Source of the DNA: an uncultured Atopobiaceae bacterium
GTDB lineage: Bacteria > Actinomycetota > Coriobacteriia > Coriobacteriales > Atopobiaceae
Length of the DNA stretch: 64,000 nucleotides
Assembly: GCA_944322145.1 (NCBI GenBank)
Contig: CALUNW010000010.1
Location: 1 to 64,000 of the forward strand
Reading direction: 5' to 3'
The notes below the pieces were generated by a model. It was not told the DNA's origin. It saw nothing but the letters and a program-made list of their open reading frames with translations, and made no database searches. Below are positions 1 to 64,000 of the stretch, in pieces; within the stretch, counting starts at the first letter, position 1, and each line of letters starts with the position of its first letter. A program made the position numbers and the translations under genes.

Positions 1-2864
1 ACCGAGATGACCAGCGTCGGGTTGTCGTACGGCGCAAAGCCGATAAAGAACGAGTTGATGTTGCCGTTCTCCACCTGGGCGGTGCCGGTCTTGCCGGCCA
101 CCTGGGCCCCCGCGACCTGGGCATTGACGCCGGTGCCGTGGTCCACGACCCCGAGCATGGCCTCCTTGACCTGCTCGGCGGTCTGGGCGGAAATGGCCTG
201 CCCCAGCGAGCGCGGGGAGGTGGTGGAGGTCACCACGCCCTCGGGAGAGAGGACGTGGTCGACCACGTAGGGGTCCATGGCGACGCCGCCGTTGGCGATG
301 GTCTGCGCGATGACGGCGTTCTGCATGACGCTGACCTGCGGCCCCGCCGGGCTCTCGTGCTGTCCCACGGGCTGGCCGCAGGCGGCCCAGGCCGTCTCCC
401 ACTCCGTCATCTCGGAGGGGGCGGGCATGAGCGAGGCGAGGGTCGTGAAGTCCTGGCCGAGGTTGCGCCCGAAGCCGAAGGCGTTGGCGTAGCTCACGAG
501 CAGGTCAGAGCCAACCTCGACGCCAAGCTGGGCGAAGGCGGTGTTGGACGAGAGGGCGAACGCCTCCTTGAGGGTGGGCTCGCCGTAGTCGTTGCCGCCG
601 TAGTTGGTCACCTCGCCCCCGCCGATCTCGAGCGAGGGGCCGGCGTAGTAGACGTCGTCGAGCGTTGCGGTCCCCGAGTCGAGGGCGGCGGAGAGCGTGA
701 CGCTCTTGAAGGACGAGCCGGGCGAGTAGAGCGCCTGCGTCGTGCGGTCGAGCAGCTCGCCGCTCGTTCCCTCGGCGATGACGGCGTCGAGCTCGTCGAC
801 GGTGTAGGTGGGGTTCGAGGCCTTGGCCAGGACGGCGCCGGTCTTGGGGTCGAGGACCACGATCGCGCCGGTGTAGCCGGCAAGCGCCTCCTCGGCCGCG
901 CGCTGGATCTGCGAGTTGATGGTCAGGGCGACCGTGGAGCCCGGCTGCTGCACGCCCGCGAGCGCGTAGAGGGCGCTCCTCCAGTCGGAGTAGTCGGAGT
1001 GGCCCGTGAGCGTCTCGTTCATCGTGGCCTCGATGCCGGAGCTGCCGTACTGGGTGGAGACGTAGCCCACGGTGTGCCGCGCGAGTGAGCCCTGCGGGTA
1101 GTTGCGCAGGTAGCTGCCGTCGGCCTGCTGGACGCTCTCGGCAAGCGTCAGGCCGTCGGAGGTGATGATGGCGCCGCGCTGCACGTAAGCGCTCTTGGCG
1201 ATCGTGTGGTTGTTGGTGGGGAGGTTCTGCACGCGCTCTGCGTCGATCTCCTGCACGTAGGTGAGGTTGGCGATGAGCACCGCAAACAGGACCGAGAAGA
1301 CCGTGATGAGGCTCGTGAGGCGCTTCCCCAGCGCCACGCGGCCGAGCACGCCCGACTCCGCGGTCTGCGCGCTGAAGCTCGCGCGCGCGTGGGCGCCGTG
1401 GACGGCGGCCTCCGCCTGCGCGGCGGCAGGGCTGCTCGGCTCGAGGGAGAGCATGGCGTCCGCGCCGGTCTTCTCGCCCGTGACGCCGCTCACCATCTGG
1501 GACTCGCGTCCGGTGCCCTCGTCGCCGGCGCGCAGCAGCAGGCCGACGATGATGAAGCACGCCAGCAGGGACGTTCCGCCCTGGCTCACGAAGGGCAGGG
1601 TGACGCCCGTGAGCGGCAGGAGCTTGGTGACGCCGCCCACGATGAGGAAGGCCTGGAACACCACTGCGCTCGTGAGGCCCACTGCGGCAAAGGCCGAGGT
1701 GTCGGACTTCGCGCGGGCGGCCGTCGCAAAGCCGCGGACGCCCAGCAGGAGGTAGAGCATCAGGATGCCGGAGGCGCCGAGAAGACCCATCTCCTCGGCG
1801 ATGGCGGAGAAGATGAAGTCGCTCGAGACCACGGGGATGAGCGTCGCCATGCCCTTGCCGATGCCCGTTCCCGTGAGCCCGCCGTCGGCGAGCGAGTAGA
1901 GCGACTGGACGATCTGGTAGCCGCCGCCGGAGGCGTCGGACCACGGGTCGAGCCACATGTTGACGCGCGTCTGGACGTGGCCGAAGAGCTGGTAGCAGAC
2001 AACGCCGGCCACCGCGAGAAGGGCAACGCTCACCACGACGTAGCTCACGCGGCCCGTGGCAACGTAGAGCATGATGACGAAGAAGGTGAAGAAGAGCAGG
2101 GCGCTGCCGAGGTCGGTCTCAAAGACCACCACGAGCAGGCTGATGCCCCACATGACCACGATGGGAAGCAGCATCCGGGGCTGAGGAACCTTGAACGGCC
2201 CGATTCCGCGCATCGACACGGAGAGCGCCTCGCGGTTGGCGGCGAGGTAGAACGCCAGGAACAGGACAAGCGCGATCTTGGCGAACTCGCCCGGCTGGAA
2301 GCCGAAGTCGCCGATGTAGATCCAGAGCTTGGAGCCGTAGCGCTCCGTGCCCACGAGCATGGGCAGGATAAGAAGGACCACGCCGGCCAGCCCGAGCGTG
2401 TACTTGTAGTCCGAGAGCCTGTCGAGGTTGCGGACCAGGGCGAGGGTCGCGACCATCATGCCCACTGAGAGGTAGAGCCACACGACCTGGCTCACCGCCG
2501 CGTCGGGGGCGAGCCGCGTGAGGAAGGTGATGCCGACGCCCGAGAGCGCAAAGACGATGGGCAGTATCGCCGGGTCGGCCCCGGGGGCCAGGAAGCGGAT
2601 GGCCACGTGGGCGGCGGCGAACGCGCCAAAGAGCCCGAGCGGCACGCCGAGCGTCTGGATGCCCAGCTGCTGGTTGGAGGTCACCACGTACATCGCGTAG
2701 AGCAAGATGACGGGGACGGCGGCGAGCAGCAGCAGGAAGAGCTCGGTGTTCCTGCGCGAGAGCCCGTGCCCGTCGGCGTGCGGCGCCGCGACGGACGAGG
2801 CGATGGCCCCGACCTCGGCGCGGCTCTGGCCGCCGGCGTAGCGGTTCTTCCTCATCAGCGCCAT
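1..2864 (-). CDS. SEDS (FtsW/RodA) - class B PBP fusion, 3' end outside window
   Basis: One open frame of 954 codons that is still open at the window edge. Residues about 40-445 form a ten-helix SEDS glycosyltransferase, with the catalytic-type aspartate at D349 in VVSSDFIF. A linker (about 450-510) and one membrane helix (about 516-533) lead into a penicillin-binding transpeptidase with SxxK at S717-K720 (SSFK), SxN at S772-N774 and KTG at 925-927. The start ATG follows the phosphatase stop after one base, with GGGGGTGAG as ribosome site. SEDS proteins polymerise lipid II and their cognate PBPs crosslink it; here both are one chain. In most actinobacteria rodA and pbpA are separate neighbours in the same fhaA-fhaB-pstP cluster, so the context supports the role. 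Only the distal transpeptidase end is missing, and that is a window effect. Confidence 0.95.
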
Positions 2865-2865
2865 C

Positions 2866-4128
2866 TCACTCACCCCCGCCCGTCTGGCCGTCGTCAGAGT
2901 CCTGCGGCGCGGACGCGTCCTGGCCGCCCTCCTCGGAGCTGACCTCCTGCGCGAGCTGGGCCGCCTTCTCCTGCTCCTCGTAGATCTGGTCGTGGTAGGA
3001 GTTGATGGTGTCGAGCGCGGCCTGCTCGTTCTGCACGCGGATGCCCGCCTCGAGCTGGTCTTGGACCGAGGCGGGGAGGTCGGTGACGGCGACGGCGCTC
3101 GTCCCGACGAGCTCGCTTAGCGGCACGCCGAGGAAGTCTCCCTGGATGCCGCGGTAGATGGCCACGGTGCCATCGTTGACCCCGAGGTACCACTCCCCGC
3201 GGATGAAGACGAAGCTGATGAGGAGGACGACGGCGAGGACCGCGGCGATGACGCCCGACACGCCCGCGGCCCGGTGGAGCAGGCGTCGGCGCGCGGCGTC
3301 CGCAAGGCCGTCGTTGAGCACGTCGACGACCGCTACGGTCACGTTGTCGGAGCCCCCCGCGGTGAGCGCGGCGGCGACGAGGTTGTCTGCCGCCTGCTGC
3401 GGCGTTGCGCTCGAGACCGCGACTGCCTCGAGCTCGCTGTCAGAAATCATGCTCGAGAGGCCGTCGGAGCACAGGATGATGCGATCTCCGTCGTTGACCT
3501 CGAGCGAGAAGTGGTCGGCGTACATGTCCGCGTCAGAGCCCAGCGCGCGCGTGATGATGGAGCGCGACGGGTGCGTGCGCGCCTCGTCCGCGGTGATCTG
3601 TCCCGAGTCGACGAGCTCCTCGACGTAGGAGTGGTCGTGCGTGACGCGCACGAGGGTTCCGTGGCGCAGCACGTAGACGCGCGAGTCGCCGACGTGAGCG
3701 ACGGCCATCTTGTTCTTCTCGATAAGGACGGCAGTCGCCGTGCAGCCCATGCCGGGCTTTCCGATGCCCTCCTCGGCGCCGCGCATGACGGCGAGGTTGG
3801 CCGCCTCGACCGCCGCCCCGAGAAGGACGTCGTCCGCGGTCGCCGGGGCACGCTCGCCGATGGTCTCGACGGTTATCGAGCTCGCGATCTCGCCGGCGGC
3901 GTGGCCGCCCATGCCGTCGGAGACGACGAACAGCGGCGCCTGGAGGAGGAACGAGTCCTCGTTGTGCCCGCGCACCAGGCCGACGTCGCTTCTCGCGCCC
4001 CACGCGATGAACTCGTTGGCGCCGGAGACGGCATCTGCGCCGGCACGCCCCTCGACGGGCATCTCGGCGCGGCCTGGCGCGTTGGTGGGCTCCAGCGGGG
4101 CACCTGTCTGAAGGTCCTCCGTCGTCAT
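2866..4128 (-). CDS. PP2C-family Ser/Thr protein phosphatase, membrane anchored
   Basis: 420 aa. The PP2C metal-binding motifs are all present: RGHNEDS (53-59), DGMGGH (71-76), HVGDSR (145-150), SDGLSSM (221-227) and GGSDNV (258-263). A membrane helix at about 288-309 is followed by an extracytoplasmic tail rich in acidic residues, the layout of PstP/Stp phosphatases that reverse PknA/B-type phosphorylation. The start overlaps the stop of the upstream FHA gene in an ATGA, so translation is probably coupled. It should dephosphorylate targets of the kinase encoded at the head of the same operon. Family assignment is secure; the particular substrates are inference. Confidence 0.95.
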
Positions 4129-4538
4129 CCGCGCGTCACCCGCATGATGGTGTCGCCCACCTGGACTTCGTCATCCTCCCTCAGCGTGACGGGCTGGTCG
4201 ATGACGTGGCCGTTGACGAGGGTTCCGTTGGTGGAGCCGAGGTCCTCGAGCACGAGCGCGGGTCCCTGCAGGGTGAAGCGGGCGTGGGTGGAGGAGACGT
4301 AGGGCTCGTCGATCACGACGTCGGACGACGGGGAGCGGCCCACGACGACGGGGCCGAGGATGTCGACGTGCAGTCCGCGCAGCGTCTTCTTGCCCTTCTC
4401 GACGTCAATCGCCCAGATGGCGGCGTCGCGGCGCTGGCCGCGCACGAGGCCCACGCCCGTCCGCATGACCGCGAACAGGAAGACGTAGAGGACGACCACG
4501 AGGAGGATGCGGCCCGCAAACAGGACGAGGTCGATCAT
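4125..4538 (-). CDS. FHA-domain membrane protein, FhaB/FipA type
   Basis: 137 aa. An N-terminal membrane helix (about 3-25) is followed by a cytoplasmic FHA domain (about 55-135) with the phosphothreonine-binding signature VGRS, SSTHARF and GSTNGT. FHA domains bind pThr peptides, and FhaB/FipA proteins link Ser/Thr kinases to septal or elongation machinery. It sits between fhaA-like and the phosphatase, and overlaps both by four bases (ATGA at each junction), so the five genes look like one translationally coupled operon. The name is by synteny with the actinobacterial fhaA-fhaB-pstP-rodA-pbpA order. Confidence 0.9.
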   Translation of the reverse strand: MIDLVLFAGRILLVVVLYVFLFAVMRTGVGLVRGQRRDAAIWAIDVEKGKKTLRGLHVDILGPVVVGRSPSSDVVIDEPYVSSTHARFTLQGPALVLEDLGSTNGTLVNGHVIDQPVTLREDDEVQVGDTIMRVTRG

Positions 4539-5647
4539 CGGCGAATCTCCCTGAACTCGAGATTCACGAGGCCGAGGGTGATGAGGTCACCGTCCTGAAG
4601 CGGGCAGGACGTGACGTCGACGTCGTTGACGAGGGTTCCGTTGGTGGAGTTGAGGTCGGTGATGCGCCAGCCCGAGCCGTCGTAGGAGAGCTCGGCGTGG
4701 GCGCGCGAGACGTTGGGGTCGCGCAGGACGATGGCGGACAGGGAGCGCTCGCGACCGATGACCGCGGAGGGCGCCTCCGCTGTGAAGGTGCGGCCGGTCT
4801 GCCTGTCGATGAGCAGGCAGGAGGCGTCTGCGACGCCCTGGGCGGCGGCATACGAGGGCGTCGGCGAGGGGACGGACGGGGAGCCCGCCGGGCTGGCCTC
4901 GCTCATGATGCGCCTCATGTCGACCAGGGGCACGCTCTTGCGCTGCGTCTGGGGAATGGAGGGGGCGACGAGCGCGGAGTCGGCGAGCGGCACGGGCATG
5001 GGGGTGGATGCGGACGCGGACGCGACCGGCGCCGGCTCGGGGACGTCGAACTCGGGGGGTATGACCTCGAGGCCGGCGTCCACCTCCGGAACGCTGGGCT
5101 GCGCGCGCCTCGGCGCGGGGGCGGCGAAGGCGTCCTGCTCCTTGGCACGAGGGTGCGGCGCCGGCCGAGCCCCGGAGCTGCGGCGGTTGACCTGTGCGGC
5201 CGCGCCGCCGGCGCTCGAGCTGCCCGCCAGGAACGCGCGCTCCTCCTCGCGCAGCCGGTTGAGGGTGCCGGCGTCGACGTTCTCGGCGAAGACGGCGAAC
5301 TTGCCCGGCTTGAGGGAGGGGTCGACCATGAAGCGCACGAGGGGGCTGCCCACGAAGGTGTAGCCCTTCTTCTGCGCCTGGGCGGTCACGAAGGAGGCGG
5401 TCTCGAAGGTGATCTGCTCGTAGAGCGGGCGCATCAGGGAGTCGTCCGTCGCAGAGACGAGCACGGTGTAGAGGCCGGGCGCGGTGTCGACGCCGTCGAT
5501 CTCATACGTCTCGTTCTCCATCTCGCGCGCGGCGCGCTTCGCGAGCTTTTTGAACGAGAAGGGCTCGGTGTAGCCCTGCGGTGCTGCTCCGAACACGGAG
5601 CTGATTCGCCCCTCGAAATCGCTAAGGAAGCTCATAGGTCTATTCAT
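4535..5647 (-). CDS. FhaA-like protein, DUF3662 plus FHA
   Basis: 370 aa. The N-terminal half (about 1-125) matches the FhaA-type DUF3662 domain and begins MSFLSDFEGRISSVFG. A long low-complexity Pro/Ala/Ser linker (about 145-275) leads to a C-terminal FHA domain (about 290-368) with VIGRE, VSRAHAE and NSTNGTLVN. In mycobacteria FhaA regulates peptidoglycan synthesis by binding phosphorylated partners such as MviN. The first ATG overlaps the kinase stop and has AGGAAGG just upstream; a second ATG four codons later is possible. First and most upstream FHA gene of the cluster. Confidence 0.9.
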   Translation of the reverse strand: MNRPMSFLSDFEGRISSVFGAAPQGYTEPFSFKKLAKRAAREMENETYEIDGVDTAPGLYTVLVSATDDSLMRPLYEQITFETASFVTAQAQKKGYTFVGSPLVRFMVDPSLKPGKFAVFAENVDAGTLNRLREEERAFLAGSSSAGGAAAQVNRRSSGARPAPHPRAKEQDAFAAPAPRRAQPSVPEVDAGLEVIPPEFDVPEPAPVASASASTPMPVPLADSALVAPSIPQTQRKSVPLVDMRRIMSEASPAGSPSVPSPTPSYAAAQGVADASCLLIDRQTGRTFTAEAPSAVIGRERSLSAIVLRDPNVSRAHAELSYDGSGWRITDLNSTNGTLVNDVDVTSCPLQDGDLITLGLVNLEFREIRR

Positions 5648-7382
5648 CGCCTTCCTGGTCCTCGAAGAGCGGGCCTCTCAGGACAGTCGCTGTGCACAAA
5701 AGCACAAATAAGAGTACCGCAACTACCACCGACTCCCAATGGGGGGCTGCCCATATACCGCCATTCTCCATGCCTGCGGATACGCCCTGCGACAGGATGA
5801 GGCATCCGAGGCCAAGGGCCTGGCCCACGACTCCCGCCCCGACCGAGCCTCGCAGGGCGACGGCGGACGAGACGAGCGCGCACGCGGCGGAGCCCGCGAC
5901 GAGCACCCAGAAAGAGGGGTCGGCCCACGTCTGGGCAACCTGGGAGACGACGGCCGTCGCCAGGAAGCCCGTCGCCACCGAGGCCTGGAATACGCCCGCC
6001 ACGAGGTGGCCGACGACGCCCGTGAGCATGGCCGGGAGGGGGTCGAGGGCAAAGCCGGCGAGGGCGGCGCCCGCGGAGGGGGAGGGCAGGCAGCAGGGCA
6101 GCAGCAGCGCCGCGCTGCCGAGGTGGTCGGTGCGCCCGGCGAGCGCCCACCAGAGCACGAGGGCGCATCCGAGCGCGGCTGCGAGGGGGAACGACGCTGG
6201 CGTCGGGCTTGCGATCGCGAGGGCCGCGACGAGCGAGCCGCCCGCAAGGACCGCGCCGAGCGGCGGCCAGAGCGCCGACGCCCCCGCGCAGGCGAGCGAC
6301 GCGACGGCTATGAGCTGGTCGGTCGCCCCGGGCAGGGAGGGCAGGACGAGGCGGAGGACCGCGAACGCGAGCAGGGCGGTCCCCGCTCTGACGATGGCGG
6401 CGGGCAGCCACGGGTGCGAGAGGGCCCGCGCGGCGCGGTCGGGCAGCGCCTCCTCGCCGTCGTCGCTCTCCGCCTGCTCGACGAGCTCGCGCAGGGAGGA
6501 GGCGCCCTCCTGGGGGTCGCCGAGGCAGTCGGTGAGGTCGTCGGCGAACTCGAGCACGTCGGGCGTCCGGGCGGAGGGCTCGGGGGAGAGCGCGTCGAGC
6601 AGCGTCAGCGCGGCTGTTCCGTCCAGGTCCGGGCACGACCTGATCGCGCTGCGCGCGGCGTCTCGCCTGATCTTCTCGAGCGACCCGGCGGCGGTCGGCG
6701 CGGCAAAGGGGTTCTGGCCCACGAGCGCCTGGCAGGCGACGACCGCGAGGGAGAAGACGTCGGTCCGCTCGTCGACGAGCATCCCCTCGATCTGCTCGGG
6801 GGGCATGTAGCCGACGGTTCCTCCTCGCGCGTCTCCGTAGCCCGCGGCGGAGGAGAGCGTCGCCATGCCAAAGTCCGCTAGCTTCACGATGCCCTGGCGG
6901 TCGATGAGGATGTTGGTGGGCTTGATGTCAAGATGGAGCACGCGGTTCTCATGCGCGAAGGCGAGGGCGCGGGAGACCGACCTCACGACGTGGGCGCACT
7001 CCGCCGGCATGAGGCGCCCTCCCTCTACGCGCGCAAGAAGCTCGCCGAGGTTGAGGCCGTCGACGTATTCCATGACGAGATACGCGTACGCCCCGTCCGC
7101 CTCGAAGTCGAGCACGGTGACGATGTTTGGGTGACTGAGCATGCAGGATGTGCGCGCCTCGGCGAGGGCCTCCTCGGCGGTGGTGCCCGTCTCGGCGAGC
7201 AGGGGCATGCGCTTGATGGCCACGCGACGCTGGAGCCGCTGGTCCCAGCAGGTGCAGACCGTGCCAAAGCCGCCGGTCCCCCGCCGCGCGAGCACCCTGT
7301 ACCTCCCGAGAAGGACCTCTTCGGGAGGCGCGACGCGCCCCTGTGCCGCGCCCGCGCCCCCGGCGCTTGGCGTGTCGATCAC
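5640..7382 (-). CDS. Ser/Thr protein kinase with multi-spanning C-terminal membrane domain
   Basis: 580 aa, GTG start behind GGAGG. The kinase domain (about 27-290) has the glycine loop RGTGGFG, the lysine K57 in VAIK, catalytic loop HLDIKPTN (150-157) and DFG (170-172). The residue before the catalytic Asp is Leu rather than Arg, so it is a non-RD kinase by sequence. Instead of the single helix and PASTA repeats of PknB, residues about 325-570 hold roughly eight hydrophobic helices with no recognisable sensor domain. Head gene of the FHA/PP2C/SEDS-PBP operon, so it probably phosphorylates the FHA proteins or their partners to control wall growth. What it senses is unknown. Confidence 0.9.
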   Translation of the reverse strand: MIDTPSAGGAGAAQGRVAPPEEVLLGRYRVLARRGTGGFGTVCTCWDQRLQRRVAIKRMPLLAETGTTAEEALAEARTSCMLSHPNIVTVLDFEADGAYAYLVMEYVDGLNLGELLARVEGGRLMPAECAHVVRSVSRALAFAHENRVLHLDIKPTNILIDRQGIVKLADFGMATLSSAAGYGDARGGTVGYMPPEQIEGMLVDERTDVFSLAVVACQALVGQNPFAAPTAAGSLEKIRRDAARSAIRSCPDLDGTAALTLLDALSPEPSARTPDVLEFADDLTDCLGDPQEGASSLRELVEQAESDDGEEALPDRAARALSHPWLPAAIVRAGTALLAFAVLRLVLPSLPGATDQLIAVASLACAGASALWPPLGAVLAGGSLVAALAIASPTPASFPLAAALGCALVLWWALAGRTDHLGSAALLLPCCLPSPSAGAALAGFALDPLPAMLTGVVGHLVAGVFQASVATGFLATAVVSQVAQTWADPSFWVLVAGSAACALVSSAVALRGSVGAGVVGQALGLGCLILSQGVSAGMENGGIWAAPHWESVVVAVLLFVLLCTATVLRGPLFEDQEGDE

Positions 7383-7417
7383 GGCCCCTCCTTCGTTTTA
7401 GCTGCATGTGCCGTGTG

Positions 7418-7476
7418 GGGCCATTCTACCCCGAAAAACCTCTTGGCAGGCTGCCGGGCATGCGCTAGAATGGCCC
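7418..7476. promoter_or_regulatory. Divergent promoter region with 11-bp inverted repeat
   Basis: GGGCCATTCTA (7418-7428) is repeated inverted at 7466-7476. On the plus strand TTGGCA (7443-7448), a 17-bp spacer and TAGAAT (7466-7471) form a good promoter for the tRNA-Leu that starts 12 bases later. The left arm puts the same TAGAAT hexamer on the minus strand, facing the kinase operon, but no clear -35 accompanies it there. Confidence 0.6.
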
Positions 7477-7482
7477 ATGCAC

Positions 7483-7569
7483 GCGGGCGTGGCGGAATTG
7501 GCAGACGCGTACGGTTCAGGTCCGTATGGGGGCAACTCCATGAAGGTTCAAGTCCTTTCGCCCGCACCA
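7483..7569 (+). tRNA. tRNA-Leu (CAG)
   Basis: The seven-base acceptor stem GCGGGCG pairs with CGCCCGC (7559-7565), followed by A and an encoded CCA. The anticodon stem TACGG/CCGTA closes the loop TTCAGGT, giving anticodon CAG (7517-7519), which reads CUG, a main leucine codon in this GC-rich genome. A long variable arm (GGGGGCAACTCC) is present, as expected for class II tRNAs. A strong terminator follows directly. Confidence 0.97.
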
Positions 7570-7579
7570 TGAATGAGAG

Positions 7580-7606
7580 GGCCCCGGCTTCGGTCGGGGC
7601 CTTTTT
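7580..7606 (+). terminator. Intrinsic terminator of tRNA-Leu
   Basis: GGCCCCG (7580-7586) pairs with CGGGGCC (7595-7601) around a short loop and is followed by TTTTT. Confidence 0.9.
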
Positions 7607-7633
7607 CTGTCAAGCGTTCTTGTCGACTGCGCT

Positions 7634-7860
7634 CTTCTCGGCCGGCACGCACTTCTCGGCATCCGCAAAGAAGCGGCCCGCACTCAAAGCTGTGGGCTAT
7701 CGAGTGCGGGCATGCTAGCGCTAATATCGCATCGAGTGCGGGCTCCGTCCCGGCATTTTCCCTCGAGTGCGGGCGAGAAGTGCGTGCCACCCCGCACTCG
7801 TGAGTGCGGGCGAGAAGTGCGTGCCGCCTCCCGGCGTTTGCGCTCGGGTGCCTGCCCGCA
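7634..7860. repeat. Intergenic cluster of GAGTGCGGGC / CGAGAAGTGCG repeats
   Basis: This 300-bp gap has no credible gene. GAGTGCGGGC occurs at 7702, 7733, 7764 and 7802 (inverted CCCGCACTCG at 7791), and GAGAAGTGCGTGCC occurs at 7775 and 7812 and inverted around 7643-7657. The phrase AAGAAGCGGC(C/T)CGCACT at 7668 recurs at 13386. The unit is degenerate and partly palindromic, which suggests a dispersed noncoding repeat family rather than a single regulatory site. Confidence 0.6.
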
Positions 7861-7870
7861 CCTGAGCGGG

Positions 7871-8059
7871 CTACGACTCGTCGTCCCCGAAGAGGTCCCA
7901 GTCGCCCTCGCCCTTCTCGTGGTTGAAGTAGCGCTTCTTCGTCTTGAGCTCCATGAGGAAGGAGATGATCAGGCACAGGACGATGCCGCCGAGAATCAGG
8001 CAGATGACGCCCATCCGGTCGTTGAACAGCCACGTGAAGAAGTCAGCGATCGCCTGCAT
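7871..8059 (-). CDS. Small single-span membrane protein of unknown function
   Basis: 62 aa, start ATG behind GGGAGG. The first 14 residues are amphipathic, a hydrophobic helix spans about 17-36 ([20 protein letters not shown]), and the rest is charged and ends in an acidic [11 protein letters not shown] tail. I do not recognise the family. It is transcribed divergently from serS across a 100-bp gap that contains a 14-bp palindrome. Confidence 0.7.
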
Positions 8060-8094
8060 GTGCAGCCTCCCAATAACGCGTCGTTTTACCCGCA

Positions 8095-8108
8095 CAAGTA
8101 TATACTTG
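8095..8108. promoter_or_regulatory. 14-bp palindrome in the serS promoter region
   Basis: CAAGTATATACTTG is a perfect palindrome 54 bp before the serS start. It contains TATACT, a plausible -10 for serS on the plus strand, and by symmetry the same hexamer on the minus strand towards the small membrane-protein gene. No strong -35 is visible on either side. Confidence 0.4.
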
Positions 8109-8161
8109 GAGGGCCGCGCGCAAGAGCCGGCACCAGCAAGCGACAAGAGCAAGGAGCCAGC

Positions 8162-9448
8162 ATGCTCGACATCAAGTTCGTCCGCGAGAACCCCGACCTC
8201 GTCGACAAGTCGTGCGAGTCCCGCCAGAACGCCCACTGGGACCGCGAGAGGTTCTTCGAGCTCGACGAGGAGCGCCGCTCCGTCATCGCCGAGGTCGAGA
8301 AGCTCCAGGCCGAGCGCAACGCCGTCTCCAAGCAGATCGGGCAGCTCATGCGCGAGGGCAAGAAGGACGAGGCCGAGGCGGCCAAGGCGCAGGTCGCGGC
8401 CAACAAGGACCGCATCGCCGAGCTCGACGGCCGTCGCGGCGAGGTCGAGGACGCCCTCTTCGACCTGGTCTCCCGCATCCCCAACATCCCGCACGAGAGC
8501 GTGCCCTACGGCAAGGACGACTCCGACAACCCCGAGGTTCGCCGCTGGGGCACCCCGCGCGAGTTCGACTTTGAGCCCAAGGCGCACTGGGATCTGGGCC
8601 CCGCCACCGGCATGATCGACTTCGACCGCGGCGTCAAGGTCGCCGGCGCGCGCTTCTACGTGCTCGGCGGCATGGGCGCCCGCATGGAGCGCGCCCTCAT
8701 CAGCTTTATGGTCGACATGCACGTGAAGGCGGGCTTCAAGGAGTGGTGGATGCCCGTCATCACCAACCGCGAGACCCTCTTTGGCACGGGTCAGCTGCCC
8801 AAGTTCGAGGACGACCTCTACCACGTCAACCCCGACCTCTACCTCATTCCCACCGCGGAGGTCATGCTCACCAACCTCCATCGCGGCGAGGTGCTCGAGG
8901 CCAGCCAGCTGCCGCTGTGGTACACCGCGTTCACCCCGTGCTTCCGCGAGGAGGCGGGCTCTGCCGGCCGCGATACGCGCGGCATCATCCGCGTGCACCA
9001 GTTCGACAAGGTCGAGATGGTCAAGTTCGCCAAGCCCGAGGATTCGATGAACCAGCTTGAGAGCATGGTCGTCGAGGCCGAGGCCGTTCTCCAGGCGCTT
9101 GAGCTGCCGTATCACGTGGTGACGCTGTGCACCGGCGACATCGGCTTCTCCGCTGCCAAGTGCTACGACCTCGAGGTGTGGCTGCCCAGCTACAACGCCT
9201 ACAAGGAGATCTCCTCCTGCTCCAACTGCTGGGACTTCCAGGCGCGTCGCGCCAACATCCGCTACAAGGACCCGGCGGAGTTCAAGGGCACGCGCTATGT
9301 GCACACGCTCAACGGCTCTGGCCTCGCCGTTGGCCGCACCATGGCCGCCATCATGGAGAACTACCAGAACGCCGACGGCTCCATCACGGTGCCTGAGGCG
9401 CTGCGCCCCTACATGGGCGGCGTCGAGGTCATCAAGTCTGAGGCGTAG
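8162..9448 (+). CDS. serS: Seryl-tRNA synthetase
   Basis: 428 aa, the usual SerRS length. Residues 1-100 are the charged coiled-coil arm that contacts the tRNA-Ser variable arm. The catalytic core shows motif 2 ([21 protein letters not shown]) in a form typical of bacterial SerRS, and motif 3 as [18 protein letters not shown]. It charges tRNA-Ser with serine in the cytoplasm. Start ATG chosen because AAGGAG lies eight bases upstream and the protein opens with the canonical [14 protein letters not shown]. No T-box leader is seen. A terminator follows at 9460. Confidence 0.98.
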
Positions 9449-9459
9449 ACCGCCTAGAA

Positions 9460-9488
9460 GGTCGCTCGCGGGGCGGGCGGCCTTTTTT
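9460..9488 (+). terminator. Intrinsic terminator of serS
   Basis: GGTCGC (9460-9465) pairs with GCGGCC (9477-9482, one G-U) and is followed by six T. Confidence 0.75.
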
Positions 9489-9501
9489 GCGGCAGAGCAA
9501 A

Positions 9502-9528
9502 GAACACTTGTTCTAGGAACAAGTGTTC
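9502..9528. promoter_or_regulatory. Tandem LexA-type (SOS) operators
   Basis: GAACACTTGTTC (9502-9513) and GAACAAGTGTTC (9517-9528) each fit the Gram-positive/actinobacterial SOS box GAAC-N4-GTTC and are mirror images of each other, so the whole block 9501-9529 is one perfect palindrome around TAG. They overlap a promoter made of TTGTTC (9508-9513), an 18-bp spacer and TATACT (9532-9537), so bound LexA would block it. Confidence 0.8.
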
Positions 9529-9535
9529 TGATATA

Positions 9536-9558
9536 CTCGAGACAGAGGACGTCTCGAG
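9536..9558 (+). other. Hairpin in the leader of the SOS-box gene
   Basis: CTCGAGAC (9536-9543) pairs with GTCTCGAG (9551-9558) around a 7-nt loop, directly before the ribosome binding site AGAGGAG (9557-9563) with which it partly overlaps. It could limit translation until melted; function is inferred from position only. Confidence 0.4.
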
Positions 9559-9571
9559 AGGAGTGGTAAGG

Positions 9572-9928
9572 ATGCGGGGGCAGCTGGTTGCGCAGTTTGA
9601 GAGCGCTGGGGACGAGCGGAGGATGTTCGTTGCCACGGAGGGCGAGAAGTTCGTCGTGCGGGAGGAGCTCTCCGGGCCGTCGGTGCTCGTGGCGTACGGC
9701 AAGGAGCGAAAGACGCTCTGCGTGAGCCTGGAGGCGGATGCCGTCTCGGCGCTGATAGCGACTGTCGGCTTTCTCGGGTCGGGAGACTCCCTGTGGGACT
9801 ATCTCGCGAGCGAGCGCCATGACATCGTCGACCTGATGGACCTCTGCGACCAGCGGCGGATACCCTACGAGTTCAGCTCCATCGACTCGAGCGGGGACTG
9901 CCAGCTCAGACCGGCTGCCGCGCGCTAG
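9572..9928 (+). CDS. Unknown 118-aa protein, probably SOS-inducible
   Basis: I do not recognise the family. The 118-aa product has no membrane helix, no signal peptide and no cysteine cluster; it is mixed acidic/basic with a central hydrophobic stretch (about 60-72). The ATG at 9572 has AGAGGAG eight bases upstream; a GTG three codons earlier lies inside that ribosome site and is unlikely. The promoter is covered by two LexA-type boxes, so DNA damage control is the best clue to its job: candidates are a division inhibitor or a repair accessory protein. No DNA polymerase or other repair gene follows. It converges with the GntR gene and both stops share one CTAG. Confidence 0.75.
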   Translation: MRGQLVAQFESAGDERRMFVATEGEKFVVREELSGPSVLVAYGKERKTLCVSLEADAVSALIATVGFLGSGDSLWDYLASERHDIVDLMDLCDQRRIPYEFSSIDSSGDCQLRPAAAR

Positions 9929-10632
9929 GCGCGCCTCACGTCAAATTCAAAAGAGTTGCTCTCGCCGCGGTAGGTGGCTATCGAGTACTCGACGGGCGCC
10001 CCTTCCGCGTTCCGTGCGACCGTGTGAAAGAGCAGCAGGGGGTCTCCCTGCTCGACGTCGAGGAGCGCGGCGGACGCGCTGTCGGCCTTGATTGCCTCGA
10101 GACGCCTGCGAGCGCTCACGACGGGTTCACCACACTCCTCCATCGCCGCATAGAGACTCGTTGTGTTGAAGTCAAAGGAAGAAAGACCGGGATAGGGGTC
10201 GCAGGGAATATAGCTCTCTACAAAGACGTTGGGGACGTCGTCGGCGTAGCGCAGGCGAACGAGGCGGTATACCTGGGCGCCCTTCTTTAGGGCGAGGGCG
10301 TTGGCCACCTCCTCGCTTGCCTCCTCGCTTCTGAAGACGAGCACGTTGGTCTTGGGCATGCGCCCGATGAGGCGCATCGCGTCCTCGAAGCTGCTGATAG
10401 CCATCGTGAACGACTGGTCCACCTTGGGCATCGTCACAATGGTTCCACGCCTGCGGCGCTTCTCGAGGTATCCCGCCTCGGAGAGCAGCTTGAGCGCATG
10501 GCGCACGGTGGGTCTGCTCACTCCGTAGATCTGGGCAAGTTCGATCTCGGAGGGTATGGTCTGCCCCTCGGGATAGGTGCCGTCCTTGATCTTGGAGAGA
10601 AGGTCTTCTCGGATGCTTTCGTAGAGGGTCAT
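9925..10632 (-). CDS. GntR/HutC-family transcription regulator with UTRA domain
   Basis: 235 aa. Residues about 1-70 form the GntR winged helix (IPSEIELAQIYGVSRPTVRHALKLLSEAGYLEKRRRRGTIV), and residues about 85-230 form a UTRA ligand-binding domain. HutC-type members usually bind a sugar or sugar phosphate that releases DNA. The start at MTLYESIRED is preferred because the fold begins there and GAGG lies eight bases upstream; an in-frame ATG 16 codons earlier lacks a ribosome site. It is divergent from deoC-manA-rmlD and two inverted repeats lie in the shared promoter region, so it probably controls that operon and itself. Confidence 0.9.
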   Translation of the reverse strand: MTLYESIREDLLSKIKDGTYPEGQTIPSEIELAQIYGVSRPTVRHALKLLSEAGYLEKRRRRGTIVTMPKVDQSFTMAISSFEDAMRLIGRMPKTNVLVFRSEEASEEVANALALKKGAQVYRLVRLRYADDVPNVFVESYIPCDPYPGLSSFDFNTTSLYAAMEECGEPVVSARRRLEAIKADSASAALLDVEQGDPLLLFHTVARNAEGAPVEYSIATYRGESNSFEFDVRRA

Positions 10633-10669
10633 AGCCTGGGCCTCGCATGCAGAATCTATGAACATACAT

Positions 10670-10714
10670 ATATGTGACATATTTAGAATAGCTTACTGGT
10701 ATGTTAGCAACATA
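10670..10714. promoter_or_regulatory. Two candidate GntR operators
   Basis: ATATGT-G-ACATAT (10670-10682) and TATGTT-AGC-AACATA (10700-10714) are two AT-rich perfect inverted repeats sharing the ATGT half-site. They lie between the divergent GntR gene and deoC, in otherwise GC-rich DNA, which is the expected place for autoregulatory operators. Confidence 0.55.
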
Positions 10715-10745
10715 TTAATCCCATGGGAAGTTGGAGGATGCACTC

Positions 10746-11456
10746 ATGAAGCGCTACACGCTCTATGACCTCGCCCGTCTCGTTGACCACACCAACCTGC
10801 ACGCCGATGCCACGCGAGCGGATATGGAGAAGCTCTGCGACGAGGCCAAGCGCTATCACTTTAGGATGGTCGCCATCAACTCCGTTCAGTCGAGGCTGTG
10901 CTCCGAGCTGCTCGCCGGGACGGACGTTCACGTTGGGGCCGCCATCGGATTCCCCCTCGGCCAGACCTCGATTGCGACCAAGGTGTTCGAGACGCGCGAC
11001 GCGATTGCAAACGGCGCCAACGAGATTGACTACGTCGTCAACCTCACCGAGGTCAAGGCCGGCAACTGGGACTACATCCGAGACGAGATGGACGGCATCG
11101 TCTCCGTCTGCAACGAGACGGCGGTGCCCTCCAAGGTCATCTTTGAGAACTGCCTGCTCACGCAGGACGAGAAGATCGCTCTCTGCGAAATTGCCAGCGA
11201 GGTGCTCCCCACCTTCGTGAAGACCTCCACGGGCTTCTCGACCGGCGGCGCCACGGTCGAGGACGTGCGTCTCATGCGCGAGCACGTGGACGCGCGCGTA
11301 AAGGTCAAGGCTGCCGGAGGCATCCGCACGGCGGACGACTTCCTCGCGATGGTGGCCGCCGGCGCCGAGCGCATCGGCTGCAGCGCGGGCGTGCCCATCA
11401 TGGAGGAGCTGGGGTCTCGCATGGAGGCCGAGGGCGTCGACTACTACGAGCTTTAA
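10746..11456 (+). CDS. deoC: Deoxyribose-phosphate aldolase
   Basis: 236 aa. It cleaves 2-deoxyribose 5-phosphate to glyceraldehyde 3-phosphate and acetaldehyde, feeding deoxynucleoside sugars into glycolysis. Class I aldolase signatures are present: VNLTEVKAG, the Schiff-base lysine in [14 protein letters not shown] and the second lysine in VKAAGGIRT. Start ATG chosen because GGAGG lies eight bases upstream. First gene of a run with manA-like and rmlD-like genes, all plus strand, separated by about 10 bases each. Confidence 0.97.
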
Positions 11457-11466
11457 GGGGGCGAAG

Positions 11467-12417
11467 ATGGGACCTCTGCTGCTCAGGCCCAACTACATCT
11501 CACCTGTCTGGTCCGGGCCACGCATAAACGAGGCGCGCGGCATCTCCGGCGACGTGCCCTACGGTGAGTCGTTTGACGTCTCGGTGCACGAGGGGCTCGT
11601 CAACGTCGTGGAGGGCGGCCCGCATGACGGCACGCCGCTCGACGAGCTCGTGCGCGGCTTCGGGCGCGAGATCATGGGCGACCTCGCGGGAGAAGACGGC
11701 ATCATCCAGACGTTGGTGATGGACGCTGCGGAGAACCTGTCCGTGCAGGTCCATCCGGACGAGGCATATGCCCGCGAGCACGAGCACGACCACGAGAAGA
11801 CCGAGTCGTGGTATATCCTCGCCGCCGAGCCGGGCGCGTTCATCTACTGCGGGACAACGACCGACGACGTGGACGCCCTGCGCGCCGCGGCGGCGGACGA
11901 CTCCATCGGCGAGCGCTATGGCCGCAAGGTCCCGGTGAGCGAGGGTGACTTCGTCCTCATCCCGGCGGGAACGCTGCACGCCCTCGGGGCAGGCGTCTTC
12001 GCGCTCGAGGTGGGGAGCCCTGGCTTCAAGACCTACCGTATCTGCGACTGGGGCCGCGGGCGCGAGCTCCACGTAAGGCAGGGCTTTGACGTGCTGCGAA
12101 CGGAGTGCCGGCCCGAGCCCAACCGACTCGGCCCCTTTGATCCGTCAGGCCCGGCGGCCGTGCGCCGCGGCGTGACGCACCGACTGTTTGTCTCGGACGT
12201 CGTAGACGTGCGCGGGTCGTGGGAGCAGAAGATGGACGGTCGCTACGAGGTGCTCTCCTGCGTCGCTGGCACGGCGTGCGTGCGCACCGCGGAGGGGGAG
12301 GCCGAGCTCCCCTACACACGCTCTCTGCTCATGCCGGCAAGCGCGGGGTCATATGTCATCGAGGGGGCGTGCCGAGTGCTGCGCAGCTACGCCACGTGCC
12401 CGGGCGAGGTCTCTTAG
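11467..12417 (+). CDS. manA: Class I mannose-6-phosphate isomerase
   Basis: 316 aa, the short bacterial form. Cupin metal ligands are visible in VQVHPDE (about 93-99) and in PAGTLHALG, with the conserved KTESWYIL between them. It interconverts mannose 6-phosphate and fructose 6-phosphate using zinc. It lies between deoC and an rmlD-like reductase in one apparent operon, probably under the adjacent GntR regulator, which suggests a carbohydrate-utilisation or sugar-nucleotide role. The actual sugar is not deducible, so a related sugar-phosphate isomerase is possible. Confidence 0.88.
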   Translation: MGPLLLRPNYISPVWSGPRINEARGISGDVPYGESFDVSVHEGLVNVVEGGPHDGTPLDELVRGFGREIMGDLAGEDGIIQTLVMDAAENLSVQVHPDEAYAREHEHDHEKTESWYILAAEPGAFIYCGTTTDDVDALRAAAADDSIGERYGRKVPVSEGDFVLIPAGTLHALGAGVFALEVGSPGFKTYRICDWGRGRELHVRQGFDVLRTECRPEPNRLGPFDPSGPAAVRRGVTHRLFVSDVVDVRGSWEQKMDGRYEVLSCVAGTACVRTAEGEAELPYTRSLLMPASAGSYVIEGACRVLRSYATCPGEVS

Positions 12418-12428
12418 GAGGAAAAAGG

Positions 12429-13295
12429 ATGGAACGAATCCTGATCACGGGTGCTCGCGGCTATCTGGCGAGCCTGGCGCAGCTCTATAACGCGGGACGC
12501 TACGAGTTCGTGCGCGTCTCGCACACAGACGTCGACTTCTGCGACCCCAAGGGCGTCGAGAGGTTCTTCCGCGCAGCGGACTTCGATGTCTGCCTGCACA
12601 TGGCGGCCGACGCCACGACGGCCCACTGCGAGCAGGATCCGGAGGGCACGCATCGCGTGAACACCGAGTCGGCAATCGCCATCGCCCGCGTGTGCCACGA
12701 GCGGGGCAGGCGTGTCGTCTTCATCTCCACCGAGCAGTGCTTCAACGCAAGTCCCGGAGGGGCGCCCTTCGCGGAAGACGACGAGCAGGCGTCGACCACG
12801 CGCTACGGCCAGCAGAAGATGGAGGCTGACGCCTGGATCCGCGAGCATGTGGACGACTACCTCATCCTGCGCTTCTCATGGATGTTCGGCCTGGCCCTGC
12901 CGGGCGTGAAGCCCTCGCCCAACATCCTCACCAACGTGTTGTCGGTCCTGCGCTCGGGGGAGCCGGCCGCCTTCCGCGTGCACGAGCGCCGCAACATGAC
13001 CTACGCCCAGCGTTTTGCCAGCCAGCTGCCGCAGATTCTCGCGCTGCCGAGCGGGGCATACCACTTCGCTAGCCAGAACGGCCTCACCACCTACGAGACA
13101 GCGCGCCTGGTCGCCGAGCGTCTGGGCTGCCCCGCCGCCGAGGTCGACCGTCTCATCCTGCCGGACGAGAAGACCTATGCCGAGCGCCCGCGCGACTTCC
13201 GCCTGGCGTCGGACAAGATCCAGGCCGCGGGCATCGAGCTCGGCACCTTTGAGGAGGACCTGGACCTGTGCCTGCGCGACTTTGGTCTCGCATAG
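12429..13295 (+). CDS. SDR-family sugar-nucleotide reductase, RmlD-like
   Basis: 288 aa. The N-terminus ILITGARGYLA is a Rossmann GxxGxxx loop; STEQCF and a YxxxK pair (YGQQKME) supply the catalytic Tyr/Lys of extended SDR enzymes. Overall it resembles RmlD dTDP-4-dehydrorhamnose reductases and related NAD-dependent epimerases. Start ATG follows AGGAGG. No rmlA/B/C genes are nearby, so a rhamnose role cannot be claimed; it is the last gene of the deoC-manA run and may act on another sugar. Confidence 0.8.
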   Translation: MERILITGARGYLASLAQLYNAGRYEFVRVSHTDVDFCDPKGVERFFRAADFDVCLHMAADATTAHCEQDPEGTHRVNTESAIAIARVCHERGRRVVFISTEQCFNASPGGAPFAEDDEQASTTRYGQQKMEADAWIREHVDDYLILRFSWMFGLALPGVKPSPNILTNVLSVLRSGEPAAFRVHERRNMTYAQRFASQLPQILALPSGAYHFASQNGLTTYETARLVAERLGCPAAEVDRLILPDEKTYAERPRDFRLASDKIQAAGIELGTFEEDLDLCLRDFGLA

Positions 13296-13328
13296 CGTCG
13301 CGACGGCAGGCTCTTCTCGCCTGAGCCC

Positions 13329-13460
13329 GCGCCCATCGAGTGCGGTCTGGCCCGCACTCGATGGGCGCACTTGAAGACGTTGCGCAAGAAGCGGCTCGCA
13401 CTTGATGAGCACACCGTCCAAGGCCGCCCGCACTTGTTGCCCGCACTCGTGAGCGCGGGC
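13329..13460. repeat. Intergenic palindrome and GAGTGCGGGC-type repeats
   Basis: GCGCCCATCGAGTGCGG (13329-13345) and its exact inverse (13352-13368) form a 17-bp stem with a 6-nt loop but no T-run. Further CGCACT(T/C) units follow to 13460, including AAGAAGCGGCTCGCACT (13387) shared with the gap at 7668. Same repeat family as at 7634-7860. Nothing coding is seen in this gap. Confidence 0.6.
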
Positions 13461-13473
13461 AACTCAAACGCAA

Positions 13474-13497
13474 AAGGGGCTCCCGAAGGAGCCCCTT
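13474..13497 (-). terminator. Intrinsic terminator of tRNA-Arg
   Basis: Read on the minus strand AAGGGGCTCC pairs with GGAGCCCCTT around TTCG and runs into TTTTG. Confidence 0.85.
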
Positions 13498-13505
13498 AGT
13501 TTGCG

Positions 13506-13582
13506 TGGTGCGGCGTATAGGATTCGAACCTATGACGCCCTGATTCGTAGTCAGGTCCTCTATCCAGCTGAGGTAACGCCGC
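13506..13582 (-). tRNA. tRNA-Arg (ACG)
   Basis: Acceptor GCGGCGT/ACGCCGC, encoded CCA at the 3' end, D-loop AGCTGGATAG, T-loop GTTCGAA. The anticodon stem CCTGA/TCAGG closes CTACGAA, giving anticodon ACG, which after deamination to ICG reads CGU/CGC/CGA. Confidence 0.96.
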
Positions 13583-13675
13583 GTGCAGTTGAGAATAATG
13601 CCACGTGCCTCCGTGCCCGTCAAGTGAGAATCGAAAAAATGTTGGAGATGTGGGGAGAAGGTCCTCAAACGAGAA

Positions 13676-13709
13676 GGGCCCGCCCCGCATGCGGCGGGAC
13701 GGGCCCTGA
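13676..13709 (-). terminator. Hairpin terminator of tRNA-Ser
   Basis: On the minus strand AGGGCCCGtCCCGC pairs with GCGGGGCGGGCCCT and is followed by TCTCGTTT; the stem is long and the T-run is weak. Confidence 0.6.
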
Positions 13710-13715
13710 ACAGTC

Positions 13716-13807
13716 TGGCGGAGAGCTGGGGATTCGAACCCCAGATAGGATTTGCATCCTATACTCGCTTAGCAGGCGAGCACCTTCGGCCTCTCGGTCA
13801 GCTCTCC
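13716..13807 (-). tRNA. tRNA-Ser (GCT)
   Basis: Acceptor GGAGAGC/GCTCTCC with discriminator G and encoded CCA. The anticodon stem CTCGC/GCGAG closes a loop with anticodon GCT (minus strand of 13771-13773), reading AGC/AGU. The long variable arm TATAGGATGCAAATCCTAT is typical of tRNA-Ser. Confidence 0.96.
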
Positions 13808-13855
13808 GTGAACGGTGCTAGAGAATAATACCCCACAACGACGCAACTCACAACT

Positions 13856-14806
13856 TCAACGCACGAGGCGGGCGAGAAAAACCTCGTCCACGACGATGTC
13901 CTCGCGGTGCGCGGCGATCTTGTCCCATGAAAATGCCCCCACGAGCTCGTCGGGGCGGGCCTCGCATCCGGGGTCGGCGAGGCCGACTGCGCAGGCGAGC
14001 GACCCGACAATCTTCTCGGCAGGAACGCCGCGCTCGCGCAGCGCTCCGATGTCGAGGTCACGGTCGCGCTTGGCGAGGCGCCTCCCGTCGGGGGCGACGA
14101 GCAACGGCACGTGCCCGTACTCGGGAGGCTTCCAGCCGAGGAGCCGCGCCAGATAGGTCTGCCGCGCGCAGGAGGGCAGCAGGTCATGGCCGCGCACCAC
14201 CTGCGTGACGCCCATGAGGGCGTCGTCGACCACCACGGCGAGCTGGTAGGCAACCACGCCGTCGCTGCGGCGCACGAGAAAGTCGCCGCAGTCGCGCGCG
14301 AGGACCTCGCGGCGCGGGCCGTAGGCGAGGTCGCAGAACTCGACCGTCCCGGCGGGGTCGTCCTCGGCGGGCACGCGCAGGCGCAGCGAGGGCGGCCGGA
14401 CGGCCGAGCGCCGCGCGACCTCCTCCGCGGAGAGGCCCCGGCAGGTCCCGGGGTACACGAGCGCCCCGTCCGAGGCGTGCGGGGCGGATGCCGCGCGCAG
14501 GTCCGCGCGAGTGCAGAAGCAGGGGTAGAGTAGGTCCTTCTCGAAGAGGCGCTCAAGAGCCTCGGCATAGACGTCGCCGCGCTCGCTTTGCCAGTGTGGC
14601 CCCTCGTCCCAGGTCATGCCCAGCCACTCGAGATCGCGCATCAGCGCGTCGGCGACCCCGGGATGCTGGGCGCGCGGGTCGAGGTCCTCGATGCGCAGCA
14701 CGATCGAGCCGCCCTCCGCGCGGGCGGAGAGCCAGGCAATCAGTGCCGCGAAGACGTTGCCCAGGTGCATGCGGCCCGACGGCGTCGGCGCAAACCGTCC
14801 GCGCAC
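13856..14806 (-). CDS. gluQ: Glutamyl-Q tRNA(Asp) synthetase
   Basis: 316 aa, GTG start overlapping the stop of the upstream acetyltransferase gene (TAGTG). It is a truncated GluRS paralogue that attaches glutamate to queuosine in tRNA(Asp). Visible are the opening GRFAPTPSG, the HIGH-type HLGN, a zinc site of the CFC...YPGTC pattern and the KMSKS variant LAKRDRD. There is no anticodon-binding domain, which separates it from GltX. A QueT transporter gene at 26580 fits a queuosine-dependent cell. Confidence 0.92.
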   Translation of the reverse strand: MRGRFAPTPSGRMHLGNVFAALIAWLSARAEGGSIVLRIEDLDPRAQHPGVADALMRDLEWLGMTWDEGPHWQSERGDVYAEALERLFEKDLLYPCFCTRADLRAASAPHASDGALVYPGTCRGLSAEEVARRSAVRPPSLRLRVPAEDDPAGTVEFCDLAYGPRREVLARDCGDFLVRRSDGVVAYQLAVVVDDALMGVTQVVRGHDLLPSCARQTYLARLLGWKPPEYGHVPLLVAPDGRRLAKRDRDLDIGALRERGVPAEKIVGSLACAVGLADPGCEARPDELVGAFSWDKIAAHREDIVVDEVFLARLVR

Positions 14807-15456
14807 TAGAGCTCCTGCTCGTACACGTAGACGAAGAAGTCGTCGGTGGCGGGGTCGGCGCCCGGCCAAAAGGCCTGCGAGCGGCGGCGCAGCGCCTGGC
14901 GGAGACCCTTGTGCTCGTAGAAGCTCACGTCGCAGGCGTCGTCAGTGAGCAGGTGGTAGCCGGCGGCACCGGTCTCGCGCAGGTGCTCGAGCGCTGACGA
15001 GAAGAGCCTGCCGCCGATGCCCAGCCCCTTGGCGTCGGGGGAGACGATGAGCAGCTTGACGGTGGCGGCGGTGCCGGGCGCCCCCGTGGCGAGGTAGTCG
15101 GCCTCGAGCGCGGCCTCCTCCTCGACGCCGCTCATCTCCGTGCGGATGGCCTCCGCGAGCCCGGGGTCCTTCTCGGCCTCCTCGGTGAGGCGCTCCTCGA
15201 GCGCGACCCAGCCTCCGGCGATCGCCGCGCGCTCCCGCTCGGATAGCAGCACTGCCCCCATGATCTGGCCCCCGCGCTCCGCCACGAGCGACCACGTGGC
15301 CTGGGCGAGATAGTGGGCGAGCTCCACCCGCCCCGCCGCCTCCTGGGCGCGTGTCGGGAAGTCCGCGAGCCACGTCCTTCCCACGAGCTCCGCCAGGGGC
15401 TCGAAGTCCTTCTCGTCAAAGGGTCTAAAGGTCAACTCAGCATCTATTTGGGCCAT
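14806..15456 (-). CDS. GNAT-family N-acetyltransferase
   Basis: 216 aa. The acetyl-CoA site is seen in LLIVSPDAKGLGIGGRLFSSALEHL, followed by the motif B region (YHLLTDDACDVSFYEHKGLR). The substrate is unknown. Start ATG follows GGAGGA. It is divergent from purH with only 69 bp between the starts and is translationally coupled to gluQ by the overlapping TAGTG, though no functional link is known. Confidence 0.9.
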   Translation of the reverse strand: MAQIDAELTFRPFDEKDFEPLAELVGRTWLADFPTRAQEAAGRVELAHYLAQATWSLVAERGGQIMGAVLLSERERAAIAGGWVALEERLTEEAEKDPGLAEAIRTEMSGVEEEAALEADYLATGAPGTAATVKLLIVSPDAKGLGIGGRLFSSALEHLRETGAAGYHLLTDDACDVSFYEHKGLRQALRRRSQAFWPGADPATDDFFVYVYEQEL

Positions 15457-15525
15457 CTTGTCCTCCGGCTGCGGTATCGTAAGAGAGACGGTACAACATG
15501 TCGTCGTCAAACCCAAGGAGGGCAT

Positions 15526-17160
15526 ATGGCAGACACTCCCATCAGGCGGGCGCTCGTCTCGGTCACGGACAAGACGGGCGTGGTCGACTTCGTCAAGGCG
15601 CTCGAGGACGAGTTCGGCGTCGAGGTCATCTCGACGGGCGGCACCGCGCGCGTGCTCGAGGAGGCCGGCGTGCACGTCGTGCCCATCGAGCAGTACACGG
15701 GCTTCCCCGAGATGATGGACGGCCGAGTGAAGACCCTGCACCCCAAGGTGCACGGCGGCCTGCTCGCCCGCCGCGACAACGAGGCCCACATGGCCGAGGC
15801 GGCCGAGCACGGCATCGGCATGATCGACCTCGTCTGCGTGAACCTCTACGAGTTCGAGAAGACCGTTGCCAACCCCGACGTCACCTTCGACGACGCCATC
15901 GAGCACATCGACATCGGCGGCCCCTCCATGCTGCGCTCCGCGGCCAAGAACGCCGACTCCGTGACCGTGGTCTCCGATCCGGCCGACTACGACGAGATTC
16001 TCGAGGAGATGCGCGCCAACGACGGCTGCACCTCGCTCGAGCTGCGCCGCTACCTGCAGCTCAAGGTCTACGAGACCACTGCCAACTATGACGCCGCCAT
16101 CGCGATGTGGCTCGCCGACCGCTACGACGAGGACTTCGCCGACGAGGAGTGCGAGGACGAGCCCGCCCTGCCCGAGGAGCTCGGCCTCTACCTCGAGAAG
16201 GTCGACGACCTGCGCTATGGCGAGAACCCCCAGCAGTCCGCCGCGGTCTACCGCTTTGCGGACGACGAGGCTGCGGGCGCCTTCTCCTCCGCCAACCCCC
16301 TCGTGGGCGCCGAGCAGGTGCAGGGCAAGCCGCTCTCCTACAACAACTACCTCGACGCCGACGCCGCGTGGAACCTCGTGCGCGAGTTCGATGGCCCCGC
16401 CTGCGTGATCCTGAAGCACCAGAACCCCTGCGGCTCCGCCGTGGCCGACGACGTCACCTGCGCCTATGACCGCGCTTTCGCGTGCGACCCCAAGAGCGCC
16501 TTCGGCGGCATCATCGCCTGCAACCGTGAGGTGCCCCTCGAGCTCGTGGAGCACGCATTCGACGAGAACGGCCAGTTCGTTGAGGTCATCATCGCCCCGA
16601 GCTACACGCCCGAGGCGCTCGAGCGCATGGCCAAGCGCCCCAACCTGCGCGTGCTCGCCACGGGCGGCGCCGAGGGCCACGCGGCCTTTGAGCTGCGCAC
16701 CGTTGACGGCGGCGTGCTTGTTCAGAACGTGGACACGGTCTCCGAGGACCCGGCGACCTTCACCTGCCCCACGGAGCGCAAGCCCACGGACGCCGAGATG
16801 GAGGAGCTCATGTTCGCGTGGCGCGTCTGCAAGGGCGTGAAGTCCAATGCGATTCTGGTCTCCAAGGACAAGGCCGGCATCGGCATGGGCCCTGGTCAGC
16901 CCAACCGCGTTGACTCCGCGCTGCTTGCCTGCCAGCGCGCCGACGAGGCCTGCGAGCGCATGGGCGTCGAGAAGGGCGGCTATGCCTGCGCCTCCGACGC
17001 GTTCTTCCCGTTCCGCGACAACGTCGACGTGCTCGCTGAGCACGGCGTGACCTGCATCATCCAGCCCGGCGGCTCCAAGCGCGACGGCGAGTCCATCGAG
17101 GCCTGCAACGAGCACGGCATCGCGATGGTCTTCACCGGAAACCGCCACTTCCGCCACTAG
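15526..17160 (+). CDS. purH: Bifunctional AICAR formyltransferase / IMP cyclohydrolase
   Basis: 544 aa, normal for PurH. The N-terminal IMP cyclohydrolase domain (about 1-200) has [22 protein letters not shown] and [13 protein letters not shown]; the C-terminal transformylase domain has KHQNPCGSA and ends in the conserved [29 protein letters not shown]-type tail. It catalyses the last two steps of de novo IMP synthesis in the cytoplasm. Start ATG follows AAGGAGG. A REP-like hairpin abuts the stop codon. Confidence 0.98.
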
Positions 17161-17162
17161 GG

Positions 17163-17189
17163 GTTACGAAGGGACAGTCCCTTCGTAAC
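17163..17189. repeat. REP-like palindrome after purH
   Basis: GTTACGAAGGGAC (17163-17175), a single A and the exact inverse (17177-17189). It starts two bases after the purH stop. The centre GGGACAGTCCC recurs in the hairpins at 34775 and 60090. Confidence 0.7.
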
Positions 17190-17195
17190 ATCGGT

Positions 17196-17233
17196 GCGCC
17201 CCGGCAGACATGGTCCGCCGGGGCGCCTCTTGT
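17196..17233 (+). terminator. Hairpin, probable purH terminator
   Basis: GCGCCCCGGC (17196-17205) pairs with GCCGGGGCGC (17217-17226); the tail CTCTTGTG is only weakly T-rich. Confidence 0.55.
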
Positions 17234-17259
17234 GCCCGACAAGGGCCCCATCGTTGAAA

Positions 17260-17331
17260 AAACGCACATTCTCGCGTGGAAAAATATAAAATCCTGGAAA
17301 ACATGCCCTCACACATACAGAATGTGCGTTT
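17260..17331. repeat. Inverted-repeat element, copy 1
   Basis: AAACGCACATTCT (17260-17272) and its exact inverse (17319-17331) enclose a 46-nt AT-rich core (AAAAATATAAAATCCTGG). The motif CCGAGAAGAACCTC follows 24 bases later. Copy 2 has identical arms, near-identical spacing and the same follower. It lies just beyond the 3' end of the DUF559-like gene. Confidence 0.75.
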
Positions 17332-17378
17332 CCCAGAGCCGGTCGGGTGGAGCGGCCGAGAAGAACCTCCCGCCTGCG

Positions 17379-18533
17379 CTAGAACTCGACGTAGGCATCC
17401 TCGACGCTGAGCGACTCTGCGGTCGCGCGCTCCCGCTCGGCGATTTCGTGTCCGTAGCGCAGCGATGCGTCCCAAGGGAGCAGCGACCAGATGAGTCGCT
17501 GTCGCGCGCGCCTGAGCGCGGACGACGCGATTGTCCCGCGGAGCTCGGGCAACTTGGCGCCAAACAGGCTCTCCTCGGCAAGTGCGGCCTCGAGCATGAC
17601 GGCGTCGAGGCCGTTTTTTCGGAAGAGGTCCTCGGACGTGACGGGGAGCACGATGCGCCCTGTGGCAAGCAGCTCTCGATTTCGCCGCAAGTCGTCGACG
17701 TACTTCTCGCGCACGGCGTCTATGGCGGAGTCGCTCTCCTCTTGGGTGGCGGCGCGGGCGATCGACGGGAGGTCGAGGTGATCATGCCCGTCATAGTTGA
17801 AGCCCACGCGCAGGCCGTCGACCTCGATGTCCGGGATGCGTGAAGCTGCCGCCCCGAGCTTCACGAGCTCAGGCGGGGCCGCTCGCCGGGCGTTGAGCGT
17901 GACCTTTCCGAGGCCGTATCCGAGCTCGTGAACGGGCAGCGCCACGAGAGCGGCGACGACGGTCTCGGCGGGGGACCAGGCGTTGTCCGCGACATACTCA
18001 AGGGACCTTCTCGCCGCTACGGTGCCGCGAACGTTGCTGCATCGGTCGATGAACCGCCCGATGCGCTCGACCGAGGTGACGGGAGCGATGCCGAGCGTCG
18101 CCCTCCCCGTGCGCGGGTCGTTTGGGTCGCGGGAGAAGGACCCGCAGAGCTCGTAGCCCAAAAGCGCGTGGACCGCCGGCACCATGCGCGCGGCAAGCTC
18201 CACGAAGAGCAGCTCGGGGCACGGGATTGACAGCCCGTCGCCGAGGTCGACGAACGACCCGTCGGGAAGACCGGTGCCGTAGGTCGTTGCGGAGATGCAC
18301 GGGGTCCGGGGGCGAAGGCGCTGGTTGGGGACGGCGACGTGGACGGGGCGCTTGGAATCCGGCGGCTGGGTCAGGAGCAGTCGCTCCGCCGGGAGAGCGC
18401 TCGTCGACCAGTGCCTGCGCGGGCTTGGGTCAGGTGCAGAGAGGTCCGTGCGCGCGCTCGGCAGGCGCTTTCCGCCGGACCGCAGGCCCCGGAGCACGCG
18501 CAGCGCCGTCATTTGGTTGATGGTCAGGCGCAT
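17379..18533 (-). CDS. AbiEi/DUF559-like protein, possible Vsr-fold endonuclease domain
   Basis: 384 aa, start ATG behind GGAGGGAG. The middle (about 95-190) resembles AbiEi-type proteins (CPELLFVELAARM...LLGYELCGSFSR). The C-terminal part has an endonuclease-like pattern: FNYDGHDHLDLPS, then YVDDLRRNRELLATGRIVLPVTSEDL, comparable to the acidic residue, D-x2-R and L of Vsr/DUF559 folds. This is pattern reading, not a database match. The gene is bracketed by two 73-nt inverted-repeat elements, and its upstream copy carries a possible promoter (TTGACG, 17 bp, TCTTAT on the minus strand). Likely accessory: a lone defence, toxin-antitoxin-derived or element-associated gene. Confidence 0.65.
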   Translation of the reverse strand: MRLTINQMTALRVLRGLRSGGKRLPSARTDLSAPDPSPRRHWSTSALPAERLLLTQPPDSKRPVHVAVPNQRLRPRTPCISATTYGTGLPDGSFVDLGDGLSIPCPELLFVELAARMVPAVHALLGYELCGSFSRDPNDPRTGRATLGIAPVTSVERIGRFIDRCSNVRGTVAARRSLEYVADNAWSPAETVVAALVALPVHELGYGLGKVTLNARRAAPPELVKLGAAASRIPDIEVDGLRVGFNYDGHDHLDLPSIARAATQEESDSAIDAVREKYVDDLRRNRELLATGRIVLPVTSEDLFRKNGLDAVMLEAALAEESLFGAKLPELRGTIASSALRRARQRLIWSLLPWDASLRYGHEIAERERATAESLSVEDAYVEF

Positions 18534-18553
18534 GCGTCTCCCTCCGATCCGAC

Positions 18554-18626
18554 AAACGCACATTCTGAGTTGCTCTTTCCGCATAAGACCACGATTTCCT
18601 GTAAGCGTCAACTAGAATGTGCGTTT
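18554..18626. repeat. Inverted-repeat element, copy 2
   Basis: AAACGCACATTCT (18554-18566) and its exact inverse (18614-18626) around a 47-nt core, with CCGAGAAGAACCTC 28 bases after. It lies directly upstream of the DUF559-like gene and appears to contain that gene's promoter on the minus strand. Confidence 0.75.
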
Positions 18627-18730
18627 TGCACTCCGGGGAAACCGAAATGGCCGGCCGAGAAGAACCTCTCGCCCAAACGTGGACCTGCCGACGGCGGTGC
18701 GCTACCCTACGAGGGACGAAAGGGGGGCCA

Positions 18731-19378
18731 ATGGACGAGTTTGAGCTGGGCGTGCCCGCACTGGTGTGTCGCTGGCGCCTTTCGGGTCGCACGCTGCCGC
18801 TTGAGAACCGTCACCTGCGCGCGCTGAGCCAGCGCCGCGTAAACGGCGCGCCCGTGACGACGGGGCTCGTCGCCTGGGCCAAGCAGCACATCGAGTGGAC
18901 CCTTGCCGACGGGGCGGCGCTCAATCCCGATGGCGTCCTCATGGTCGTGGTCGACGAGGCGGGTCGCGCCGCGATGACCGTTGGCCCCTACGAGCCGCTT
19001 GCCGCGGCCGAGCCGTCCGCCCTCGCGGCGCGCGCCCTCGCGTCGGCTAGGGAGGCGGTCACCACGGACGTTGCCCCGGAGTCCCTCTGGGCGGTGCGCG
19101 AGGGCGCGCTCGCATGGGGTGCCTCGGAGGACGAGCTCCCCTCGGGCGCCGCGTCGCTTGTCCTGGACCTGGCGCGCACGTTGGGGGTCCCGGTGACGCG
19201 CGACCCGCGTCTGGCGGGCACCGTCGCGACGGGGGAGGGCGAGCCCCAGGTCCTTCTCGTCTCTGACGAGCACGGCGTGGTGCCCGCATCGGGCTGCGAC
19301 GACGAGCTCGCGCGTCGCCTCGCACAAGGCTACGCCACGCTGCTCGAGAAGGCGTCGCGTCGGCCGTTCGGCGCTTAA
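18731..19378 (+). CDS. Unknown 215-aa soluble protein
   Basis: I do not recognise it. The start ATG follows AGGGGGG. The product has no signal peptide, membrane helix or cysteine cluster, is rich in Ala, Leu and acidic residues, and has a hydrophobic strand-like stretch at about 60-70 (GVLMVVVDEAG). It stands alone on the plus strand between inverted-repeat copy 2 and a pair of 18-bp direct repeats (19391-19427). Confidence 0.75.
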   Translation: MDEFELGVPALVCRWRLSGRTLPLENRHLRALSQRRVNGAPVTTGLVAWAKQHIEWTLADGAALNPDGVLMVVVDEAGRAAMTVGPYEPLAAAEPSALAARALASAREAVTTDVAPESLWAVREGALAWGASEDELPSGAASLVLDLARTLGVPVTRDPRLAGTVATGEGEPQVLLVSDEHGVVPASGCDDELARRLAQGYATLLEKASRRPFGA

Positions 19379-19390
19379 GTAAGCCGCCGC

Positions 19391-19427
19391 CCAGCGAGAA
19401 GAACAGACTCCAGCGAGAAGAACAGAC
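19391..19427. repeat. Tandem 18-bp direct repeat
   Basis: CCAGCGAGAAGAACAGAC at 19391-19408 is repeated at 19410-19427 with one base between. Each unit contains the CGAGAAG motif seen in many other gaps of this window. Confidence 0.8.
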
Positions 19428-19460
19428 GGATCTGCGGGCCAAGCGTCACGGGCCGCGCCG

Positions 19461-20153
19461 CTAGTCCTCCTCGGTCACGGAGAACTCCCATGCGCCCGCC
19501 GCCTCGGAGCAGATGAGCTCGAGGTCCCAGGTGCGCATGCTCCTTCCCACGCTGTTGGGGTCGTGCACGACCGCCTTGTCCTCGGCACCCAGCCGCTCGA
19601 TGACGATGAAGTGCCCGATCTCCGTGAAGGTTCCCGGGTTCATGACGCAGACCAGCGGGTGCCCCGCGCCGAGCGACTCCTTCAGCGCGTCAGGGGTGAG
19701 TCCGACCATCGTCCCGGTGAGCCCGAGCTCAGCGGCGCCGTCGCTCATGAGGACCCAGGAGGTCCCCTCCCCGTCAGTGGCGTAGCCGCGCTCGGTGCTG
19801 AACTCCCCCATCTGAAGGGGGTCGAGGTCGGTGTTTCCCGTGAGGTAGATGTAGACCATCGAGAGCGCCGTGGGCCCGCAGCCGGTCTTGTCGAAGGTCC
19901 CCCCGGCATATTCGGTCGTCGCCCAGGCGGGGTCGGTCTGGTAGAGGTAGGGCATCACGCCCTTGCGCCACTGGTCGCGCGGCGTGCTCTCAATCTCTGC
20001 CTCATCTGAGCGGACGATCTCGACGGGCTCGACCTCTTCTGCCTCTGCCTGTGGCTCCTCGCTCGGCGCGCATCCCAAAAGGGGGCACGCGGCAAGAAGG
20101 ACCGTCAGGACGATCGCCGACGCCCGCGGCAGGAGCCTGCTCGTCATGCCCAT
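19461..20153 (-). CDS. Lipoprotein C39-like (papain-fold) peptidase
   Basis: 230 aa. An N-terminal signal peptide ends in the lipobox LLGC (Cys 28), so the protein should be lipid-anchored outside the membrane. The papain-like triad is visible: Cys in DKTGCGPTALSM, His in EIGHFIVIE and Asp/Asn in VVHDPNSVG, the pattern of C39_2 peptidases. Substrate unknown; surface proteins or wall peptides are likely. The ATG at 20153 is preferred because GAGAGGGGG precedes it; a GTG five codons upstream would leave no ribosome site. Confidence 0.88.
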   Translation of the reverse strand: MGMTSRLLPRASAIVLTVLLAACPLLGCAPSEEPQAEAEEVEPVEIVRSDEAEIESTPRDQWRKGVMPYLYQTDPAWATTEYAGGTFDKTGCGPTALSMVYIYLTGNTDLDPLQMGEFSTERGYATDGEGTSWVLMSDGAAELGLTGTMVGLTPDALKESLGAGHPLVCVMNPGTFTEIGHFIVIERLGAEDKAVVHDPNSVGRSMRTWDLELICSEAAGAWEFSVTEED

Positions 20154-20442
20154 CGCCCCCTCTCTCACACATCGATGGCGAGGATTCTACCACGTTGCGC
20201 ACGAGACTCCGCAATTCCTGTCGCGAGGTGGGATTTATCAGCGCTTTGTTAGGCGCGCGCACTCCGTCCAAAAAAGCCTACGCTCGGCGAAATTGGTCCG
20301 AGAGACGAGGCCAGAAACGTGGGCATGGGGGTACACTGTGAGCATGCGTGGGCCCATGGCCCGACTCAGTCATGCGTCTTGTGGGTGAGTGCACGCTGGG
20401 GGTCATCGCCCCCGCCATCCGTCACGTGACGAAGGAGAGGAT

Positions 20443-23400
20443 ATGGCGCGTAAGTTTAAGTCCATGGACGGCAACGAGGCCGCATCGTACGTCTCGTATG
20501 CGTTCACCGAGGTGGCGGGCATCTACCCGATCACCCCGTCCAGCCCCATGGCCGACCACGTCGACCAGTGGGCAGCCCAGGGCATGAAGAACGTCTTCGG
20601 CACGCCGGTCAAGGTCGTCGAGATGGAGTCCGAGGCGGGCGCCGCGGGCACCGTCCACGGCTCGCTCGGCGCCGGCGCCCTCACGACGACCTACACGGCG
20701 TCCCAGGGCCTGCTCCTCATGATCCCCAACATGTACAAGATCGCCGGCGAGGGCCTGCCGGGCGTCTTCCACGTGTCCGCCCGTACCGTGGCCTCCCACG
20801 CCCTCAACATCTTCGGCGATCACTCCGACGTCATGGCCTGCCGCCAGACCGGCTTCGCCATGCTCGCCGAGGGCAACGTCCAGGAGGTCATGGACCTCGC
20901 GCCGGTGGCCCACCTCGCGGCCATCGAGGGCAAGGTGCCGTTCCTGAACTTCTTCGACGGCTTCCGCACCTCGCACGAGATCCAGAAGGTCGCGGTCTGG
21001 GACTTCGACGACCTCAAGGACATGCTCGACATGGACGCCGTCCAGGCGTTCCGCGACCACGCCCTCAACCCGGAGCACCCGCACGCGCGCGGCTCCCACG
21101 AGAACGGCGACATCTTCTTCCAGCACCGCGAGGCCTGCAACAAGGCCTACGACGCGCTGCCCGCCGTGGTCCAGTCCTACATGGACAAGATCAACGAGAA
21201 GCTCGGCACGAGCTATCACCTCTTCGACTACTACGGCGCCGATGACGCCGACCGCGTGGTCGTCTGCATGGGCTCCTTCTGCGACACCCTCGAGGAGGTC
21301 ATCGACTACCTCAACGCCCATGGCGAGAAGGTCGGCCTCGTGAAGGTCCGCCTGTACCGTCCGTGGTCCGTCGAGGACTTCGTGGCCGCGCTGCCCGCGA
21401 CCGTCAAGAAGATCGCCGTCCTGGACCGCACCAAGGAGCCCGGCTCCATCGGCGAGCCCCTCTACCAGGACGTCATCACCGCTCTCTACGAGACCGGCAA
21501 GGATGGCATCACCGTCGTCGGCGGCCGCTACGGCCTCGGCTCCAAGGACGAGCCGCCCGCGGCAGCCTTCGCCGTCTACAAGGAGCTCGAGAAGGACGCC
21601 CCCGCCCGCGAGTTCACCATCGGCATCGTGGACGACGTCACCAACCTGTCGCTGCCCATGGACCCGGACGCCCCCAACACGGCGGACCCCTCCACCATCG
21701 AGTGCAAGTTCTGGGGCCTCGGCGGCGACGGCACCGTTGGCGCCAACAAGAACTCCATCAAGATCATCGGCGACCACACCGACAAGTACGTCCAGGCCTA
21801 CTTCCAGTACGACTCCAAGAAGACCGGCGGCGTCACCATCTCGCACCTGCGCTTCGGCGACTCCCCGATCCGCTCGCCGTACTACATCAACAAGGCCAAC
21901 TTCGTGGCCTGCCACAACCCGTCCTACATCGTCAAGGGCTTCCCGATGGTCCGCGACGTCAAGCCGGGCGGCACGTTCCTGGTGAACTGCCAGTGGACCG
22001 ACGAGGAGTTCGCCTCCCACCTCGCCGCTGACGCCAAGCGCTACATCGCCAAGAACAACATCAACGTCTACCTGATCGACGCCATCGACCTCGCCGAGAA
22101 GGTCGGCATGGGCAAGCGCACCAACACGGTGCTGCAGTCCGCGTTCTTCTCGCTGGCCCAGGTCCTTCCCGCCGCCGACGCCATTCAGTACATGAAGGAC
22201 GCCGCCGAGAAGTCCTACGCCAAGAAGGGCCAGAACATCGTCGAGGCCAACTGGAAGGCCATCGACGCCGGCGCCACCGCCTACCGCAAGTTCGAGGTGC
22301 CCGCCGACTGGGCCGACGCCACCGACGAGAAGGTCGAGCTCACCCTCGAGGGCCGCGAGGCCATCGTCAAGCAGGTCCGCGAGCTCATGGAGCCGATCAA
22401 CCGCATGGACGGCGACTCCCTGCCCGTCTCCAAGTTCGTCGACGTCGCCGACGGCCAGTGGGAGCTCGGCGCCTCCGCGTACGAGAAGCGCGGCGTCGCC
22501 GTCATGGTTCCGCACTGGGACGAGTCCAAGTGCATCCAGTGCAACCAGTGCTCGTTCGTGTGCCCGCACGCCACGATTCGCCCGATCGTCATGAACGCCG
22601 ACGAGCAGGCCGCCGCTCCCGAGGAGATGCGCCGCATCGACGTCATGGTTCCCAAGAACTCCGGCCTCACCTTCACCATGGCCGTCAGCCCGCTCGACTG
22701 CATGGGCTGCACCAACTGCGTCAAGGTCTGCCCGAAGGGCGCCCTCACGATGGTGCCGCAGGAGTCCGAGCTCGACCAGGCTCCGGTGTGGGACTACGCG
22801 GTGAACAAGGTCTCCGAGAAGAAGGAGCTCGTCGCCGCCAACGTCAAGGGCAGCCAGTTCGCCAAGCCCTACCTCGAGTTCTCCGGCTCCTGCGCCGGCT
22901 GCGCCGAGACCGCGTACGCGCGCCTCGTCACGCAGGTCTGCGGTGACCGCATGTTCATCTCCAACGCCACCGGCTGCTCCTCCATCTGGGGCAACCCGGC
23001 TGCCACCTCGCCCTTCACGGTCAACGAGTGCGGTCACGGTCCGGCGTGGAACAACTCCCTGTTCGAGGACAACGCCGAGCACGGCCTGGGTCTCGCCCTT
23101 GGCTACGACGCCGTCCAGGAGAAGCTCGTCGCCGAGACCGAGAAGATCCTCCAGTGCGACAAGGCTTCCGACGCCCTGAAGGAGGCCGCGACCACCTGGC
23201 TCGAGAACCGCAAGGACACCGAGGGCAGCAAGACCGCTGCCGCCGCGTACGTCGCCGAGCTCGAGAAGAGCGACTGCGAGACCGCCAAGGCCGTTCTCGC
23301 CGACAAGGCCTATCTCACCAAGAAGGCCTTCTGGATCTTCGGCGGCGACGGCTGGGCCTATGACATCGGCTTCGGCGGCCTCGATCACGTCCTCGCCTCC

Positions 23401-23979
23401 GGCAACAACGTGAACGTCTTCGTCTTTGACACCGAGGTCTACTCCAACACCGGCGGCCAGGCCTCCAAGGCCTCCAACATCGGCCAGGTGGCCCAGTTCG
23501 CCGCCTCCGGCAAGGTGACCAAGAAGAAGAGCCTCGCCGAGATCGCGATGTCCTACGGCTACGTCTACGTGGCGCAGGTCGCCATGGGCGCCAACATGAA
23601 CCAGACGCTCAAGGCCATCCACGAGGCCGTGAACTACGACGGCCCGTCGCTGATCATCGGCTACAGCCCGTGCGAGATGCACTCCATCAAGGGCGGCGGC
23701 ATGCAGAACTGCCAGATGGAGATGAAGAAGGCAGTCGAGTGCGGTTACTGGAACCTCTTCCGCTTCAACCCGGCCGCCCCGACCGGCAAGAAGTTCACGC
23801 TCGACTCCAAGGAGCCGGCTGGCGGGTACCAGGACTTCCTCATGAACGAGGCCCGCTACACCTCGCTCACCCGCTCCTTCCCCGAGCGCGCCAAGGAGCT
23901 CTTCGCCCAGAACGAGGAGGCCGCCATGGCTCGCTACGCGCACCTGCTCAAGCTCAAGGACCTCTACGCCGAGGCGTAG
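20443..23979 (+). CDS. nifJ: Pyruvate:ferredoxin (flavodoxin) oxidoreductase
   Basis: 1178 aa, the single-chain form. It oxidises pyruvate and CoA to acetyl-CoA and CO2, reducing ferredoxin or flavodoxin; central to anaerobic fermentation. Seen in order: the TPP-binding alpha-type domain (GIYPITPSSPMADHVDQWA), the gamma-type domain (LGGDGTVGANK near 430), two 4Fe-4S sites (CIQCNQCSFVCP and CMGCTNCVKVCP), a further cysteine pair CAGCAE and the TPP/Mg site GDGWAYDIGFGG with SNTGGQASKA. Start ATG follows GAAGGAGAGG. Monocistronic, with a strong terminator. Codon use is strongly biased to C/G-ending codons, as for a highly expressed gene. Confidence 0.98.
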   Translation: MARKFKSMDGNEAASYVSYAFTEVAGIYPITPSSPMADHVDQWAAQGMKNVFGTPVKVVEMESEAGAAGTVHGSLGAGALTTTYTASQGLLLMIPNMYKIAGEGLPGVFHVSARTVASHALNIFGDHSDVMACRQTGFAMLAEGNVQEVMDLAPVAHLAAIEGKVPFLNFFDGFRTSHEIQKVAVWDFDDLKDMLDMDAVQAFRDHALNPEHPHARGSHENGDIFFQHREACNKAYDALPAVVQSYMDKINEKLGTSYHLFDYYGADDADRVVVCMGSFCDTLEEVIDYLNAHGEKVGLVKVRLYRPWSVEDFVAALPATVKKIAVLDRTKEPGSIGEPLYQDVITALYETGKDGITVVGGRYGLGSKDEPPAAAFAVYKELEKDAPAREFTIGIVDDVTNLSLPMDPDAPNTADPSTIECKFWGLGGDGTVGANKNSIKIIGDHTDKYVQAYFQYDSKKTGGVTISHLRFGDSPIRSPYYINKANFVACHNPSYIVKGFPMVRDVKPGGTFLVNCQWTDEEFASHLAADAKRYIAKNNINVYLIDAIDLAEKVGMGKRTNTVLQSAFFSLAQVLPAADAIQYMKDAAEKSYAKKGQNIVEANWKAIDAGATAYRKFEVPADWADATDEKVELTLEGREAIVKQVRELMEPINRMDGDSLPVSKFVDVADGQWELGASAYEKRGVAVMVPHWDESKCIQCNQCSFVCPHATIRPIVMNADEQAAAPEEMRRIDVMVPKNSGLTFTMAVSPLDCMGCTNCVKVCPKGALTMVPQESELDQAPVWDYAVNKVSEKKELVAANVKGSQFAKPYLEFSGSCAGCAETAYARLVTQVCGDRMFISNATGCSSIWGNPAATSPFTVNECGHGPAWNNSLFEDNAEHGLGLALGYDAVQEKLVAETEKILQCDKASDALKEAATTWLENRKDTEGSKTAAAAYVAELEKSDCETAKAVLADKAYLTKKAFWIFGGDGWAYDIGFGGLDHVLASGNNVNVFVFDTEVYSNTGGQASKASNIGQVAQFAASGKVTKKKSLAEIAMSYGYVYVAQVAMGANMNQTLKAIHEAVNYDGPSLIIGYSPCEMHSIKGGGMQNCQMEMKKAVECGYWNLFRFNPAAPTGKKFTLDSKEPAGGYQDFLMNEARYTSLTRSFPERAKELFAQNEEAAMARYAHLLKLKDLYAEA

Positions 23980-24023
23980 TCTCCGGCGCGAGTCCTTCTC
24001 GCTGAGCTCATAGCGTGAGCCTT

Positions 24024-24054
24024 CGGGCCCCCGGTTTCGACCGGGGGCCCGTTT
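24024..24054 (+). terminator. Intrinsic terminator of nifJ
   Basis: CGGGCCCCCGG (24024-24034) pairs with CCGGGGGCCCG (24041-24051) around TTTCGA, followed by TTTCG. Confidence 0.85.
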
Positions 24055-24088
24055 CGTGTCTCGGGCCCCAGTTTGTGAGGAGCGCTCG

Positions 24089-24164
24089 AATAACGCGCAC
24101 GGTCTGTTTTGAAAATCTATATTCCCAGATAAAAATAACGCGCACAGCAATCTGTGCGCGTTAT
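24089..24164. repeat. Inverted-repeat element, copy 3
   Basis: ATAACGCGCAC (24090-24100) is inverted at 24154-24164 with a core containing AAAATCTATATTCCCAG. In addition ATAACGCGCACAG (24135-24147) pairs perfectly with CTGTGCGCGTTAT (24152-24164) over a 4-nt loop, so one arm is duplicated. CCGAGAAGAA follows at 24187. It lies between convergent genes. Confidence 0.7.
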
Positions 24165-24210
24165 GGGGCGGAACGCTCCTGCCCTGCCGAGAAGAAAGTC
24201 CGCCCGCGGC

Positions 24211-26358
24211 CTATCGGTGCGTCGCGATCTTCAGGGCCACGTCGTGAGCGAGCTGCTCGAGGTCGTCGGGGAGCGGTGCGAGCTCGAGGTCGACCCCACG
24301 CCGCCTCAGGGCGCGCCCGATCAGCCAGTCGGTGACGCCGGGGTTCTTGGGCAGGATCGGCCCGTGAAGGTACGTGCCCACCACGCCGTCATGCAAAACG
24401 CCCTCGCCGCCGTCCTCTCCGTTGTTCCCGGTGCCGCCCACCAGCGCACGCCCCAGGGGCTTCTCGCCCGCCCCCAGCAGCGTCCTGCCGGCGTGGTTCT
24501 CAAAGCCCACGATCGGCTGGCCGCACACCGCGGACTCGACGGCAACGTTGCCGATGAGGCGGGTGCTCCCCGCCGTCGTCTCGACGTCGAGCACGTGCAG
24601 GCCCTCCACGCGCTCCTCGCCCATCATGTAGTAGTGGCCGAGCAGCTGATAGCCGCCGCAGATGGCGAGAAGGACACCGCCGTCTGCGACGTAGGCCGCG
24701 AGCTTCTCGCGCTGGCCCTGGAGCTCGTGGCACACGGCGAGCTGGTCGCGGTCGGCGCCTCCGCCCAGCAGCACGATGTCGGCGTCCGAGAGATCGAGCT
24801 CCTGGCCCATGAGGACCTGGTCCACGCGACAGGGAATGCCACGCCAGGCGCAGCGCTTGGAGAGCGACGCGATGTTGCCGCCGTCGCCGTAGAGGTTGAG
24901 GGCGTCCGGGTAGAGGTGCACGATGCGCAGCGGCCGGTCGAGCGCGACCTCATCCGGCTCCGCGCGCTCGACCCACGAGACTGACGTCGCCGCCTGAGAA
25001 ACAGGCGCCGCCCACGAGCCGGCGAGCCGCTCGAGCTCCGCCACCACGGGCGGGAAGGCGGTGTAGTTGGCGATCACGTGGAGCTTCTCGCCCGCGCCCA
25101 CGAAGCGCAGCGCGTCCTCCACGCCTTCGATGAGCTCGATCGGGCAGCCCAGCTCGGCATACTTCACGCGCACGGCCATGTCCTCGCGCCTCGTGCCGCC
25201 CACGCAGACGCAGCGCAGGTCGGAGAGGTCGCGCAGGCGCTCGAGGTCGATGTCCCAGATCCACGAGACGTCGTGGCCGTCGGCGTCGTTGTCGTTCAGG
25301 AAGAGCGCGACGTAGCGGCCGTCCGCCGCGCGAACCTGCTGGATCATGCGGTTGAAGCCGGTGGGGTTCTTCGCGAGGTTGCTCACGACCGCGTAGCCGC
25401 CGTCGAGCGCATAGGTCTTGCCGCGCCCGCTGGCGGGCTCGTAGGCGTCGAGCACCTCCTGGAAGTGCTCGACGCTGCCGCCGCCGAGGATGCAGGCCAC
25501 GAGGGCCGCCATCACGTTGTAAACCATGTAAAGGCCGCTGTAGCGCGTGGTCACATGGTGGCGAACGACCTTCTCGCCGCGGCGGTCCTCCACGTCGAAC
25601 TCATACCCGCCGCAGGTGAGGCTCACGTTGACCGCGGCAAACGCCAGCTCGGGACGCTCCCAGCCGCAGCTCGGGCAGCGGTACTTGCCGAGCTGGCCGT
25701 AGTGCACGTACGCGTAGTCGAGCGGCGCGTTGCACTGGGCGCAGAAGCGGCTGTCCGAGATGCGGTCCGCCTCGAGGTCGGTGGGCTCGTCGATGCCAAA
25801 CGGCACGCCGGGGTTATCCACGCGCGAGGCGATGGCGGCGCACAGCGGGTCATCGGCGTTGAACGCGATCGCCGTCTCGGGCGAGCGGCGAAGCGCCTCG
25901 GCGATCACGTCCTGCGTGTGGTCGATCTCGCCGTAGCGGTCGAGCTGGTCGCGGAACAGGTTGAGAAGGACGAGCGCGCGCGGGCGCAGCCGGGGAAGAA
26001 CGCGCACGGTGTAGAGCTCGTCGCACTCGAAGCACCCCACGCGCGGCCGCTCTCGCCGCGCCTCCACGAGCGCCGCGGCGATGCCCGACTCCATGTTGTT
26101 CCCGGCGCGGTTGCAGACGACGCGCTCGCCCCGCGCGCCGAGGGCGTCGGCGGCGAGGCCGGTGGTCGTGGTCTTGCCGTTGGTGCCCGTGACCACGACG
26201 GAGCGCTCGAGGGCGTCGCCCAGCGACCCTATGATGCCCGGATCGAGCCTCAGCGCCACCGCGCCCGGCGCATTGCCGCCGCCCCGGTGCAGGAGCTGGG
26301 TCGTTCCCCAGCGCGCGGCGTCGGCCGCGAGACAGGCGATTCTCACGCGCGGATTCAT
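24211..26358 (-). CDS. MurT-GatD fusion: lipid II isoglutaminyl synthase
   Basis: 715 aa. Residues about 1-460 are a MurT-type Mur ligase: ATP loop TGTNGKTT (57-64), a zinc ribbon CAQC...CPSC (about 205-235) and the DUF1727 C-terminal domain. Residues about 478-715 are a GatD-type glutamine amidotransferase: RIVHLYPDALNLYGDGGN, nucleophile Cys567 in ICGGYQLLG and His665 in YLHGPILPKNP. In staphylococci and streptococci MurT and GatD are two subunits that amidate the D-Glu of lipid II; here they are covalently joined. Start ATG follows GGGAGGAG; there is no sign of a frameshift between the halves. Function of the fused form is inferred from the intact motifs. Confidence 0.93.
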   Translation of the reverse strand: MNPRVRIACLAADAARWGTTQLLHRGGGNAPGAVALRLDPGIIGSLGDALERSVVVTGTNGKTTTTGLAADALGARGERVVCNRAGNNMESGIAAALVEARRERPRVGCFECDELYTVRVLPRLRPRALVLLNLFRDQLDRYGEIDHTQDVIAEALRRSPETAIAFNADDPLCAAIASRVDNPGVPFGIDEPTDLEADRISDSRFCAQCNAPLDYAYVHYGQLGKYRCPSCGWERPELAFAAVNVSLTCGGYEFDVEDRRGEKVVRHHVTTRYSGLYMVYNVMAALVACILGGGSVEHFQEVLDAYEPASGRGKTYALDGGYAVVSNLAKNPTGFNRMIQQVRAADGRYVALFLNDNDADGHDVSWIWDIDLERLRDLSDLRCVCVGGTRREDMAVRVKYAELGCPIELIEGVEDALRFVGAGEKLHVIANYTAFPPVVAELERLAGSWAAPVSQAATSVSWVERAEPDEVALDRPLRIVHLYPDALNLYGDGGNIASLSKRCAWRGIPCRVDQVLMGQELDLSDADIVLLGGGADRDQLAVCHELQGQREKLAAYVADGGVLLAICGGYQLLGHYYMMGEERVEGLHVLDVETTAGSTRLIGNVAVESAVCGQPIVGFENHAGRTLLGAGEKPLGRALVGGTGNNGEDGGEGVLHDGVVGTYLHGPILPKNPGVTDWLIGRALRRRGVDLELAPLPDDLEQLAHDVALKIATHR

Positions 26359-26505
26359 CTGGGCTCCTCCCGTCATACTCTGTCGCAGCAATACTAGCAT
26401 GCGGCCCGTGCTCGAGGGCCAAGGCTGAGGGGCTGCCTCAACTCTGCTAGTATCAGTCCTGTCGTGCTCGCGGGGATGCTTCTTTTGGAGTGCTTTCCAC
26501 CGGGA

Positions 26506-26550
26506 TCCCGCAGGCTGCGGGCGCGGCGCGCCCGGGCTCGGGCGCTCAGA
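26506..26550 (+). other. Two GC hairpins in the queT leader
   Basis: CCCGCA-ggc-TGCGGG and GCGCCCG-ggct-CGGGCGC lie back to back in the 120-nt stretch before queT. Because queT genes elsewhere are often under preQ1 riboswitches this leader deserves folding, but I could not match it to a known preQ1 class. Confidence 0.3.
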
Positions 26551-26579
26551 AAAGCCCTCCGAGAGAAAAGAGAGAAGCC

Positions 26580-27197
26580 ATGAGCCAGCCCGTCACGCAC
26601 GACATTTCCACCACTGCCGAGGAGCGAGCGAGAAGGACCGTCCGCGTCGGCATGATCGCCGCCGCCTATGCGGCGCTCACGCTCGCGACCCTGCTCTTCC
26701 TGGGCAGCCTTGCCTGGGGCCCCGTTCAGTTCAGGGTCTCCGAGGCGCTGTGCGTCCTCGCCCTCTTCACGGCGGACGCCGTCCCCGGGCTTGCGCTCGG
26801 GTGCGCCATCGCCAACGTCGCCAACATCGTGCTGTCGGGCACGGGCATGCTCGGGATGCTCGACGTCGTCTTCGGAACGGTCGCCACGGCGCTCGGCGCC
26901 TGGTTCACCTGGCGAAACCGTCGCCGTCCCGCGCTCGCGCTTCTCGGCCCCGTGATCGCCAACGCCCTGATCGTCCCCGCGTACCTGCCGCTCATGCTCC
27001 AGGGCATCGGGTACTACACGATCCCGTTCACCAACATCGCCATCGACGGCGCCTATCCCGCCATGTATGCGTTCGGCCTCGTTGCGACCGGCATCGGCGA
27101 GGCAGTCGTCATGTACGTCCTCGGCCTGCCGCTCGCGCGCTCCCTTGCAAGGACGTCGCTGCCCAGGGAGCTGGGCGATGCGGCGCGCAGAGACTAG
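26580..27197 (+). CDS. queT: QueT-family ECF transporter substrate-binding subunit
   Basis: 205 aa with six predicted membrane helices (about 22-42, 50-68, 75-95, 100-112, 120-142, 160-185). The pattern PVQFRVSEALCVLALFTADAVPGLALGC matches the QueT family, S-components of energy-coupling-factor transporters proposed to import a queuosine precursor. Start ATG after AGAGAAG. The gluQ gene at 13856 also points to queuosine use. First gene of a plus-strand run that continues into a glycosyltransferase gene. Confidence 0.85.
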   Translation: MSQPVTHDISTTAEERARRTVRVGMIAAAYAALTLATLLFLGSLAWGPVQFRVSEALCVLALFTADAVPGLALGCAIANVANIVLSGTGMLGMLDVVFGTVATALGAWFTWRNRRRPALALLGPVIANALIVPAYLPLMLQGIGYYTIPFTNIAIDGAYPAMYAFGLVATGIGEAVVMYVLGLPLARSLARTSLPRELGDAARRD

Positions 27198-27206
27198 GGA
27201 GGTTAG

Positions 27207-28499
27207 TTGAGCCCCGCGATTGTCATACCCTCCTACTGGGCGGAAGGCGATCAGCCCGGAGCCCTCGGTGAGCGCGGCGTCTACGACTACACGACGCCCA
27301 TCGACAAGCCGCTCCCCGAGCTCGAGAGCTGCCTCTCCTCCCTGGAGCAGGTGCGGGGCGTGATTCGCGTCATCGTGCTCGTGGTGGCGCCGCCCGAGTG
27401 CGAGCAGTCCGCGCGCGCGCGCGTCGAGAGCATCTGCCGGGCGCATCCCGTGCTCGACACGCTCATCGTCGGCGCCCAGGAGGCGGCGCACATCGAGCGC
27501 GCGGTGGGGAGGATGGCCCACCATGTCACCGGAGAGACGGTGTCGCTGAGGGGCTACGGCGCCATCAAGAACATGGGCCTTGCGGTCGCCGCGGTCTTTG
27601 GCCACGACGTCGTGGTCTTTCTCGACGACGACGAGGTGGTGCTCGACGAGGACTTCCTCATCAACGCCGTCTACGGCCTGGGCTCGCTCACGAGGCAGAA
27701 CCTGAAGATCCTCGTCAAGAGCGGCTTCTTCACGGACGCCCTCGACAGCCCCTATGCCGAGCCCTCCGAGGAGTGGAGCGAGAAGTACTGGTCAAAGGCG
27801 GCGGACTTCAACCGCGTGATGGAGCGCGCCCAGACCTCGGCCTCTCGCATCACGCGCTCCAATCATCTGTGCGGCGGCTGCTGCGCCCTGCACGCCGAGG
27901 CGTGGACGCGCGTCCCGTTCGACCCCTACATTACGCGCGGCGAGGACCTCGACTACGTCTTGAACGTCCGGGCCCTCGGCATGGACGTCTGGTTTGACAA
28001 TGCGTGGTACGTGAGGCTTCAGCCGCCCGAGGAGACGGCCCCCACGCCCTCGATCTTCATGCAGGACGTCCATCGCTGGCTGTACGAGTACCGCAAGCTC
28101 GACGCCCTTAACGCGCGTCGTGACCTGCGCACCATCACGTCGGAGTCGCTCAAGCCCTATCCGGGCAACTGGCTCTCCCACGACGTGCGCCGCCGCGTTT
28201 TCCAGACTGCGCTGAGGAGGTTTCTCGTCGGGCCCGACAGGGCGTCCTACCTGAGAATCCTGACCCGCGGCCGCTATGACGCCGACCGCTTCGCGCAGTC
28301 GGCGAGCACGCGCTACCTGTCATTTGCCATGGTCTGGCCGTCCATCGTCTCCGCCCTCTGGGAAGACCGCGTCCTCCAGGGCGCGCTGAGGAAGACCGGC
28401 GAGGTGAGGCCGCTCGCGCCCGCACATGCCACGTCTGACGAGCTCGACGCCGGGGACACGGGCGCCTTGCGCATGGACCAGCCGGGCGGTGACCTATGA
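27207..28499 (+). CDS. GT-A fold glycosyltransferase, GT2-like
   Basis: 430 aa, TTG start behind GGGAGG. AIVIPSYW opens the nucleotide-sugar domain, the metal-binding DxD appears as VVFLDDDEVV (about 130-139), and RGEDLDYVLNVRALG near 250 is the acceptor-side acidic motif. No membrane helix is evident, so it is likely cytoplasmic. Donor and acceptor are unknown. Its stop overlaps the LytS-like kinase start in an ATGA, which suggests a cell-envelope function regulated with it. Confidence 0.8.
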   Translation: MSPAIVIPSYWAEGDQPGALGERGVYDYTTPIDKPLPELESCLSSLEQVRGVIRVIVLVVAPPECEQSARARVESICRAHPVLDTLIVGAQEAAHIERAVGRMAHHVTGETVSLRGYGAIKNMGLAVAAVFGHDVVVFLDDDEVVLDEDFLINAVYGLGSLTRQNLKILVKSGFFTDALDSPYAEPSEEWSEKYWSKAADFNRVMERAQTSASRITRSNHLCGGCCALHAEAWTRVPFDPYITRGEDLDYVLNVRALGMDVWFDNAWYVRLQPPEETAPTPSIFMQDVHRWLYEYRKLDALNARRDLRTITSESLKPYPGNWLSHDVRRRVFQTALRRFLVGPDRASYLRILTRGRYDADRFAQSASTRYLSFAMVWPSIVSALWEDRVLQGALRKTGEVRPLAPAHATSDELDAGDTGALRMDQPGGDL

Positions 28500-29860
28500 G
28501 AGAGCGTCCCATCGTTCCCCGCCGCGTCATCGGGGTTCTTCTCGTCACGTGCGCGGTCCTTCTCTCCGTCCTTCTCACCTGGAGCATCGGCGACGGCCTG
28601 CTCGTCGCCTCGATGATTGCGGGCTGCGGGCTTGCGGCGGTCATCGTCCTGGGCGGCGCCCTCTCCGTGGCGCCGGCCGACACTCGCTCGGAGGCAACCG
28701 AGCGCACGCTGCGCGTGGCGACCAACACCCTGAGCCATCTGCGCGGGGGCCTCACCGTCGAGAACGCCCGCGCGATCTGCGCGCTGCTTTTGCCCGAGAC
28801 GAGCGCTGATGGCATCGCCATCACCGATCGCACCAAGGTGCTCGCCTATGAGGGCTCGATCAAGACGCCTTTCGTGGCGGGGACGGACAACGCCCGCCCG
28901 ACGCTCGAGGTGCTCGAGAGCGGTCGCATGGAGACCTTCGTCTCGGTGGACGAGGACAGCCAGGACGTGCGCGGCTTCTCCATGGGCAGCAGCCAGGAGG
29001 GGCATGCCTTCGGCATCATCGTGCCCCTGATGGTCCAGGACCGCGCCGTCGGGACCATCAAGTTCTACTATCGCCGCGACCTCGACATCGACCGGACCCA
29101 GCTCGCCATCGCCGAGGGCCTGGGCCTGCTCCTCTCCACTCAGCTCTCCTCCTACGAGCTCGACAAGCAGGCCGAGCTCACCGCCCGCGCCGAGGTCAAG
29201 GCGCTGCAGGCCCAGATCAACCCGCACTTCCTCTTCAACACGCTCAACACCATCGCCTCGTTCACGCGCACCAACCCCACCAAGGCCCGCGACCTGCTCC
29301 GCGAGTTCTCCACCTTCTATCGCCGCACGCTCGAGAGCTCCGAGAAGACCCTCATCCCGCTCTCTCAGGAGCTCGAGCAGACGCGCCGCTACCTCAAGAT
29401 CGAGAAGGCGCGCTTCGGCGAGGAGCGCATCGTCGAGACCGAGCACGTCGAGCCGGGCTGCGGCGAGCTGGACGTGCCGTCGTTCCTCATCCAGCCGATC
29501 GTCGAGAACGCCGTGCGCCACGCCATGCGTGACGAGGGGCCGCTTCACGTAGACGTTCAGGTCGCGAGCGACGGGGATGATATCCTTATTGCCGTTGCCG
29601 ACGATGGCCTGGGCATGGACAAGGAGGCTGCCGACCGGCTGCTCGCCGACGCCACCGAGGCCCGCCCGCGCCGCTCGGGCGACAAGAACGCCGGCACCGG
29701 CATGGCCTTGCGCAACGTCGCGGAGCGCGTCGAGCGCTTCTTCGGCGTGGGCTCGGGCGTCGAGATCGTCTCCAAGCCCGACGAGGGCACGTGCGTGACG
29801 CTGCGGCTCGTTGGCGCGCGCAGAAGACTCGCGCGTGCGGGACGGCGCGGAAAAGAATAG
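28496..29860 (+). CDS. LytS-type sensor histidine kinase
   Basis: 454 aa. Two membrane helices (about 10-30 and 36-58), a GAF-like domain (about 70-225) and a His_kinase domain with the phosphoacceptor H244 in QINPHFLFNTLN, followed by an HATPase_c domain (PIVENAVRHAM, DDGLGMD, GTGMALRNV). The family usually pairs with LytTR response regulators, and one follows 43 bp downstream. The short membrane part suggests sensing at or inside the membrane rather than through a large external domain. Confidence 0.93.
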   Translation: MRERPIVPRRVIGVLLVTCAVLLSVLLTWSIGDGLLVASMIAGCGLAAVIVLGGALSVAPADTRSEATERTLRVATNTLSHLRGGLTVENARAICALLLPETSADGIAITDRTKVLAYEGSIKTPFVAGTDNARPTLEVLESGRMETFVSVDEDSQDVRGFSMGSSQEGHAFGIIVPLMVQDRAVGTIKFYYRRDLDIDRTQLAIAEGLGLLLSTQLSSYELDKQAELTARAEVKALQAQINPHFLFNTLNTIASFTRTNPTKARDLLREFSTFYRRTLESSEKTLIPLSQELEQTRRYLKIEKARFGEERIVETEHVEPGCGELDVPSFLIQPIVENAVRHAMRDEGPLHVDVQVASDGDDILIAVADDGLGMDKEAADRLLADATEARPRRSGDKNAGTGMALRNVAERVERFFGVGSGVEIVSKPDEGTCVTLRLVGARRRLARAGRRGKE

Positions 29861-29902
29861 ACTGTGTGATGGCGGTTCCGCCGCGAACGTGAAAGGGAAG
29901 CA

Positions 29903-30619
29903 ATGCGCGCGATGATCGTAGACGACGAGGCACCTGCCCGCTCCGAGCTGAGGTATCTGCTCGAGGAGACGGGCCGGGTCGACGCCATCATGGAGGCGTC
30001 GAGCGCTCGTGAGGCGGTCGAGAAGCTGATGGAGGCCAAGGCCGACGTCATGTTCCTGGACATTCAGATGCCCAAGACCTCGGGCATGCAGCTCGCCGAG
30101 GCGCTCCACCGCCTCAAGAACCCGCCCGCCATCGTCTTTGTGACGGCCTACAGCGAGTACGCGCTCGAGGCCTTTGAGGTCGACGCCATCGACTACCTGA
30201 TGAAGCCCGTCGACCCCGAGCGCCTCGCGCAGGCGCTCGACAAGGTCCAGGCCCGCTCCAAGCCTCAGCCCCAGAGCCACTCCTCCGTGGAGCGCATCCC
30301 GGTGGTCAAGAGCGGCCGCAAGGTGCTCGTGCCCATCGACCAGATCCGCTACATCGAGGCCAAGGACGACTACTCCTGCATCTACACGGCCGACGACCGG
30401 TTCCTCTCCACGATCTCGCTCGCCAAGCTCGAGCAGAAGCTCGCCCCGCACGGCTTCTTTCGCGTGCACCGAGGCTACATCGTGAACCTCGAGTACGTGG
30501 AGGACGTCGAGGTCATTTCCTCGGGCATCCTGCAGCTCGGCATCAACGGCATCGAGGGCAAGAAGATCTCCGTCTCGCGCCGTCGCGTTGTCGCGCTTAA
30601 GCGCGCGCTCGGCCTCTAG
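29903..30619 (+). CDS. LytTR-family response regulator
   Basis: 238 aa. A receiver domain (about 1-115) with acidic pocket DDE, phosphorylation site D53 in MFLDIQMP and the conserved KP; then a LytTR DNA-binding domain (about 135-235) with RIPV, IEAKDDYSCIYT and FRVHRGYIVNL. Partner of the upstream LytS-type kinase. Targets are unknown. AAAGGGAAGC precedes the start. Confidence 0.95.
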   Translation: MRAMIVDDEAPARSELRYLLEETGRVDAIMEASSAREAVEKLMEAKADVMFLDIQMPKTSGMQLAEALHRLKNPPAIVFVTAYSEYALEAFEVDAIDYLMKPVDPERLAQALDKVQARSKPQPQSHSSVERIPVVKSGRKVLVPIDQIRYIEAKDDYSCIYTADDRFLSTISLAKLEQKLAPHGFFRVHRGYIVNLEYVEDVEVISSGILQLGINGIEGKKISVSRRRVVALKRALGL

Positions 30620-30627
30620 GGGCGTTC

Positions 30628-31086
30628 GTGGCGACCAGGTACGACATCATCTCCGATACGCACGGCTACCTCTCGCCCGAGCTGCTCGAGCAGCTGCAGG
30701 GCGCGGATGTCATCGTGCACGCGGGCGACATCTGCTCGCCGTCGGATTACCGGACCCTGAGCGACATCGCGCGCGTCCAGATGTGCCTGGGCAACAACGA
30801 CTGGTCCTACGACTACGGTCCCATGGTCAAGGACCGCAAGATCTTCGTGGGGAGCGGCCTCAGGTGGCAGGTCACGCACTACCGCAAGCGCCTGAACCTG
30901 CTCAAGAGCGACATCGCGATCTTCGGTCACACCCACACGCCGGTCCTGGAGCGCGACGAGTGGACGCATACCCTCGTGATGAATCCCGGCAGCCCCACCT
31001 ACCCGCGCCGCTCTCGCCCGTCCATGGGCCGCATCATCTGCGAAGAGGGCAAGGTCGTCGACGCTCAGATCATCACGCTGGGGTAG
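30628..31086 (+). CDS. YfcE/MJ0936-type metallophosphodiesterase
   Basis: 152 aa, GTG start nine bases after the regulator stop. All five metallophosphatase motifs are present: SDTHG, GDI, GNND, H in QVTHY and GHTHTP. Such small phosphodiesterases hydrolyse phosphodiester bonds with Mn; the physiological substrate is not known. Confidence 0.92.
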   Translation: MATRYDIISDTHGYLSPELLEQLQGADVIVHAGDICSPSDYRTLSDIARVQMCLGNNDWSYDYGPMVKDRKIFVGSGLRWQVTHYRKRLNLLKSDIAIFGHTHTPVLERDEWTHTLVMNPGSPTYPRRSRPSMGRIICEEGKVVDAQIITLG

Positions 31087-31111
31087 GGCGGCCGCGGCCC
31101 GCGCGTCGCCG

Positions 31112-31822
31112 CTAGGCGCCCCCTCCCGCGTTCCGCGGCGCGTCGACCGCCACGAACAGCGGCGCCACGGCCTTGGTGTAGAAGGCCAGCCAGGCGAGCG
31201 AGACGCAAAATCCCGCCAGAACGTCCGAGGCGTAGTGCACGCCCAGATAGATGCGGCTCAGGCCCACCGCAACGATGACGAGGGCAAAGAAGGCGCACCA
31301 GACGACGCGCATGGCGTCGCGCTTGTGGTAGCGCCATATCATCCAGATGAGCAGGCCGAAGAAGGCCATCGCCACCATCGAATGGCCGGAGGGGAAGCTG
31401 TAGCCGCTCTCCGCGACCAGGCGGAACCCCTCCGGGCGCGGACGCTGCACGATGGCCTTGAGCACCGCATTGAGCGCCACGACGCAGACGAGGTTGACGG
31501 TCACGCACCATCCCGGCGCCTTGCCCGGTGCCAGCGCCGCGATGACGGCCGCCAGGACGGCGAGCACGACCACCGAGGCGAGCGACGTCACCGCCTCGAC
31601 CACGGGGGTGAGGGCATCCGACCGCAGGGTCTCCACGAAGAAGCGGTACGCCAGCGTGTCGAGCCGCAGGATCTCTCCCTCGAGCACCTCTCCCAGCAGC
31701 GCGAGGAACACGATCGTGCAGACGAGCAGAACGAGCAGGCGCAGGTTGTCGCGTGCAAGCGACAGGGCGCCGCGGAGAGGACCCCGGGCGCCCTGGGCGG
31801 AATCGGCGTTGCTGCCGGCCAT
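31112..31822 (-). CDS. PAP2-family membrane phosphatase
   Basis: 236 aa, about six membrane helices. The three PAP2 motifs are visible: KAIVQRPRP, PSGHS and SRIYLGVHYASD. Family members dephosphorylate undecaprenyl pyrophosphate, phosphatidic acid or phosphatidylglycerophosphate outside the membrane; recycling of the wall lipid carrier is the likely role. It ends two bases... one gene downstream of trxA on the same strand. Confidence 0.92.
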   Translation of the reverse strand: MAGSNADSAQGARGPLRGALSLARDNLRLLVLLVCTIVFLALLGEVLEGEILRLDTLAYRFFVETLRSDALTPVVEAVTSLASVVVLAVLAAVIAALAPGKAPGWCVTVNLVCVVALNAVLKAIVQRPRPEGFRLVAESGYSFPSGHSMVAMAFFGLLIWMIWRYHKRDAMRVVWCAFFALVIVAVGLSRIYLGVHYASDVLAGFCVSLAWLAFYTKAVAPLFVAVDAPRNAGGGA

Positions 31823-31823
31823 G

Positions 31824-32141
31824 CTAGAGGTTTGCCTCGAGCTCGGCCACGAGCGCGGGCTTGGGCATGCTGCCGACGATGGTGTGGACGGGCTTGCCGC
31901 CCTTGAAGAGGATGAGCGTGGGGATGGAGACGATGCGGAACTGCGTGGCGAGGTCGGCCTCCTCGTCTACGTTGCACTTGTAGACGTCGAGGCGGTCGGC
32001 CATCTCCTGGGAGATCTGGTCGATGACGGGGCCGAGGGCGCGGCAGGGGCCGCACCACGGCGCCCAGAAGTCAACGAGGACGGGCTTGTCGGAGCCGGTG
32101 ACGACGGCGTCGAAGTCGGAGCTGGTGATTGCCTTGGCCAT
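31824..32141 (-). CDS. trxA: Thioredoxin
   Basis: 105 aa with the active site WAPWCGPCR and the cis-proline in SIPTLILF. A cytosolic disulfide reductase that keeps proteins and ribonucleotide reductase reduced. Start ATG follows GGGAGG. Its stop is one base from the PAP2 gene start on the same strand. Confidence 0.97.
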   Translation of the reverse strand: MAKAITSSDFDAVVTGSDKPVLVDFWAPWCGPCRALGPVIDQISQEMADRLDVYKCNVDEEADLATQFRIVSIPTLILFKGGKPVHTIVGSMPKPALVAELEANL

Positions 32142-32443
32142 GGGAGCCTCCCGTAGTCGTAATCTCTGCTTGATTGGACTTATGCCCGTTTTGCACCGGC
32201 TCAAACGTCCGGGAAGCAAATGTTACAAATGTAATAGCAGTTACGTCCCGCCGGCCGCCCTTCTCGCTCCGCCGGCCGCTCTTCTCTTCGTTCCGAATAA
32301 CGCACACAGCGTGTTTTCACAATCTATATTCCCAGTTGGTTTCTTGGCGGAAGTCATGCCGTGCGCGTTAATCGAGGGCGGGTGCGGGTGCGCTCCAAGG
32401 CTGTGCGACAATGGCAGCGGTGGCGACGACCAAAGGAGGCCCC
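32142..32443. other. 302-bp gap between trxA and an unknown gene, with repeats
   Basis: No gene is seen. It holds the direct repeat CCGCCGGCCGC(C/T)CTTCTC (about 32249-32265 and 32269-32286) and inverted-repeat element copy 4. Because trxA and the next gene are divergent, their promoters must lie here. Confidence 0.6.
32297..32371. repeat. Inverted-repeat element, copy 4
   Basis: ATAACGCACAC (32297-32307) is inverted with one mismatch at about 32361-32371 (GTGCGCGTTAA). The core carries ACAATCTATATTCCCAG, sharing AATCTATATTCCCAG with copy 3. In this copy CTTCTC(TTCG) precedes rather than follows the arms. Confidence 0.65.
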
Positions 32444-32998
32444 ATGGCATCGGAGCGCGACGCGCGCAGGCGCGCATACCTCGACAAGGCCGCGGCGGAG
32501 ATCGACGCGCTCGTCGCGCGGGGCGTCCGCATGGGCGGCAACGCGTTCTCCTCGGTCCTTCTCGTCAAGGGGGAGCTCTCGGAAGCCGAGAAGAACGACG
32601 AGCCCCCCTTCTCCGGCGCCGATGGCGCGGCGCTCAGGGCGTCCCTCGAGCGCCTGGGCTACCCACCTGAGGACTGGGAGTGGCTGCTTACCGTTGACGC
32701 CGACGGCGCCGTCCTGGACGCGGGTCTTCTGCGCGGGGCGGTGTGCGCGCTCGACCCCGCGACGCTGGTCTGCTGCGACGAGGCGGCCGCCGCCGTTCTG
32801 CGCGAGGCCTATGCCGACGAGCTTGCCTCGCTCGAGTCCCTGGAGGAGGCGATGCTCGTCCCCGGGAACGTCGTCCACCTGCTCGGCATGCGCGTCCTCA
32901 ACCTCGGCGGCTTTGCCGCCGCCCTCGCCGACCCCCACGAGAAGCAGGTCATGTGGGCGCGCCTCAAGAGGATTCCGCCGCTGGGTGAGCCGTTCTAA
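32444..32998 (+). CDS. Unknown 184-aa soluble protein
   Basis: Not recognised. Start ATG behind AAAGGAGG. Acidic and alanine-rich, with a recurring pattern of short helices (YPPEDWEWLL, LVCCDEAAAAVLREAYADELASLESLEEAM), no signal peptide or membrane helix, and a conserved-looking basic end (RLKRIPPLGEPF). It lies upstream of pgi on the same strand, 82 bp before it, with no evident functional link. Confidence 0.75.
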   Translation: MASERDARRRAYLDKAAAEIDALVARGVRMGGNAFSSVLLVKGELSEAEKNDEPPFSGADGAALRASLERLGYPPEDWEWLLTVDADGAVLDAGLLRGAVCALDPATLVCCDEAAAAVLREAYADELASLESLEEAMLVPGNVVHLLGMRVLNLGGFAAALADPHEKQVMWARLKRIPPLGEPF

Positions 32999-33080
32999 AC
33001 GATTGCCGTTCCCTGACGGACGGGGTCCGCGCCGCGCGGTATCCTAAACCCATCTGTTGCAGTTCGGGGAAGGAGCTTCC

Positions 33081-34775
33081 ATGTCCGATATCAAGGCACC
33101 CATCGACGCCACCGCCACGCCCGAGTGGGCCGCGCTCCAGGCGCACCACGACGAGCTCGTCGCAGGCGGCTTCCACCTCAAGGACGCCTTCGCCTCCGAC
33201 CCCGAGCGCGTGGGCAAGCTGTCCTTTGACATGGACGACCTGCACTTCGACCTCTCCAAGAACCTCGTGACCGACAAGACCATCGGGCTTCTGTGCGACC
33301 TCGCCCGCGCCGTGGGCCTCGAGGCGCGCCGCGACGCCATGTACGCCGGCGAGCACATCAACACCACCGAGGATCGCGCCGTCCTGCACACCGCCCTGCG
33401 CCGCCCCGCCTCCGAGAAGGGCACCGTCTTCGACGGCGACCAGGACTGCGTCGCCGACGTGCGCGAGGTTCTCGACCGCATGTACGCCTTCGCCGAGCGC
33501 GTCCGCTCCGGCGAGTGGAAGGGCGTCACCGGCAAGAGGATCGAGCACGTCATGAGCATCGGCATCGGCGGCTCCGATCTCGGCCCCGTCATGGTCTACG
33601 AGGCCCTCAAGCCCATGGCCGACGCCGGCATCGACTGCCGCTACGTCTCCAACATCGACCCCAACGACATGGCCGAGAAGGTCAAGGGCCTCGACCCCGA
33701 GACCACCCTCGTGATCGTGGTCTCCAAGACGTTCACCACGCTCGAGACCCTCACCAACGCGCGCGAGGCCAAGACCTGGCTGCTGGCGACCCTCAAGGCC
33801 CAGGGCGCCATCGACGGCTCCGCCGAGAAGGATGCCGAGGCCATCCGCAAGCACTTTGTGGCCGTGTCCACCAACCTCGAGCTCGTCGCCGACTTTGGTA
33901 TCGACCCCGAGAACGCCTTCGGCTTCTGGAGCTGGGTCGGCGGCCGCTACTCCGTCGACTCCGCCGTGGGCCTGTCTCTGATCATCGCCCTCGGGCCCGA
34001 GCGCTTCGAGTGCTTCCTCAAGGGCTTCCACGACCTCGACACCTACTTCAAGGAGACCCCGCTCGAGAAGAACGTCGTCGCCCTCATGGGCCTGCTCAAC
34101 GTCTGGTACGTCAACTTCTATGGTGCCGAGAGCCACGCCGTCCTGCCCTACAACCAGTACCTGCACCGCTTTGCCGCCTATCTCCAGCAGCTCACGATGG
34201 AGTCCAACGGCAAGAGCGTGCGCTGGGACGGCAGCCCCGTGACCTCCGCCACCGGCGAGATCTTCTGGGGCGAGCCGGGAACCAACGGTCAGCACGCCTT
34301 CTACCAGCTCATTCACCAGGGCACCCGCATGATTCCCGCGGACTTCATCGCCTTCGTGAACACGCCCAACCCCGTGAAGGACGGCGACCAGGACGTCCAC
34401 GAGCTCTTCCTCGGCAACTACCTCGCCCAGACCAAGGCCCTCGCCTTCGGCAAGACGGCCGACGAGGTTCGCACGGAGGGCACGGCCGAGTGGATGGTCC
34501 CGGCCCGCGTCTTCGAGGGCAACCGTCCCACCACGTCGATCTTCGGCATCGACCTCACCCCGCACGCGCTCGGCGAGCTCATCGCGCTCTATGAGCACAT
34601 CACTTTCGTCGAGGGCACGGTCTGGGGCCTGGACTCCTACGACCAGTGGGGCGTCGAGCTGGGCAAGCAGCTCGCCAAGCAGATCACCCCGGCCTTCCAC
34701 GACGACGAGGCCCTCGCCAAGCAGGACGCCTCCACGCGGGCCCTCATCAACTACTACCGCACCCACCGCAAGTAA
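33081..34775 (+). CDS. pgi: Glucose-6-phosphate isomerase
   Basis: 564 aa, the long PGI form. Interconverts glucose 6-phosphate and fructose 6-phosphate. Family signatures: [49 protein letters not shown] and the C-terminal [14 protein letters not shown] with the catalytic Lys. Start ATG after GGAAGGAG. Codon use is highly biased, as in other well-expressed genes here. The stop codon TAA is part of a REP-like hairpin, and a strong terminator follows. Confidence 0.97.
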
Positions 34776-34803
34776 TTCAAAAGGGGGCAGTCCCCTTTTG
34801 AAT
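34775..34803. repeat. REP-like palindrome abutting the pgi stop
   Basis: ATTCAAAAGGGG (34775-34786), loop GCAGT and the exact inverse (34792-34803). The first A is the last base of the stop codon TAA. Related to hairpins at 17163 and 60090. Confidence 0.75.
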
Positions 34804-34807
34804 CATT

Positions 34808-34848
34808 CGGGCCGTCGGGCAGAAAGCCCGACGGCCCGTTTTCTTGTC
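34808..34848 (+). terminator. Intrinsic terminator of pgi
   Basis: CGGGCCGTCGGGC (34808-34820) pairs perfectly with GCCCGACGGCCCG (34826-34838), followed by TTTTCTTGTCTT. Confidence 0.92.
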
Positions 34849-34868
34849 TTGCGCGAGCTGTCGAAGCG

Positions 34869-35930
34869 CTAGGAGAGGCGCTCCTCGAGCTCTCCGGGGT
34901 GGCTGGCATGCGCAAGCGCCGTCTCGGGCGTGATGCGTCCCGCCTGCACGAGGTCGTACAGGCTCTGGTCCATCGTCCGCATGTCGGACTTGCCCTCCTC
35001 GATGGCCTCGTCGATCTGGCGCATCTTGTCCTTGCGGATGAGGTTTCTGATGGAGTTGTTGACGACCATGATCTCAAAGGCGGGCGCCACGCCGCCGTCA
35101 ACCGTCGGTACGAGCTGCTGGCTCACGACGGCCTGCAGCACCTGCGAGAGCTGCATGCGGATGCGGCGCTGCTGGGACGGCGGGAACGCGTCGACGATGC
35201 GATTGATGGTGCTCTCGACGGTGGAGGTGTTCAGCGTCGAGAAGATGAGCTGAGACATCTCGGCGGCGGTGAGGGCGGTGGCGATGGTCTCGGCGTCGCG
35301 CATCTCGCCCAGCAGGATGACGTCGGCGGCCTCGCGCGTGGCGGAGCGCAGGGCCTCGGAGAACGTCGCCACGTCGGTGGGGATCTCGCGCTGCGTCACG
35401 ATGCAGGTGCCGTGCCGGTGGATGTACTCGATGGGGTCCTCCATGGTGACGATGTGACCCGAGCGCTCGTGGTTCAGGCGGTCGATCATGCACGCCAGAG
35501 TGGTCGACTTGCCCATGCCCGCCGATCCCGTGACCAGCACGAGACCCTTCTGGAACCGCGTGAGCTGCAGGACCTCCTCGGGGATGCCGCACTCCTCGGG
35601 GTCGGGGAGGCCAAACGGGATGACGCGCACCACGGCGCCCACGCTGCCGCGCTGGTGGAACACGTTCACGCGGAAGCGCCCGACGCCAAACAGGGCGAAC
35701 GAGAAGTCCTCGTCGTGGTTGCCCTGCTCGGCGAAGTGGTCGTACTGCCTGTCCGCCACCTCATAGAAGGCCCAGACCATGGCCTCGGTGTCCGCGGGGG
35801 AGAGCGGGCTGTCCTCGGAGGAGCGCACAAGGTGGCCGTCGACGCGGTACGTGAGCGGCAGGCCCGCCACGATGAAGACGTCGGAGGCGTGCGCCTCGAT
35901 CATGCTGTTCAGGAAATCCGCGAGGTTCAT
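34869..35930 (-). CDS. PilT-like secretion/twitching ATPase, orphan
   Basis: 353 aa, close to PilT/PilU length. An N-terminal PilT domain (SDVFIVAGLPLTYRVDGHLV), Walker A GSAGMGKST, an Asp box (TMEDPIEYI), Walker B ILLGEMRDAETI and the His-box region FSTLNTSTVESTINRIVDAFP, where the usual His of TLHT is Asn. PilT hydrolyses ATP to retract type IV pili. No pilin or other pilus genes are in this window, so it may serve a locus elsewhere or have a separate job. Start ATG behind GGGAGACGG. It is divergent from the Pel-like operon. Confidence 0.9.
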   Translation of the reverse strand: MNLADFLNSMIEAHASDVFIVAGLPLTYRVDGHLVRSSEDSPLSPADTEAMVWAFYEVADRQYDHFAEQGNHDEDFSFALFGVGRFRVNVFHQRGSVGAVVRVIPFGLPDPEECGIPEEVLQLTRFQKGLVLVTGSAGMGKSTTLACMIDRLNHERSGHIVTMEDPIEYIHRHGTCIVTQREIPTDVATFSEALRSATREAADVILLGEMRDAETIATALTAAEMSQLIFSTLNTSTVESTINRIVDAFPPSQQRRIRMQLSQVLQAVVSQQLVPTVDGGVAPAFEIMVVNNSIRNLIRKDKMRQIDEAIEEGKSDMRTMDQSLYDLVQAGRITPETALAHASHPGELEERLS

Positions 35931-36291
35931 GTCCGTCTCCCGTCGTCGTTGGCCGTCCGGCCGCAGCGGGCGTCCTAGGGGCGTAGCCCTTTCCGCCGGG
36001 TGCCTCGCGGCATGTAAGCAGGGGGTTTGGTCCCTATGGCCCATGCTAAGTATACATAGCAGGTGGTCCAAAGGAGGGGCTCATCGCGGACAAGGGCGGG
36101 AGCGGTTGAGCGCCCTCTCTCGCAAGGCGGCCCCTCCTGTAGTCATGTGCGTGAAAAACCAGCCCGTTACCAGCGTGGATAAAACACAGGTAGAGGCGTT
36201 TGTGTGGATGGATATGGGACCCCCCATGCTACAATTCCTCAGGATAGAGAGCATATTGTCGCATCGTCTGTGCATTGTCAGGTGTCACTTC
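35931..36291. other. 361-bp divergent intergenic region, pilT-like / pel-like operon
   Basis: No gene is seen. A TACAAT hexamer at 36230-36235 is a possible -10 for the pel-like operon but lacks a good -35, and AGTATA at 36049 gives TATACT towards pilT on the minus strand. GCTAAGTATACATAGC (36045-36060) is an imperfect palindrome. I looked for a cyclic-di-GMP riboswitch and did not find one. Confidence 0.4.
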
Positions 36292-38412
36292 ATGAGGTTG
36301 CTGTTTGTCGGGGGCTATGACATAGCGGGTGGGGCCATCGCCTCCCGCATGTACCGCGAGGGTGCCCAGATTGCGTGGCTCACCAACGACCCCGATGCCC
36401 AGCTGTGGGGCGAGAAAATTCACGGACGCGTCTTCAGGCAAAGGATATCCCGCGGCTCCTGCGGCCAGATTCTTGATGGCGGAGCGGTGGACTGCGCGGT
36501 GCTTCTGACGGCGCCCTGGCGCGAGCTCGCCTCTGGGGGCGCCTCGCGGGGCTCGCTGCTCGAGATGCTCGACGCCGTGCTCGAGGAGGCGGCTGCTACG
36601 GGGACGCGCAAGGTATGCCTGCTCTCCAGCGAGATGCTTGCCGAGGAAGAACCGCTGGACGCGGGCCTCGAGGAGCTACGCGCCGCCGAGCGCTTGGCGG
36701 AGGCCTTCTGCCGCCAGCATGACGTGAGCCTGCTCGTTGTGCGTATGGGCCTCTTGTTTGACAAGGATGCAAGTCGTCCGCGGGCGTATCTTGCCGGCAG
36801 ACTTGCGGCGGAGATGGCGGCAGGCGCCCAGGCCCGCTGTCCCTTCGCGCCTGATTCCCGGCTGGATCTGCTGAGTGCCTCTGACGCGGCGGATGCCTTT
36901 CTGAGGCTCTACAACCTCGAGGCAGACGGCGTGCACACGGTCCTCTCGGGCGCCTCAGTGACTGCTCGCGAACTATGCGCCGCCGCCGCCCGCGCTGCGG
37001 GCGCTCCGGAGAATGTGAGCTACGGGACTTTGGACTACGCGTGCGACGAGGGTCGTGCGGAGGCCGTGCGCCTGCTCTGCGGCTGGATGCCCTTTCATCT
37101 GTTTGCAGAGGAGGGCGAAGAGCACCTTCGCAAGGATCTGAGGCAAGAGGCGCCGTCGTCAGAGCCCACGCTCTGTGCCCGTTGGCGACAGCTTGCCCAG
37201 GGCCACCCCCTGGTCTGGGAGACCGTTCAAAACCTCATCCTGTTTGTCGTCGCATGCCTATTTGCCGCGCTTGCAGAAGACTGGAGCGACCTGCGCTACG
37301 TTGACGTCCGACTGCTGTACGTGATTATCATCGCCATCTGCTTCGGCATGCGCCAAGGGCTTCTGGCGACCGTCCTGGCGTGCGCGAGCTACGCCGTCTC
37401 ATTGCTGCGTTCGGGAATTGATGTCTCGTACCTGGGCTACAGCGTGAGCACATGGATTCCTTTTATCGTGTACGGCGTCGCGGGGGCCTTCGGGGGCTAC
37501 TGGAGCGACAAGAAAAACGATGAGTATGACACCCTCTCCCGCGAGTTCGCCGAGCAGGGTCAGCGCTACGACCTGCTCAAGGATCTCTATCGTGAGGTCG
37601 TCGCCCTCAAAAACCGCCTGCAGAAGCAGATCGTCACCTCGCGAGACAGCATCAACCAGTTCTACTCCATTGCTTCCGAGCTCGAGTCCGACGATCCGCG
37701 CATGCTGCTCGCACACGCTGTGAGCGCAATCGAGCAGGCGATGGAAAGCAAGGGCGTCGCCATCTATCTGCTATCGGGTGAGGGTCGGCGCTGGGCGCGT
37801 CTGGCGGTGTGCTCCGCCGCATGGTCGGGCGCCCTTTCTCCCAGTCTTGACCTGCAGTCAATACCTGCGCTTTACGGCAGAGTTATGCACGGCCGGGTGT
37901 TCGTGAACGTCGCCCTTGACGCACGGAGCCCGTCAATTGCCATGCCAATCATGCAGGACGGAGAGCCCCTTGCGGTCGTCGCCGTTTACGGCATGCCCAT
38001 GGAGCACTTTACGCAGGACTTCGAGAACAGATTCCAGACCATGGTGAAGATGGTGCGGGACAGCCTTCTGAGGGCGTTCGCCCATCGCCAGGAGAACCAG
38101 GAGCAGTTCTTCCTTCCTCACACGCAGATCTATCGTCCGGATGCCTTCTCGAGAGAGCTCGAGACTCTCAAGAAGATCGACGAGACCTACGGCTGCCCCT
38201 ACAGCGTCGCTCGCGTCAGGCGCGCGCAGCGCGTGCAGTCCTCTTGGGCCCTGTACCGGCAGGCTGAGCCGCTGCTTCGCGCGACGGACTTCATGGGCGT
38301 TGGCGCCGACGACGAGGTGCGCGCAGTCTTTCTCTACGTCGACGGGCCGCGTCGCCAGCAGATCCAGGAGCGCCTCGAGTCCGGCGGTCTTGTCGTGGAG
38401 TGGGAGGACTGA
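36292..38412 (+). CDS. pelD: PelD-like cyclic-di-GMP receptor with N-terminal SDR-like domain
   Basis: 706 aa. Domains: a Rossmann/SDR-like region (about 1-270, starting RLLFVGGYDIAG, no intact YxxxK), four membrane helices (311-328, 337-352, 355-373, 384-402), a coiled coil (408-450), a GAF domain (about 455-600) and a GGDEF-like domain (about 610-706). The active-site loop is ADDEV (672-676) instead of GGDEF, so no cyclase activity is expected, but the I-site RATD (663-666) sits exactly five residues before it. In Pseudomonas PelD the same RxxD binds cyclic-di-GMP and switches on Pel synthesis. First gene of the operon. The start is placed at the Rossmann strand; the ribosome site is weak (CAGGTG). 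Confidence 0.88.
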   Translation: MRLLFVGGYDIAGGAIASRMYREGAQIAWLTNDPDAQLWGEKIHGRVFRQRISRGSCGQILDGGAVDCAVLLTAPWRELASGGASRGSLLEMLDAVLEEAAATGTRKVCLLSSEMLAEEEPLDAGLEELRAAERLAEAFCRQHDVSLLVVRMGLLFDKDASRPRAYLAGRLAAEMAAGAQARCPFAPDSRLDLLSASDAADAFLRLYNLEADGVHTVLSGASVTARELCAAAARAAGAPENVSYGTLDYACDEGRAEAVRLLCGWMPFHLFAEEGEEHLRKDLRQEAPSSEPTLCARWRQLAQGHPLVWETVQNLILFVVACLFAALAEDWSDLRYVDVRLLYVIIIAICFGMRQGLLATVLACASYAVSLLRSGIDVSYLGYSVSTWIPFIVYGVAGAFGGYWSDKKNDEYDTLSREFAEQGQRYDLLKDLYREVVALKNRLQKQIVTSRDSINQFYSIASELESDDPRMLLAHAVSAIEQAMESKGVAIYLLSGEGRRWARLAVCSAAWSGALSPSLDLQSIPALYGRVMHGRVFVNVALDARSPSIAMPIMQDGEPLAVVAVYGMPMEHFTQDFENRFQTMVKMVRDSLLRAFAHRQENQEQFFLPHTQIYRPDAFSRELETLKKIDETYGCPYSVARVRRAQRVQSSWALYRQAEPLLRATDFMGVGADDEVRAVFLYVDGPRRQQIQERLESGGLVVEWED

Positions 38413-38415
38413 CGC

Positions 38416-39315
38416 ATGGACGTCGTCGTCATCGTCCTTCTCGCTCTGCATGTGCTGCTCTCCCTGGTGTACGCCTGGGACTGGTTTGGCTCGTTCGGAA
38501 GGCTTCAGGAGGCAGCGGTCCGCCTGGTCATCGGTCTCATGCTTCCGCTGGTGGGCGTGCTCACCCTCAAGCTGGTCGACTTTTTTGCCGAGAAGAACGC
38601 AGGGGCACAGATGGACGAGCTCTTCCTGGGAAGGGGGGAGCTGTCGGATGACCTGCAGCTGTTGCGGCCCGTGGACGAGAGGGGCATCCTTGACGCTGCG
38701 CCTGCCGTGGACGTCCTCGAGCTGAACGACTACGACGATCGGCGCGCCATGATCATGAACACGCTGCGCCAAAATGACACGGCGGATTACGTCGACGTTC
38801 TGCGCGAGGCTCTCGCAAACGACGACCAGGAGACGTCGCACTATGCAAGCGTGGTCATCATGGACCTGCAGCAGCAGGTCCACGCACGTCTTGCGGAGCT
38901 CGGCCGTCGGCTCGAGGACGACCCCGATGACCTCGATGCCCTGGGCGCGCTTGAGCAAGAACTGTACCAGGTGATCAAGGAGGGCGTGGTAGACGAGAAT
39001 AGCCTCCCGCGCTACGTCGAACGCTACTGGGGGGTCTCCAATCGACTTCTCGAGGAGGGGCGTCCCTCCGCGTCCCATTTCCATCACCGCATTGCCGCGG
39101 ATCTCAAGACGGGATCCGACGAGCACGCGCGCTCCGTGGCGCGTCGTTATCTCGAGATCCACCCGGACGACGAGGACGCGGTCCTGGATGCGATTCGCGT
39201 GTGCGTCCAGCAAAACGACCGCCCGGGCCTCGATGCGCTTCTGGACCGCCTGGGCGACATGCCGGTGGTGCTCACGAGCAAGTCGCTGCGCTACATCAGG
39301 TTCTTGAGGAGGTGA
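38416..39315 (+). CDS. pelE: PelE-like membrane/helical-repeat protein
   Basis: 299 aa, three bases after pelD. Two membrane helices (about 3-20 and 34-54) precede a long soluble helical region (about 60-299) that reads as TPR-like repeats (DYVDVLREALANDDQETSHYASVVIMDLQQQ; RSVARRYLEIHPDDEDAVLDAI). This matches the layout of PelE, an inner-membrane scaffold that binds PelD and PelG in the Pel synthase. Identification rests on architecture and on its position between PelD and the deacetylase, since PelE sequences diverge strongly. Confidence 0.75.
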   Translation: MDVVVIVLLALHVLLSLVYAWDWFGSFGRLQEAAVRLVIGLMLPLVGVLTLKLVDFFAEKNAGAQMDELFLGRGELSDDLQLLRPVDERGILDAAPAVDVLELNDYDDRRAMIMNTLRQNDTADYVDVLREALANDDQETSHYASVVIMDLQQQVHARLAELGRRLEDDPDDLDALGALEQELYQVIKEGVVDENSLPRYVERYWGVSNRLLEEGRPSASHFHHRIAADLKTGSDEHARSVARRYLEIHPDDEDAVLDAIRVCVQQNDRPGLDALLDRLGDMPVVLTSKSLRYIRFLRR

Positions 39316-39321
39316 GAGCAC

Positions 39322-41178
39322 GTGGGAGGATACTATCGCAAGCTCTTCGTCTACATCTTCGCTGCCCTGGCCGTGGCGCTGCTTCTCGTCGTCGTGAACA
39401 GCGGGGCGCTGGTGCGCAGCAACGGACAGGAGTTTGACTTCGACCGGACCGAGCCCGTGGACACCGTGTCCCAGGCCGACATGGAGGACGCCGAGACGAC
39501 CGCTCTCGTGCTCTGCGACCCCGAGGACGCGCAGTCAGTGAAGTACCAGGACAATCTCGAGCGCGTCTTCGGCTGGCTGCGCATCGACGCGCTCTTCCTT
39601 CCGGCCGACCGCAAGGACACAGTGAGTTACCAGGACTACGACCTCGTGATGGTCGCGTTCTCGGACTGGGAGGGCCTCATCGGCGGGGACAGCGCGCGGC
39701 TGCTGCGCTACGTCGACGGCGGCGGGCACCTGCTGCTGGGTATGATGCCCGACGAGGTGGGCGGGGTGTACCAGACGCTCTCCCGACGCATGGGGGTGAC
39801 GGATTACGGGGACTATCTCGAGACCGACGGAATCCGCTTCACCGACGAGCTGACCCCCGGGGCCACGAGCCAGGTCTTCCAGGGGGAGGACTTCGGCGAC
39901 GTTGCCCTGAGCCTGCAGGTGGAAAGCGGCTGCGACGTCTATGCGACTGCCCTGGCGGGCGAGCGGGAGACCCCCCTGGTGTGGCGCAAGGAGGTCGGCG
40001 AGGGCGCCATTCTCTCGTACAACGGGACCGCCATTACAGGTGACAGCTGGACGGGTTTTGCCGCGGGATGTGTGACGGCGCTGCTGGGCGAGCACCTCTA
40101 CCCGGTCATCAACACCAAGACCGTCTTCATCGACGACTTCCCCTCGCCCCAGTACAACACCCAGAGCGACGTCATCGAGCAGAACTACAACCGCACAGTG
40201 CAGGAGTTCTTCCGAGACATCTGGTGGCCCGACATGCAAAACGCCGCGCGCAGCTACGATTACGGCTACGTGGGCCTGTTCATAGCGACGTACGACGACG
40301 TGGTGGACCCGGAGGACTTCCTCTACCAGAAGGACACGGTCGAGCAGTACTTTGGCAACAGCCTCCTGGATAACGACTTCGAGATCGGGGCCCATGGGTA
40401 CAACCATCAGTCCCTTGCCCTCGAGGGAGGGGTGCCCGACGACCTGGGCTACAACTCCTGGGCAAGCGAGAAGGACATGACGGCGAGCTTGGTCGAGCTG
40501 CGCTCCATCGCTAGCGAGCTCTTTCCGGGCGTGAAGCTCTACACGTACGTTCCACCCTCGAACTATCTTGACGCCGACGGCCGCGATGCCGTGAAGGAAG
40601 CCCTGCCCGATCTTCAGGTCATCTCCGGCGTGTATACAGGCGAGGGCGAGGAGGGCAGCGTCTACGTCCAGGACTTCGAGGTGGCTTCCGACGGCATCGT
40701 GGAGTTTCCCCGCATCACCTCGGGCACGCTGGACGACCCCTACGACCGCTTCGTTGCGTTGAACGTGGGCGGCCTCTACGGCGTCTACAGCCACTTCATC
40801 CATCCCGACGACATTCTGGACGAGGAACGCGGCCGCGGGCTTTCGTGGGAGGAGCTCTACCGTCAGTACACCACGCGCCTGCAGTACGTCAACGACTGCC
40901 TCTCCAGCCTGAAATCTGCTACCGCCATGGAGGCGGCGGAATCCCTGCGTGTCGCCGAGCAGCTCGAGGTGGCGATCGAGGTGGGGCAGGATCGCGTCGA
41001 GGGCCGTTGCAACGGCTTCACCGGCCAGGCGTACTGCTACTTCCGCACCGACGGCGTGGCCCGGGCGGACAATGACAGTTGCATGGTTACGCCCGTGAGC
41101 GACGTGGCCGGCGAGCACTGGTACCTCGTCGAGGTCCTCGAGCCCACGTTCTCCTTCGCGCTGGAGGAGAGATCATGA
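39322..41178 (+). CDS. PelA-type polysaccharide deacetylase-like protein, DUF2194
   Basis: 618 aa, GTG start after GAGGAGGTGA. One N-terminal membrane helix (about 9-28) puts the rest outside. Residues about 60-255 are a flavodoxin/GATase-like fold (ALVLCDPEDAQ, VDGGGHLLLGMMP), then a deacetylase-like barrel with FIDDFPSP (D271, D272) and IGAHGYNH (H358, H362), the usual Asp-His-His metal set of CE4-related enzymes. No glycoside hydrolase domain is present, unlike the two-domain PelA of Pseudomonas. Expected to de-N-acetylate the exported polymer. Overlaps pelF in ATGA. Confidence 0.82.
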   Translation: MGGYYRKLFVYIFAALAVALLLVVVNSGALVRSNGQEFDFDRTEPVDTVSQADMEDAETTALVLCDPEDAQSVKYQDNLERVFGWLRIDALFLPADRKDTVSYQDYDLVMVAFSDWEGLIGGDSARLLRYVDGGGHLLLGMMPDEVGGVYQTLSRRMGVTDYGDYLETDGIRFTDELTPGATSQVFQGEDFGDVALSLQVESGCDVYATALAGERETPLVWRKEVGEGAILSYNGTAITGDSWTGFAAGCVTALLGEHLYPVINTKTVFIDDFPSPQYNTQSDVIEQNYNRTVQEFFRDIWWPDMQNAARSYDYGYVGLFIATYDDVVDPEDFLYQKDTVEQYFGNSLLDNDFEIGAHGYNHQSLALEGGVPDDLGYNSWASEKDMTASLVELRSIASELFPGVKLYTYVPPSNYLDADGRDAVKEALPDLQVISGVYTGEGEEGSVYVQDFEVASDGIVEFPRITSGTLDDPYDRFVALNVGGLYGVYSHFIHPDDILDEERGRGLSWEELYRQYTTRLQYVNDCLSSLKSATAMEAAESLRVAEQLEVAIEVGQDRVEGRCNGFTGQAYCYFRTDGVARADNDSCMVTPVSDVAGEHWYLVEVLEPTFSFALEERS

Positions 41179-42596
41179 GAATATGCCTTATAGCCGAGGG
41201 GTGCTATCCCTATGTGGCCGGAGGGGTGTCCTCCTGGGTCCAGATGCTCATCCAGGGTATGCCGGAGCACACCTTCGTCATCTACACCATCGCCGCGAAC
41301 GAGTCCGACCGCGGGAAGTTCAAGTACGAGCTGCCGGAGAACGTGGAGCGGGTGGAGGAGAACTTCCTCGACCAGTACATGGACACGAAGGTGAGAAGAC
41401 CGCGGCGCAATGACCTCAAGCCCCAGGAGCGGAAGGCGCTGCTGGACCTCATAACCTCCAGCAAGCCCGACTGGGACACGCTTTTCGCCATGTTCTCCGG
41501 CGCTGGGAGCTATCAGGCCAACGAGTTCTTGGCCAGCGACGCATTCCTGGACGTGCTGATGGCGGCGAGCGAGGACACGTTTCGCATGACCCCCTTCAAC
41601 AACGTCTTCTGGACCGTTCGTTCCATGCTGCTCCCCGTGCTCAACATCCTTCGCTGCCCCGTGCCGGATGTGGACGTGTTCCACGCGGTTTCTACGGGCT
41701 ACGCCGGCCTGCTGGGTGCCCTTTTCCAATGGCGGACGGGCAAGCCCTTCGTTATCACCGAGCACGGCATCTACAGCCGCGAGCGCGAGGAGGAAATCCT
41801 GCGCGCCAAGTGGGTCGACGTCTACTTCAAGCGCACATGGATTGACTTCTTCCTGGGCATGGCATCGGCGGCGTACGACCATGCCGGCGTCATAGCTTCT
41901 CTCTTCCACCATGCGCGCGACCTCCAGATCGAGTACGGGGCACTCCCCGAGCGCTGCAGGGTCATTCCCAACGGCATCAAGCTCGAGCGCTTCGAGGGCA
42001 TCGGCCCCCTGCCGCTCGAGCGGCAGGGCCTGACGCTCGGGGCGGTGATCCGGGTGGTCCCCATCAAAGACCTCAAGACCATGATCAATGCCTTTGCCCT
42101 GGTGCGCGCCAGGCGTTCAGACGCCACGCTCTACATGATCGGTCCCGCGGACGAGAATCCCGAGTACTACGACGAGTGTCTTGACCTCATCGACAACCTC
42201 GGCGTGAAGGGTGTCGAGTTCGTGGGTCGCGTGGACGTTGCCGAGTGGTACGGCAGGCTCGACATGGTGCTGCTGAGCAGCATCAGCGAGGGCCAGCCCT
42301 ACGCCGTGCTCGAGGCCATGGCGAGCCGTCGCCCCGTGGTGGCGACGGACGTGGGCTCGTGCCGCGAGCTTCTCGAGGGCAATGGCGACGGTCTGGGCGC
42401 AGCGGGCGTCGTGGTGCCGGTGATGAGCCCGGACATCATGGCAGACGCCATCCTCGAGCTGGCGGAGGACCGCGCTGGGCTGAGCCGCATGGGCGAGAGC
42501 GGCCACGAGCGGGTGAGCCGCTTCTATCGCGAGGACGACTTCTTGGCCACCTACAAAGACTTGTATCAGGAGGTGGGCGACGCATGGCGGGCGTAG
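41175..42596 (+). CDS. pelF: PelF-like glycosyltransferase (GT4)
   Basis: 473 aa. The start MRICLIAEGCYPYVAGGVSSW is the standard PelF opening, and the GT-B fold continues with VFHAVSTGYAGLLGAL, FVITEHGIYSREREEEI, the C-terminal donor site VVPIKDLKTMI, SISEGQPYAVLEAMA (E-x7-E) and VVATDVGSCRELL. In the Pel pathway PelF is the cytosolic enzyme that polymerises UDP-GlcNAc/GalNAc-type precursors. Translationally coupled at both ends: ATGA with the upstream gene, and a 13-bp overlap with pelG. Confidence 0.95.
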   Translation: MRICLIAEGCYPYVAGGVSSWVQMLIQGMPEHTFVIYTIAANESDRGKFKYELPENVERVEENFLDQYMDTKVRRPRRNDLKPQERKALLDLITSSKPDWDTLFAMFSGAGSYQANEFLASDAFLDVLMAASEDTFRMTPFNNVFWTVRSMLLPVLNILRCPVPDVDVFHAVSTGYAGLLGALFQWRTGKPFVITEHGIYSREREEEILRAKWVDVYFKRTWIDFFLGMASAAYDHAGVIASLFHHARDLQIEYGALPERCRVIPNGIKLERFEGIGPLPLERQGLTLGAVIRVVPIKDLKTMINAFALVRARRSDATLYMIGPADENPEYYDECLDLIDNLGVKGVEFVGRVDVAEWYGRLDMVLLSSISEGQPYAVLEAMASRRPVVATDVGSCRELLEGNGDGLGAAGVVVPVMSPDIMADAILELAEDRAGLSRMGESGHERVSRFYREDDFLATYKDLYQEVGDAWRA

Positions 42597-44113
42597 GCTT
42601 CGAGCTCAAGAAGCTCTTCCGCCGTCGCGGCGGATACATGAATGCCCTTCGGGCCTATGCCACCACCGCGATGGTCACCGAGGGTCCCATGGTGCTCTGC
42701 ATCGTTATGCTGTTCGCCACGCGCCTGCTGCTGCGCCTGTGGGGGACGGGGTATGCTGACCAAGAGGTCTACCTGATCAGCATCACCTACATCATGATCT
42801 TCTCGCTCATCCTGTCTAACACGTTCCTCATGTTCTCGGACCGCTTCATATCGGACTGCATATACGAGGACCACAAGGACCAGATTCTACCGTCCTTCTT
42901 TAGCCTCGTTGCCTACCTGCTGCTTCTCGGGGGCGTGGTCGCAGGCATTTATCTGCTGCTTCTTGACATCCCGCTTCTGCACAAGGTGCTCAACTTCCTG
43001 CAGTTCGAGACTATGCTCATCGTCTGGGTGCAGATGGCGTATCTCTCCGCCATCAAGAAGTACCTCAAAGTTCTGACGGGCTTCTTGGCGTCCGCTCTGC
43101 TTGCCGTAGGCGGCGCCGCACTGCTCATGTTCTTGCGGGTGGAGCCCCTGACGGCGGCCTTTCTGGGGGGTACTGCCGGCTACCTGCTGATGATGCTGCT
43201 CTATATGCAGGAGCTTGTGAGCTTCTATCCCATGGGCCGCTTAAGCCTCGTGGTGCTCTTCCCGTACCTGGACAAGTACAAGAGCCTGATCGCAACGGGG
43301 TTCTTCTCGGCGCTCGGTCTGTTTGGCCACAACTTCGTCTACTGGTTCAGCGAGTATCACACCACCGTCATCGACAACATGGTCTACTGCATGAAGTATG
43401 ACGTCGCCTGCTTCTGGGCCAGTTTGACCATCATTCCGTATCTGGTGATCAACGTGGTGTCGCTCGAGGTCAACTTCTACAAGGCGTATCGAACGTACTT
43501 TGACACCATTTTGTACGGGGGGACCTTGGAAGACATCCGCACGGAGAACCGCAACCTGGGCCGTGCGCTGTTCCGCGAGCTTGCCCATGTGTTCGAGTTG
43601 CAGTTCTTTGTGGAGCTCCTCTGCATTACCTTCCTGGGCAACTTCCTGCAGAATACGGCGTTTGACCTGGAGATGCTCTCGATCTTCCGCTACCTGTGCG
43701 TGGGGTACTGCTTCTTCGTGCTGGTGAAGAGCATCGTGATCTTGTTGCTGTACTTCGACGACCGCAGGGGCGCGCTGATCTTCAGCGGTCTCTTTGTCGC
43801 ACTGAGCATCGTGTTCTCCGCCCTGATGCTGCTGGCTGGCATCGACTGGTACGGCATCGGCTTCCTCGCCGCAGGCGTCGTGTGCTCGATTGCGGGTCTC
43901 TACTATCTGCACGGCTATATTGAGCGCCTGGAGTATCAGGTTTTCTGTCGCCAGCCGCTCTTCTACGAGGAACCCGAGGGCGTCTTCAAACGCCTGGCAG
44001 ACCTGGTGAACGAGGAGGAGCGTCGCGTGAGCCTGAAGCACCAGTACCGAGAGAAGGAGCGTGGCCGAAAGGAGCGCGCGAACAATGAGGGCCAGGAGGG
44101 GAGGAAGTCGTGA
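42584..44113 (+). CDS. pelG: PelG-like polysaccharide transporter
   Basis: 509 aa with about 12 membrane helices, opening MAGVGFELKKLFRRRGGY, a PelG hallmark. Other PelG-like stretches are MVTEGPMVLCIVMLF, SDRFISDCIYEDH and FYWLA-like YWFSEY near 255. PelG belongs to the MOP flippase superfamily and moves the polymer across the membrane with PelD/PelE. The ATG overlaps pelF by 13 bp and has AGGAGGTGGG as ribosome site. The C-terminal tail is highly charged (KHQYREKERGRKER). Confidence 0.95.
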   Translation: MAGVGFELKKLFRRRGGYMNALRAYATTAMVTEGPMVLCIVMLFATRLLLRLWGTGYADQEVYLISITYIMIFSLILSNTFLMFSDRFISDCIYEDHKDQILPSFFSLVAYLLLLGGVVAGIYLLLLDIPLLHKVLNFLQFETMLIVWVQMAYLSAIKKYLKVLTGFLASALLAVGGAALLMFLRVEPLTAAFLGGTAGYLLMMLLYMQELVSFYPMGRLSLVVLFPYLDKYKSLIATGFFSALGLFGHNFVYWFSEYHTTVIDNMVYCMKYDVACFWASLTIIPYLVINVVSLEVNFYKAYRTYFDTILYGGTLEDIRTENRNLGRALFRELAHVFELQFFVELLCITFLGNFLQNTAFDLEMLSIFRYLCVGYCFFVLVKSIVILLLYFDDRRGALIFSGLFVALSIVFSALMLLAGIDWYGIGFLAAGVVCSIAGLYYLHGYIERLEYQVFCRQPLFYEEPEGVFKRLADLVNEEERRVSLKHQYREKERGRKERANNEGQEGRKS

Positions 44114-45894
44114 GAAGGTTCGAGCTGAAGCCGGCGTATCTGGCCGCCGTGGCGGGAATCCTCCTGCTTCTGGGTCTGGCCCTTGGCGCGTCGAGCCTGC
44201 GTCGCACGAGCGCCCCGACAGAGGGGGACGAGCAGGTCATCGAGGCCGTCGATGACGAGCGGGGCGACGAGCAGGAGACCGGCGGCTTCCACGTTGCCGA
44301 GGGCGGGGACATAGACGACGGTCTCAACGAGGACAAGAGCGTCTACGCCGAGGACGATCCCGACTCGATTGTGTGCTTCTACGTCACGGTGCGCTACGGC
44401 AGCGAGGCGCGGGGCACCAACCACACCTTTAACGAGGTGAACAGCGCTATTCGCTTTGTGGACAGCGCTCATGTGGACAACGACGTGTACGCCGACGCCC
44501 TGGTCCAGGTGGGTAACGAGGAGGGCCCGCAGCCGGGCATGCTGGGCTACGGAGAGACCGAGTCCAACGCGACGATCCGCGTACGCGGCAACTCGTCCAC
44601 GACGATGCCGCAGAAAAGCTACAAGCTCTCCCTCAATGACGAGGCGGGGACCTGGCGGGGGCAGAGCAACATAGCCTTGAACAAGCACATCTTCGATGCC
44701 ACGCGCGTCAGGAACAAGCTGTACTTCGACCTGGCGAAGAATCTCTCCGACGTGCCGAGCGAGCGCACCCAGTTTGCCCGCGTGTTCATCAAGGACGAGA
44801 CCTCCGGCGCCACCGAGTTCGAGGACTACGGCCTGTTCACCCAGATTGAGGTGCCCACCAAGAAGTACCTCGCCAACCACGGGCTTGATCGAGCGGGATA
44901 TCTCTACAAGGTCATCAGCTTCAACTTCGAGCCAAATGACCTCATCAAGAACTTCGATGACGAGGGATTCGACCAAGCTGCGATGGACACCGTTATCAGC
45001 TGTCGGGGGCGCGAGGACAACGCGCGCCTGCTGGAGCTGATCGAGGCGGTCAATGACGTCACCATCGACATCAACGACGTGTTGGACACCTACTTTGACC
45101 GCGACAACTATTTCCAGTGGCTCGCGTTCAACCTGCTGATGGGCAACAGGGACACCACCATGCAGAACTATTACCTGTACAGTCCTCTTAACGGCAGCAA
45201 GTGGTACATCATTCCCTGGGACGGCGACACGAGCCTGATGCGCAACGAGTACCAGATGGAGGATGGCGAGAAGATCGCGGACTGGGAATGGGGCATTGGA
45301 AATTACTGGGGCATAGTTCTTCACCAGCGCGTGCTGAAGAACGACCGCTGCCGTGAGGAGCTCGCCGCCACCGTGGAGGAGATGCACGAGTGGCTGAACA
45401 AGGAGACCGTGGACGAGATGCTCGCCGACTACTACGAGACGGTGGAGCCCTACCTCTACGCCATGCCCGACTACCTGAACCTTCAGCACACTCGCGAGGA
45501 GGTCGAGAGCATCCTCGCGACCATGGGCGATGAGGTGGAGGAGAACTACGCCAACTTCGTCGACAGCCTGGACGACCCGATGCCCTTCTGGCTGTATGAC
45601 GCAGAGCCTAATGAGGACCAAGTTCGCCTGAGCTGGGGCGCTGCCTATGACTTCGAGGGCAGCTCCTTCACCTACGACGTCGTCGTGAGTCGCTACCCCG
45701 ACATGCGTGACCCGCTGTTCAGCCAGCAGGGGCTGTCGGCGACCGAGGCGAGCGTTCCCCGAGAGGCCCTAGGGGACGGCGAGTTCTACTGGCGGGTGGT
45801 TGCCACCCGCTCCGATGGTCAGACCGTGCCGGCAATGAACCAGGTCGGGGTGGGCGAGGAGTTCTATCCCGGCGTCTACAGCTTCGTGCTGTGA
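44110..45894 (+). CDS. CotH-family kinase-like membrane protein
   Basis: 594 aa, GTG start overlapping the pelG stop. An N-terminal membrane helix (about 9-27) anchors an external protein. Residues about 95-470 match CotH: GNSSTTMPQKSYKLSLND, YLYKVISFNFEPND, YFQWLAFNLLMGNRDTTMQNYYLY and IIPWDGDTSL, the last carrying the Asp pair. About 500-590 looks like a fibronectin/Ig-type domain. CotH proteins are atypical secreted kinases; in Bacillus one phosphorylates spore-coat proteins. Here it is cotranscribed with exopolysaccharide genes, so its substrate may be a matrix protein or the polymer. The target is inference. Confidence 0.88.
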   Translation: MRRFELKPAYLAAVAGILLLLGLALGASSLRRTSAPTEGDEQVIEAVDDERGDEQETGGFHVAEGGDIDDGLNEDKSVYAEDDPDSIVCFYVTVRYGSEARGTNHTFNEVNSAIRFVDSAHVDNDVYADALVQVGNEEGPQPGMLGYGETESNATIRVRGNSSTTMPQKSYKLSLNDEAGTWRGQSNIALNKHIFDATRVRNKLYFDLAKNLSDVPSERTQFARVFIKDETSGATEFEDYGLFTQIEVPTKKYLANHGLDRAGYLYKVISFNFEPNDLIKNFDDEGFDQAAMDTVISCRGREDNARLLELIEAVNDVTIDINDVLDTYFDRDNYFQWLAFNLLMGNRDTTMQNYYLYSPLNGSKWYIIPWDGDTSLMRNEYQMEDGEKIADWEWGIGNYWGIVLHQRVLKNDRCREELAATVEEMHEWLNKETVDEMLADYYETVEPYLYAMPDYLNLQHTREEVESILATMGDEVEENYANFVDSLDDPMPFWLYDAEPNEDQVRLSWGAAYDFEGSSFTYDVVVSRYPDMRDPLFSQQGLSATEASVPREALGDGEFYWRVVATRSDGQTVPAMNQVGVGEEFYPGVYSFVL

Positions 45895-45904
45895 CGGGGG
45901 CGTC

Positions 45905-46612
45905 ATGAAGACCTATCGTCACGAGCAGAAGTACCTGATTCACGAGGCGCAGTACCTCCCGCTTCGCTCTGCGCTCTCGGCGCTCATGGAACGAGACAGC
46001 CATGTGGGTCCCGATGGGGAGTACATGCTGCGCAGCCTGTACTTCGATGACATGTACCGCACCGCGTACGAGGACAAGATGGCGGGCGTCTATGCGCGCA
46101 AGAAGTACCGCATCCGCGTCTACGACTGCGCGCGCGACCGCATCAACCTCGAGTGCAAGTACAAGCAGGGGCCCTACATCTCCAAGGAGTCCCTGTCCCT
46201 GAGCGTCGAGGAGTACGAGTGCATCCGCGCGGGTGAGTGCGGCTTTTTGCTGGGGAAGGACTCGCCTATGGCGCGGGAGTTCTACCTCGACTGGCAGACG
46301 CGCCTGCTGCGTCCCGTTGCGGTGGTGGACTACGAGCGGGAGCCCTACGTGATGAATGCGGGCACCGTGCGCATCACCTTCGACAAGAACCTGCGCGCCG
46401 TGGCGCCATCCGAGGGACTTTTCGACGTGAAGGCCCCCTCGAGGGCCGTGCTTGCTCCGGGGCAGCTGATCATGGAGGTAAAGTTCACCGGCTATCTGCC
46501 CGAACGGGTGCGGCGCATCTTCGCGACACGCAACATGACCCAGACCTCTGCCTCCAAGTTCTGCATGTGCGTTGACCGACTGAACGGCGTTATGCCCCGG
46601 CTGAGCGCCTGA
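45905..46612 (+). CDS. VTC-domain protein (polyphosphate polymerase fold)
   Basis: 235 aa. The tunnel-forming basic residues of the VTC/TTM fold are visible: RHEQKYLI at the start, KKYRIRVYD, INLECKYK, VVDYEREPYV, VRITFDKNL and the acidic IMEVKF. In yeast Vtc4 this domain makes polyphosphate from ATP. No SPX domain is attached. It lies between CotH and DUF4956 genes, a trio that recurs in bacteria. Cytoplasmic by sequence. Whether it makes polyphosphate or handles another triphosphate is not decided by sequence. Confidence 0.9.
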   Translation: MKTYRHEQKYLIHEAQYLPLRSALSALMERDSHVGPDGEYMLRSLYFDDMYRTAYEDKMAGVYARKKYRIRVYDCARDRINLECKYKQGPYISKESLSLSVEEYECIRAGECGFLLGKDSPMAREFYLDWQTRLLRPVAVVDYEREPYVMNAGTVRITFDKNLRAVAPSEGLFDVKAPSRAVLAPGQLIMEVKFTGYLPERVRRIFATRNMTQTSASKFCMCVDRLNGVMPRLSA

Positions 46613-46637
46613 CGAGAGAAGGAAGGGACGATACCCT

Positions 46638-47327
46638 ATGGACGAGCCGACTCAGACAACATTTGCCGACATGTTCAAGAACTCGTTTTTGAACATGTTC
46701 CCCGAGACCGTCGATCCCTGGCAGCTGGTTACCGTGCTGGCGGTGTCGCTTCTGCTGGGCCTGTGCATCTACGCCGTCTATCGGCGATGCTTCATGGGAG
46801 TGGTGTACGACCACTCATTTGCCATCTCGCTTGTGATCATGACGGTTCTGGTGTCCGTGATCATCGTGACCATCAGCTCAAACGTCATGCTCTCGCTCGG
46901 TATGGTCGGTGCCCTCTCCATCGTGCGCTACCGTACGGCGGTGAAGAGTCCCCTCGACCTCATGTTCTTGTTTTGGGCCATCACGACGGGCATCGCGGTG
47001 GGGGCGACCTATTACTACATCGGCATCGTTGCGTTCCTGTTTGTCGCGGTGGTGTTCTTCGTCCTTCGAAATGTGAGGGGTGGCAGCGAGACGTACATGC
47101 TCGTGCTGGAGTGCTCGGCCGATCTCCCCGTCGAGGAGGAGGTGCGCCGCGCGCTTGCGAGCTATCAGACCAAGGTGCGCTCCAAGGTGGTGCGCAACAA
47201 TCGCGCGGAGCTGACCGTCGAGGTGCTCATGAAGGATGACAACATGAACGTCGTGAACGTCATCAGCCAGATCGAGGGCGTAGACAACGTGACGATGGTT
47301 CAGTATCGCGGCAGCTACGACGCGTAG
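46638..47327 (+). CDS. DUF4956 membrane protein
   Basis: 229 aa. Four membrane helices (about 30-50, 60-82, 83-100, 110-140) carry the DUF4956 hallmark SLGMVGALSIVRYRTAVKSPLDL, and the C-terminal 80 residues form an ACT-like soluble domain (YMLVLECSADLPVEEEVRRAL...NVISQIEGVDNVTMVQYRG). The biochemical function is unknown. Constant neighbour of VTC and CotH genes, so it may act with the VTC protein at the membrane. Last gene of the operon; the HPt gene converges 11 bp later with no terminator between. Confidence 0.9.
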   Translation: MDEPTQTTFADMFKNSFLNMFPETVDPWQLVTVLAVSLLLGLCIYAVYRRCFMGVVYDHSFAISLVIMTVLVSVIIVTISSNVMLSLGMVGALSIVRYRTAVKSPLDLMFLFWAITTGIAVGATYYYIGIVAFLFVAVVFFVLRNVRGGSETYMLVLECSADLPVEEEVRRALASYQTKVRSKVVRNNRAELTVEVLMKDDNMNVVNVISQIEGVDNVTMVQYRGSYDA

Positions 47328-47338
47328 CCCTGGCGCCG

Positions 47339-47677
47339 CTAGCCAATCGCGCGCAGCACGGCGTCGCGGGCGTCCGCGAGCGCGGGCATGAGTCGCTCGG
47401 CCTCCGCGCGGTCCCCTGCGCGCAGGGCCGTGAGAACGCCCATCGCCAGCTCGGCCAGCGTCTTCATGGAGAGGTTCGCCGCCGCTCCCTTGAGCGTGTG
47501 GGCGGCGGCGCGCGCCGCGTCGTCGTCGCCCCGCTCCATCGCGCGAACCAGCTCGTCATAGGACGTGTCCTGCGCAAAGATGCCGAGCAGCCGCTCGTAG
47601 AGCTGCTCGTTGCCAAGAACGCGGCCGAGGCCGTCCTCGACGTCCACCCCTGCTGCCTCGAGCTCCTCGCGCCTCAT
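47339..47677 (-). CDS. Histidine phosphotransfer (HPt) protein
   Basis: 112 aa four-helix HPt domain with the phosphoacceptor H60 in AAAHTLKGAAANL. It would pass phosphate between the receiver domain of a hybrid kinase and a terminal receiver. It overlaps the REC-HD-GYP gene by four bases (ATGA), so that protein is the likely partner; the hybrid kinase at 56181 is the likely source. Confidence 0.92.
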   Translation of the reverse strand: MRREELEAAGVDVEDGLGRVLGNEQLYERLLGIFAQDTSYDELVRAMERGDDDAARAAAHTLKGAAANLSMKTLAELAMGVLTALRAGDRAEAERLMPALADARDAVLRAIG

Positions 47678-48825
47678 CGGGAGCCCTCCTCTCTCGTCTC
47701 ATACATCGTGCTCATAAGAGGCTCGACCTCACGGAACGCCGTCAGGAGTTGGGGATTGAAGGTCCCGCACTCCCCTCCGCAGATCATCCCGACCGCCTTC
47801 TCGCGCCCGAAGGCGCCCTTGTACACGCGCTTGGAGCGAAGGGCGTCGTAGACGTCCGCGAGGGCCACCACCTGGGACCAGGTGGTCAGGTCGCTGCCGC
47901 CGAGGCCGTCGGGGTAGCCGCGGCCGTCCCAGCGCTCGTGGTGGTGGCGGGCGATGTCCACGGCGTACGGGTATGCCCCGCTCTGGTGCAGCTGGGGAAT
48001 GCCCTCGAGCATCTGCGCCCCGACTATCGTGTGCGTCTTCATGACCTCGAACTCGTCCGAGGTGAGCTTGCCCGGCTTTCCGAGGATCGCGTCCGGTATG
48101 GCGATCTTCCCGACGTCGTGCATGATGGAGGCAAGCGCGATGCTCGCCACGTCGCTGGAGGAGAGGCCGCTTCCCAGCGAGGTCTCCGTGAGCATGATGC
48201 GCGTGATGTCGTGGATGCGCCGCACGTGCCCGCCCGACTCTCCGTCCCTGAACTCGATCGCCGTCGCAAGGGCCTCGATCATGCCCTGGTTGAGCTCGAT
48301 GATCTGTGCCGCGCGGCGCAGCAGCTCGTCCTGCTGCCGCTCGACCACGCCGCTCAGGCGCCGCCTTGCCGCAAAGAGCTCGACGACGGACCCCACGCGC
48401 CGCTGGACCACGTGGGGTATCACCGGCTTCTCTATGACGTCCATGACGCCCAGCTCGTAGGCGGCGCGCGTGACCTCCGCGTCGGCCTCCGCACTGATGA
48501 GGAACACGGGGATGCGCAGCATGAGGCCGCGCTCGTCGAGCCGGCGCAGCACCTCGAGCCCGTTCATCCGTCTCATCTGGTAGTCGAGAAGAACGGAGCA
48601 GTAGCGGGCGGGGTCGGCGAGGATGAGGTCGAGGCCCACGTCCCCGTCCTCGGCCTCCTCGATGCGGTAGTGCTCGGAAAAGATGGCGGCGAGGACGGTC
48701 CGGTTGATGACGTCGTCGTCGATGATGAGCATCGTCTGCGGGCCGGCCGGGGCGTCCGCCAGCGGCGCATACTCGTCGATGAGCCCGAGCATTCGCTCGA
48801 GGTCGTTGCCAGGGGGAGGGCACAT
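47674..48825 (-). CDS. REC-HD-GYP cyclic-di-GMP phosphodiesterase
   Basis: 383 aa. Receiver domain (about 31-145) with acidic pocket IIDDD and phosphorylation site D81 in LLDYQM; HD-GYP domain (about 170-370) with HD at 236-237 (IMHDVGK), the metal histidines in ARHHHERWDG, and GYP at 303-305. HD-GYP enzymes hydrolyse cyclic-di-GMP to GMP or pGpG, and here activity should depend on receiver phosphorylation. Coupled to the HPt gene and close to a GGDEF cyclase gene on the same strand. Confidence 0.95.
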   Translation of the reverse strand: MCPPPGNDLERMLGLIDEYAPLADAPAGPQTMLIIDDDVINRTVLAAIFSEHYRIEEAEDGDVGLDLILADPARYCSVLLDYQMRRMNGLEVLRRLDERGLMLRIPVFLISAEADAEVTRAAYELGVMDVIEKPVIPHVVQRRVGSVVELFAARRRLSGVVERQQDELLRRAAQIIELNQGMIEALATAIEFRDGESGGHVRRIHDITRIMLTETSLGSGLSSSDVASIALASIMHDVGKIAIPDAILGKPGKLTSDEFEVMKTHTIVGAQMLEGIPQLHQSGAYPYAVDIARHHHERWDGRGYPDGLGGSDLTTWSQVVALADVYDALRSKRVYKGAFGREKAVGMICGGECGTFNPQLLTAFREVEPLMSTMYETREEGSR

Positions 48826-48866
48826 GCCTCATCGCCTCCGCGTCGTCGCGTTCTTCTCGGCCCCGC

Positions 48867-49988
48867 TCACTTCGACGCTGCCTCAAAGTCGAGCAGGTGA
48901 ATGGTGATGCGGTTCTTTCCGCCGTGCTTTGACTGGTACAGCGCCGCGTCTGCCATCTTGATGAGCTCCGTCACCTCGGGGAGGCCCTGTTGCGTGATGA
49001 CCGCGCCTGCGCTGATGGTCGTGGAGAGGCCGAGCTTCTCCTGGCTCTTTGCGGTCAGCTCGGCCTGTATGCGCCCCATCTTGCTCTTGAGGGCCGCCTC
49101 GCTCACGGGCCCGGGGATGAACACGATGAACTCGTCGCCGCCAAAGCGCCCGACGATGTCGGTGGAGCGGAAGTTCGAGCGGAGGATCTCGCTTACGATG
49201 CGCAGCGCGGAGTCTCCGACCATGTGACCGTGGACGTCGTTGATGGACTTGAGGTCGTCGATGTCGATGAAGATGAGCGTGCAGGGGGCGTGCCCCTCCG
49301 CGTTCTCGAAGTAGTCTCGCGTGAGGGAGAGCAGGGCGCGCTTGTTGAAGACCTTCGAGAGGTCGTCGCGCATGCTCAGCTCCTGGAAGTGCGTCTTGGC
49401 CTCAAACAGGACGAGGCGGTACTGCATGACGATGTGGGTCACGCAGACGGAGAAGACGAGGGCCGCTATGGCGGAGAGGGTGTCGAACTGCGCCACATAG
49501 GGGTCCTTGAATGCCAGGGCGCACGCCGCGTACGCGATGGAGAGCGCTCCGGAGATCGCGCAGTTGAGCATCGAGGGCATGATGAAGAGCGCGGAGAGCG
49601 CGACGATCATGAGGGGCGTGAACACCGTCGGCGCCATCGGGTTGGTCATGGTGTCGATGGCGATGCCGAAGGAGATGATGGTGGCCCCCACGAGAACGGA
49701 GAGAAAAGTGGCGAGGGAGCGGGTCGACGACTTCGTCCGATAGAGGCGTATCACTACGAGCAGGGCGAGCATTACGGGAGCAAACAGCAGGTGCGGCGGC
49801 GAGGGTGCCCAGCCCCGTATGAGCAGGGGGGAGATGAGCAGGCACCCTATGAGGATGAAGACGGTGAGAAGGCAGGCGTTGCAGGCGACGTCGAGGTTCT
49901 CCTGTCGGATCTCGTCGCGCGCCGAGGTGAGGTACGCGCGGCGCCTCACCCATTCGCTCTGAATGTAGTCGCGGATCTTCTCGCCCAT
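48867..49988 (-). CDS. Membrane diguanylate cyclase (GGDEF)
   Basis: 373 aa. Six membrane helices (about 38-58, 66-81, 92-112, 122-141, 145-160, 170-190) and a cytoplasmic GGDEF domain (about 205-370). The active site RFGGDEF (281-287) is intact, and the I-site RSTD (274-277) sits five residues before it, so product inhibition is expected. It makes cyclic-di-GMP from GTP. There is no recognisable sensor fold in the membrane part. Start ATG behind GGGGGTGAG. It is in position to supply the PelD receptor encoded close by. Confidence 0.95.
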   Translation of the reverse strand: MGEKIRDYIQSEWVRRRAYLTSARDEIRQENLDVACNACLLTVFILIGCLLISPLLIRGWAPSPPHLLFAPVMLALLVVIRLYRTKSSTRSLATFLSVLVGATIISFGIAIDTMTNPMAPTVFTPLMIVALSALFIMPSMLNCAISGALSIAYAACALAFKDPYVAQFDTLSAIAALVFSVCVTHIVMQYRLVLFEAKTHFQELSMRDDLSKVFNKRALLSLTRDYFENAEGHAPCTLIFIDIDDLKSINDVHGHMVGDSALRIVSEILRSNFRSTDIVGRFGGDEFIVFIPGPVSEAALKSKMGRIQAELTAKSQEKLGLSTTISAGAVITQQGLPEVTELIKMADAALYQSKHGGKNRITIHLLDFEAASK

Positions 49989-50139
49989 GCTCACCCCCGC
50001 TCTGCCGGACGCGGCCCCGTCCCCTCCATGATATCGGAAGCGGCCTTGGGAAGGTCGTGCCGGGGGGCGTCGCGAACCGATTGTACGTCGGTGCCGGCGT
50101 GCCGCGGCGCTCTTTTCGCCGACGGGGCTGCACATCCGG

Positions 50140-50168
50140 TGACCTGCGGTCCTGCGTTCGGATATAGT
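50140..50168 (+). promoter_or_regulatory. Promoter of the CheB-CheR-PAS gene
   Basis: TGACCT (50140-50145), a 17-bp spacer and TATAGT (50163-50168). Confidence 0.5.
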
Positions 50169-50172
50169 GATG

Positions 50173-50193
50173 AAGGGGGCCATTCGCCCCCTT
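50173..50193 (+). other. 5' stem-loop of the CheB-CheR-PAS transcript
   Basis: AAGGGGGC pairs with GCCCCCTT around a 5-nt loop immediately after the predicted start site. It could protect the 5' end of the message or act as an attenuator; only three Ts follow. Confidence 0.45.
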
Positions 50194-50230
50194 TCAAGAC
50201 GGCGTTCGTGTTAGGGAGGGAGCGCGTCAC

Positions 50231-52759
50231 ATGGCGCATGACAAGTCGCGGCGGACCGCGGAGCGCACTGCGCAGTTTGTGGTCGGAATCGGAGCGTCGG
50301 CGGGCGGCGTCGAGGCGCTGCAGGAGCTGTTCCAGTCACTTCCCTCCAACAGCGGGCTCGGCTTCGTGGTGATCCAGCACCTCTCTCCCGACCATCGCAG
50401 CCTCATGGCGGACATCCTCGGCAAGCAGACCGAGATGAAGGTCCTCCAGGTGGAGCGGGACACCGAGATCGAGCCCAACACGGTCTACCTCATCCCGCCC
50501 AAGAAGAACCTCACGGTCCGCGACAGGCGCCTGCGCCTCTCGGACTACGACCACACCGTCCTCAACCACCCCATCGACATCTTCTTCAACTCGCTGGCCG
50601 AGGAGTACGGCGAGCGCGCGGTGGCCGTGGTCCTCTCCGGCACGGGAACCGACGGCACCGGCGGCATCCGGACGGTCAAGGACAGGGGCGGCCTCACCAT
50701 CGTGCAGAAGCCCGAGAGCGCCAAGTTCGACGGGATGCCCCGCAGCGCGATCAGCACCGGCCTCGTGGACTGGGTGCTTCCCCCGAGCCAGATCGGCGGG
50801 GAGATCGTGAACTTCGCCCGCTACCATCTTGACGTCATCACCAAGGAGGGGCTGGAGCTCTTCAGCGACGAGGAGAGCCTCTCGCGCATCTACCTCGCGC
50901 TCAAGAAGCAGAACGGGATCGACTTCACGCACTACAAGCGCTCGACCATCGTCCGCCGCATCGAGCGGCGCCTCATGGTCACCCACACCGGGTCGCTCGC
51001 CGAGTACGCGCAGATCCTGGACGAGAGCCCCGACGAGGTCGCCGTGCTCGCCAAGGAGATTCTCATCGGCGTGACGAGCTTCTTCCGCGACGCCGCGTTC
51101 TTCGAGGTGCTCAAGAACCAGGTCATCACCAACATCGTCCGCGGGGGCTCCGACCGCGACCCCATCCGCGTGTGGAGCGCGGGATGCTCCACGGGCGAGG
51201 AGGCCTATTCGCTGGCCATCCTGTTCAAGGAGGTCCTCGACGAGCTCAAGGTGCATCGCGACGTCAAGATCTTTGCGACGGACATCGACGTCAAGGCCAT
51301 CGAGAAGGCGGGCAAGGGCATCTTCTCCGAGAGCATCATCGAGGACGTGTCGACCGACCGGCTGGCACGGTTCTTCGTGAAGCGCGACGACACCTATCAC
51401 ATCTCCAAGGACATCCGGCAGATGGTGATCTTTGCGCCGCACAACATGCTCTCCGACCCGCCCTTCGGCAAGCTCGACCTCATCTGCTGCCGCAACGTCA
51501 TGATCTACTTCCAGCCGGTGCTGCAGCGCAGCCTCTTTGCCATCTTCCACACCGCCCTCAAGAACGGCGGCTATCTCTTCCTCGGCAAGAGCGAGACGGC
51601 CAACGAGTATCCCGACGTCTTCCAGCCTGCCTTCTCCGCCGAGAAGATCTACGTGCACAACAGCGCCGGCAAGATGGACGGGCCCGAGCCCATCAACTTC
51701 AACATCCCCACGGTGCAGGCCATCCCGCCCAAGCACGTGCCCGCCGAGGCGCATCGCCCCGCGGACTACGGCCTCGAGAGCATCTACACGCACTTCCTCG
51801 AACGCTTCCTCCCCGCGGCAGTGGTCATCAACGAGGCCAACGACGTCATCCACTTCTTTGGAAACTACCTGGACTACGTGAGCATCGCCCCGGGCAAGGC
51901 GACGTTCAACCTCTTCACGATCATCAACCCCGACCTCTCGCTCGCGGCGTCCACGGCGCTCTCGCGCTGCCGCGCGGAGGGCAAGGCCGTCACCTACCAG
52001 GACATCCGCGTGGACTGCCCGAGCGGCAGCCGCGTCATCGACCTCGTGCTGGAGCCCGTCCCCATGCCGGGCAACCTCGAGGCGAGCCTCACGGCCATGC
52101 TCTTCGTCGAAGGGCGCGACCGCGAGACGGACGGTTCGGTCGAGAAGTACGACATCAATGCGACGACCGCGCGGCGCATCGCCGACCTCGAGGCGGAGCT
52201 GCGCGACTCCCAGAGCAACCTCCAGTCCACGATCGGCGAGCTCGAGACCGTGAACGAGGAGCTGCAGGCCGCCAACGAGGAGCTCCTCACGGCCAACGAG
52301 GAGCTGCAGAGCTCCAACGAGGAGCTTCAGTCGGTGAACGAGGAGCTCTACACCGTTAACACGGAGTACCAGCAGAAGGTCGACGAGCTCACCATGACGA
52401 CCAACGACCTCTCCAACTTCCTCTCGTCCACCATGATCGGCATCCTGTTCATCGACGAGAACTTCAATATCCGCAAGTTCACCGAGTACGTGGGCCGCGA
52501 GTTCCAGCTGATGGACCACGACGTGGGCCGCCCCATCCAGATCTTCGCGCACAGCTTCCCGAGCGAGGACATCGTCGGCGACGCCGAGCGCGTGCTCAAG
52601 GACCTCACGCCCATCGACCGCGAGGTGGTCTCGCTCAGCCGCAGGTGCTACACGCTGCGCATCGCCCCCTACCGAACGACGGAGAACAGCATCAAGGGCC
52701 TGGTCATCACGATCATCGACAGCCTCGGAGCCGCCGCGCGCGCCGTGAGCTCGCACTAG
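50231..52759 (+). CDS. CheB-CheR-PAS fusion signalling protein
   Basis: 842 aa. CheB methylesterase domain (about 14-195) with S23 in GIGASAGG, H50 in VIQHLSPDH and [10 protein letters not shown]; CheR methyltransferase (about 200-480) with the SAM site [14 protein letters not shown] and CRNVMIYF; a PAS domain (about 520-640); a coiled coil with five near-perfect heptads of the N-E-E-L-Q type (about 680-715); and a C-terminal PAS (about 722-835). There is no kinase or output domain after the PAS. The usual substrate would be a chemoreceptor, but no MCP or Che kinase is in the window. Start ATG after GGGAGGGAG. Confidence 0.93.
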
Positions 52760-52795
52760 GCGTCAGGCGGGCGGCGCGGGGCCGCGCCGCTGCGT

Positions 52796-55700
52796 CTAGG
52801 CCACGAGGTACTTGCGCGCGAAGAGCTCCGGGGGCATGGGCTTGTCGTAGAAGTAGCCCTGGCAGTAGCAGCAGCCCTCCTTGGTGAGCGCGTCCGCCTG
52901 CTCGGCCGACTCGACGCCCTCGGCGATGCAGGACATGTTCTGGCTGGCGCAGATCTCGGCGATGTTGCGGACGAGGGCGCAGCTCACCTCGTTGCCGGGG
53001 ATGTCGCGCACGATGCTCTGGTCAAGCTTGATCGTGTCAAAGCGAACGTTGGCGAGGACGGAGATGTTGGAGTAGTGCGATCCAAAGTCGTCGAGCGCCA
53101 CTCGCAGGCCAATGCCGCGATACCGGCTCACGAGGTCGTTCAGCGTCGAGGTCCCCAGGTCGATGGCGGTCTCGGTGACCTCCATCTCGATGAGGCGCGA
53201 CGGCACCGAGGGGTAGCGGCTCATGATGGCCAGCACCGAGGCGAGCGAGGTGGGGCTCAGCAACGTGGTGCGCGAGAAGTTGCTCGAGATGGCGGGGACG
53301 TTGTAGCCGCGCTGTCTCCAGGAGCTCATGAGCGCGAGCATGCTGTCAAAGACGAAGTAGTCCAGCGTGCCGATTTCCCCGCTCTGCTCCATGCGCTCGA
53401 CGGTCTTGACGGGCGAGCCTATCGTCCCGTCCTCGTCGATGACGCGCGCCAGCGCCTCCGCGCCCACGAGCGCGCCCGTGCGCATGTCGATCTTGGGCTG
53501 GAGGAAGACGGTGAAGCGCTGCGAGAGCGCGGCAGTCTTCGAGAGGGGGCTGAATTCGGACAGGCCGCTGTCGAGCGAGGGCTTGCTGTTGCCCGTCTGG
53601 GTGAACTCGGCGAAGGCAGGGCTCGTGTCGTGCAGGGCGATGACGCGCGCCTCGTCGATTGTGGACCAGGCGTTGCCGATGCTGTCGGTCCACGTGCTGC
53701 CAAGCTGGACGTCGTGCGGGTGGCGTGCGACCAGCGTCATCCGCGCCTGGGCGCAACGTTGGATGAACGCGTTGTACGAGGAGTTGGGGAAGAGCGCTAT
53801 GAACTCCGAGTCGGAGGTGTGGAAGACGGGCATCGTGTCAAACTGCTGCTCGAGCGCCGTCTTGACGTCCCCATAGGTCTTGAGCACCTGCGTGAACCCC
53901 TCGGAGCTCACGCGCTCGACCACGTCGGGAAGATTGACCGCGAGAACGCCGAGCGAGTTCCACAGGCCGCCCTCGGCCCGCGCCACGAGCTGCTCGAGCT
54001 CATGGCTTCCCGGCATGTTGCCGAGCTCGGTGGAGGTCGTGGGGGAGCCGGCGCGCGCGTCCCCGTATGCGAAGAGCTTCCAGTCGTGGAGGGCGCGGGA
54101 GCCGACGCACGAGGCGAGGCTCCAGCTCTCGAAGTTTCGTGACGGGGAGTCGACGCAGAGCGCCAGCGAGCGCTTGCTGGAGTGCATGAGGGGCACGACG
54201 CAGAAGCGCCAGGGGTCGCCCGTGTGATAGCCGTCCTCGGAGCGGCTGAGGACGTGCTCGCGGGACGCGTAGACGGGCCTCTTCGCGCTGATGTTCCGGG
54301 AGATGAAGGGGAAGCGCGAGGCCGGGCTGTTGGAGAGCCGCGTGCGGATGCTCATGGCGCCCGACGCCGCCCACTCAAAGGGAATCGTGAGCAGCCCGTC
54401 GTCCCACGTGACCATGACGAGGTAGCAACGCCGCGCCTGATAGTGCATGCCGACGCCCCTGAGCGCCGCGTTGACGGCCTGAATCGGCGCGTTGGTGTTG
54501 AGCATCGCGGAGGTGATGACGGCATACGTCCGCAGGTCGCTCTCGGAGAGCCTGCTGACCTCGGTGACAAGGTCGGGGGCCCCGCCGTCGAGGTCGTTGT
54601 CGGCGCCTGCGGCCAGAAGGGGCTGCGGCTGCGCGACGAAGACCCCCGTCTCGGGCTCGCGGGCCGCGCATGCGGCGCATGCCTGCGCGACTGCGGCGTC
54701 CGGGTCGAAGGACGACGAGGGGCCAAAGACGGTCTCGGCAACAAGGGAGTAGGCGCGGTCGATGAGGCCTGCGGCCTGGTCCCCTGCGTCGGCGAGGCTC
54801 TCGCGGGCGGCGGTGAGGGCGGAGAAGACGTGCTGGCGAACGGCGTCGTCGCTCTCGGCGTCGGGGAAGAACGCGACGACCGTCTCGTCGTCGACGAGGC
54901 AGGCGATGCAGCCGGTGTCGAGAAAGACCCCGATTGCCAGGGCGACGCCGCGCGCGGTGCGGCCCGACGGATCGTCGGGGCAGACGATGCGGATGGCGGT
55001 GAGCGCGCACAGGGTCTCGAGCGGGGCGCCGTCGAGGATGGACCTGGTGATAATCTGGGCATATCCATGCTGATAGAGCTGGGTGCCCTGATCGCGCATG
55101 GCGGAGACGTCCGCGTTTGCCTCCCAGACGTTGCGCTGGTCGCACGAGCTCACGTACGTGTGGGCGATCAGCGTGCCGAGGGCGTCCTTGCGCACGTTCA
55201 CGGCGATGCGGATGGGGTGCGTCATGCCGTTGTCGACCGTGCGGAAGCGCCCGATCTCCCAGCGTCGCCCCTCCTCGTAGGCGCGTATCACGCGCTCCGG
55301 GTCAAGGAGGGAGAGGTAGGCCTCGGACTCGCGCCGCGAGAAGAGCGAGTCTGCGCCGTCCGAGAGCACGCGATCGAGGGGTACGTCCCTGATCATGTGC
55401 ATCTGCTCACCCTCACGCCACAGCATGGACTCGACCCGTCTCGTCGCGAGGTTGATCGTCCCTGCGCGCAGCAGGTGCGGAGTCAGGCAGTCGGGGATGT
55501 TCTTGAGACAGCGCTGGATCTCCTGCAGCTTCTCGAGCTCGCGGCGGACGCCGACCGCCATGACGGGTCGGCCGCTCTCGTCGAACTGCATGCGATAGCT
55601 GAGGGAGCACCAGACGTAGGCGCTGTCGACGGCACTCCTGAGCATGATGTTTGCGGAGGAGGACTCGCGCCCGCCCAAGATGTCCGAGAAGAACTCGTCG

Positions 55701-56023
55701 AGCGCTGCAGTGGAATCCGGATGCACGAGGTCGTTGACCACGAGGGCGTCGGGGACGTCGGGGACGGACTTGACGCGAATGGCGCTGAGCCCGTTGGCAC
55801 GGTAGATCTTGAGCTCGCGGGTGGCGAGGTCGTAGGTCCAGAACTCGTCGGCAGACTCATGGGAGAGCAGCGAGAGCCAGGTCAGTCCCAGGCCGAGCGA
55901 CGTGCGCTGCCGCGCGGCAAGGGCGCGCAGCTCGGCGTTCTTCTCGGCAAGGTCGTCCTGCGGGCTGGGGTAAGGGATACTCTGGCCGTCTACCGCCACG
56001 TCACGCTCCAAAAATGCACCCAT
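52796..56023 (-). CDS. Large PAS/GAF-GGDEF(degenerate)-EAL protein
   Basis: 1075 aa, soluble. PAS-like domains in the first 400 residues, a GAF-like region (about 490-640), a degenerate GGDEF domain (SDSEF in place of GGDEF near 745) and an EAL domain (about 820-1070). The EAL catalytic set is intact: E in VGAEALAR, N in SSNFSR, E in EMEVTET, DD in VALDDFGS, K in IKLDQS and E in AEGVES. It should hydrolyse cyclic-di-GMP to pGpG and so oppose the cyclase at 48867. An 11-G run lies about 95-105 bp upstream of the start, close to a TATACT hexamer. Confidence 0.92.
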   Translation of the reverse strand: MGAFLERDVAVDGQSIPYPSPQDDLAEKNAELRALAARQRTSLGLGLTWLSLLSHESADEFWTYDLATRELKIYRANGLSAIRVKSVPDVPDALVVNDLVHPDSTAALDEFFSDILGGRESSSANIMLRSAVDSAYVWCSLSYRMQFDESGRPVMAVGVRRELEKLQEIQRCLKNIPDCLTPHLLRAGTINLATRRVESMLWREGEQMHMIRDVPLDRVLSDGADSLFSRRESEAYLSLLDPERVIRAYEEGRRWEIGRFRTVDNGMTHPIRIAVNVRKDALGTLIAHTYVSSCDQRNVWEANADVSAMRDQGTQLYQHGYAQIITRSILDGAPLETLCALTAIRIVCPDDPSGRTARGVALAIGVFLDTGCIACLVDDETVVAFFPDAESDDAVRQHVFSALTAARESLADAGDQAAGLIDRAYSLVAETVFGPSSSFDPDAAVAQACAACAAREPETGVFVAQPQPLLAAGADNDLDGGAPDLVTEVSRLSESDLRTYAVITSAMLNTNAPIQAVNAALRGVGMHYQARRCYLVMVTWDDGLLTIPFEWAASGAMSIRTRLSNSPASRFPFISRNISAKRPVYASREHVLSRSEDGYHTGDPWRFCVVPLMHSSKRSLALCVDSPSRNFESWSLASCVGSRALHDWKLFAYGDARAGSPTTSTELGNMPGSHELEQLVARAEGGLWNSLGVLAVNLPDVVERVSSEGFTQVLKTYGDVKTALEQQFDTMPVFHTSDSEFIALFPNSSYNAFIQRCAQARMTLVARHPHDVQLGSTWTDSIGNAWSTIDEARVIALHDTSPAFAEFTQTGNSKPSLDSGLSEFSPLSKTAALSQRFTVFLQPKIDMRTGALVGAEALARVIDEDGTIGSPVKTVERMEQSGEIGTLDYFVFDSMLALMSSWRQRGYNVPAISSNFSRTTLLSPTSLASVLAIMSRYPSVPSRLIEMEVTETAIDLGTSTLNDLVSRYRGIGLRVALDDFGSHYSNISVLANVRFDTIKLDQSIVRDIPGNEVSCALVRNIAEICASQNMSCIAEGVESAEQADALTKEGCCYCQGYFYDKPMPPELFARKYLVA

Positions 56024-56097
56024 GTGAGATTCTCGCCTGCAAGCGTGCGGGGGTCAAAAGGCGCATCTGGCCGACGCATGGCATGCCCAACGGGCTG

Positions 56098-56127
56098 AGT
56101 ATATAACAAAAAGTCTGGGGGGGGGGG
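56098..56127 (-). promoter_or_regulatory. Poly-G tract beside a -10-like hexamer upstream of the EAL gene
   Basis: On the minus strand an 11-C run (56127-56117) is followed within 14 bases by TATACT (56103-56098), about 75 bp before the EAL gene start. The homopolymer occupies where the -35 or spacer would be. Such tracts mutate in length by slippage and are known to switch promoters in other bacteria. Confidence 0.5.
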
Positions 56128-56180
56128 CTCTCCGACCCGCCAATCGCCAATAAACGGCAGGAAGCGGGGATAAACGGCGC

Positions 56181-58712
56181 CTAGGCCCACGCCCGCGCGA
56201 GTGCGCCGGAGAGCGCGTCGAGACTGATCGGCTTGGTGACGTGGTCGCTCATCCCCGCCTCCCGGGCTCGCGCGATGTCCTCGGCGAACGCGTTGGCGGT
56301 CACGGCGATGATGGGGACGTGCACATCGAGTGCGCGAATGGCCCGCGCCGCCTCGCAGCCGTCCATCACGGGCATCTGCATGTCCATGAGGATGGCGTCA
56401 AAGCGGCCGGGCTCGGCGGCCTCGTAGAGGTCGAGCGCCTCCCGGCCGTTGCCGGCCGTGGTCGCCTCGATGCCGAGCGCATCGAGAAGCGCACAGGTGA
56501 TGAGCGTGTTCGTCTCGTTGTCCTCCACCACGAGCACGCGGTGGCCCGCCAGGGAGGGCGCCTCCTTCTGGGGCTCCTGCCCATCGGCGGGCTGCTCCTC
56601 CTCGGCGTGCTCCTCCGCGAGCTCAAAGGGAATCGTGAGGGTGAACGTGGTGCCCTCGCCGAGCGTGCTCTCCACGGCCACCTCGCCGCCCATCTGCTGC
56701 ACGAGGTTCTTCACGATGGGCATGCCCAGGCCCGTGCCCGTGGTGCCGCGCGGCGCGAAGGCCTCCTCGCGCTCGAAGGGCTCGAAGAGCTTGGGGAGAA
56801 AGTCCTCGGGCATGCCGACGCCGGTGTCGGCGACGATGAGGCGGAAGACGTGGACGCGCGCGCGGCGCGGGGAGGCGTCGGGCTCGGTGACGTCCTCGAG
56901 CGTGACGTCGACGCTCGCACCGGCGAGGCTGTACTTGAGCGCGTTGGAGACGAGGTTGTTGAGCACCTGGCGCACGCGGCGCGCGTCGGCGACCACCCAG
57001 CGGTGCCTCACGTTGACGTGCAGCCGCAGGCTCTTCTCGGCCTTTGTGGCCTGCTCGCGGAACAGGTCGACGGTGCGCTCCACGACGTCGGCGAGGTCGA
57101 CCGGCTGCGCGTCGAGGACGCTGCCCTCCGTGCTCTCGATGTGCGTGATGTCCAGGATGTCGTCGACGAGCTGCGCGAGCTGCCCGCCGGCGTCCTCGAG
57201 CAGGTCGATGTAGTGCTGCGCGCGGTCGGGGTCGTCGAGGCTCTCTCGCAGAAGGCCCGTGAGTCCCACGATGGCGTTGACGGGGGTGCGCATGTCGTGC
57301 GAGACGCTGCCGAAGAAGGCGCCCTTGCTGCGGGCGGACTGCCGCGCGGCCTCGAGCGAGCTCTCGAGGAGCTCGACGGTCTGCCGCTGCTGGTCGACCT
57401 CCTCGTCGACGAGGCGGAAGCAGACGATCATCTCGTCGCTGCGCAGGTCCGGGTTTGAGATGGCGCGGATGCTCACCCAGTGAAGCGAGCCGTTCATCTT
57501 TCGGCGGTACTCCCCGCCGTACTCCTTCACGCCCTCGAGGGCCAGGCGATGCAGGCTCTCGGTGGAGAAGCTCTCGTGGAAGAGCTCGAAGGTCCGCGGG
57601 TCCACAAAGCCGCGCATGACGTCGTGGAAGTGGTCGTAGGTGCCCTTGTCGCCGATGAGCTGGGACGTGTCGGGCGCTGACTTGATGGTGACGTAGGTCC
57701 CCCGCGCGTGGTTGACGAGGTAGATGGCATAGAAGGTGTCGCCCAGAATCTGCAGCGTGTTGGTGACGCGACGCATCCGCGCGGCGCTGATGCGGCCGGC
57801 GAGCAGCAGAAGCACGATGACGACGACGAGCCCGCCGCACATTGCGCTCACGGCCATCGTGGTGGCGTTCCAGCCGCTCTCGAGAACGCGCTGGGTAGGG
57901 ATCGTGACGACGGAGAGCCAGCCGTTGTCGAGCTCCGCGTAGAAGATGCTGCGCTGCCGGCCCTCTATGTCCGTGTAGGTGACACTCACGTCGTCGAGGC
58001 GCCCGGCGACGATGTTGTCGTAGAGCCCCGCGATGTACTCGGTGCTTAGCGGGGAGTCGAGGTCGATGCTCGTGGCGGCGGAGAGCAGCTCCCCCGTGCC
58101 GTCGAAGAGGTAGTAGGAGGTCTCGGGCAGGAGGTCGAAGGACTTGTGGAGCCCGTCGAGGCGGCTCACGGGGACGTCGAGCGCGAGGACGTCGCCCGGG
58201 GTGGAGAGCTCCATCGCGATGGTGAGGAGGGACTCACCGCGGATGCCGTCGTCGTAGGAGTCGGTGATGATCATGCTGCCGTCGGCGGCGATGGCGTCTT
58301 GGTACCAGTGCTGATCGTCGACTGGCAGCCCGTCGGCGGTGCCATCCGCGTCGATAACCGTCCCGTTGAGGACGAGGTAGGGGAGAAACTCGATGTCGCT
58401 GAGGGACTCCGATGCCGCTGCGCCGATGTCAGACAGGCGCTCGCGCAGCTCCTCGTCGGATGCCCCGCTCGCGACGAGCTCGTCGAGGCCTTGCGCCCCC
58501 AGTTTCATGATGAACTCGAGGGTGCTGAGGTGCGACTGCTCCTCGGACGCATAGCTCTGTGCGAGCTGGGTTCCCCACACGTGCGCGTTGGAGAGCAGCG
58601 TGCTTCGGAGGAGGAAGGCCATCGCCGCGACGAGCAGGGCGGCGAGAACGGCGACGGCGGCGATGGCCATCTTGCCGTGGGAGCGTGCGTATCTGTCGAG
58701 CGGAGATGCCAT
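56181..58712 (-). CDS. Hybrid sensor histidine kinase (dCACHE-HisKA-HATPase-REC)
   Basis: 843 aa. Membrane helices at about 16-35 and 287-307 flank an external dCACHE-like sensor domain (about 40-280). Then a PAS-like region (about 325-430), HisKA with the phosphoacceptor in SVSHDMRTP (near 470), HATPase_c (NNLVSNALKYS, DTGVGMP, GTGLGMPI) and a C-terminal receiver with Asp in ILMDMQMPVMDG (near 774). It needs an HPt protein to pass phosphate on, and an HPt gene lies at 47339, so a relay to REC-HD-GYP is plausible. Confidence 0.94.
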   Translation of the reverse strand: MASPLDRYARSHGKMAIAAVAVLAALLVAAMAFLLRSTLLSNAHVWGTQLAQSYASEEQSHLSTLEFIMKLGAQGLDELVASGASDEELRERLSDIGAAASESLSDIEFLPYLVLNGTVIDADGTADGLPVDDQHWYQDAIAADGSMIITDSYDDGIRGESLLTIAMELSTPGDVLALDVPVSRLDGLHKSFDLLPETSYYLFDGTGELLSAATSIDLDSPLSTEYIAGLYDNIVAGRLDDVSVTYTDIEGRQRSIFYAELDNGWLSVVTIPTQRVLESGWNATTMAVSAMCGGLVVVIVLLLLAGRISAARMRRVTNTLQILGDTFYAIYLVNHARGTYVTIKSAPDTSQLIGDKGTYDHFHDVMRGFVDPRTFELFHESFSTESLHRLALEGVKEYGGEYRRKMNGSLHWVSIRAISNPDLRSDEMIVCFRLVDEEVDQQRQTVELLESSLEAARQSARSKGAFFGSVSHDMRTPVNAIVGLTGLLRESLDDPDRAQHYIDLLEDAGGQLAQLVDDILDITHIESTEGSVLDAQPVDLADVVERTVDLFREQATKAEKSLRLHVNVRHRWVVADARRVRQVLNNLVSNALKYSLAGASVDVTLEDVTEPDASPRRARVHVFRLIVADTGVGMPEDFLPKLFEPFEREEAFAPRGTTGTGLGMPIVKNLVQQMGGEVAVESTLGEGTTFTLTIPFELAEEHAEEEQPADGQEPQKEAPSLAGHRVLVVEDNETNTLITCALLDALGIEATTAGNGREALDLYEAAEPGRFDAILMDMQMPVMDGCEAARAIRALDVHVPIIAVTANAFAEDIARAREAGMSDHVTKPISLDALSGALARAWA

Positions 58713-58906
58713 GGCGCGACCCCTAACGTAAGGAGGGGTCCATTCTATGACAGCGGGGCGACGCGAGCCGTCCGGGCGATGCGGCGTTTCCGCCGACGCT
58801 TACTATTCGCGCCCCGTCCGGGGTTTCGAAGCTGCCGCGCCGCCATCGATGTCCTTCACGCCTGGCGTAAAATCCTAGTGTGACGTCATTCGAGGAGAGG
58901 GGCCTC

Positions 58907-60091
58907 ATGGGCACCGCCAAGGTCTATTACACCAATCTGCGCACCTACGCCAAGGAGAGCCAGCTCGACAAGCTCAAGCGCCTCATCCGCAAGGCCGGCA
59001 TCGAGCAGATCGACTTCGAAAACAAGTTCGTGGCTATCAAGATTCACTTTGGCGAGCTGGGCAACCTGAGCTTTCTGCGGCCCAACTACGCCCGCGCCGT
59101 CGTCGACGTGATCAAGGAGCTCGGCGGCAAGCCCTTCCTCACGGACTGCAACACGCTCTACGTGGGCAGCCGCAAGAACGCCCTCGAGCACCTCGACTGC
59201 GCGTACCAGAACGGCTTCACGCCCTACGCCACCGGCTGCCAGGTGATCATCGCAGACGGCCTCAAGGGCACCGACGAGACGCTCGTGCCCGTGAGGAACG
59301 GCGAGTACGTGAAGGAGGCCAAGATCGGCCACGCGCTCATGGATGCGGACATCGTGATCTCCCTCACGCACTTCAAGGGCCATGAGCAGGCCGGCTTTGG
59401 CGGCTGCATGAAGAACCTGGGCATGGGCGGCGGCTCGCGCGCGGGCAAGATGGAGCAGCACGCGGCGGGCAAGCCCAACGTGCGCGCCGAGAAGTGCATC
59501 GGCTGCCACGCGTGCGAGCGCATCTGCGCCCATGGCGCCATCAGCTTTGACCAGACCCGCGAGTGCGAGCTCAAGAGCGGCAAGGTCGTCACCGTGCCCG
59601 TGGCGCGAATCGACCACGACCGCTGCGTGGGCTGCGGCCGCTGCATCGGCGCCTGCAACCAGGACGCCGTCGTCGCGGGCTCCGACTCAGCGGTCGACGA
59701 GCTCAACTGCAAGATCGCCGAGTATGCGCAGGCCGTCGTACAGGACCGACCGAGCTTCCACATCTCCATTGCCACCGACATCAGCCCCAACTGTGACTGC
59801 CACCCCGAGAACGACACGCCGATAGTTCCCGATCTGGGCATGTTCGCGAGCTTTGACCCGGTTGCCATCGACCAGGCCGCCATCGACATGGCGCTCGCCG
59901 CGCCGGCGCTGCCCAACTCCGAGCTCACCGACATGCGCGCCAAGCTCGAGGCTGCGGGTGGGGTGCCGGAGCGCTGCGCGCACGACCACTTCAACATGAC
60001 GCACCCGGACACCAACTGGCGCTCCATGATCGAGCACGCCGAGAAGATCGGGCTGGGCACGAGCGCCTACGAGCTCGTCGAGGTCAAGTGA
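58907..60091 (+). CDS. DUF362 protein with two 4Fe-4S ferredoxin sites
   Basis: 394 aa. Residues about 1-190 and 270-394 form DUF362 (KIHFGELGNLSFLRPNYARAVVDVIKELGGKPFLTDCNTLYVGSRKNA; LTHFKGHEQAGFGGCMKNLGMG), split by a ferredoxin insert with CIGCHACERIC and CVGCGRCIGAC. Probably an iron-sulfur electron carrier or oxidoreductase of anaerobes; the reaction is unknown. Start ATG behind GAGGAGAGG. The stop codon TGA runs straight into a REP-like hairpin. Confidence 0.9.
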   Translation: MGTAKVYYTNLRTYAKESQLDKLKRLIRKAGIEQIDFENKFVAIKIHFGELGNLSFLRPNYARAVVDVIKELGGKPFLTDCNTLYVGSRKNALEHLDCAYQNGFTPYATGCQVIIADGLKGTDETLVPVRNGEYVKEAKIGHALMDADIVISLTHFKGHEQAGFGGCMKNLGMGGGSRAGKMEQHAAGKPNVRAEKCIGCHACERICAHGAISFDQTRECELKSGKVVTVPVARIDHDRCVGCGRCIGACNQDAVVAGSDSAVDELNCKIAEYAQAVVQDRPSFHISIATDISPNCDCHPENDTPIVPDLGMFASFDPVAIDQAAIDMALAAPALPNSELTDMRAKLEAAGGVPERCAHDHFNMTHPDTNWRSMIEHAEKIGLGTSAYELVEVK

Positions 60092-60119
60092 TTCAAAAGG
60101 GGACAGACCCCTTTGAATC
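60090..60119. repeat. REP-like palindrome abutting the DUF362 gene stop
   Basis: GATTCAAA(A)GGGG and CCCCTTTGAATC pair with one bulged A around ACAGA. The first bases belong to the TGA stop codon. Related to hairpins at 17163 and 34775. Confidence 0.7.
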
Positions 60120-60141
60120 ATTCTGAGTGAAGGAGGCGCCC

Positions 60142-61056
60142 ATGCCCAAGGTCATCGTATTCGGCAGCATGAACATGGACCTGTCCATCGACGCCCCGCG
60201 CATGCCCGCGGCGGGCGAGACCATCTCCGGCTCCGGCTTTCTCACCAACGCCGGCGGAAAGGGTGCCAACCAGGCGGTGGCCTCCGCCCGTCTCGGCGCG
60301 CCTACGCACATGATCGCCGCAGTGGGGGCCGACGCGTTTGGCAGCGAGCTCGTCGCGGGGCTTGAGGCGTCCGGGGCGGACTGCTCGCTCGTGCGGCGCC
60401 TCGAGGGCGTCTCCACGGGCGTTGCGGTGATCGTGCGGACCGGCGGCGAGAACCGCATCGTGCTCTCGGCGGGCGCCAACCACGCGCTGACCGCGACTGA
60501 CGTCGTTGATGACCTGCGAGTCGCTGCCGAGAAGGGCGACGTCTTCCTGGCACAGGGCGAGTGCGACCCCGCGGCGACTGAGGCGGCCCTGCGCGCCGCG
60601 CACGACCTGGGCCTTTTTACCGTCTACAACCCCGCACCGGCGCGCCCCGTCCTGGACGACCTCTGGGCATCCGTCGACCTGGTCTGTCTCAACGAGACCG
60701 AGTGCCAGATCATCTGCGGCGTGCTGCCCTCCGATGACACGACCTGCCTCGAGGCGGCGCGCCTGCTGCGCGCCCGGGGCGCGGGGACCGTTGTGATCAC
60801 GCTCGGCGCAGCGGGCTCCTTCGGCCTGGGGGCCGACGACGCCGCGCTGCGGATTCCGGCGGCGCAGGCTCCGGCAGTCGTCGACACCACGGGGGCGGGG
60901 GACACCTATATCGGGGCGCTCGTGGCCGGGAGGGTCCGCGGGCTCTCGCTCGAGGAGTCCATGCGCTGGGGCGCCGCGGCGTCCGCCCTCACCGTGAGCC
61001 GGCTCGGCGCCCAGCAGTCCATCCCCACCGCGGCGGAAGTGGAGGCATCGCGATGA
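60142..61056 (+). CDS. rbsK: Ribokinase (PfkB family)
   Basis: 304 aa. PfkB signatures: GSMNMDLSIDAPRMPAAGET, NAGGKGANQAVASARLG and the catalytic DTTGAGDTYIGALVAG. Phosphorylates ribose to ribose 5-phosphate. Start ATG behind GAAGGAGG. It overlaps the nucleoside hydrolase gene in ATGA; together they would salvage ribose released from nucleosides. Confidence 0.92.
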   Translation: MPKVIVFGSMNMDLSIDAPRMPAAGETISGSGFLTNAGGKGANQAVASARLGAPTHMIAAVGADAFGSELVAGLEASGADCSLVRRLEGVSTGVAVIVRTGGENRIVLSAGANHALTATDVVDDLRVAAEKGDVFLAQGECDPAATEAALRAAHDLGLFTVYNPAPARPVLDDLWASVDLVCLNETECQIICGVLPSDDTTCLEAARLLRARGAGTVVITLGAAGSFGLGADDAALRIPAAQAPAVVDTTGAGDTYIGALVAGRVRGLSLEESMRWGAAASALTVSRLGAQQSIPTAAEVEASR

Positions 61057-62009
61057 GTGCCCCGATCAAGATGGTCCTCGACCTTGACACCGGCATCGAT
61101 GACGCCCTGGCGCTCGCCTATGTGCTTGGCTGCCCCGACGTCGAGCTGGTGGCAGTGGTGTGCAGCTATGGCAACGTGACGGTGGGCACGGCGACGAGAA
61201 ACACCCTCGCGCTGCTTCGCATGCTCGGCCACCCCGAGGTGCCGGTCTATCGCGGCGTCGACCGCGCGCTCGGCGCGAAGGGCGAGTTCAGGCCCCCGGC
61301 GGGTGTCGTTCGCATCCACGGCGAGAACGGCCTCGGCGGCCAGGAACTCTCCGGCTGGTGCTACGCCGCCCCGCGGTCCGGAGTCGACTACCTCGCGCAG
61401 ACCTTGGACGAGGCGGACGAGGGCCTGCGCTACGTCCCCACGGGACCGCTCACGAACCTGGCCCTCGCGCTGCGGGCAACGTCGGTGGACGCCCGCGCCC
61501 TTCCGCGCGTGACCTTCATGGGCGGCGCGCTTACGGTGCCCGGCAACGTCACGCCCTGCGCCGAGGCCAACATCCACAATGACCCCGAGGCCGCCGACGC
61601 CGTGCTGCGATCGGGCCTTCCCACGCGCATGGTCGGACTCGACGTCACGCATCGAGTCGTCCTCACGCGTGCGGAGACGGCTCGCTGGCGTGCGCTGGGC
61701 ACCCCTGCCGGCCGCTTCTTCGCTGACATGACCGACCACTACATCGGCGTCTACGAGAAGAGCAACCCTCACATGGGAGGCTGCGCGCTGCACGACCCGC
61801 TGGCCGTGGCGGCCTCCATCGACCCCTCGCTCGTGGGCTGTCACGCTGCGAACCTGCGCGTGGACCTCGACGGCGCCACGCGGGGTCGCACCGTCTGTGA
61901 CCCTGACCGCCTGCGCGTCGCCGAGAAGGACTGCGAGGTCGCGCTCGGCGTGGACGTCCCGCGTTTCCTCGAGGTATTTCTCGCCCACGTGGAGCGTGCG
62001 CTGACGTGA
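61053..62009 (+). CDS. Inosine/uridine-preferring nucleoside hydrolase
   Basis: 318 aa. The calcium-binding DLDTGIDDALAL is at the N-terminus, VPTGPLTNLALAL and MGGAL follow, and the second metal Asp is in ALHDPLAVA. It hydrolyses ribonucleosides to base and ribose, which the coupled ribokinase can phosphorylate. Base preference cannot be told from sequence. Confidence 0.93.
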   Translation: MSAPIKMVLDLDTGIDDALALAYVLGCPDVELVAVVCSYGNVTVGTATRNTLALLRMLGHPEVPVYRGVDRALGAKGEFRPPAGVVRIHGENGLGGQELSGWCYAAPRSGVDYLAQTLDEADEGLRYVPTGPLTNLALALRATSVDARALPRVTFMGGALTVPGNVTPCAEANIHNDPEAADAVLRSGLPTRMVGLDVTHRVVLTRAETARWRALGTPAGRFFADMTDHYIGVYEKSNPHMGGCALHDPLAVAASIDPSLVGCHAANLRVDLDGATRGRTVCDPDRLRVAEKDCEVALGVDVPRFLEVFLAHVERALT

Positions 62010-62119
62010 GGCTCCGCGCCGCCGACCAGGGCCGCCGCCCGCTGGGTTGCCCCAAACGTCACAGGTAGTCTCACTCCAAAAAATAAAGTAAGCCCTAGCG
62101 ATAAGAACTTCGTATACAG

Positions 62120-62139
62120 CTAGTGGTACGTACCACTAG
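62120..62139. other. 20-bp perfect palindrome between convergent genes
   Basis: CTAGTGGTACGTACCACTAG, with no loop and no T-run, in an AT-richer 147-bp gap. It lies beyond both stop codons, so an operator role for either neighbour is unlikely. Confidence 0.7.
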
Positions 62140-62156
62140 GTGTGAGGTTTGGGCCG

Positions 62157-63023
62157 CTACTTCTGACCCTCGGGCGGGCGAAGCTCGGTGAGGGCCGAGT
62201 AGTCCACGGGGACGGTCGACGGCTTCATCGGGCCGGGCGCGTACCAGTCGAGCGCGCAGTCGATCCACGCGTTCCAGAACGGCCACTCGTGCGCGCCGAT
62301 GTCGGGCTCCCAGTACGTCACGTCAAAGCTGGCGTCGCGCAGCAGCCTCACGAGGTCACGGTTGTTCTCGCACAGGTTGTCGTGCAGGCCGCAGGCGGAG
62401 TAGAACCGAGGCTTGGGCAGCTCGGGATCCTGCTTGAACTTGTCGATCAGGGCCACGTAGTCCTTGTCGGATCCGATGACCGTGTCGATGTCGCCGAAGA
62501 AGCGCTCGTAGTACTTACGCTTGCGCGGCGAGCGCGACTCCACGGCGTCGAGCACACGGTCGCGCATGAACGCGCCCGAGAGGATGATGATGTCGCCGAA
62601 GCGGTCCGGGCGCAGCAGGCCGTTGATCAGGGCGGTGTACGCTCCGATGGAGATGCCGGCAAGCGCGGTGTCCTCGCGCTTGGTCGAAAGCGGGAAGAGG
62701 CGGCGTGTGAAGTCCACCAGCTCCTCGCTGATGAACTTCCCGTGCCACTCGTTGATCTCGGGCTTGTTGAGGTAAAGGCCATCCTCGCCGGAAGGCATGA
62801 TCAGGGCAATGTCGCGCGCCTCGGCCGTCTCGACCACATGGGTCTTGTCGATCCAGTCATAGTCGCGGCCAAAGAGGCCGTGAAGCAGGTAGACCGTACG
62901 ATACGGCCCGCGCCGCTTCTTGGCGAGCTTGTTGCCGTCCATCTTGTCGGCCGGGATCACCGCAGTGAGAACCACGTTGCGTTCGAGGTAGTGGGAGTAG
63001 AAGTCGACTCTGAGCAGTGCCAT
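62157..63023 (-). CDS. Esterase (alpha/beta hydrolase, EstA/esterase D type)
   Basis: 288 aa, no signal peptide. The nucleophile elbow is AGISIGAYTALI (GxSxG), the oxyanion region is YLLHGLFGRDYDWI and the catalytic His is in IGAHEWPFWN. Such enzymes cleave short acyl esters, including acetyl or feruloyl groups on sugars. Second of a tandem pair of paralogues on the minus strand. Confidence 0.88.
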   Translation of the reverse strand: MALLRVDFYSHYLERNVVLTAVIPADKMDGNKLAKKRRGPYRTVYLLHGLFGRDYDWIDKTHVVETAEARDIALIMPSGEDGLYLNKPEINEWHGKFISEELVDFTRRLFPLSTKREDTALAGISIGAYTALINGLLRPDRFGDIIILSGAFMRDRVLDAVESRSPRKRKYYERFFGDIDTVIGSDKDYVALIDKFKQDPELPKPRFYSACGLHDNLCENNRDLVRLLRDASFDVTYWEPDIGAHEWPFWNAWIDCALDWYAPGPMKPSTVPVDYSALTELRPPEGQK

Positions 63024-63086
63024 TCTCGCGCCCCTCCCCGTGAGGTCGGATGGATGTGCCCGACGGTGCCGCCGGGAGTCGGACGC

Positions 63087-63944
63087 CTAGCGCACGAGCC
63101 AGTTGAGGGCCTCGGGCAGGGCGGAGTTCCAGAACTCCCAGTCGTGACCGCCGTTCATCTCATGATAGGTGACGTCGAGCCCCGTGTCGCGCATGCGGCG
63201 GGCAAGCACCCGGTTGGGCTCGGCAAGCGGGTCCTGGTTGCCGCAGCTCATGAAGATGCGCGGGCGCGGGCGGTCGCAGTAGACGAGGTCGGCCGCCAGA
63301 CGCGCCGGGTCCTTGTCGGAGCCGCGCACGTGCGAGAGGTCGCCGAAGGTGCGCTCGAGGAAGGGGCGCGAGAGGAAGAACAGGTCGTCGGAGATGATCT
63401 GCTCAAAGCCGTCGATGACCATGGCGGAGGAGAGGGCGACGATCGAGCCGAAGGTCTCGCAGTACTTGAGGCCGTTGCGCAGCGCGCCGTAGGCGCCCAT
63501 CGAGATGCCGCCGATGAAGGTATCCTCGCGGCGGTCAGAGAGCGGGAACATGCGGCGTGCCACCTCGACGAGCTCCTGGCCCACATAGCGGCCGTAGTAG
63601 TTGTGCACCTCGGGCTGGTCGAGGTAGAAGGCGTTGTAGCCGGACGGCATGACCACGGCGATGCCGCGGCTCTCGGCCCAGTGGCGGATGCGCGTCTCGG
63701 AGATCCAGTCGGCGTGGTTGCCGGAGATGCCGTGCAGCAGGAAGAGGGTCTTGAACGGGGCCTGCTTGGGCGGGTACGGGCGCGACTCCCAGGCCTTGAG
63801 GTCGCGCTCCAGGTCGCCGCCCTCGCGACGCATCACGGAGTCGGTGGCGTAGGCCTCTCCCTGGTTGTCAAAGGGGAGGATGACCTCGAGCGTGGTGGTT
63901 CGCATGAGGCAGGAGGAGAAGTAGTCGACGCTGATAAGAGCCAT
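63087..63944 (-). CDS. Esterase (alpha/beta hydrolase), paralogue
   Basis: 285 aa. Same layout as its downstream neighbour: LFLLHGISGNHADWI, nucleophile elbow GGISMGAYGALRNG and catalytic His in NGGHDWEFWNSALP. Start ATG after AAGGAGG. The two share order, size and motifs (MPSG, LFPLS.(K/R)RED, GSDKD), so they arose by duplication, but have diverged enough to suggest different substrates. Confidence 0.88.
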   Translation of the reverse strand: MALISVDYFSSCLMRTTTLEVILPFDNQGEAYATDSVMRREGGDLERDLKAWESRPYPPKQAPFKTLFLLHGISGNHADWISETRIRHWAESRGIAVVMPSGYNAFYLDQPEVHNYYGRYVGQELVEVARRMFPLSDRREDTFIGGISMGAYGALRNGLKYCETFGSIVALSSAMVIDGFEQIISDDLFFLSRPFLERTFGDLSHVRGSDKDPARLAADLVYCDRPRPRIFMSCGNQDPLAEPNRVLARRMRDTGLDVTYHEMNGGHDWEFWNSALPEALNWLVR

Positions 63945-64000
63945 GATGGCCTCCTTGGGTTAGGCGAGAAGAACCCCGCAAGTATAGCCGAGGACGTTAC

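Follow-up and report, generated by a model that had tools for sequence, protein, structure and literature searches.

Tandem LexA-type boxes upstream of a conserved 118-amino-acid protein gene point to a new putative SOS-regulated family in Atopobiaceae

The locus and its promoter

The window analysed here is the whole 64,000-nucleotide stretch of forward-strand DNA from the genome of an uncultured Atopobiaceae bacterium, and the gene of interest lies near its beginning. The seryl-tRNA synthetase gene serS (8162–9448, plus strand; Pfam PF00587 and PF02403) is the upstream neighbour of an open reading frame of 118 amino acids on the same strand (9572–9928), which starts with ATG at 9572, ends with TAG at 9926–9928 and is predicted to encode an acidic, soluble protein of an SOS-linked family. 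A GntR/UTRA regulator gene (9925–10635, minus strand; PF00392 and PF07702) follows; because it is convergent and the two ends overlap by four bases, no same-strand gene stands directly behind the 118-aa gene. Between 9925 and 11456 of the window, this regulator gene is arranged divergently from deoC, beside the putative SOS gene. Conservation in the genus and low dN/dS (about 0.06–0.39 in ten pairs, indicating purifying selection) identify the 118-aa frame as a real gene. It usually lies downstream of serS, and the presence of serS in 69 of 85 homologue loci argues for a single, vertically inherited locus. Conservation of serS extends over the whole family; the GntR/UTRA neighbour is retained in part of the genus only, and downstream neighbours vary among genomes.

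The sequence read from 9501 is AGAACACTTGTTCTAGGAACAAGTGTTCTGATATACT. It holds two predicted LexA boxes, to which no strand is assigned: the left box, AGAACACTTGTTCT, at 9501–9514 (core 9502–9513), with a perfect core and conservation among orthologues, and the right box, GGAACAAGTGTTCT, at 9516–9529 (core 9517–9528), also with a perfect core. As the initial annotation had described them, the two GAAC-N4-GTTC cores are 3 bp apart and each is the reverse complement of the other; the right box is an inverted copy of the left, and together they form one 13-bp inverted repeat around a 3-bp centre. Outside this pair the window has no perfect core. The 2.4-Mb genome contains 16 perfect cores in total, and a tandem perfect pair (spacer 1–12) occurs in it solely at 9501–9529, while the reversed control pattern gave none. 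When sites were scored with a matrix trained solely on lexA promoter sites from 30 related genomes (consensus ACGAACATATGTTCGT), the left box (21.4 bits) and the right box (18.3 bits) ranked first and second in the window, with the third site at 8.3 bits. Loose boxes, with one or two mismatches, are no more numerous in the 64-kb window than expected by chance; they were left out of the evidence, which therefore rests on the perfect pair and its conservation.

The right box overlaps the first T of an extended −10 element, TGaTATACT (9529–9537, plus strand), in which TG occupies 9529–9530 and TATACT 9532–9537; TGnTATACT beside the right box is retained in many genus-mates. The −35 element, TTGTTC (9508–9513), lies within the left box and is weak, matching at three of six positions, and a standard two-hexamer sigma-70 scan reported no promoter. 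Of the good promoter proposed initially, the extended −10 with its TATACT stands and the −35 does not. A reading of the region as an RNA element was set aside, since Rfam gave no match above cut-off in 9300–10100.

The LexA box of the lineage and its conservation

The genome encodes one LexA (TIGR00498, 225 bits), with the repressor domain PF01726 and the S24 protease domain PF00717, on a different contig from the 118-aa gene. Perfect or one-mismatch cores are found upstream of recA, ruvC, uvrB, a Y-family polymerase gene and the divergent lexA/LysM pair, and the recA and ruvC boxes score about 17 bits with the lexA-only matrix. Across 30 Atopobiaceae loci, every lexA promoter carries boxes, mostly three and nearly all with one mismatch; the lexA gene of the window's genome has three one-mismatch boxes, compared with two perfect ones at the 118-aa gene. 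The initial annotation had allowed for a LexA in this lineage that recognises another box; instead, lexA, recA and repair genes share this one. A literature search on LexA or the SOS regulon in Coriobacteriia found no paper, so the SOS response seems not to have been described for this order, whose members are common in the gut. A gut-metagenome study has dealt with SOS genes in Firmicutes and Actinobacteria (PMC3998124), and a text search of it found no mention of Collinsella or of any gene of unknown function. The present analysis yields a LexA box for the lineage together with a draft regulon.

Several further genes carry similar boxes. In the window's genome, LexA-like boxes lie upstream of two Gp49/HigB-type toxin-like genes (L203, with two one-mismatch boxes, and L206) and of a RhuM gene (L205), and an AAA ATPase gene (L049) has a perfect box nearby. 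In two order-level relatives (L197 and L199), a gene for a radical SAM protein stands behind tandem perfect LexA-type boxes; the product of L199 resembles that of L197, which is TIGR03916 (putative DNA modification/repair radical SAM protein). Two genus-mates (L194 and L195) have tandem boxes upstream of a DUF1016/YhcG-type gene, with a PDDEXK nuclease domain in L195.

The 118-aa protein is found in 29 of 30 genus-mates, and all genus orthologues have one or two boxes upstream, three of them with one-mismatch boxes only. A profile built from these orthologues matches homologues throughout Atopobiaceae and in a second family of the same order, f10; with a wider profile, the protein is present in 93 of the 104 Atopobiaceae genomes that are at least 90% complete, covering 22 of 28 genera. 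The 220 bp before the start contain a perfect box in 68 of 82 homologues and, when one mismatch is allowed, a box in 81 of 82, counts that come from related genomes and hence do not represent independent events; in the other 251 kb of these loci no perfect box occurs. These figures bear out the expected conservation of boxes and gene in relatives; one homologue, L131, lacks a box. Among distant homologues, 38 of 39 promoters reach 14.5 bits or more under the lexA-only matrix, which was built without them. Two perfect boxes spaced 15–17 bp apart occur in 18 homologue promoters, and in the 17 genus genomes that have a tandem perfect pair it is located at this gene in 15 and at DUF1016/YhcG-type genes in two. 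One genus-mate (G007:C1) has two copies of the gene, at 2083793–2084128 and 2173229–2173564. They score identically, face opposite ways and are separated by 89 kb near the contig end, which may reflect either duplication or an assembly fault.

At the family level, median identity is 28% for the 118-aa protein and 77% for LexA. The persistence of the boxes at 28% identity indicates that selection, rather than recent ancestry, maintains them. Almost all genomes have a LexA box here, including those in which the protein sequence is barely recognisable, and this argues for a core rather than an accidental SOS gene. A chance origin of the boxes is ruled out by the unique genome-wide pair, the homologue promoter counts and the lexA-only matrix. 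The boxes at 9501–9529 are thus supported as predicted LexA sites. The proposal that LexA controls the 118-aa gene gains from the single LexA, from the same box at SOS genes and from the co-conservation of box and gene in two families. On these grounds the gene is assigned to a new, putatively SOS-regulated family inside a known regulatory system.

The predicted protein

Searches of Pfam, NCBIfam, PHROG and PADLOC returned no family for the 118-aa product, in agreement with the earlier statement that it matches none known. A sequence search of solved structures returned only G-protein beta repeats (E 0.007 over 37 positions), a match judged to be due to chance, and a search of BFVD gave nothing at E 0.001. 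The family profile shows remote whole-length similarity to uncharacterised actinobacterial proteins such as L173 (E 2.2e-7). Together with L214, L173 forms a separate unannotated family of approximately 100–110 amino acids in other actinobacteria, and hhalign comparison of the L173/L214 pair with the family gave E 7e-6 and a probability of 84%. An origin in phages, plasmids or defence systems was rejected, as phage/plasmid records, PHROGs and PADLOC gave no match; one IMG/VR contig (L218) was left aside.

The family is strongly acidic, with a pI of about 4.5 in most members. Maximum 19-residue hydropathy in 69 members has a median of 0.97 and a highest value of 1.79, compared with 2.92 in the LysM protein, and by this measure none of the 69 has a clear membrane span with an extracellular part. 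An AlphaFold2 model based on 62 sequences is confident and compact (mean pLDDT 89, pTM 0.82). It runs from three strands through a short helix to a fourth strand, followed by three helices and a last pair of strands, with the short helix bearing a conserved GP..(Y/F)G motif. Conservation is highest at G35, D87, D90, D93, Y99 and R113. The three aspartates are one turn apart in predicted helix 85–94 and are retained in 92–97% of the 62 members; they are absent from the homologues in family f10 and so do not form a universal active surface. No residue is invariant across the whole family. Structural comparison with Foldseek and VIA-align gave weak, mixed matches with a best Z of 5.2, all below the level that the tool regards as meaningful. 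These candidates, none of which was accepted, included Ups1 (Z 5.2, rmsd 3.0, 74 residues), Pur-alpha (Z 4.4, rmsd 2.8, 55 residues) and the SAS-6/CCDC61 heads (about Z 4). Single-strand DNA binding of the Pur/PC4 kind was also set aside because of the strong acidity of the family.

Proposed role and comparison with known systems

We propose that the 118-aa gene constitutes a tightly repressed single-gene SOS unit. LexA dimers on the two adjacent near-perfect boxes would cover the −35 and the spacer as well as the margin of the extended −10, and repression would probably be tighter than at lexA, recA and ruvC, where boxes are single or degenerate. Following DNA damage, RecA* would trigger self-cleavage of LexA and the gene would be expressed; since its boxes deviate less from the ideal site than do the lexA boxes, expression would probably come late or only upon strong damage. 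Its product would be an alpha/beta protein of the cytosol, small and acidic, which most likely binds another protein and acts as a damage-checkpoint or SOS-modulating effector. Fast divergence and the lack of a family-wide invariant residue favour a binding protein over an enzyme. We give this reading a probability of about two in three; its regulatory part is predicted from sequence, and we infer LexA binding, induction by damage, effector action and the choice of target from the features set out above. A target in replication or recombination (a RecA- or polymerase-side modulator) is ranked somewhat ahead of one in division. A further step, which we put forward tentatively and hold to be possible rather than probable, is that the family is a lineage-specific DNA-damage checkpoint protein found throughout Atopobiaceae and f10, with a fold unmatched among solved structures and a novel mechanism acting on replication, recombination or division. 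The gene offers a sharp target for knock-out or expression work.

The initial annotation hinted at a division inhibitor, and this suggestion has been weakened by the lexA loci themselves. In all 30 Atopobiaceae lexA loci read (L219–L248), the gene divergent to lexA codes for a single-span membrane protein with a LysM-like part, and for the lexA neighbour in the window's genome (L031, G000:C2) Pfam confirms the LysM domain. SOS division inhibitors of the YneA/ChiZ/SosA type have a membrane span and usually a LysM domain, and lexA is a common neighbour of their genes (PMC6851548). The membrane+LysM gene is therefore probably the division inhibitor of the lineage, undescribed as far as could be found, and such a role is less likely for the 118-aa protein, which has no membrane segment. 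The latter could still be a second, cytosolic inhibitor that works in the manner of SulA on FtsZ besides the membrane LysM protein: its tight repression would fit a harmful product, it is soluble, acidic and fast-evolving, and SOS division inhibitors have little sequence in common with one another (PMC6851548). The usual Gram-positive slot is filled by the LysM-like gene, however, and no likeness in sequence or fold to any division inhibitor was found, which leaves a second inhibitor improbable. We would assign a similarly low likelihood to a RecA modulator like DinI or RecX, in which the acidic helix with D87, D90 and D93 would act as a DNA mimic and tune filaments. The uniform acidity of the family and the regular spacing of well-retained aspartates speak for such a modulator; against it, the aspartates are missing in f10, no DinI or RecX match was found and the argument is built on charge and spacing alone. 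No Pfam or NCBIfam model matched at all, and only scattered weak hits turned up in single members, an outcome compatible with a remote relationship to DinI.

Less likely again is a toxin-like or antitoxin-like protein silenced by LexA. The genome's other LexA-boxed genes include two of the Gp49/HigB type and one RhuM gene, and tandem boxes suggest a costly product; yet the 118-aa gene is alone between serS and the convergent GntR/UTRA gene, with no partner, it is inherited vertically at one place in a pattern neither patchy nor mobile, and searches of phage/plasmid records and of PADLOC did not find it. The least credible alternative, which we consider very improbable, concerns the operator and holds that a repressor other than LexA binds the inverted repeat. 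The single large 13-bp repeat would suit such a protein, and the LexA site is known here from sequence alone. Many homologues, however, retain a single box without the larger repeat, the core also stands in front of recA, ruvC and the lexA/LysM pair, and a matrix from lexA promoters alone puts these sites first.

Taken as a protein-binding effector under predicted LexA control, the 118-aa protein shows both similarities to and differences from known systems. The sequence of its boxes and their placement over the promoter are those of LexA-regulated (SOS) genes in Gram-positive bacteria and actinobacteria (box CGAACATATGTTCG), and, as in those genes, the box is common to recA, lexA, uvrB and the Y-family polymerase gene of the same genome; it departs from known SOS genes in having two perfect boxes instead of one degenerate box and a product in no known SOS family. 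YneA, ChiZ and SosA are likewise small, SOS-controlled and fast-evolving, whereas the 118-aa protein is predicted to be soluble and its gene lies behind serS and not beside lexA. DinI is also small, acidic and SOS-controlled, with an acidic stripe on a helix such as that predicted here; the 118-aa protein is longer, and the order of strands and helices in DinI differs from that in its model. L173 and L214, the remote actinobacterial relatives, are likewise uncharacterised in function and have neighbours unlike those of the 118-aa gene, and L173 has no LexA box upstream.

Follow-up and report, generated by a model that had tools for sequence, protein, structure and literature searches.

The window, i.e. 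the whole analysed stretch of 64,000 nucleotides, carries at 36292–44113 five contiguous open genes on the forward strand, pelD, pelE, pelADA, pelF and pelG, in the order and on the strand given in the first-pass annotation. The first gene, pelD (36292–38412), codes for a degenerate SDR/epimerase domain (about residues 1–289), predicted membrane helices, a putative GAF domain and a putative degenerate GGDEF domain. It is followed by pelE (38416–39315), assigned as a TPR protein (TPR_14, 4.1e-05) with an N-terminus that is hydrophobic by eye and with support from synteny, and by the polysaccharide deacetylase gene pelADA (39322–41178), whose product matches DUF2194 (5.9e-113) and the PDB entry 9zau, which we take to be B. 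cereus PelADA (2.2e-65). The GT4 glycosyltransferase PelF (41175–42596) combines DUF3492 (1.3e-81) with a glycosyltransferase group 1 domain and shows the EX7E motif at 372, and PelG (42584–44113) is an exopolysaccharide exporter (PF16933, 3.1e-116). All in all, the family matches of the operon genes in Pfam are far beyond chance.

The row of same-strand genes extends past 44113 to 47327 and includes a cotH-like kinase gene (44110–45894; CotH 1.7e-59; PDB 5jd9, 4.5e-11; hydrophobic N-terminal segment by eye), vtc (45905–46612), which encodes a polyphosphate-polymerase (VTC) domain (Pfam 1e-35), and duf4956 (46638–47327; DUF4956 1.1e-07), with a predicted helical (membrane) part and a C-terminal ACT-like domain. 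Overlapping starts and stops, initially described for the operon as a whole, were found for the pairs pelADA/pelF and pelF/pelG as well as for pelG/cotH; pelD/pelE and pelE/pelADA are separated by 3 and 6 bases. The eight genes from pelD to duf4956 stand in identical order in ten of the twelve loci of the clade (L030–L040 and L059), the remaining two, L030 and L035, being truncated by contig ends. Upstream of pelD a PilT-like ATPase gene of the T2SSE family (34869–36071) runs divergently on the reverse strand, and downstream the operon faces three reverse-strand genes for an Hpt phosphotransfer protein (47339–47677), a response regulator with an HD domain (47674–48825) and a GGDEF protein (48867–50183). 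At Rfam gathering scores the window contained no riboswitch, three tRNAs being the sole matches, and a search for repeats in 35950–36400 found none.

The first-pass annotation had ascribed to this locus its own domain layout and extra genes. This does not hold, since a PelD with a dead epimerase domain, followed by cotH, polyphosphate polymerase and DUF4956 genes, is the layout published in 2020 for streptococci, clostridia and, among the Actinobacteria, bifidobacteria (PMC7112168). With this Gram-positive pelDEADAFG type the window shares the core genes and their order, the deacetylase-only PelA, the degenerate SDR domain on PelD and the three genes directly downstream, but its row lacks the DUF4832 gene; in bifidobacteria a DGC/PDE gene takes the place of DUF4832, whereas the window has the convergent Hpt, HD-GYP and GGDEF genes instead (PMC7112168). 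The core set is also common to B. cereus, the PelADA of the window matching the solved chain 9zau (PMC7112168, PMC13254593); divergent pelAH and galE genes adjoin the B. cereus operon, and most bacilli have a PelD without the SDR domain present in the window (PMC7112168). In S. intermedius, whose pel layout was tested by deletion in 2025, CotH-type, polyphosphate-polymerase-type and MgtC/ACT-type accessory proteins are described for the pel locus with SIR_1591–1594, as in the window (PMC12345266); we infer that the MgtC/ACT-type protein is of the DUF4956 type. Gram-positive Pel-like clusters had initially been described as reported mainly from Firmicutes; they are also on record for the bifidobacteria (PMC7112168), and a 2015 paper reports tandem PelF/PelG homologs in Coriobacteriaceae, Ruminococcaceae, Lachnospiraceae and others, although for the Coriobacteriaceae its available text is silent on operon layout, on phylogeny and on transfer (PMC4452758).

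PelD and the adjacent c-di-GMP genes

In fold searches with PelD the 50 matches listed were taken up by SDR chains, so that the lack of a PelD chain among them carries no weight, and the N-terminal domain superimposes on 2p5u_A with Z 28.6 and an rmsd of 2.9 over 279 aligned residues. The GGYGFIG stretch of those SDR-PelDs that bear YxxxK reads GGYDIAG in the window and YxxxK is absent; having lost residues of the cofactor motif and of the catalytic site, the fused epimerase domain is probably structural. For the GAF-GGDEF half no firm match was obtained: the GAF match in Pfam is weak (6.2e-04, below the curated cut-off), no GGDEF match was found in Pfam, and the top PDB profile match, a GGDEF domain, is likewise weak (E 0.011). 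RATD (R663–D666) aligns in register with the RxxD motif, via which the degenerate GGDEF domain would sense c-di-GMP. In this respect the protein differs from the PelD of S. intermedius (class IV), which has no GGDEF domain.

The GGDEF gene 1.5 kb downstream of the operon, one of two GGDEF genes found genome-wide, has intact GGDEF and RxxD motifs and is predicted to encode a diguanylate cyclase, and the response regulator beside it keeps the HD-GYP motif HHERWDGRGYP of a predicted c-di-GMP phosphodiesterase. With regard to position and motifs, the two genes are likely the source and the sink of the c-di-GMP signal. The host of the window is a relative of Collinsella, a genus of the Coriobacteriia, and in this host the adjacent signal genes may switch Pel. 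That the c-di-GMP cluster is dedicated to Pel is weakened by a related cluster in five genus-mates without PelG. Furthermore, Gemmiger-type relatives possess a PelD without a GGDEF domain despite GGDEF genes in their genomes, and consequently c-di-GMP control is not universal in the clade. A correspondence between PelD without GGDEF and genomes without GGDEF was not borne out, as GGDEF matches occurred in 18 of the 18 genomes searched, the Gemmiger-type ones included.

PelADA and the charge of the polymer

By homology, PelF would polymerise UDP-GalNAc, PelG together with PelD and PelE would export the chain, and PelADA would partly deacetylate it outside the cell. For a Gram-positive Pel operon the expected product is alpha-1,4-linked GalNAc with part of the units deacetylated, made under activation by c-di-GMP. 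The UDP-GalNAc may be supplied by a GalE encoded elsewhere; the one GalE above the cut-off lies on another contig. No hydrolase domain was found in PelADA with Pfam, and among the genes scanned the search for a PelAH type was likewise negative.

The cationic, partly deacetylated polymer predicted at first is plausible from the sequence, as PelADA retains the catalytic residues DD, HxxxH, P, R and HPDD with B. cereus PelADA as reference. As published for B. cereus, this enzyme functions as a deacetylase, and the Pel biofilm depends on its activity. The authors of the S. intermedius study suggest a mostly GalNAc, neutral polymer for a similar gene set (PMC12345266), so that the gene content does not reveal the charge. 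We consider it possible, though less likely than not, that the product is a neutral, mostly acetylated GalNAc polymer which drives cell aggregation rather than a cationic surface matrix. The same study reports that the N-acetylgalactosaminidases PelAH and Sph3 disrupt the S. intermedius aggregates and the galactosaminidase Ega3 does not, and that Pel has a limited part in surface adherence (PMC12345266); the preserved active site of PelADA and the activity of its B. cereus counterpart argue against neutrality.

Distribution and origin of the operon

Full-length PelG is rare, being present in 12 of 296 genomes of the class and in one of the 31 genomes of the genus. Among the matches listed, the closest PelF is that of C. 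ihumii (GD8; 77% identity), followed by Oscillospiraceae/Clostridia MAGs (76, 73 and 64%); four other Coriobacteriia in the alignment reach 44–48%. A quick tree of PelF and PelG (53 rows, SH-aLRT only) was calculated from ten of the 14 Coriobacteriia genomes found with full-length PelG and from 43 of 79 other loci taken from the best 80 matches listed. It nests the window operon among Oscillospiraceae and Lachnospiraceae and does not place it with unrelated glycosyltransferase or flippase families; together with the Pfam families this phylogeny, which had been proposed as a check, supports the Pel-type operon of the first-pass annotation. The GC content of the operon is 0.621 versus 0.672, and its GC3 is also lower in a comparison covering 29 hand-picked ORFs of the window, with 7712–9448 dropped as doubtful and the other window ORFs left out.

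Based on phylogeny, rarity and composition, a horizontal transfer of the Pel operon from a gut Clostridia lineage is very probable, and with good confidence we regard the locus as a Gram-positive Pel operon that is complete, belongs to the SDR-PelD type and was acquired in this way. A full operon and its origin are thereby given for a lineage where PelF/PelG homologs alone had been mentioned, and the locus indicates that the Pel trait travels as one unit from one gut phylum to another. A search for PelF in 72,556 plasmid records gave 31 matches at 1e-40, all of them below 60% identity (best listed 40%), and thus no vehicle was found.

The acquired operon could also be intact but silent, or decaying as the copy of C. 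ihumii seems to be, where a transposase-like gene pair sits between pelF and pelG, duf4956 stops after 49 amino acids and an integrase follows downstream; we judge this unlikely, since decay is at odds with the eight window genes, each of which is open and spans its family model or its relatives. Old vertical inheritance within the Coriobacteriia, with loss in most genomes, is strongly disfavoured and hardly credible: the nearest copy, with identical gene order, does lie in C. ihumii of the same order and a different family, but the Coriobacteriia label requires five changes on the PelF and PelG tree (at least four forced by starred branches), a single Coriobacteriia clade is rejected (p-AU 1.4e-62, constraining the ten rows costing 1497 log-likelihood units), 30 of the 31 genus genomes have no PelG match, and GC and GC3 of the operon are lowered.

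Pel operons of this type have been described before in other Gram-positive bacteria. As far as our searches show, new relative to the literature found are the rarity of PelG, the probable transfer based on the tree, the PelD and PelADA motifs kept beside c-di-GMP genes, the pairing of VTC with DUF4956 and the two gene orders in which they occur with CotH.

The CotH, VTC and DUF4956 genes

CotH, VTC and DUF4956 would tune the amount of Pel or the aggregation, which in S. intermedius is the effect of the CotH-type and the DUF4956-type (MgtC/ACT) genes. The trio also occurs without Pel and is thus not Pel-specific: beside Pel the order is cotH-vtc-duf4956 (9 loci), without Pel it is vtc-duf4956-cotH (19 loci). 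VTC and DUF4956 are adjacent in 91 of 93 VTC-bearing genomes, and this near-constant pairing makes the role of DUF4956 directly testable.

Searched alone with phmmer, the VTC protein gave matches of E 0.7 or worse, so an alignment profile was needed, which matched the catalytic domain of yeast Vtc4 (3g3q) at 4.5e-11. The RxR, ERK, YxR and VRIxxD positions are aligned with Vtc4; the EVK stretch aligns as well but scores nothing alone. Compared with the yeast VTC complex, the 235-aa protein is a single VTC domain, in which Pfam found neither an SPX nor a Vtc1-type membrane domain. The C-terminal part of DUF4956 resembles the C-terminal domain of MgtC, the helical part is unmatched, and no PDB sequence matched better than E 1.5.

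Tentatively, VTC and DUF4956 could form a minimal bacterial VTC complex, in which polyphosphate would be made at the membrane and passed or gated by DUF4956. We rate this as doubtful; if true, surface polymers would gain an anionic counterpart, or the CotH kinase outside the cell a source of phosphate, from a complex that is built into no fewer than two kinds of exopolysaccharide-like locus. The module was observed beside Pel, in a GT2/HEAT locus that sometimes adjoins c-di-GMP genes, and also in neither setting, and the accessory genes that accompany the SDR-PelD type appear to be part of a wider module.

Operon layout and published Pel systems

The first-pass annotation had described pelD, pelE, a deacetylase gene, pelF and pelG in a row at 36292-44113, and all five were indeed found on the forward strand of the window: pelD (36292-38412), pelE (38416-39315), the deacetylase gene (pelADA, 39322-41178), pelF (41175-42596) and pelG (42584-44113). 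Pfam matches assigned the deacetylase to DUF2194, PelF to DUF3492 together with glycosyltransferase group 1 and PelG to the PelG family; PelE matched TPR alone and PelD gave weak GAF matches alone. The row continues past pelG with cotH (44110-45894), vtc (45905-46612) and duf4956, which ends it at 47327 (start at 46638), and the intergenic gaps are at most 25 bases throughout. On the reverse strand, convergent genes for an Hpt protein (47339-47677), an HD-domain response regulator (HD-GYP motif, 47674-48825) and a GGDEF protein (48867-50183) follow at the 3′ side, and a PilT-like ATPase gene (34869-36071) diverges at the 5′ side.

The pelDEADAFG layout was described in bacilli, clostridia, streptococci and actinobacteria, and contiguous genes for CotH, a poly-phosphate polymerase and DUF4956 belong to its streptococcal, clostridial and actinobacterial type (PMC7112168); the window row has the same layout including these three genes. 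The Pel operon of the window is genuine and complete and belongs to the published type, and few genomes of the host class carry one; its interest lies in its probable transfer and in the role of its accessory genes in other loci. In their body text, PMC7112168 and PMC7112194 use none of the Coriobacteriia terms looked for. In 2015, tandem homologs of an S. thermophilus transporter and glycosyltransferase, corresponding to PelG and PelF, were noted in Coriobacteriaceae among other gut families (PMC4452758); beyond that report no Coriobacteriia Pel was found among the papers listed, some of which were judged by title to be host and microbiome studies.

Distribution and phylogeny of the operon

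Within the class, 15 of 296 genomes gave a PelG match at E 0.001; 13 of these matches exceeded the cut-off and 12 were full-length. The family had such a match in 7 of 101 genomes, with 6 exceeding the cut-off and 5 full-length, and the genus in 1 of 31. Among the best 80 of 506 PelF relatives, obtained by scanning named genomes with a PelF alignment, the closest was that of Collinsella ihumii (77%), followed by Oscillospiraceae/Clostridia MAGs (76, 73 and 64%), with Lachnospiraceae, Gemmiger, Faecalibacterium and other clade members at 52-57%. All eight genes occur in the same order in 10 of the 12 clostridial clade loci (L030-L040 and L059), the remaining two ending at contig ends.

In a PelF+PelG tree of 53 rows, built by a quick method, the window and C. 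ihumii are nested within this clostridial clade with starred support, and the 10 Coriobacteriia rows require five label changes, at least four of which are forced by starred branches. A constraint uniting all 10 Coriobacteriia rows was rejected (p-AU 1.4e-62), as was one uniting the window, C. ihumii and four further rows of the C. ihumii genus (p-AU 1.6e-78). GC content is 0.621 in the operon and 0.672 elsewhere in the window, and the median GC3 of the eight operon genes is 0.853, compared with 0.913 in a hand-picked set of 29 other genes (Mann-Whitney p 1.8e-05). In the nearest Pel operon, that of C. ihumii, two IS21-like genes (IstA/IstB, by eye) separate pelF from pelG (L023:7616-10182), and duf4956 breaks off after 49 aa, followed by a phage-type integrase (L023:14242-15811).

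Protein features

An alignment of 15 PelD proteins unveiled GGYGFIG near the start of three that also carry a YxxxK motif (L044, L046 and L055); the window PelD has GGYDIAG in its place and lacks the YxxxK stretch, as does its clade. In the AlphaFold2 model of this protein (mean pLDDT 83.4, pTM 0.45), residues 1-286 match UDP-glucose 4-epimerases (2p5u_A, Z 28.6, rmsd 2.9, 279 aligned). Diguanylate cyclases share the motif spacing RxxD-x5-GGDEF, which is visible in the operon's neighbouring GGDEF protein. At the place expected for it the PelD C-terminus reads RATDFMGVGADDEV, indicating that the domain predicted in this half retains the inhibitory-site motif while the catalytic GGDEF motif is gone. 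An SDR domain on PelD with changed cofactor and catalytic residues was described in streptococci, clostridia and actinobacteria (PMC7112168). Gemmiger-type PelDs (L036, L037, L038 and L039) stop before the GGDEF domain at 603-604 aa, and their genomes carry GGDEF genes.

The residues named for B. cereus PelADA, i.e. two Asp of MT1, HxxxH, the MT3 Pro, the base-coordinating Arg, and the MT5 His with the next Asp (PMC13254593), all have counterparts in the window PelADA when matched by eye, and among solved structures only 9zau (2.2e-65) matched it within an E limit of 1. A profile built from 24 bacterial VTC proteins matched yeast Vtc4 (4.5e-11). RxR, ExK, the Arg of YxR and the R and D of VRIxxD are invariant in the 24 and common to Vtc4 in the printed alignment; a second ExK near the end is also invariant in the 24, its Vtc4 stretch scoring just 0.4 bits. 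The DUF4956 model (pLDDT 81.9) comprises six helices and an ACT-like domain, which matches the MgtC C-terminal domain at the level of predicted structure (E 1.1e-04, TM 0.60 by target).

Accessory cassette and c-di-GMP genes

At E 0.001, VTC was found in 93, DUF4956 in 97 and CotH in 50 of the 296 genomes, and VTC and DUF4956 were adjacent on one strand in 91. Counting as a trio an adjacent VTC/DUF4956 pair with CotH within 4 kb, 28 loci were obtained: 9 beside PelG, all cotH-vtc-duf4956, and 19 without PelG, all vtc-duf4956-cotH. Three of the 12 full-length-PelG genomes lie outside this count: C. ihumii has a truncated duf4956, and in G020 and G079 no trio was found beside Pel. The CotH/polyP/DUF4956 arrangement has been reported as not found outside Pel (PMC12345266); among the 296 genomes the exact order cotH-vtc-duf4956 is Pel-linked and the gene trio itself is not Pel-specific. 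S. intermedius mutants lacking the MgtC/ACT-type gene had more Pel and those lacking the CotH gene less, both with altered aggregation, and no comparable effect is stated for the polyP gene (PMC12345266), which speaks against polyP being essential.

In seven of the 19 non-Pel trio loci (L132, L137:105-6533, L141:5716-14001, L144, L156, L163 and L166) the cassette is followed by relatives of three further genes, encoding a 754-aa protein that matches no Pfam family, a HEAT-repeat protein and a GT2 glycosyltransferase; L132 has just a short GT2 piece at the stretch end and a broken cotH, and L144 is in pieces. A relative of the window GGDEF protein adjoins four of them (L132, L137, L141 and L144), and this type of locus is possibly a c-di-GMP-linked exopolysaccharide locus. 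In the fetched stretches of the 12 other non-Pel trio loci none of the three relatives was found. At L133:5999-9245 a vtc-duf4956 pair is followed by a Cthe_2159 carbohydrate-binding protein in the place of CotH.

Three GGDEF matches, falling in two genes, were found in the genome of the window (94.91% complete), and one of these genes is a neighbour of the Pel operon; its GGDEF and RxxD motifs are intact, as is the HD-GYP motif of the regulator. The evidence counts against a dedicated link between the operon and these neighbours. Among the 31 genus genomes, the GGDEF protein was matched in six (its own, G003, G055, G078, G257 and G319), the same six that have a strong PilT match, two others being borderline for PilT. 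In the five other than the window's own genome, relatives of the GGDEF, HD-GYP regulator and kinase genes are clustered and PelG was not found, so that in the genus the c-di-GMP genes go with PilT; in the window, the Pel operon sits between the two. A CheB/CheR-fusion-like protein (by eye) at 50231-52759 is 81% identical to one beside the non-Pel trio of L144, from another family, and a related kinase adjoins the gene in both places.
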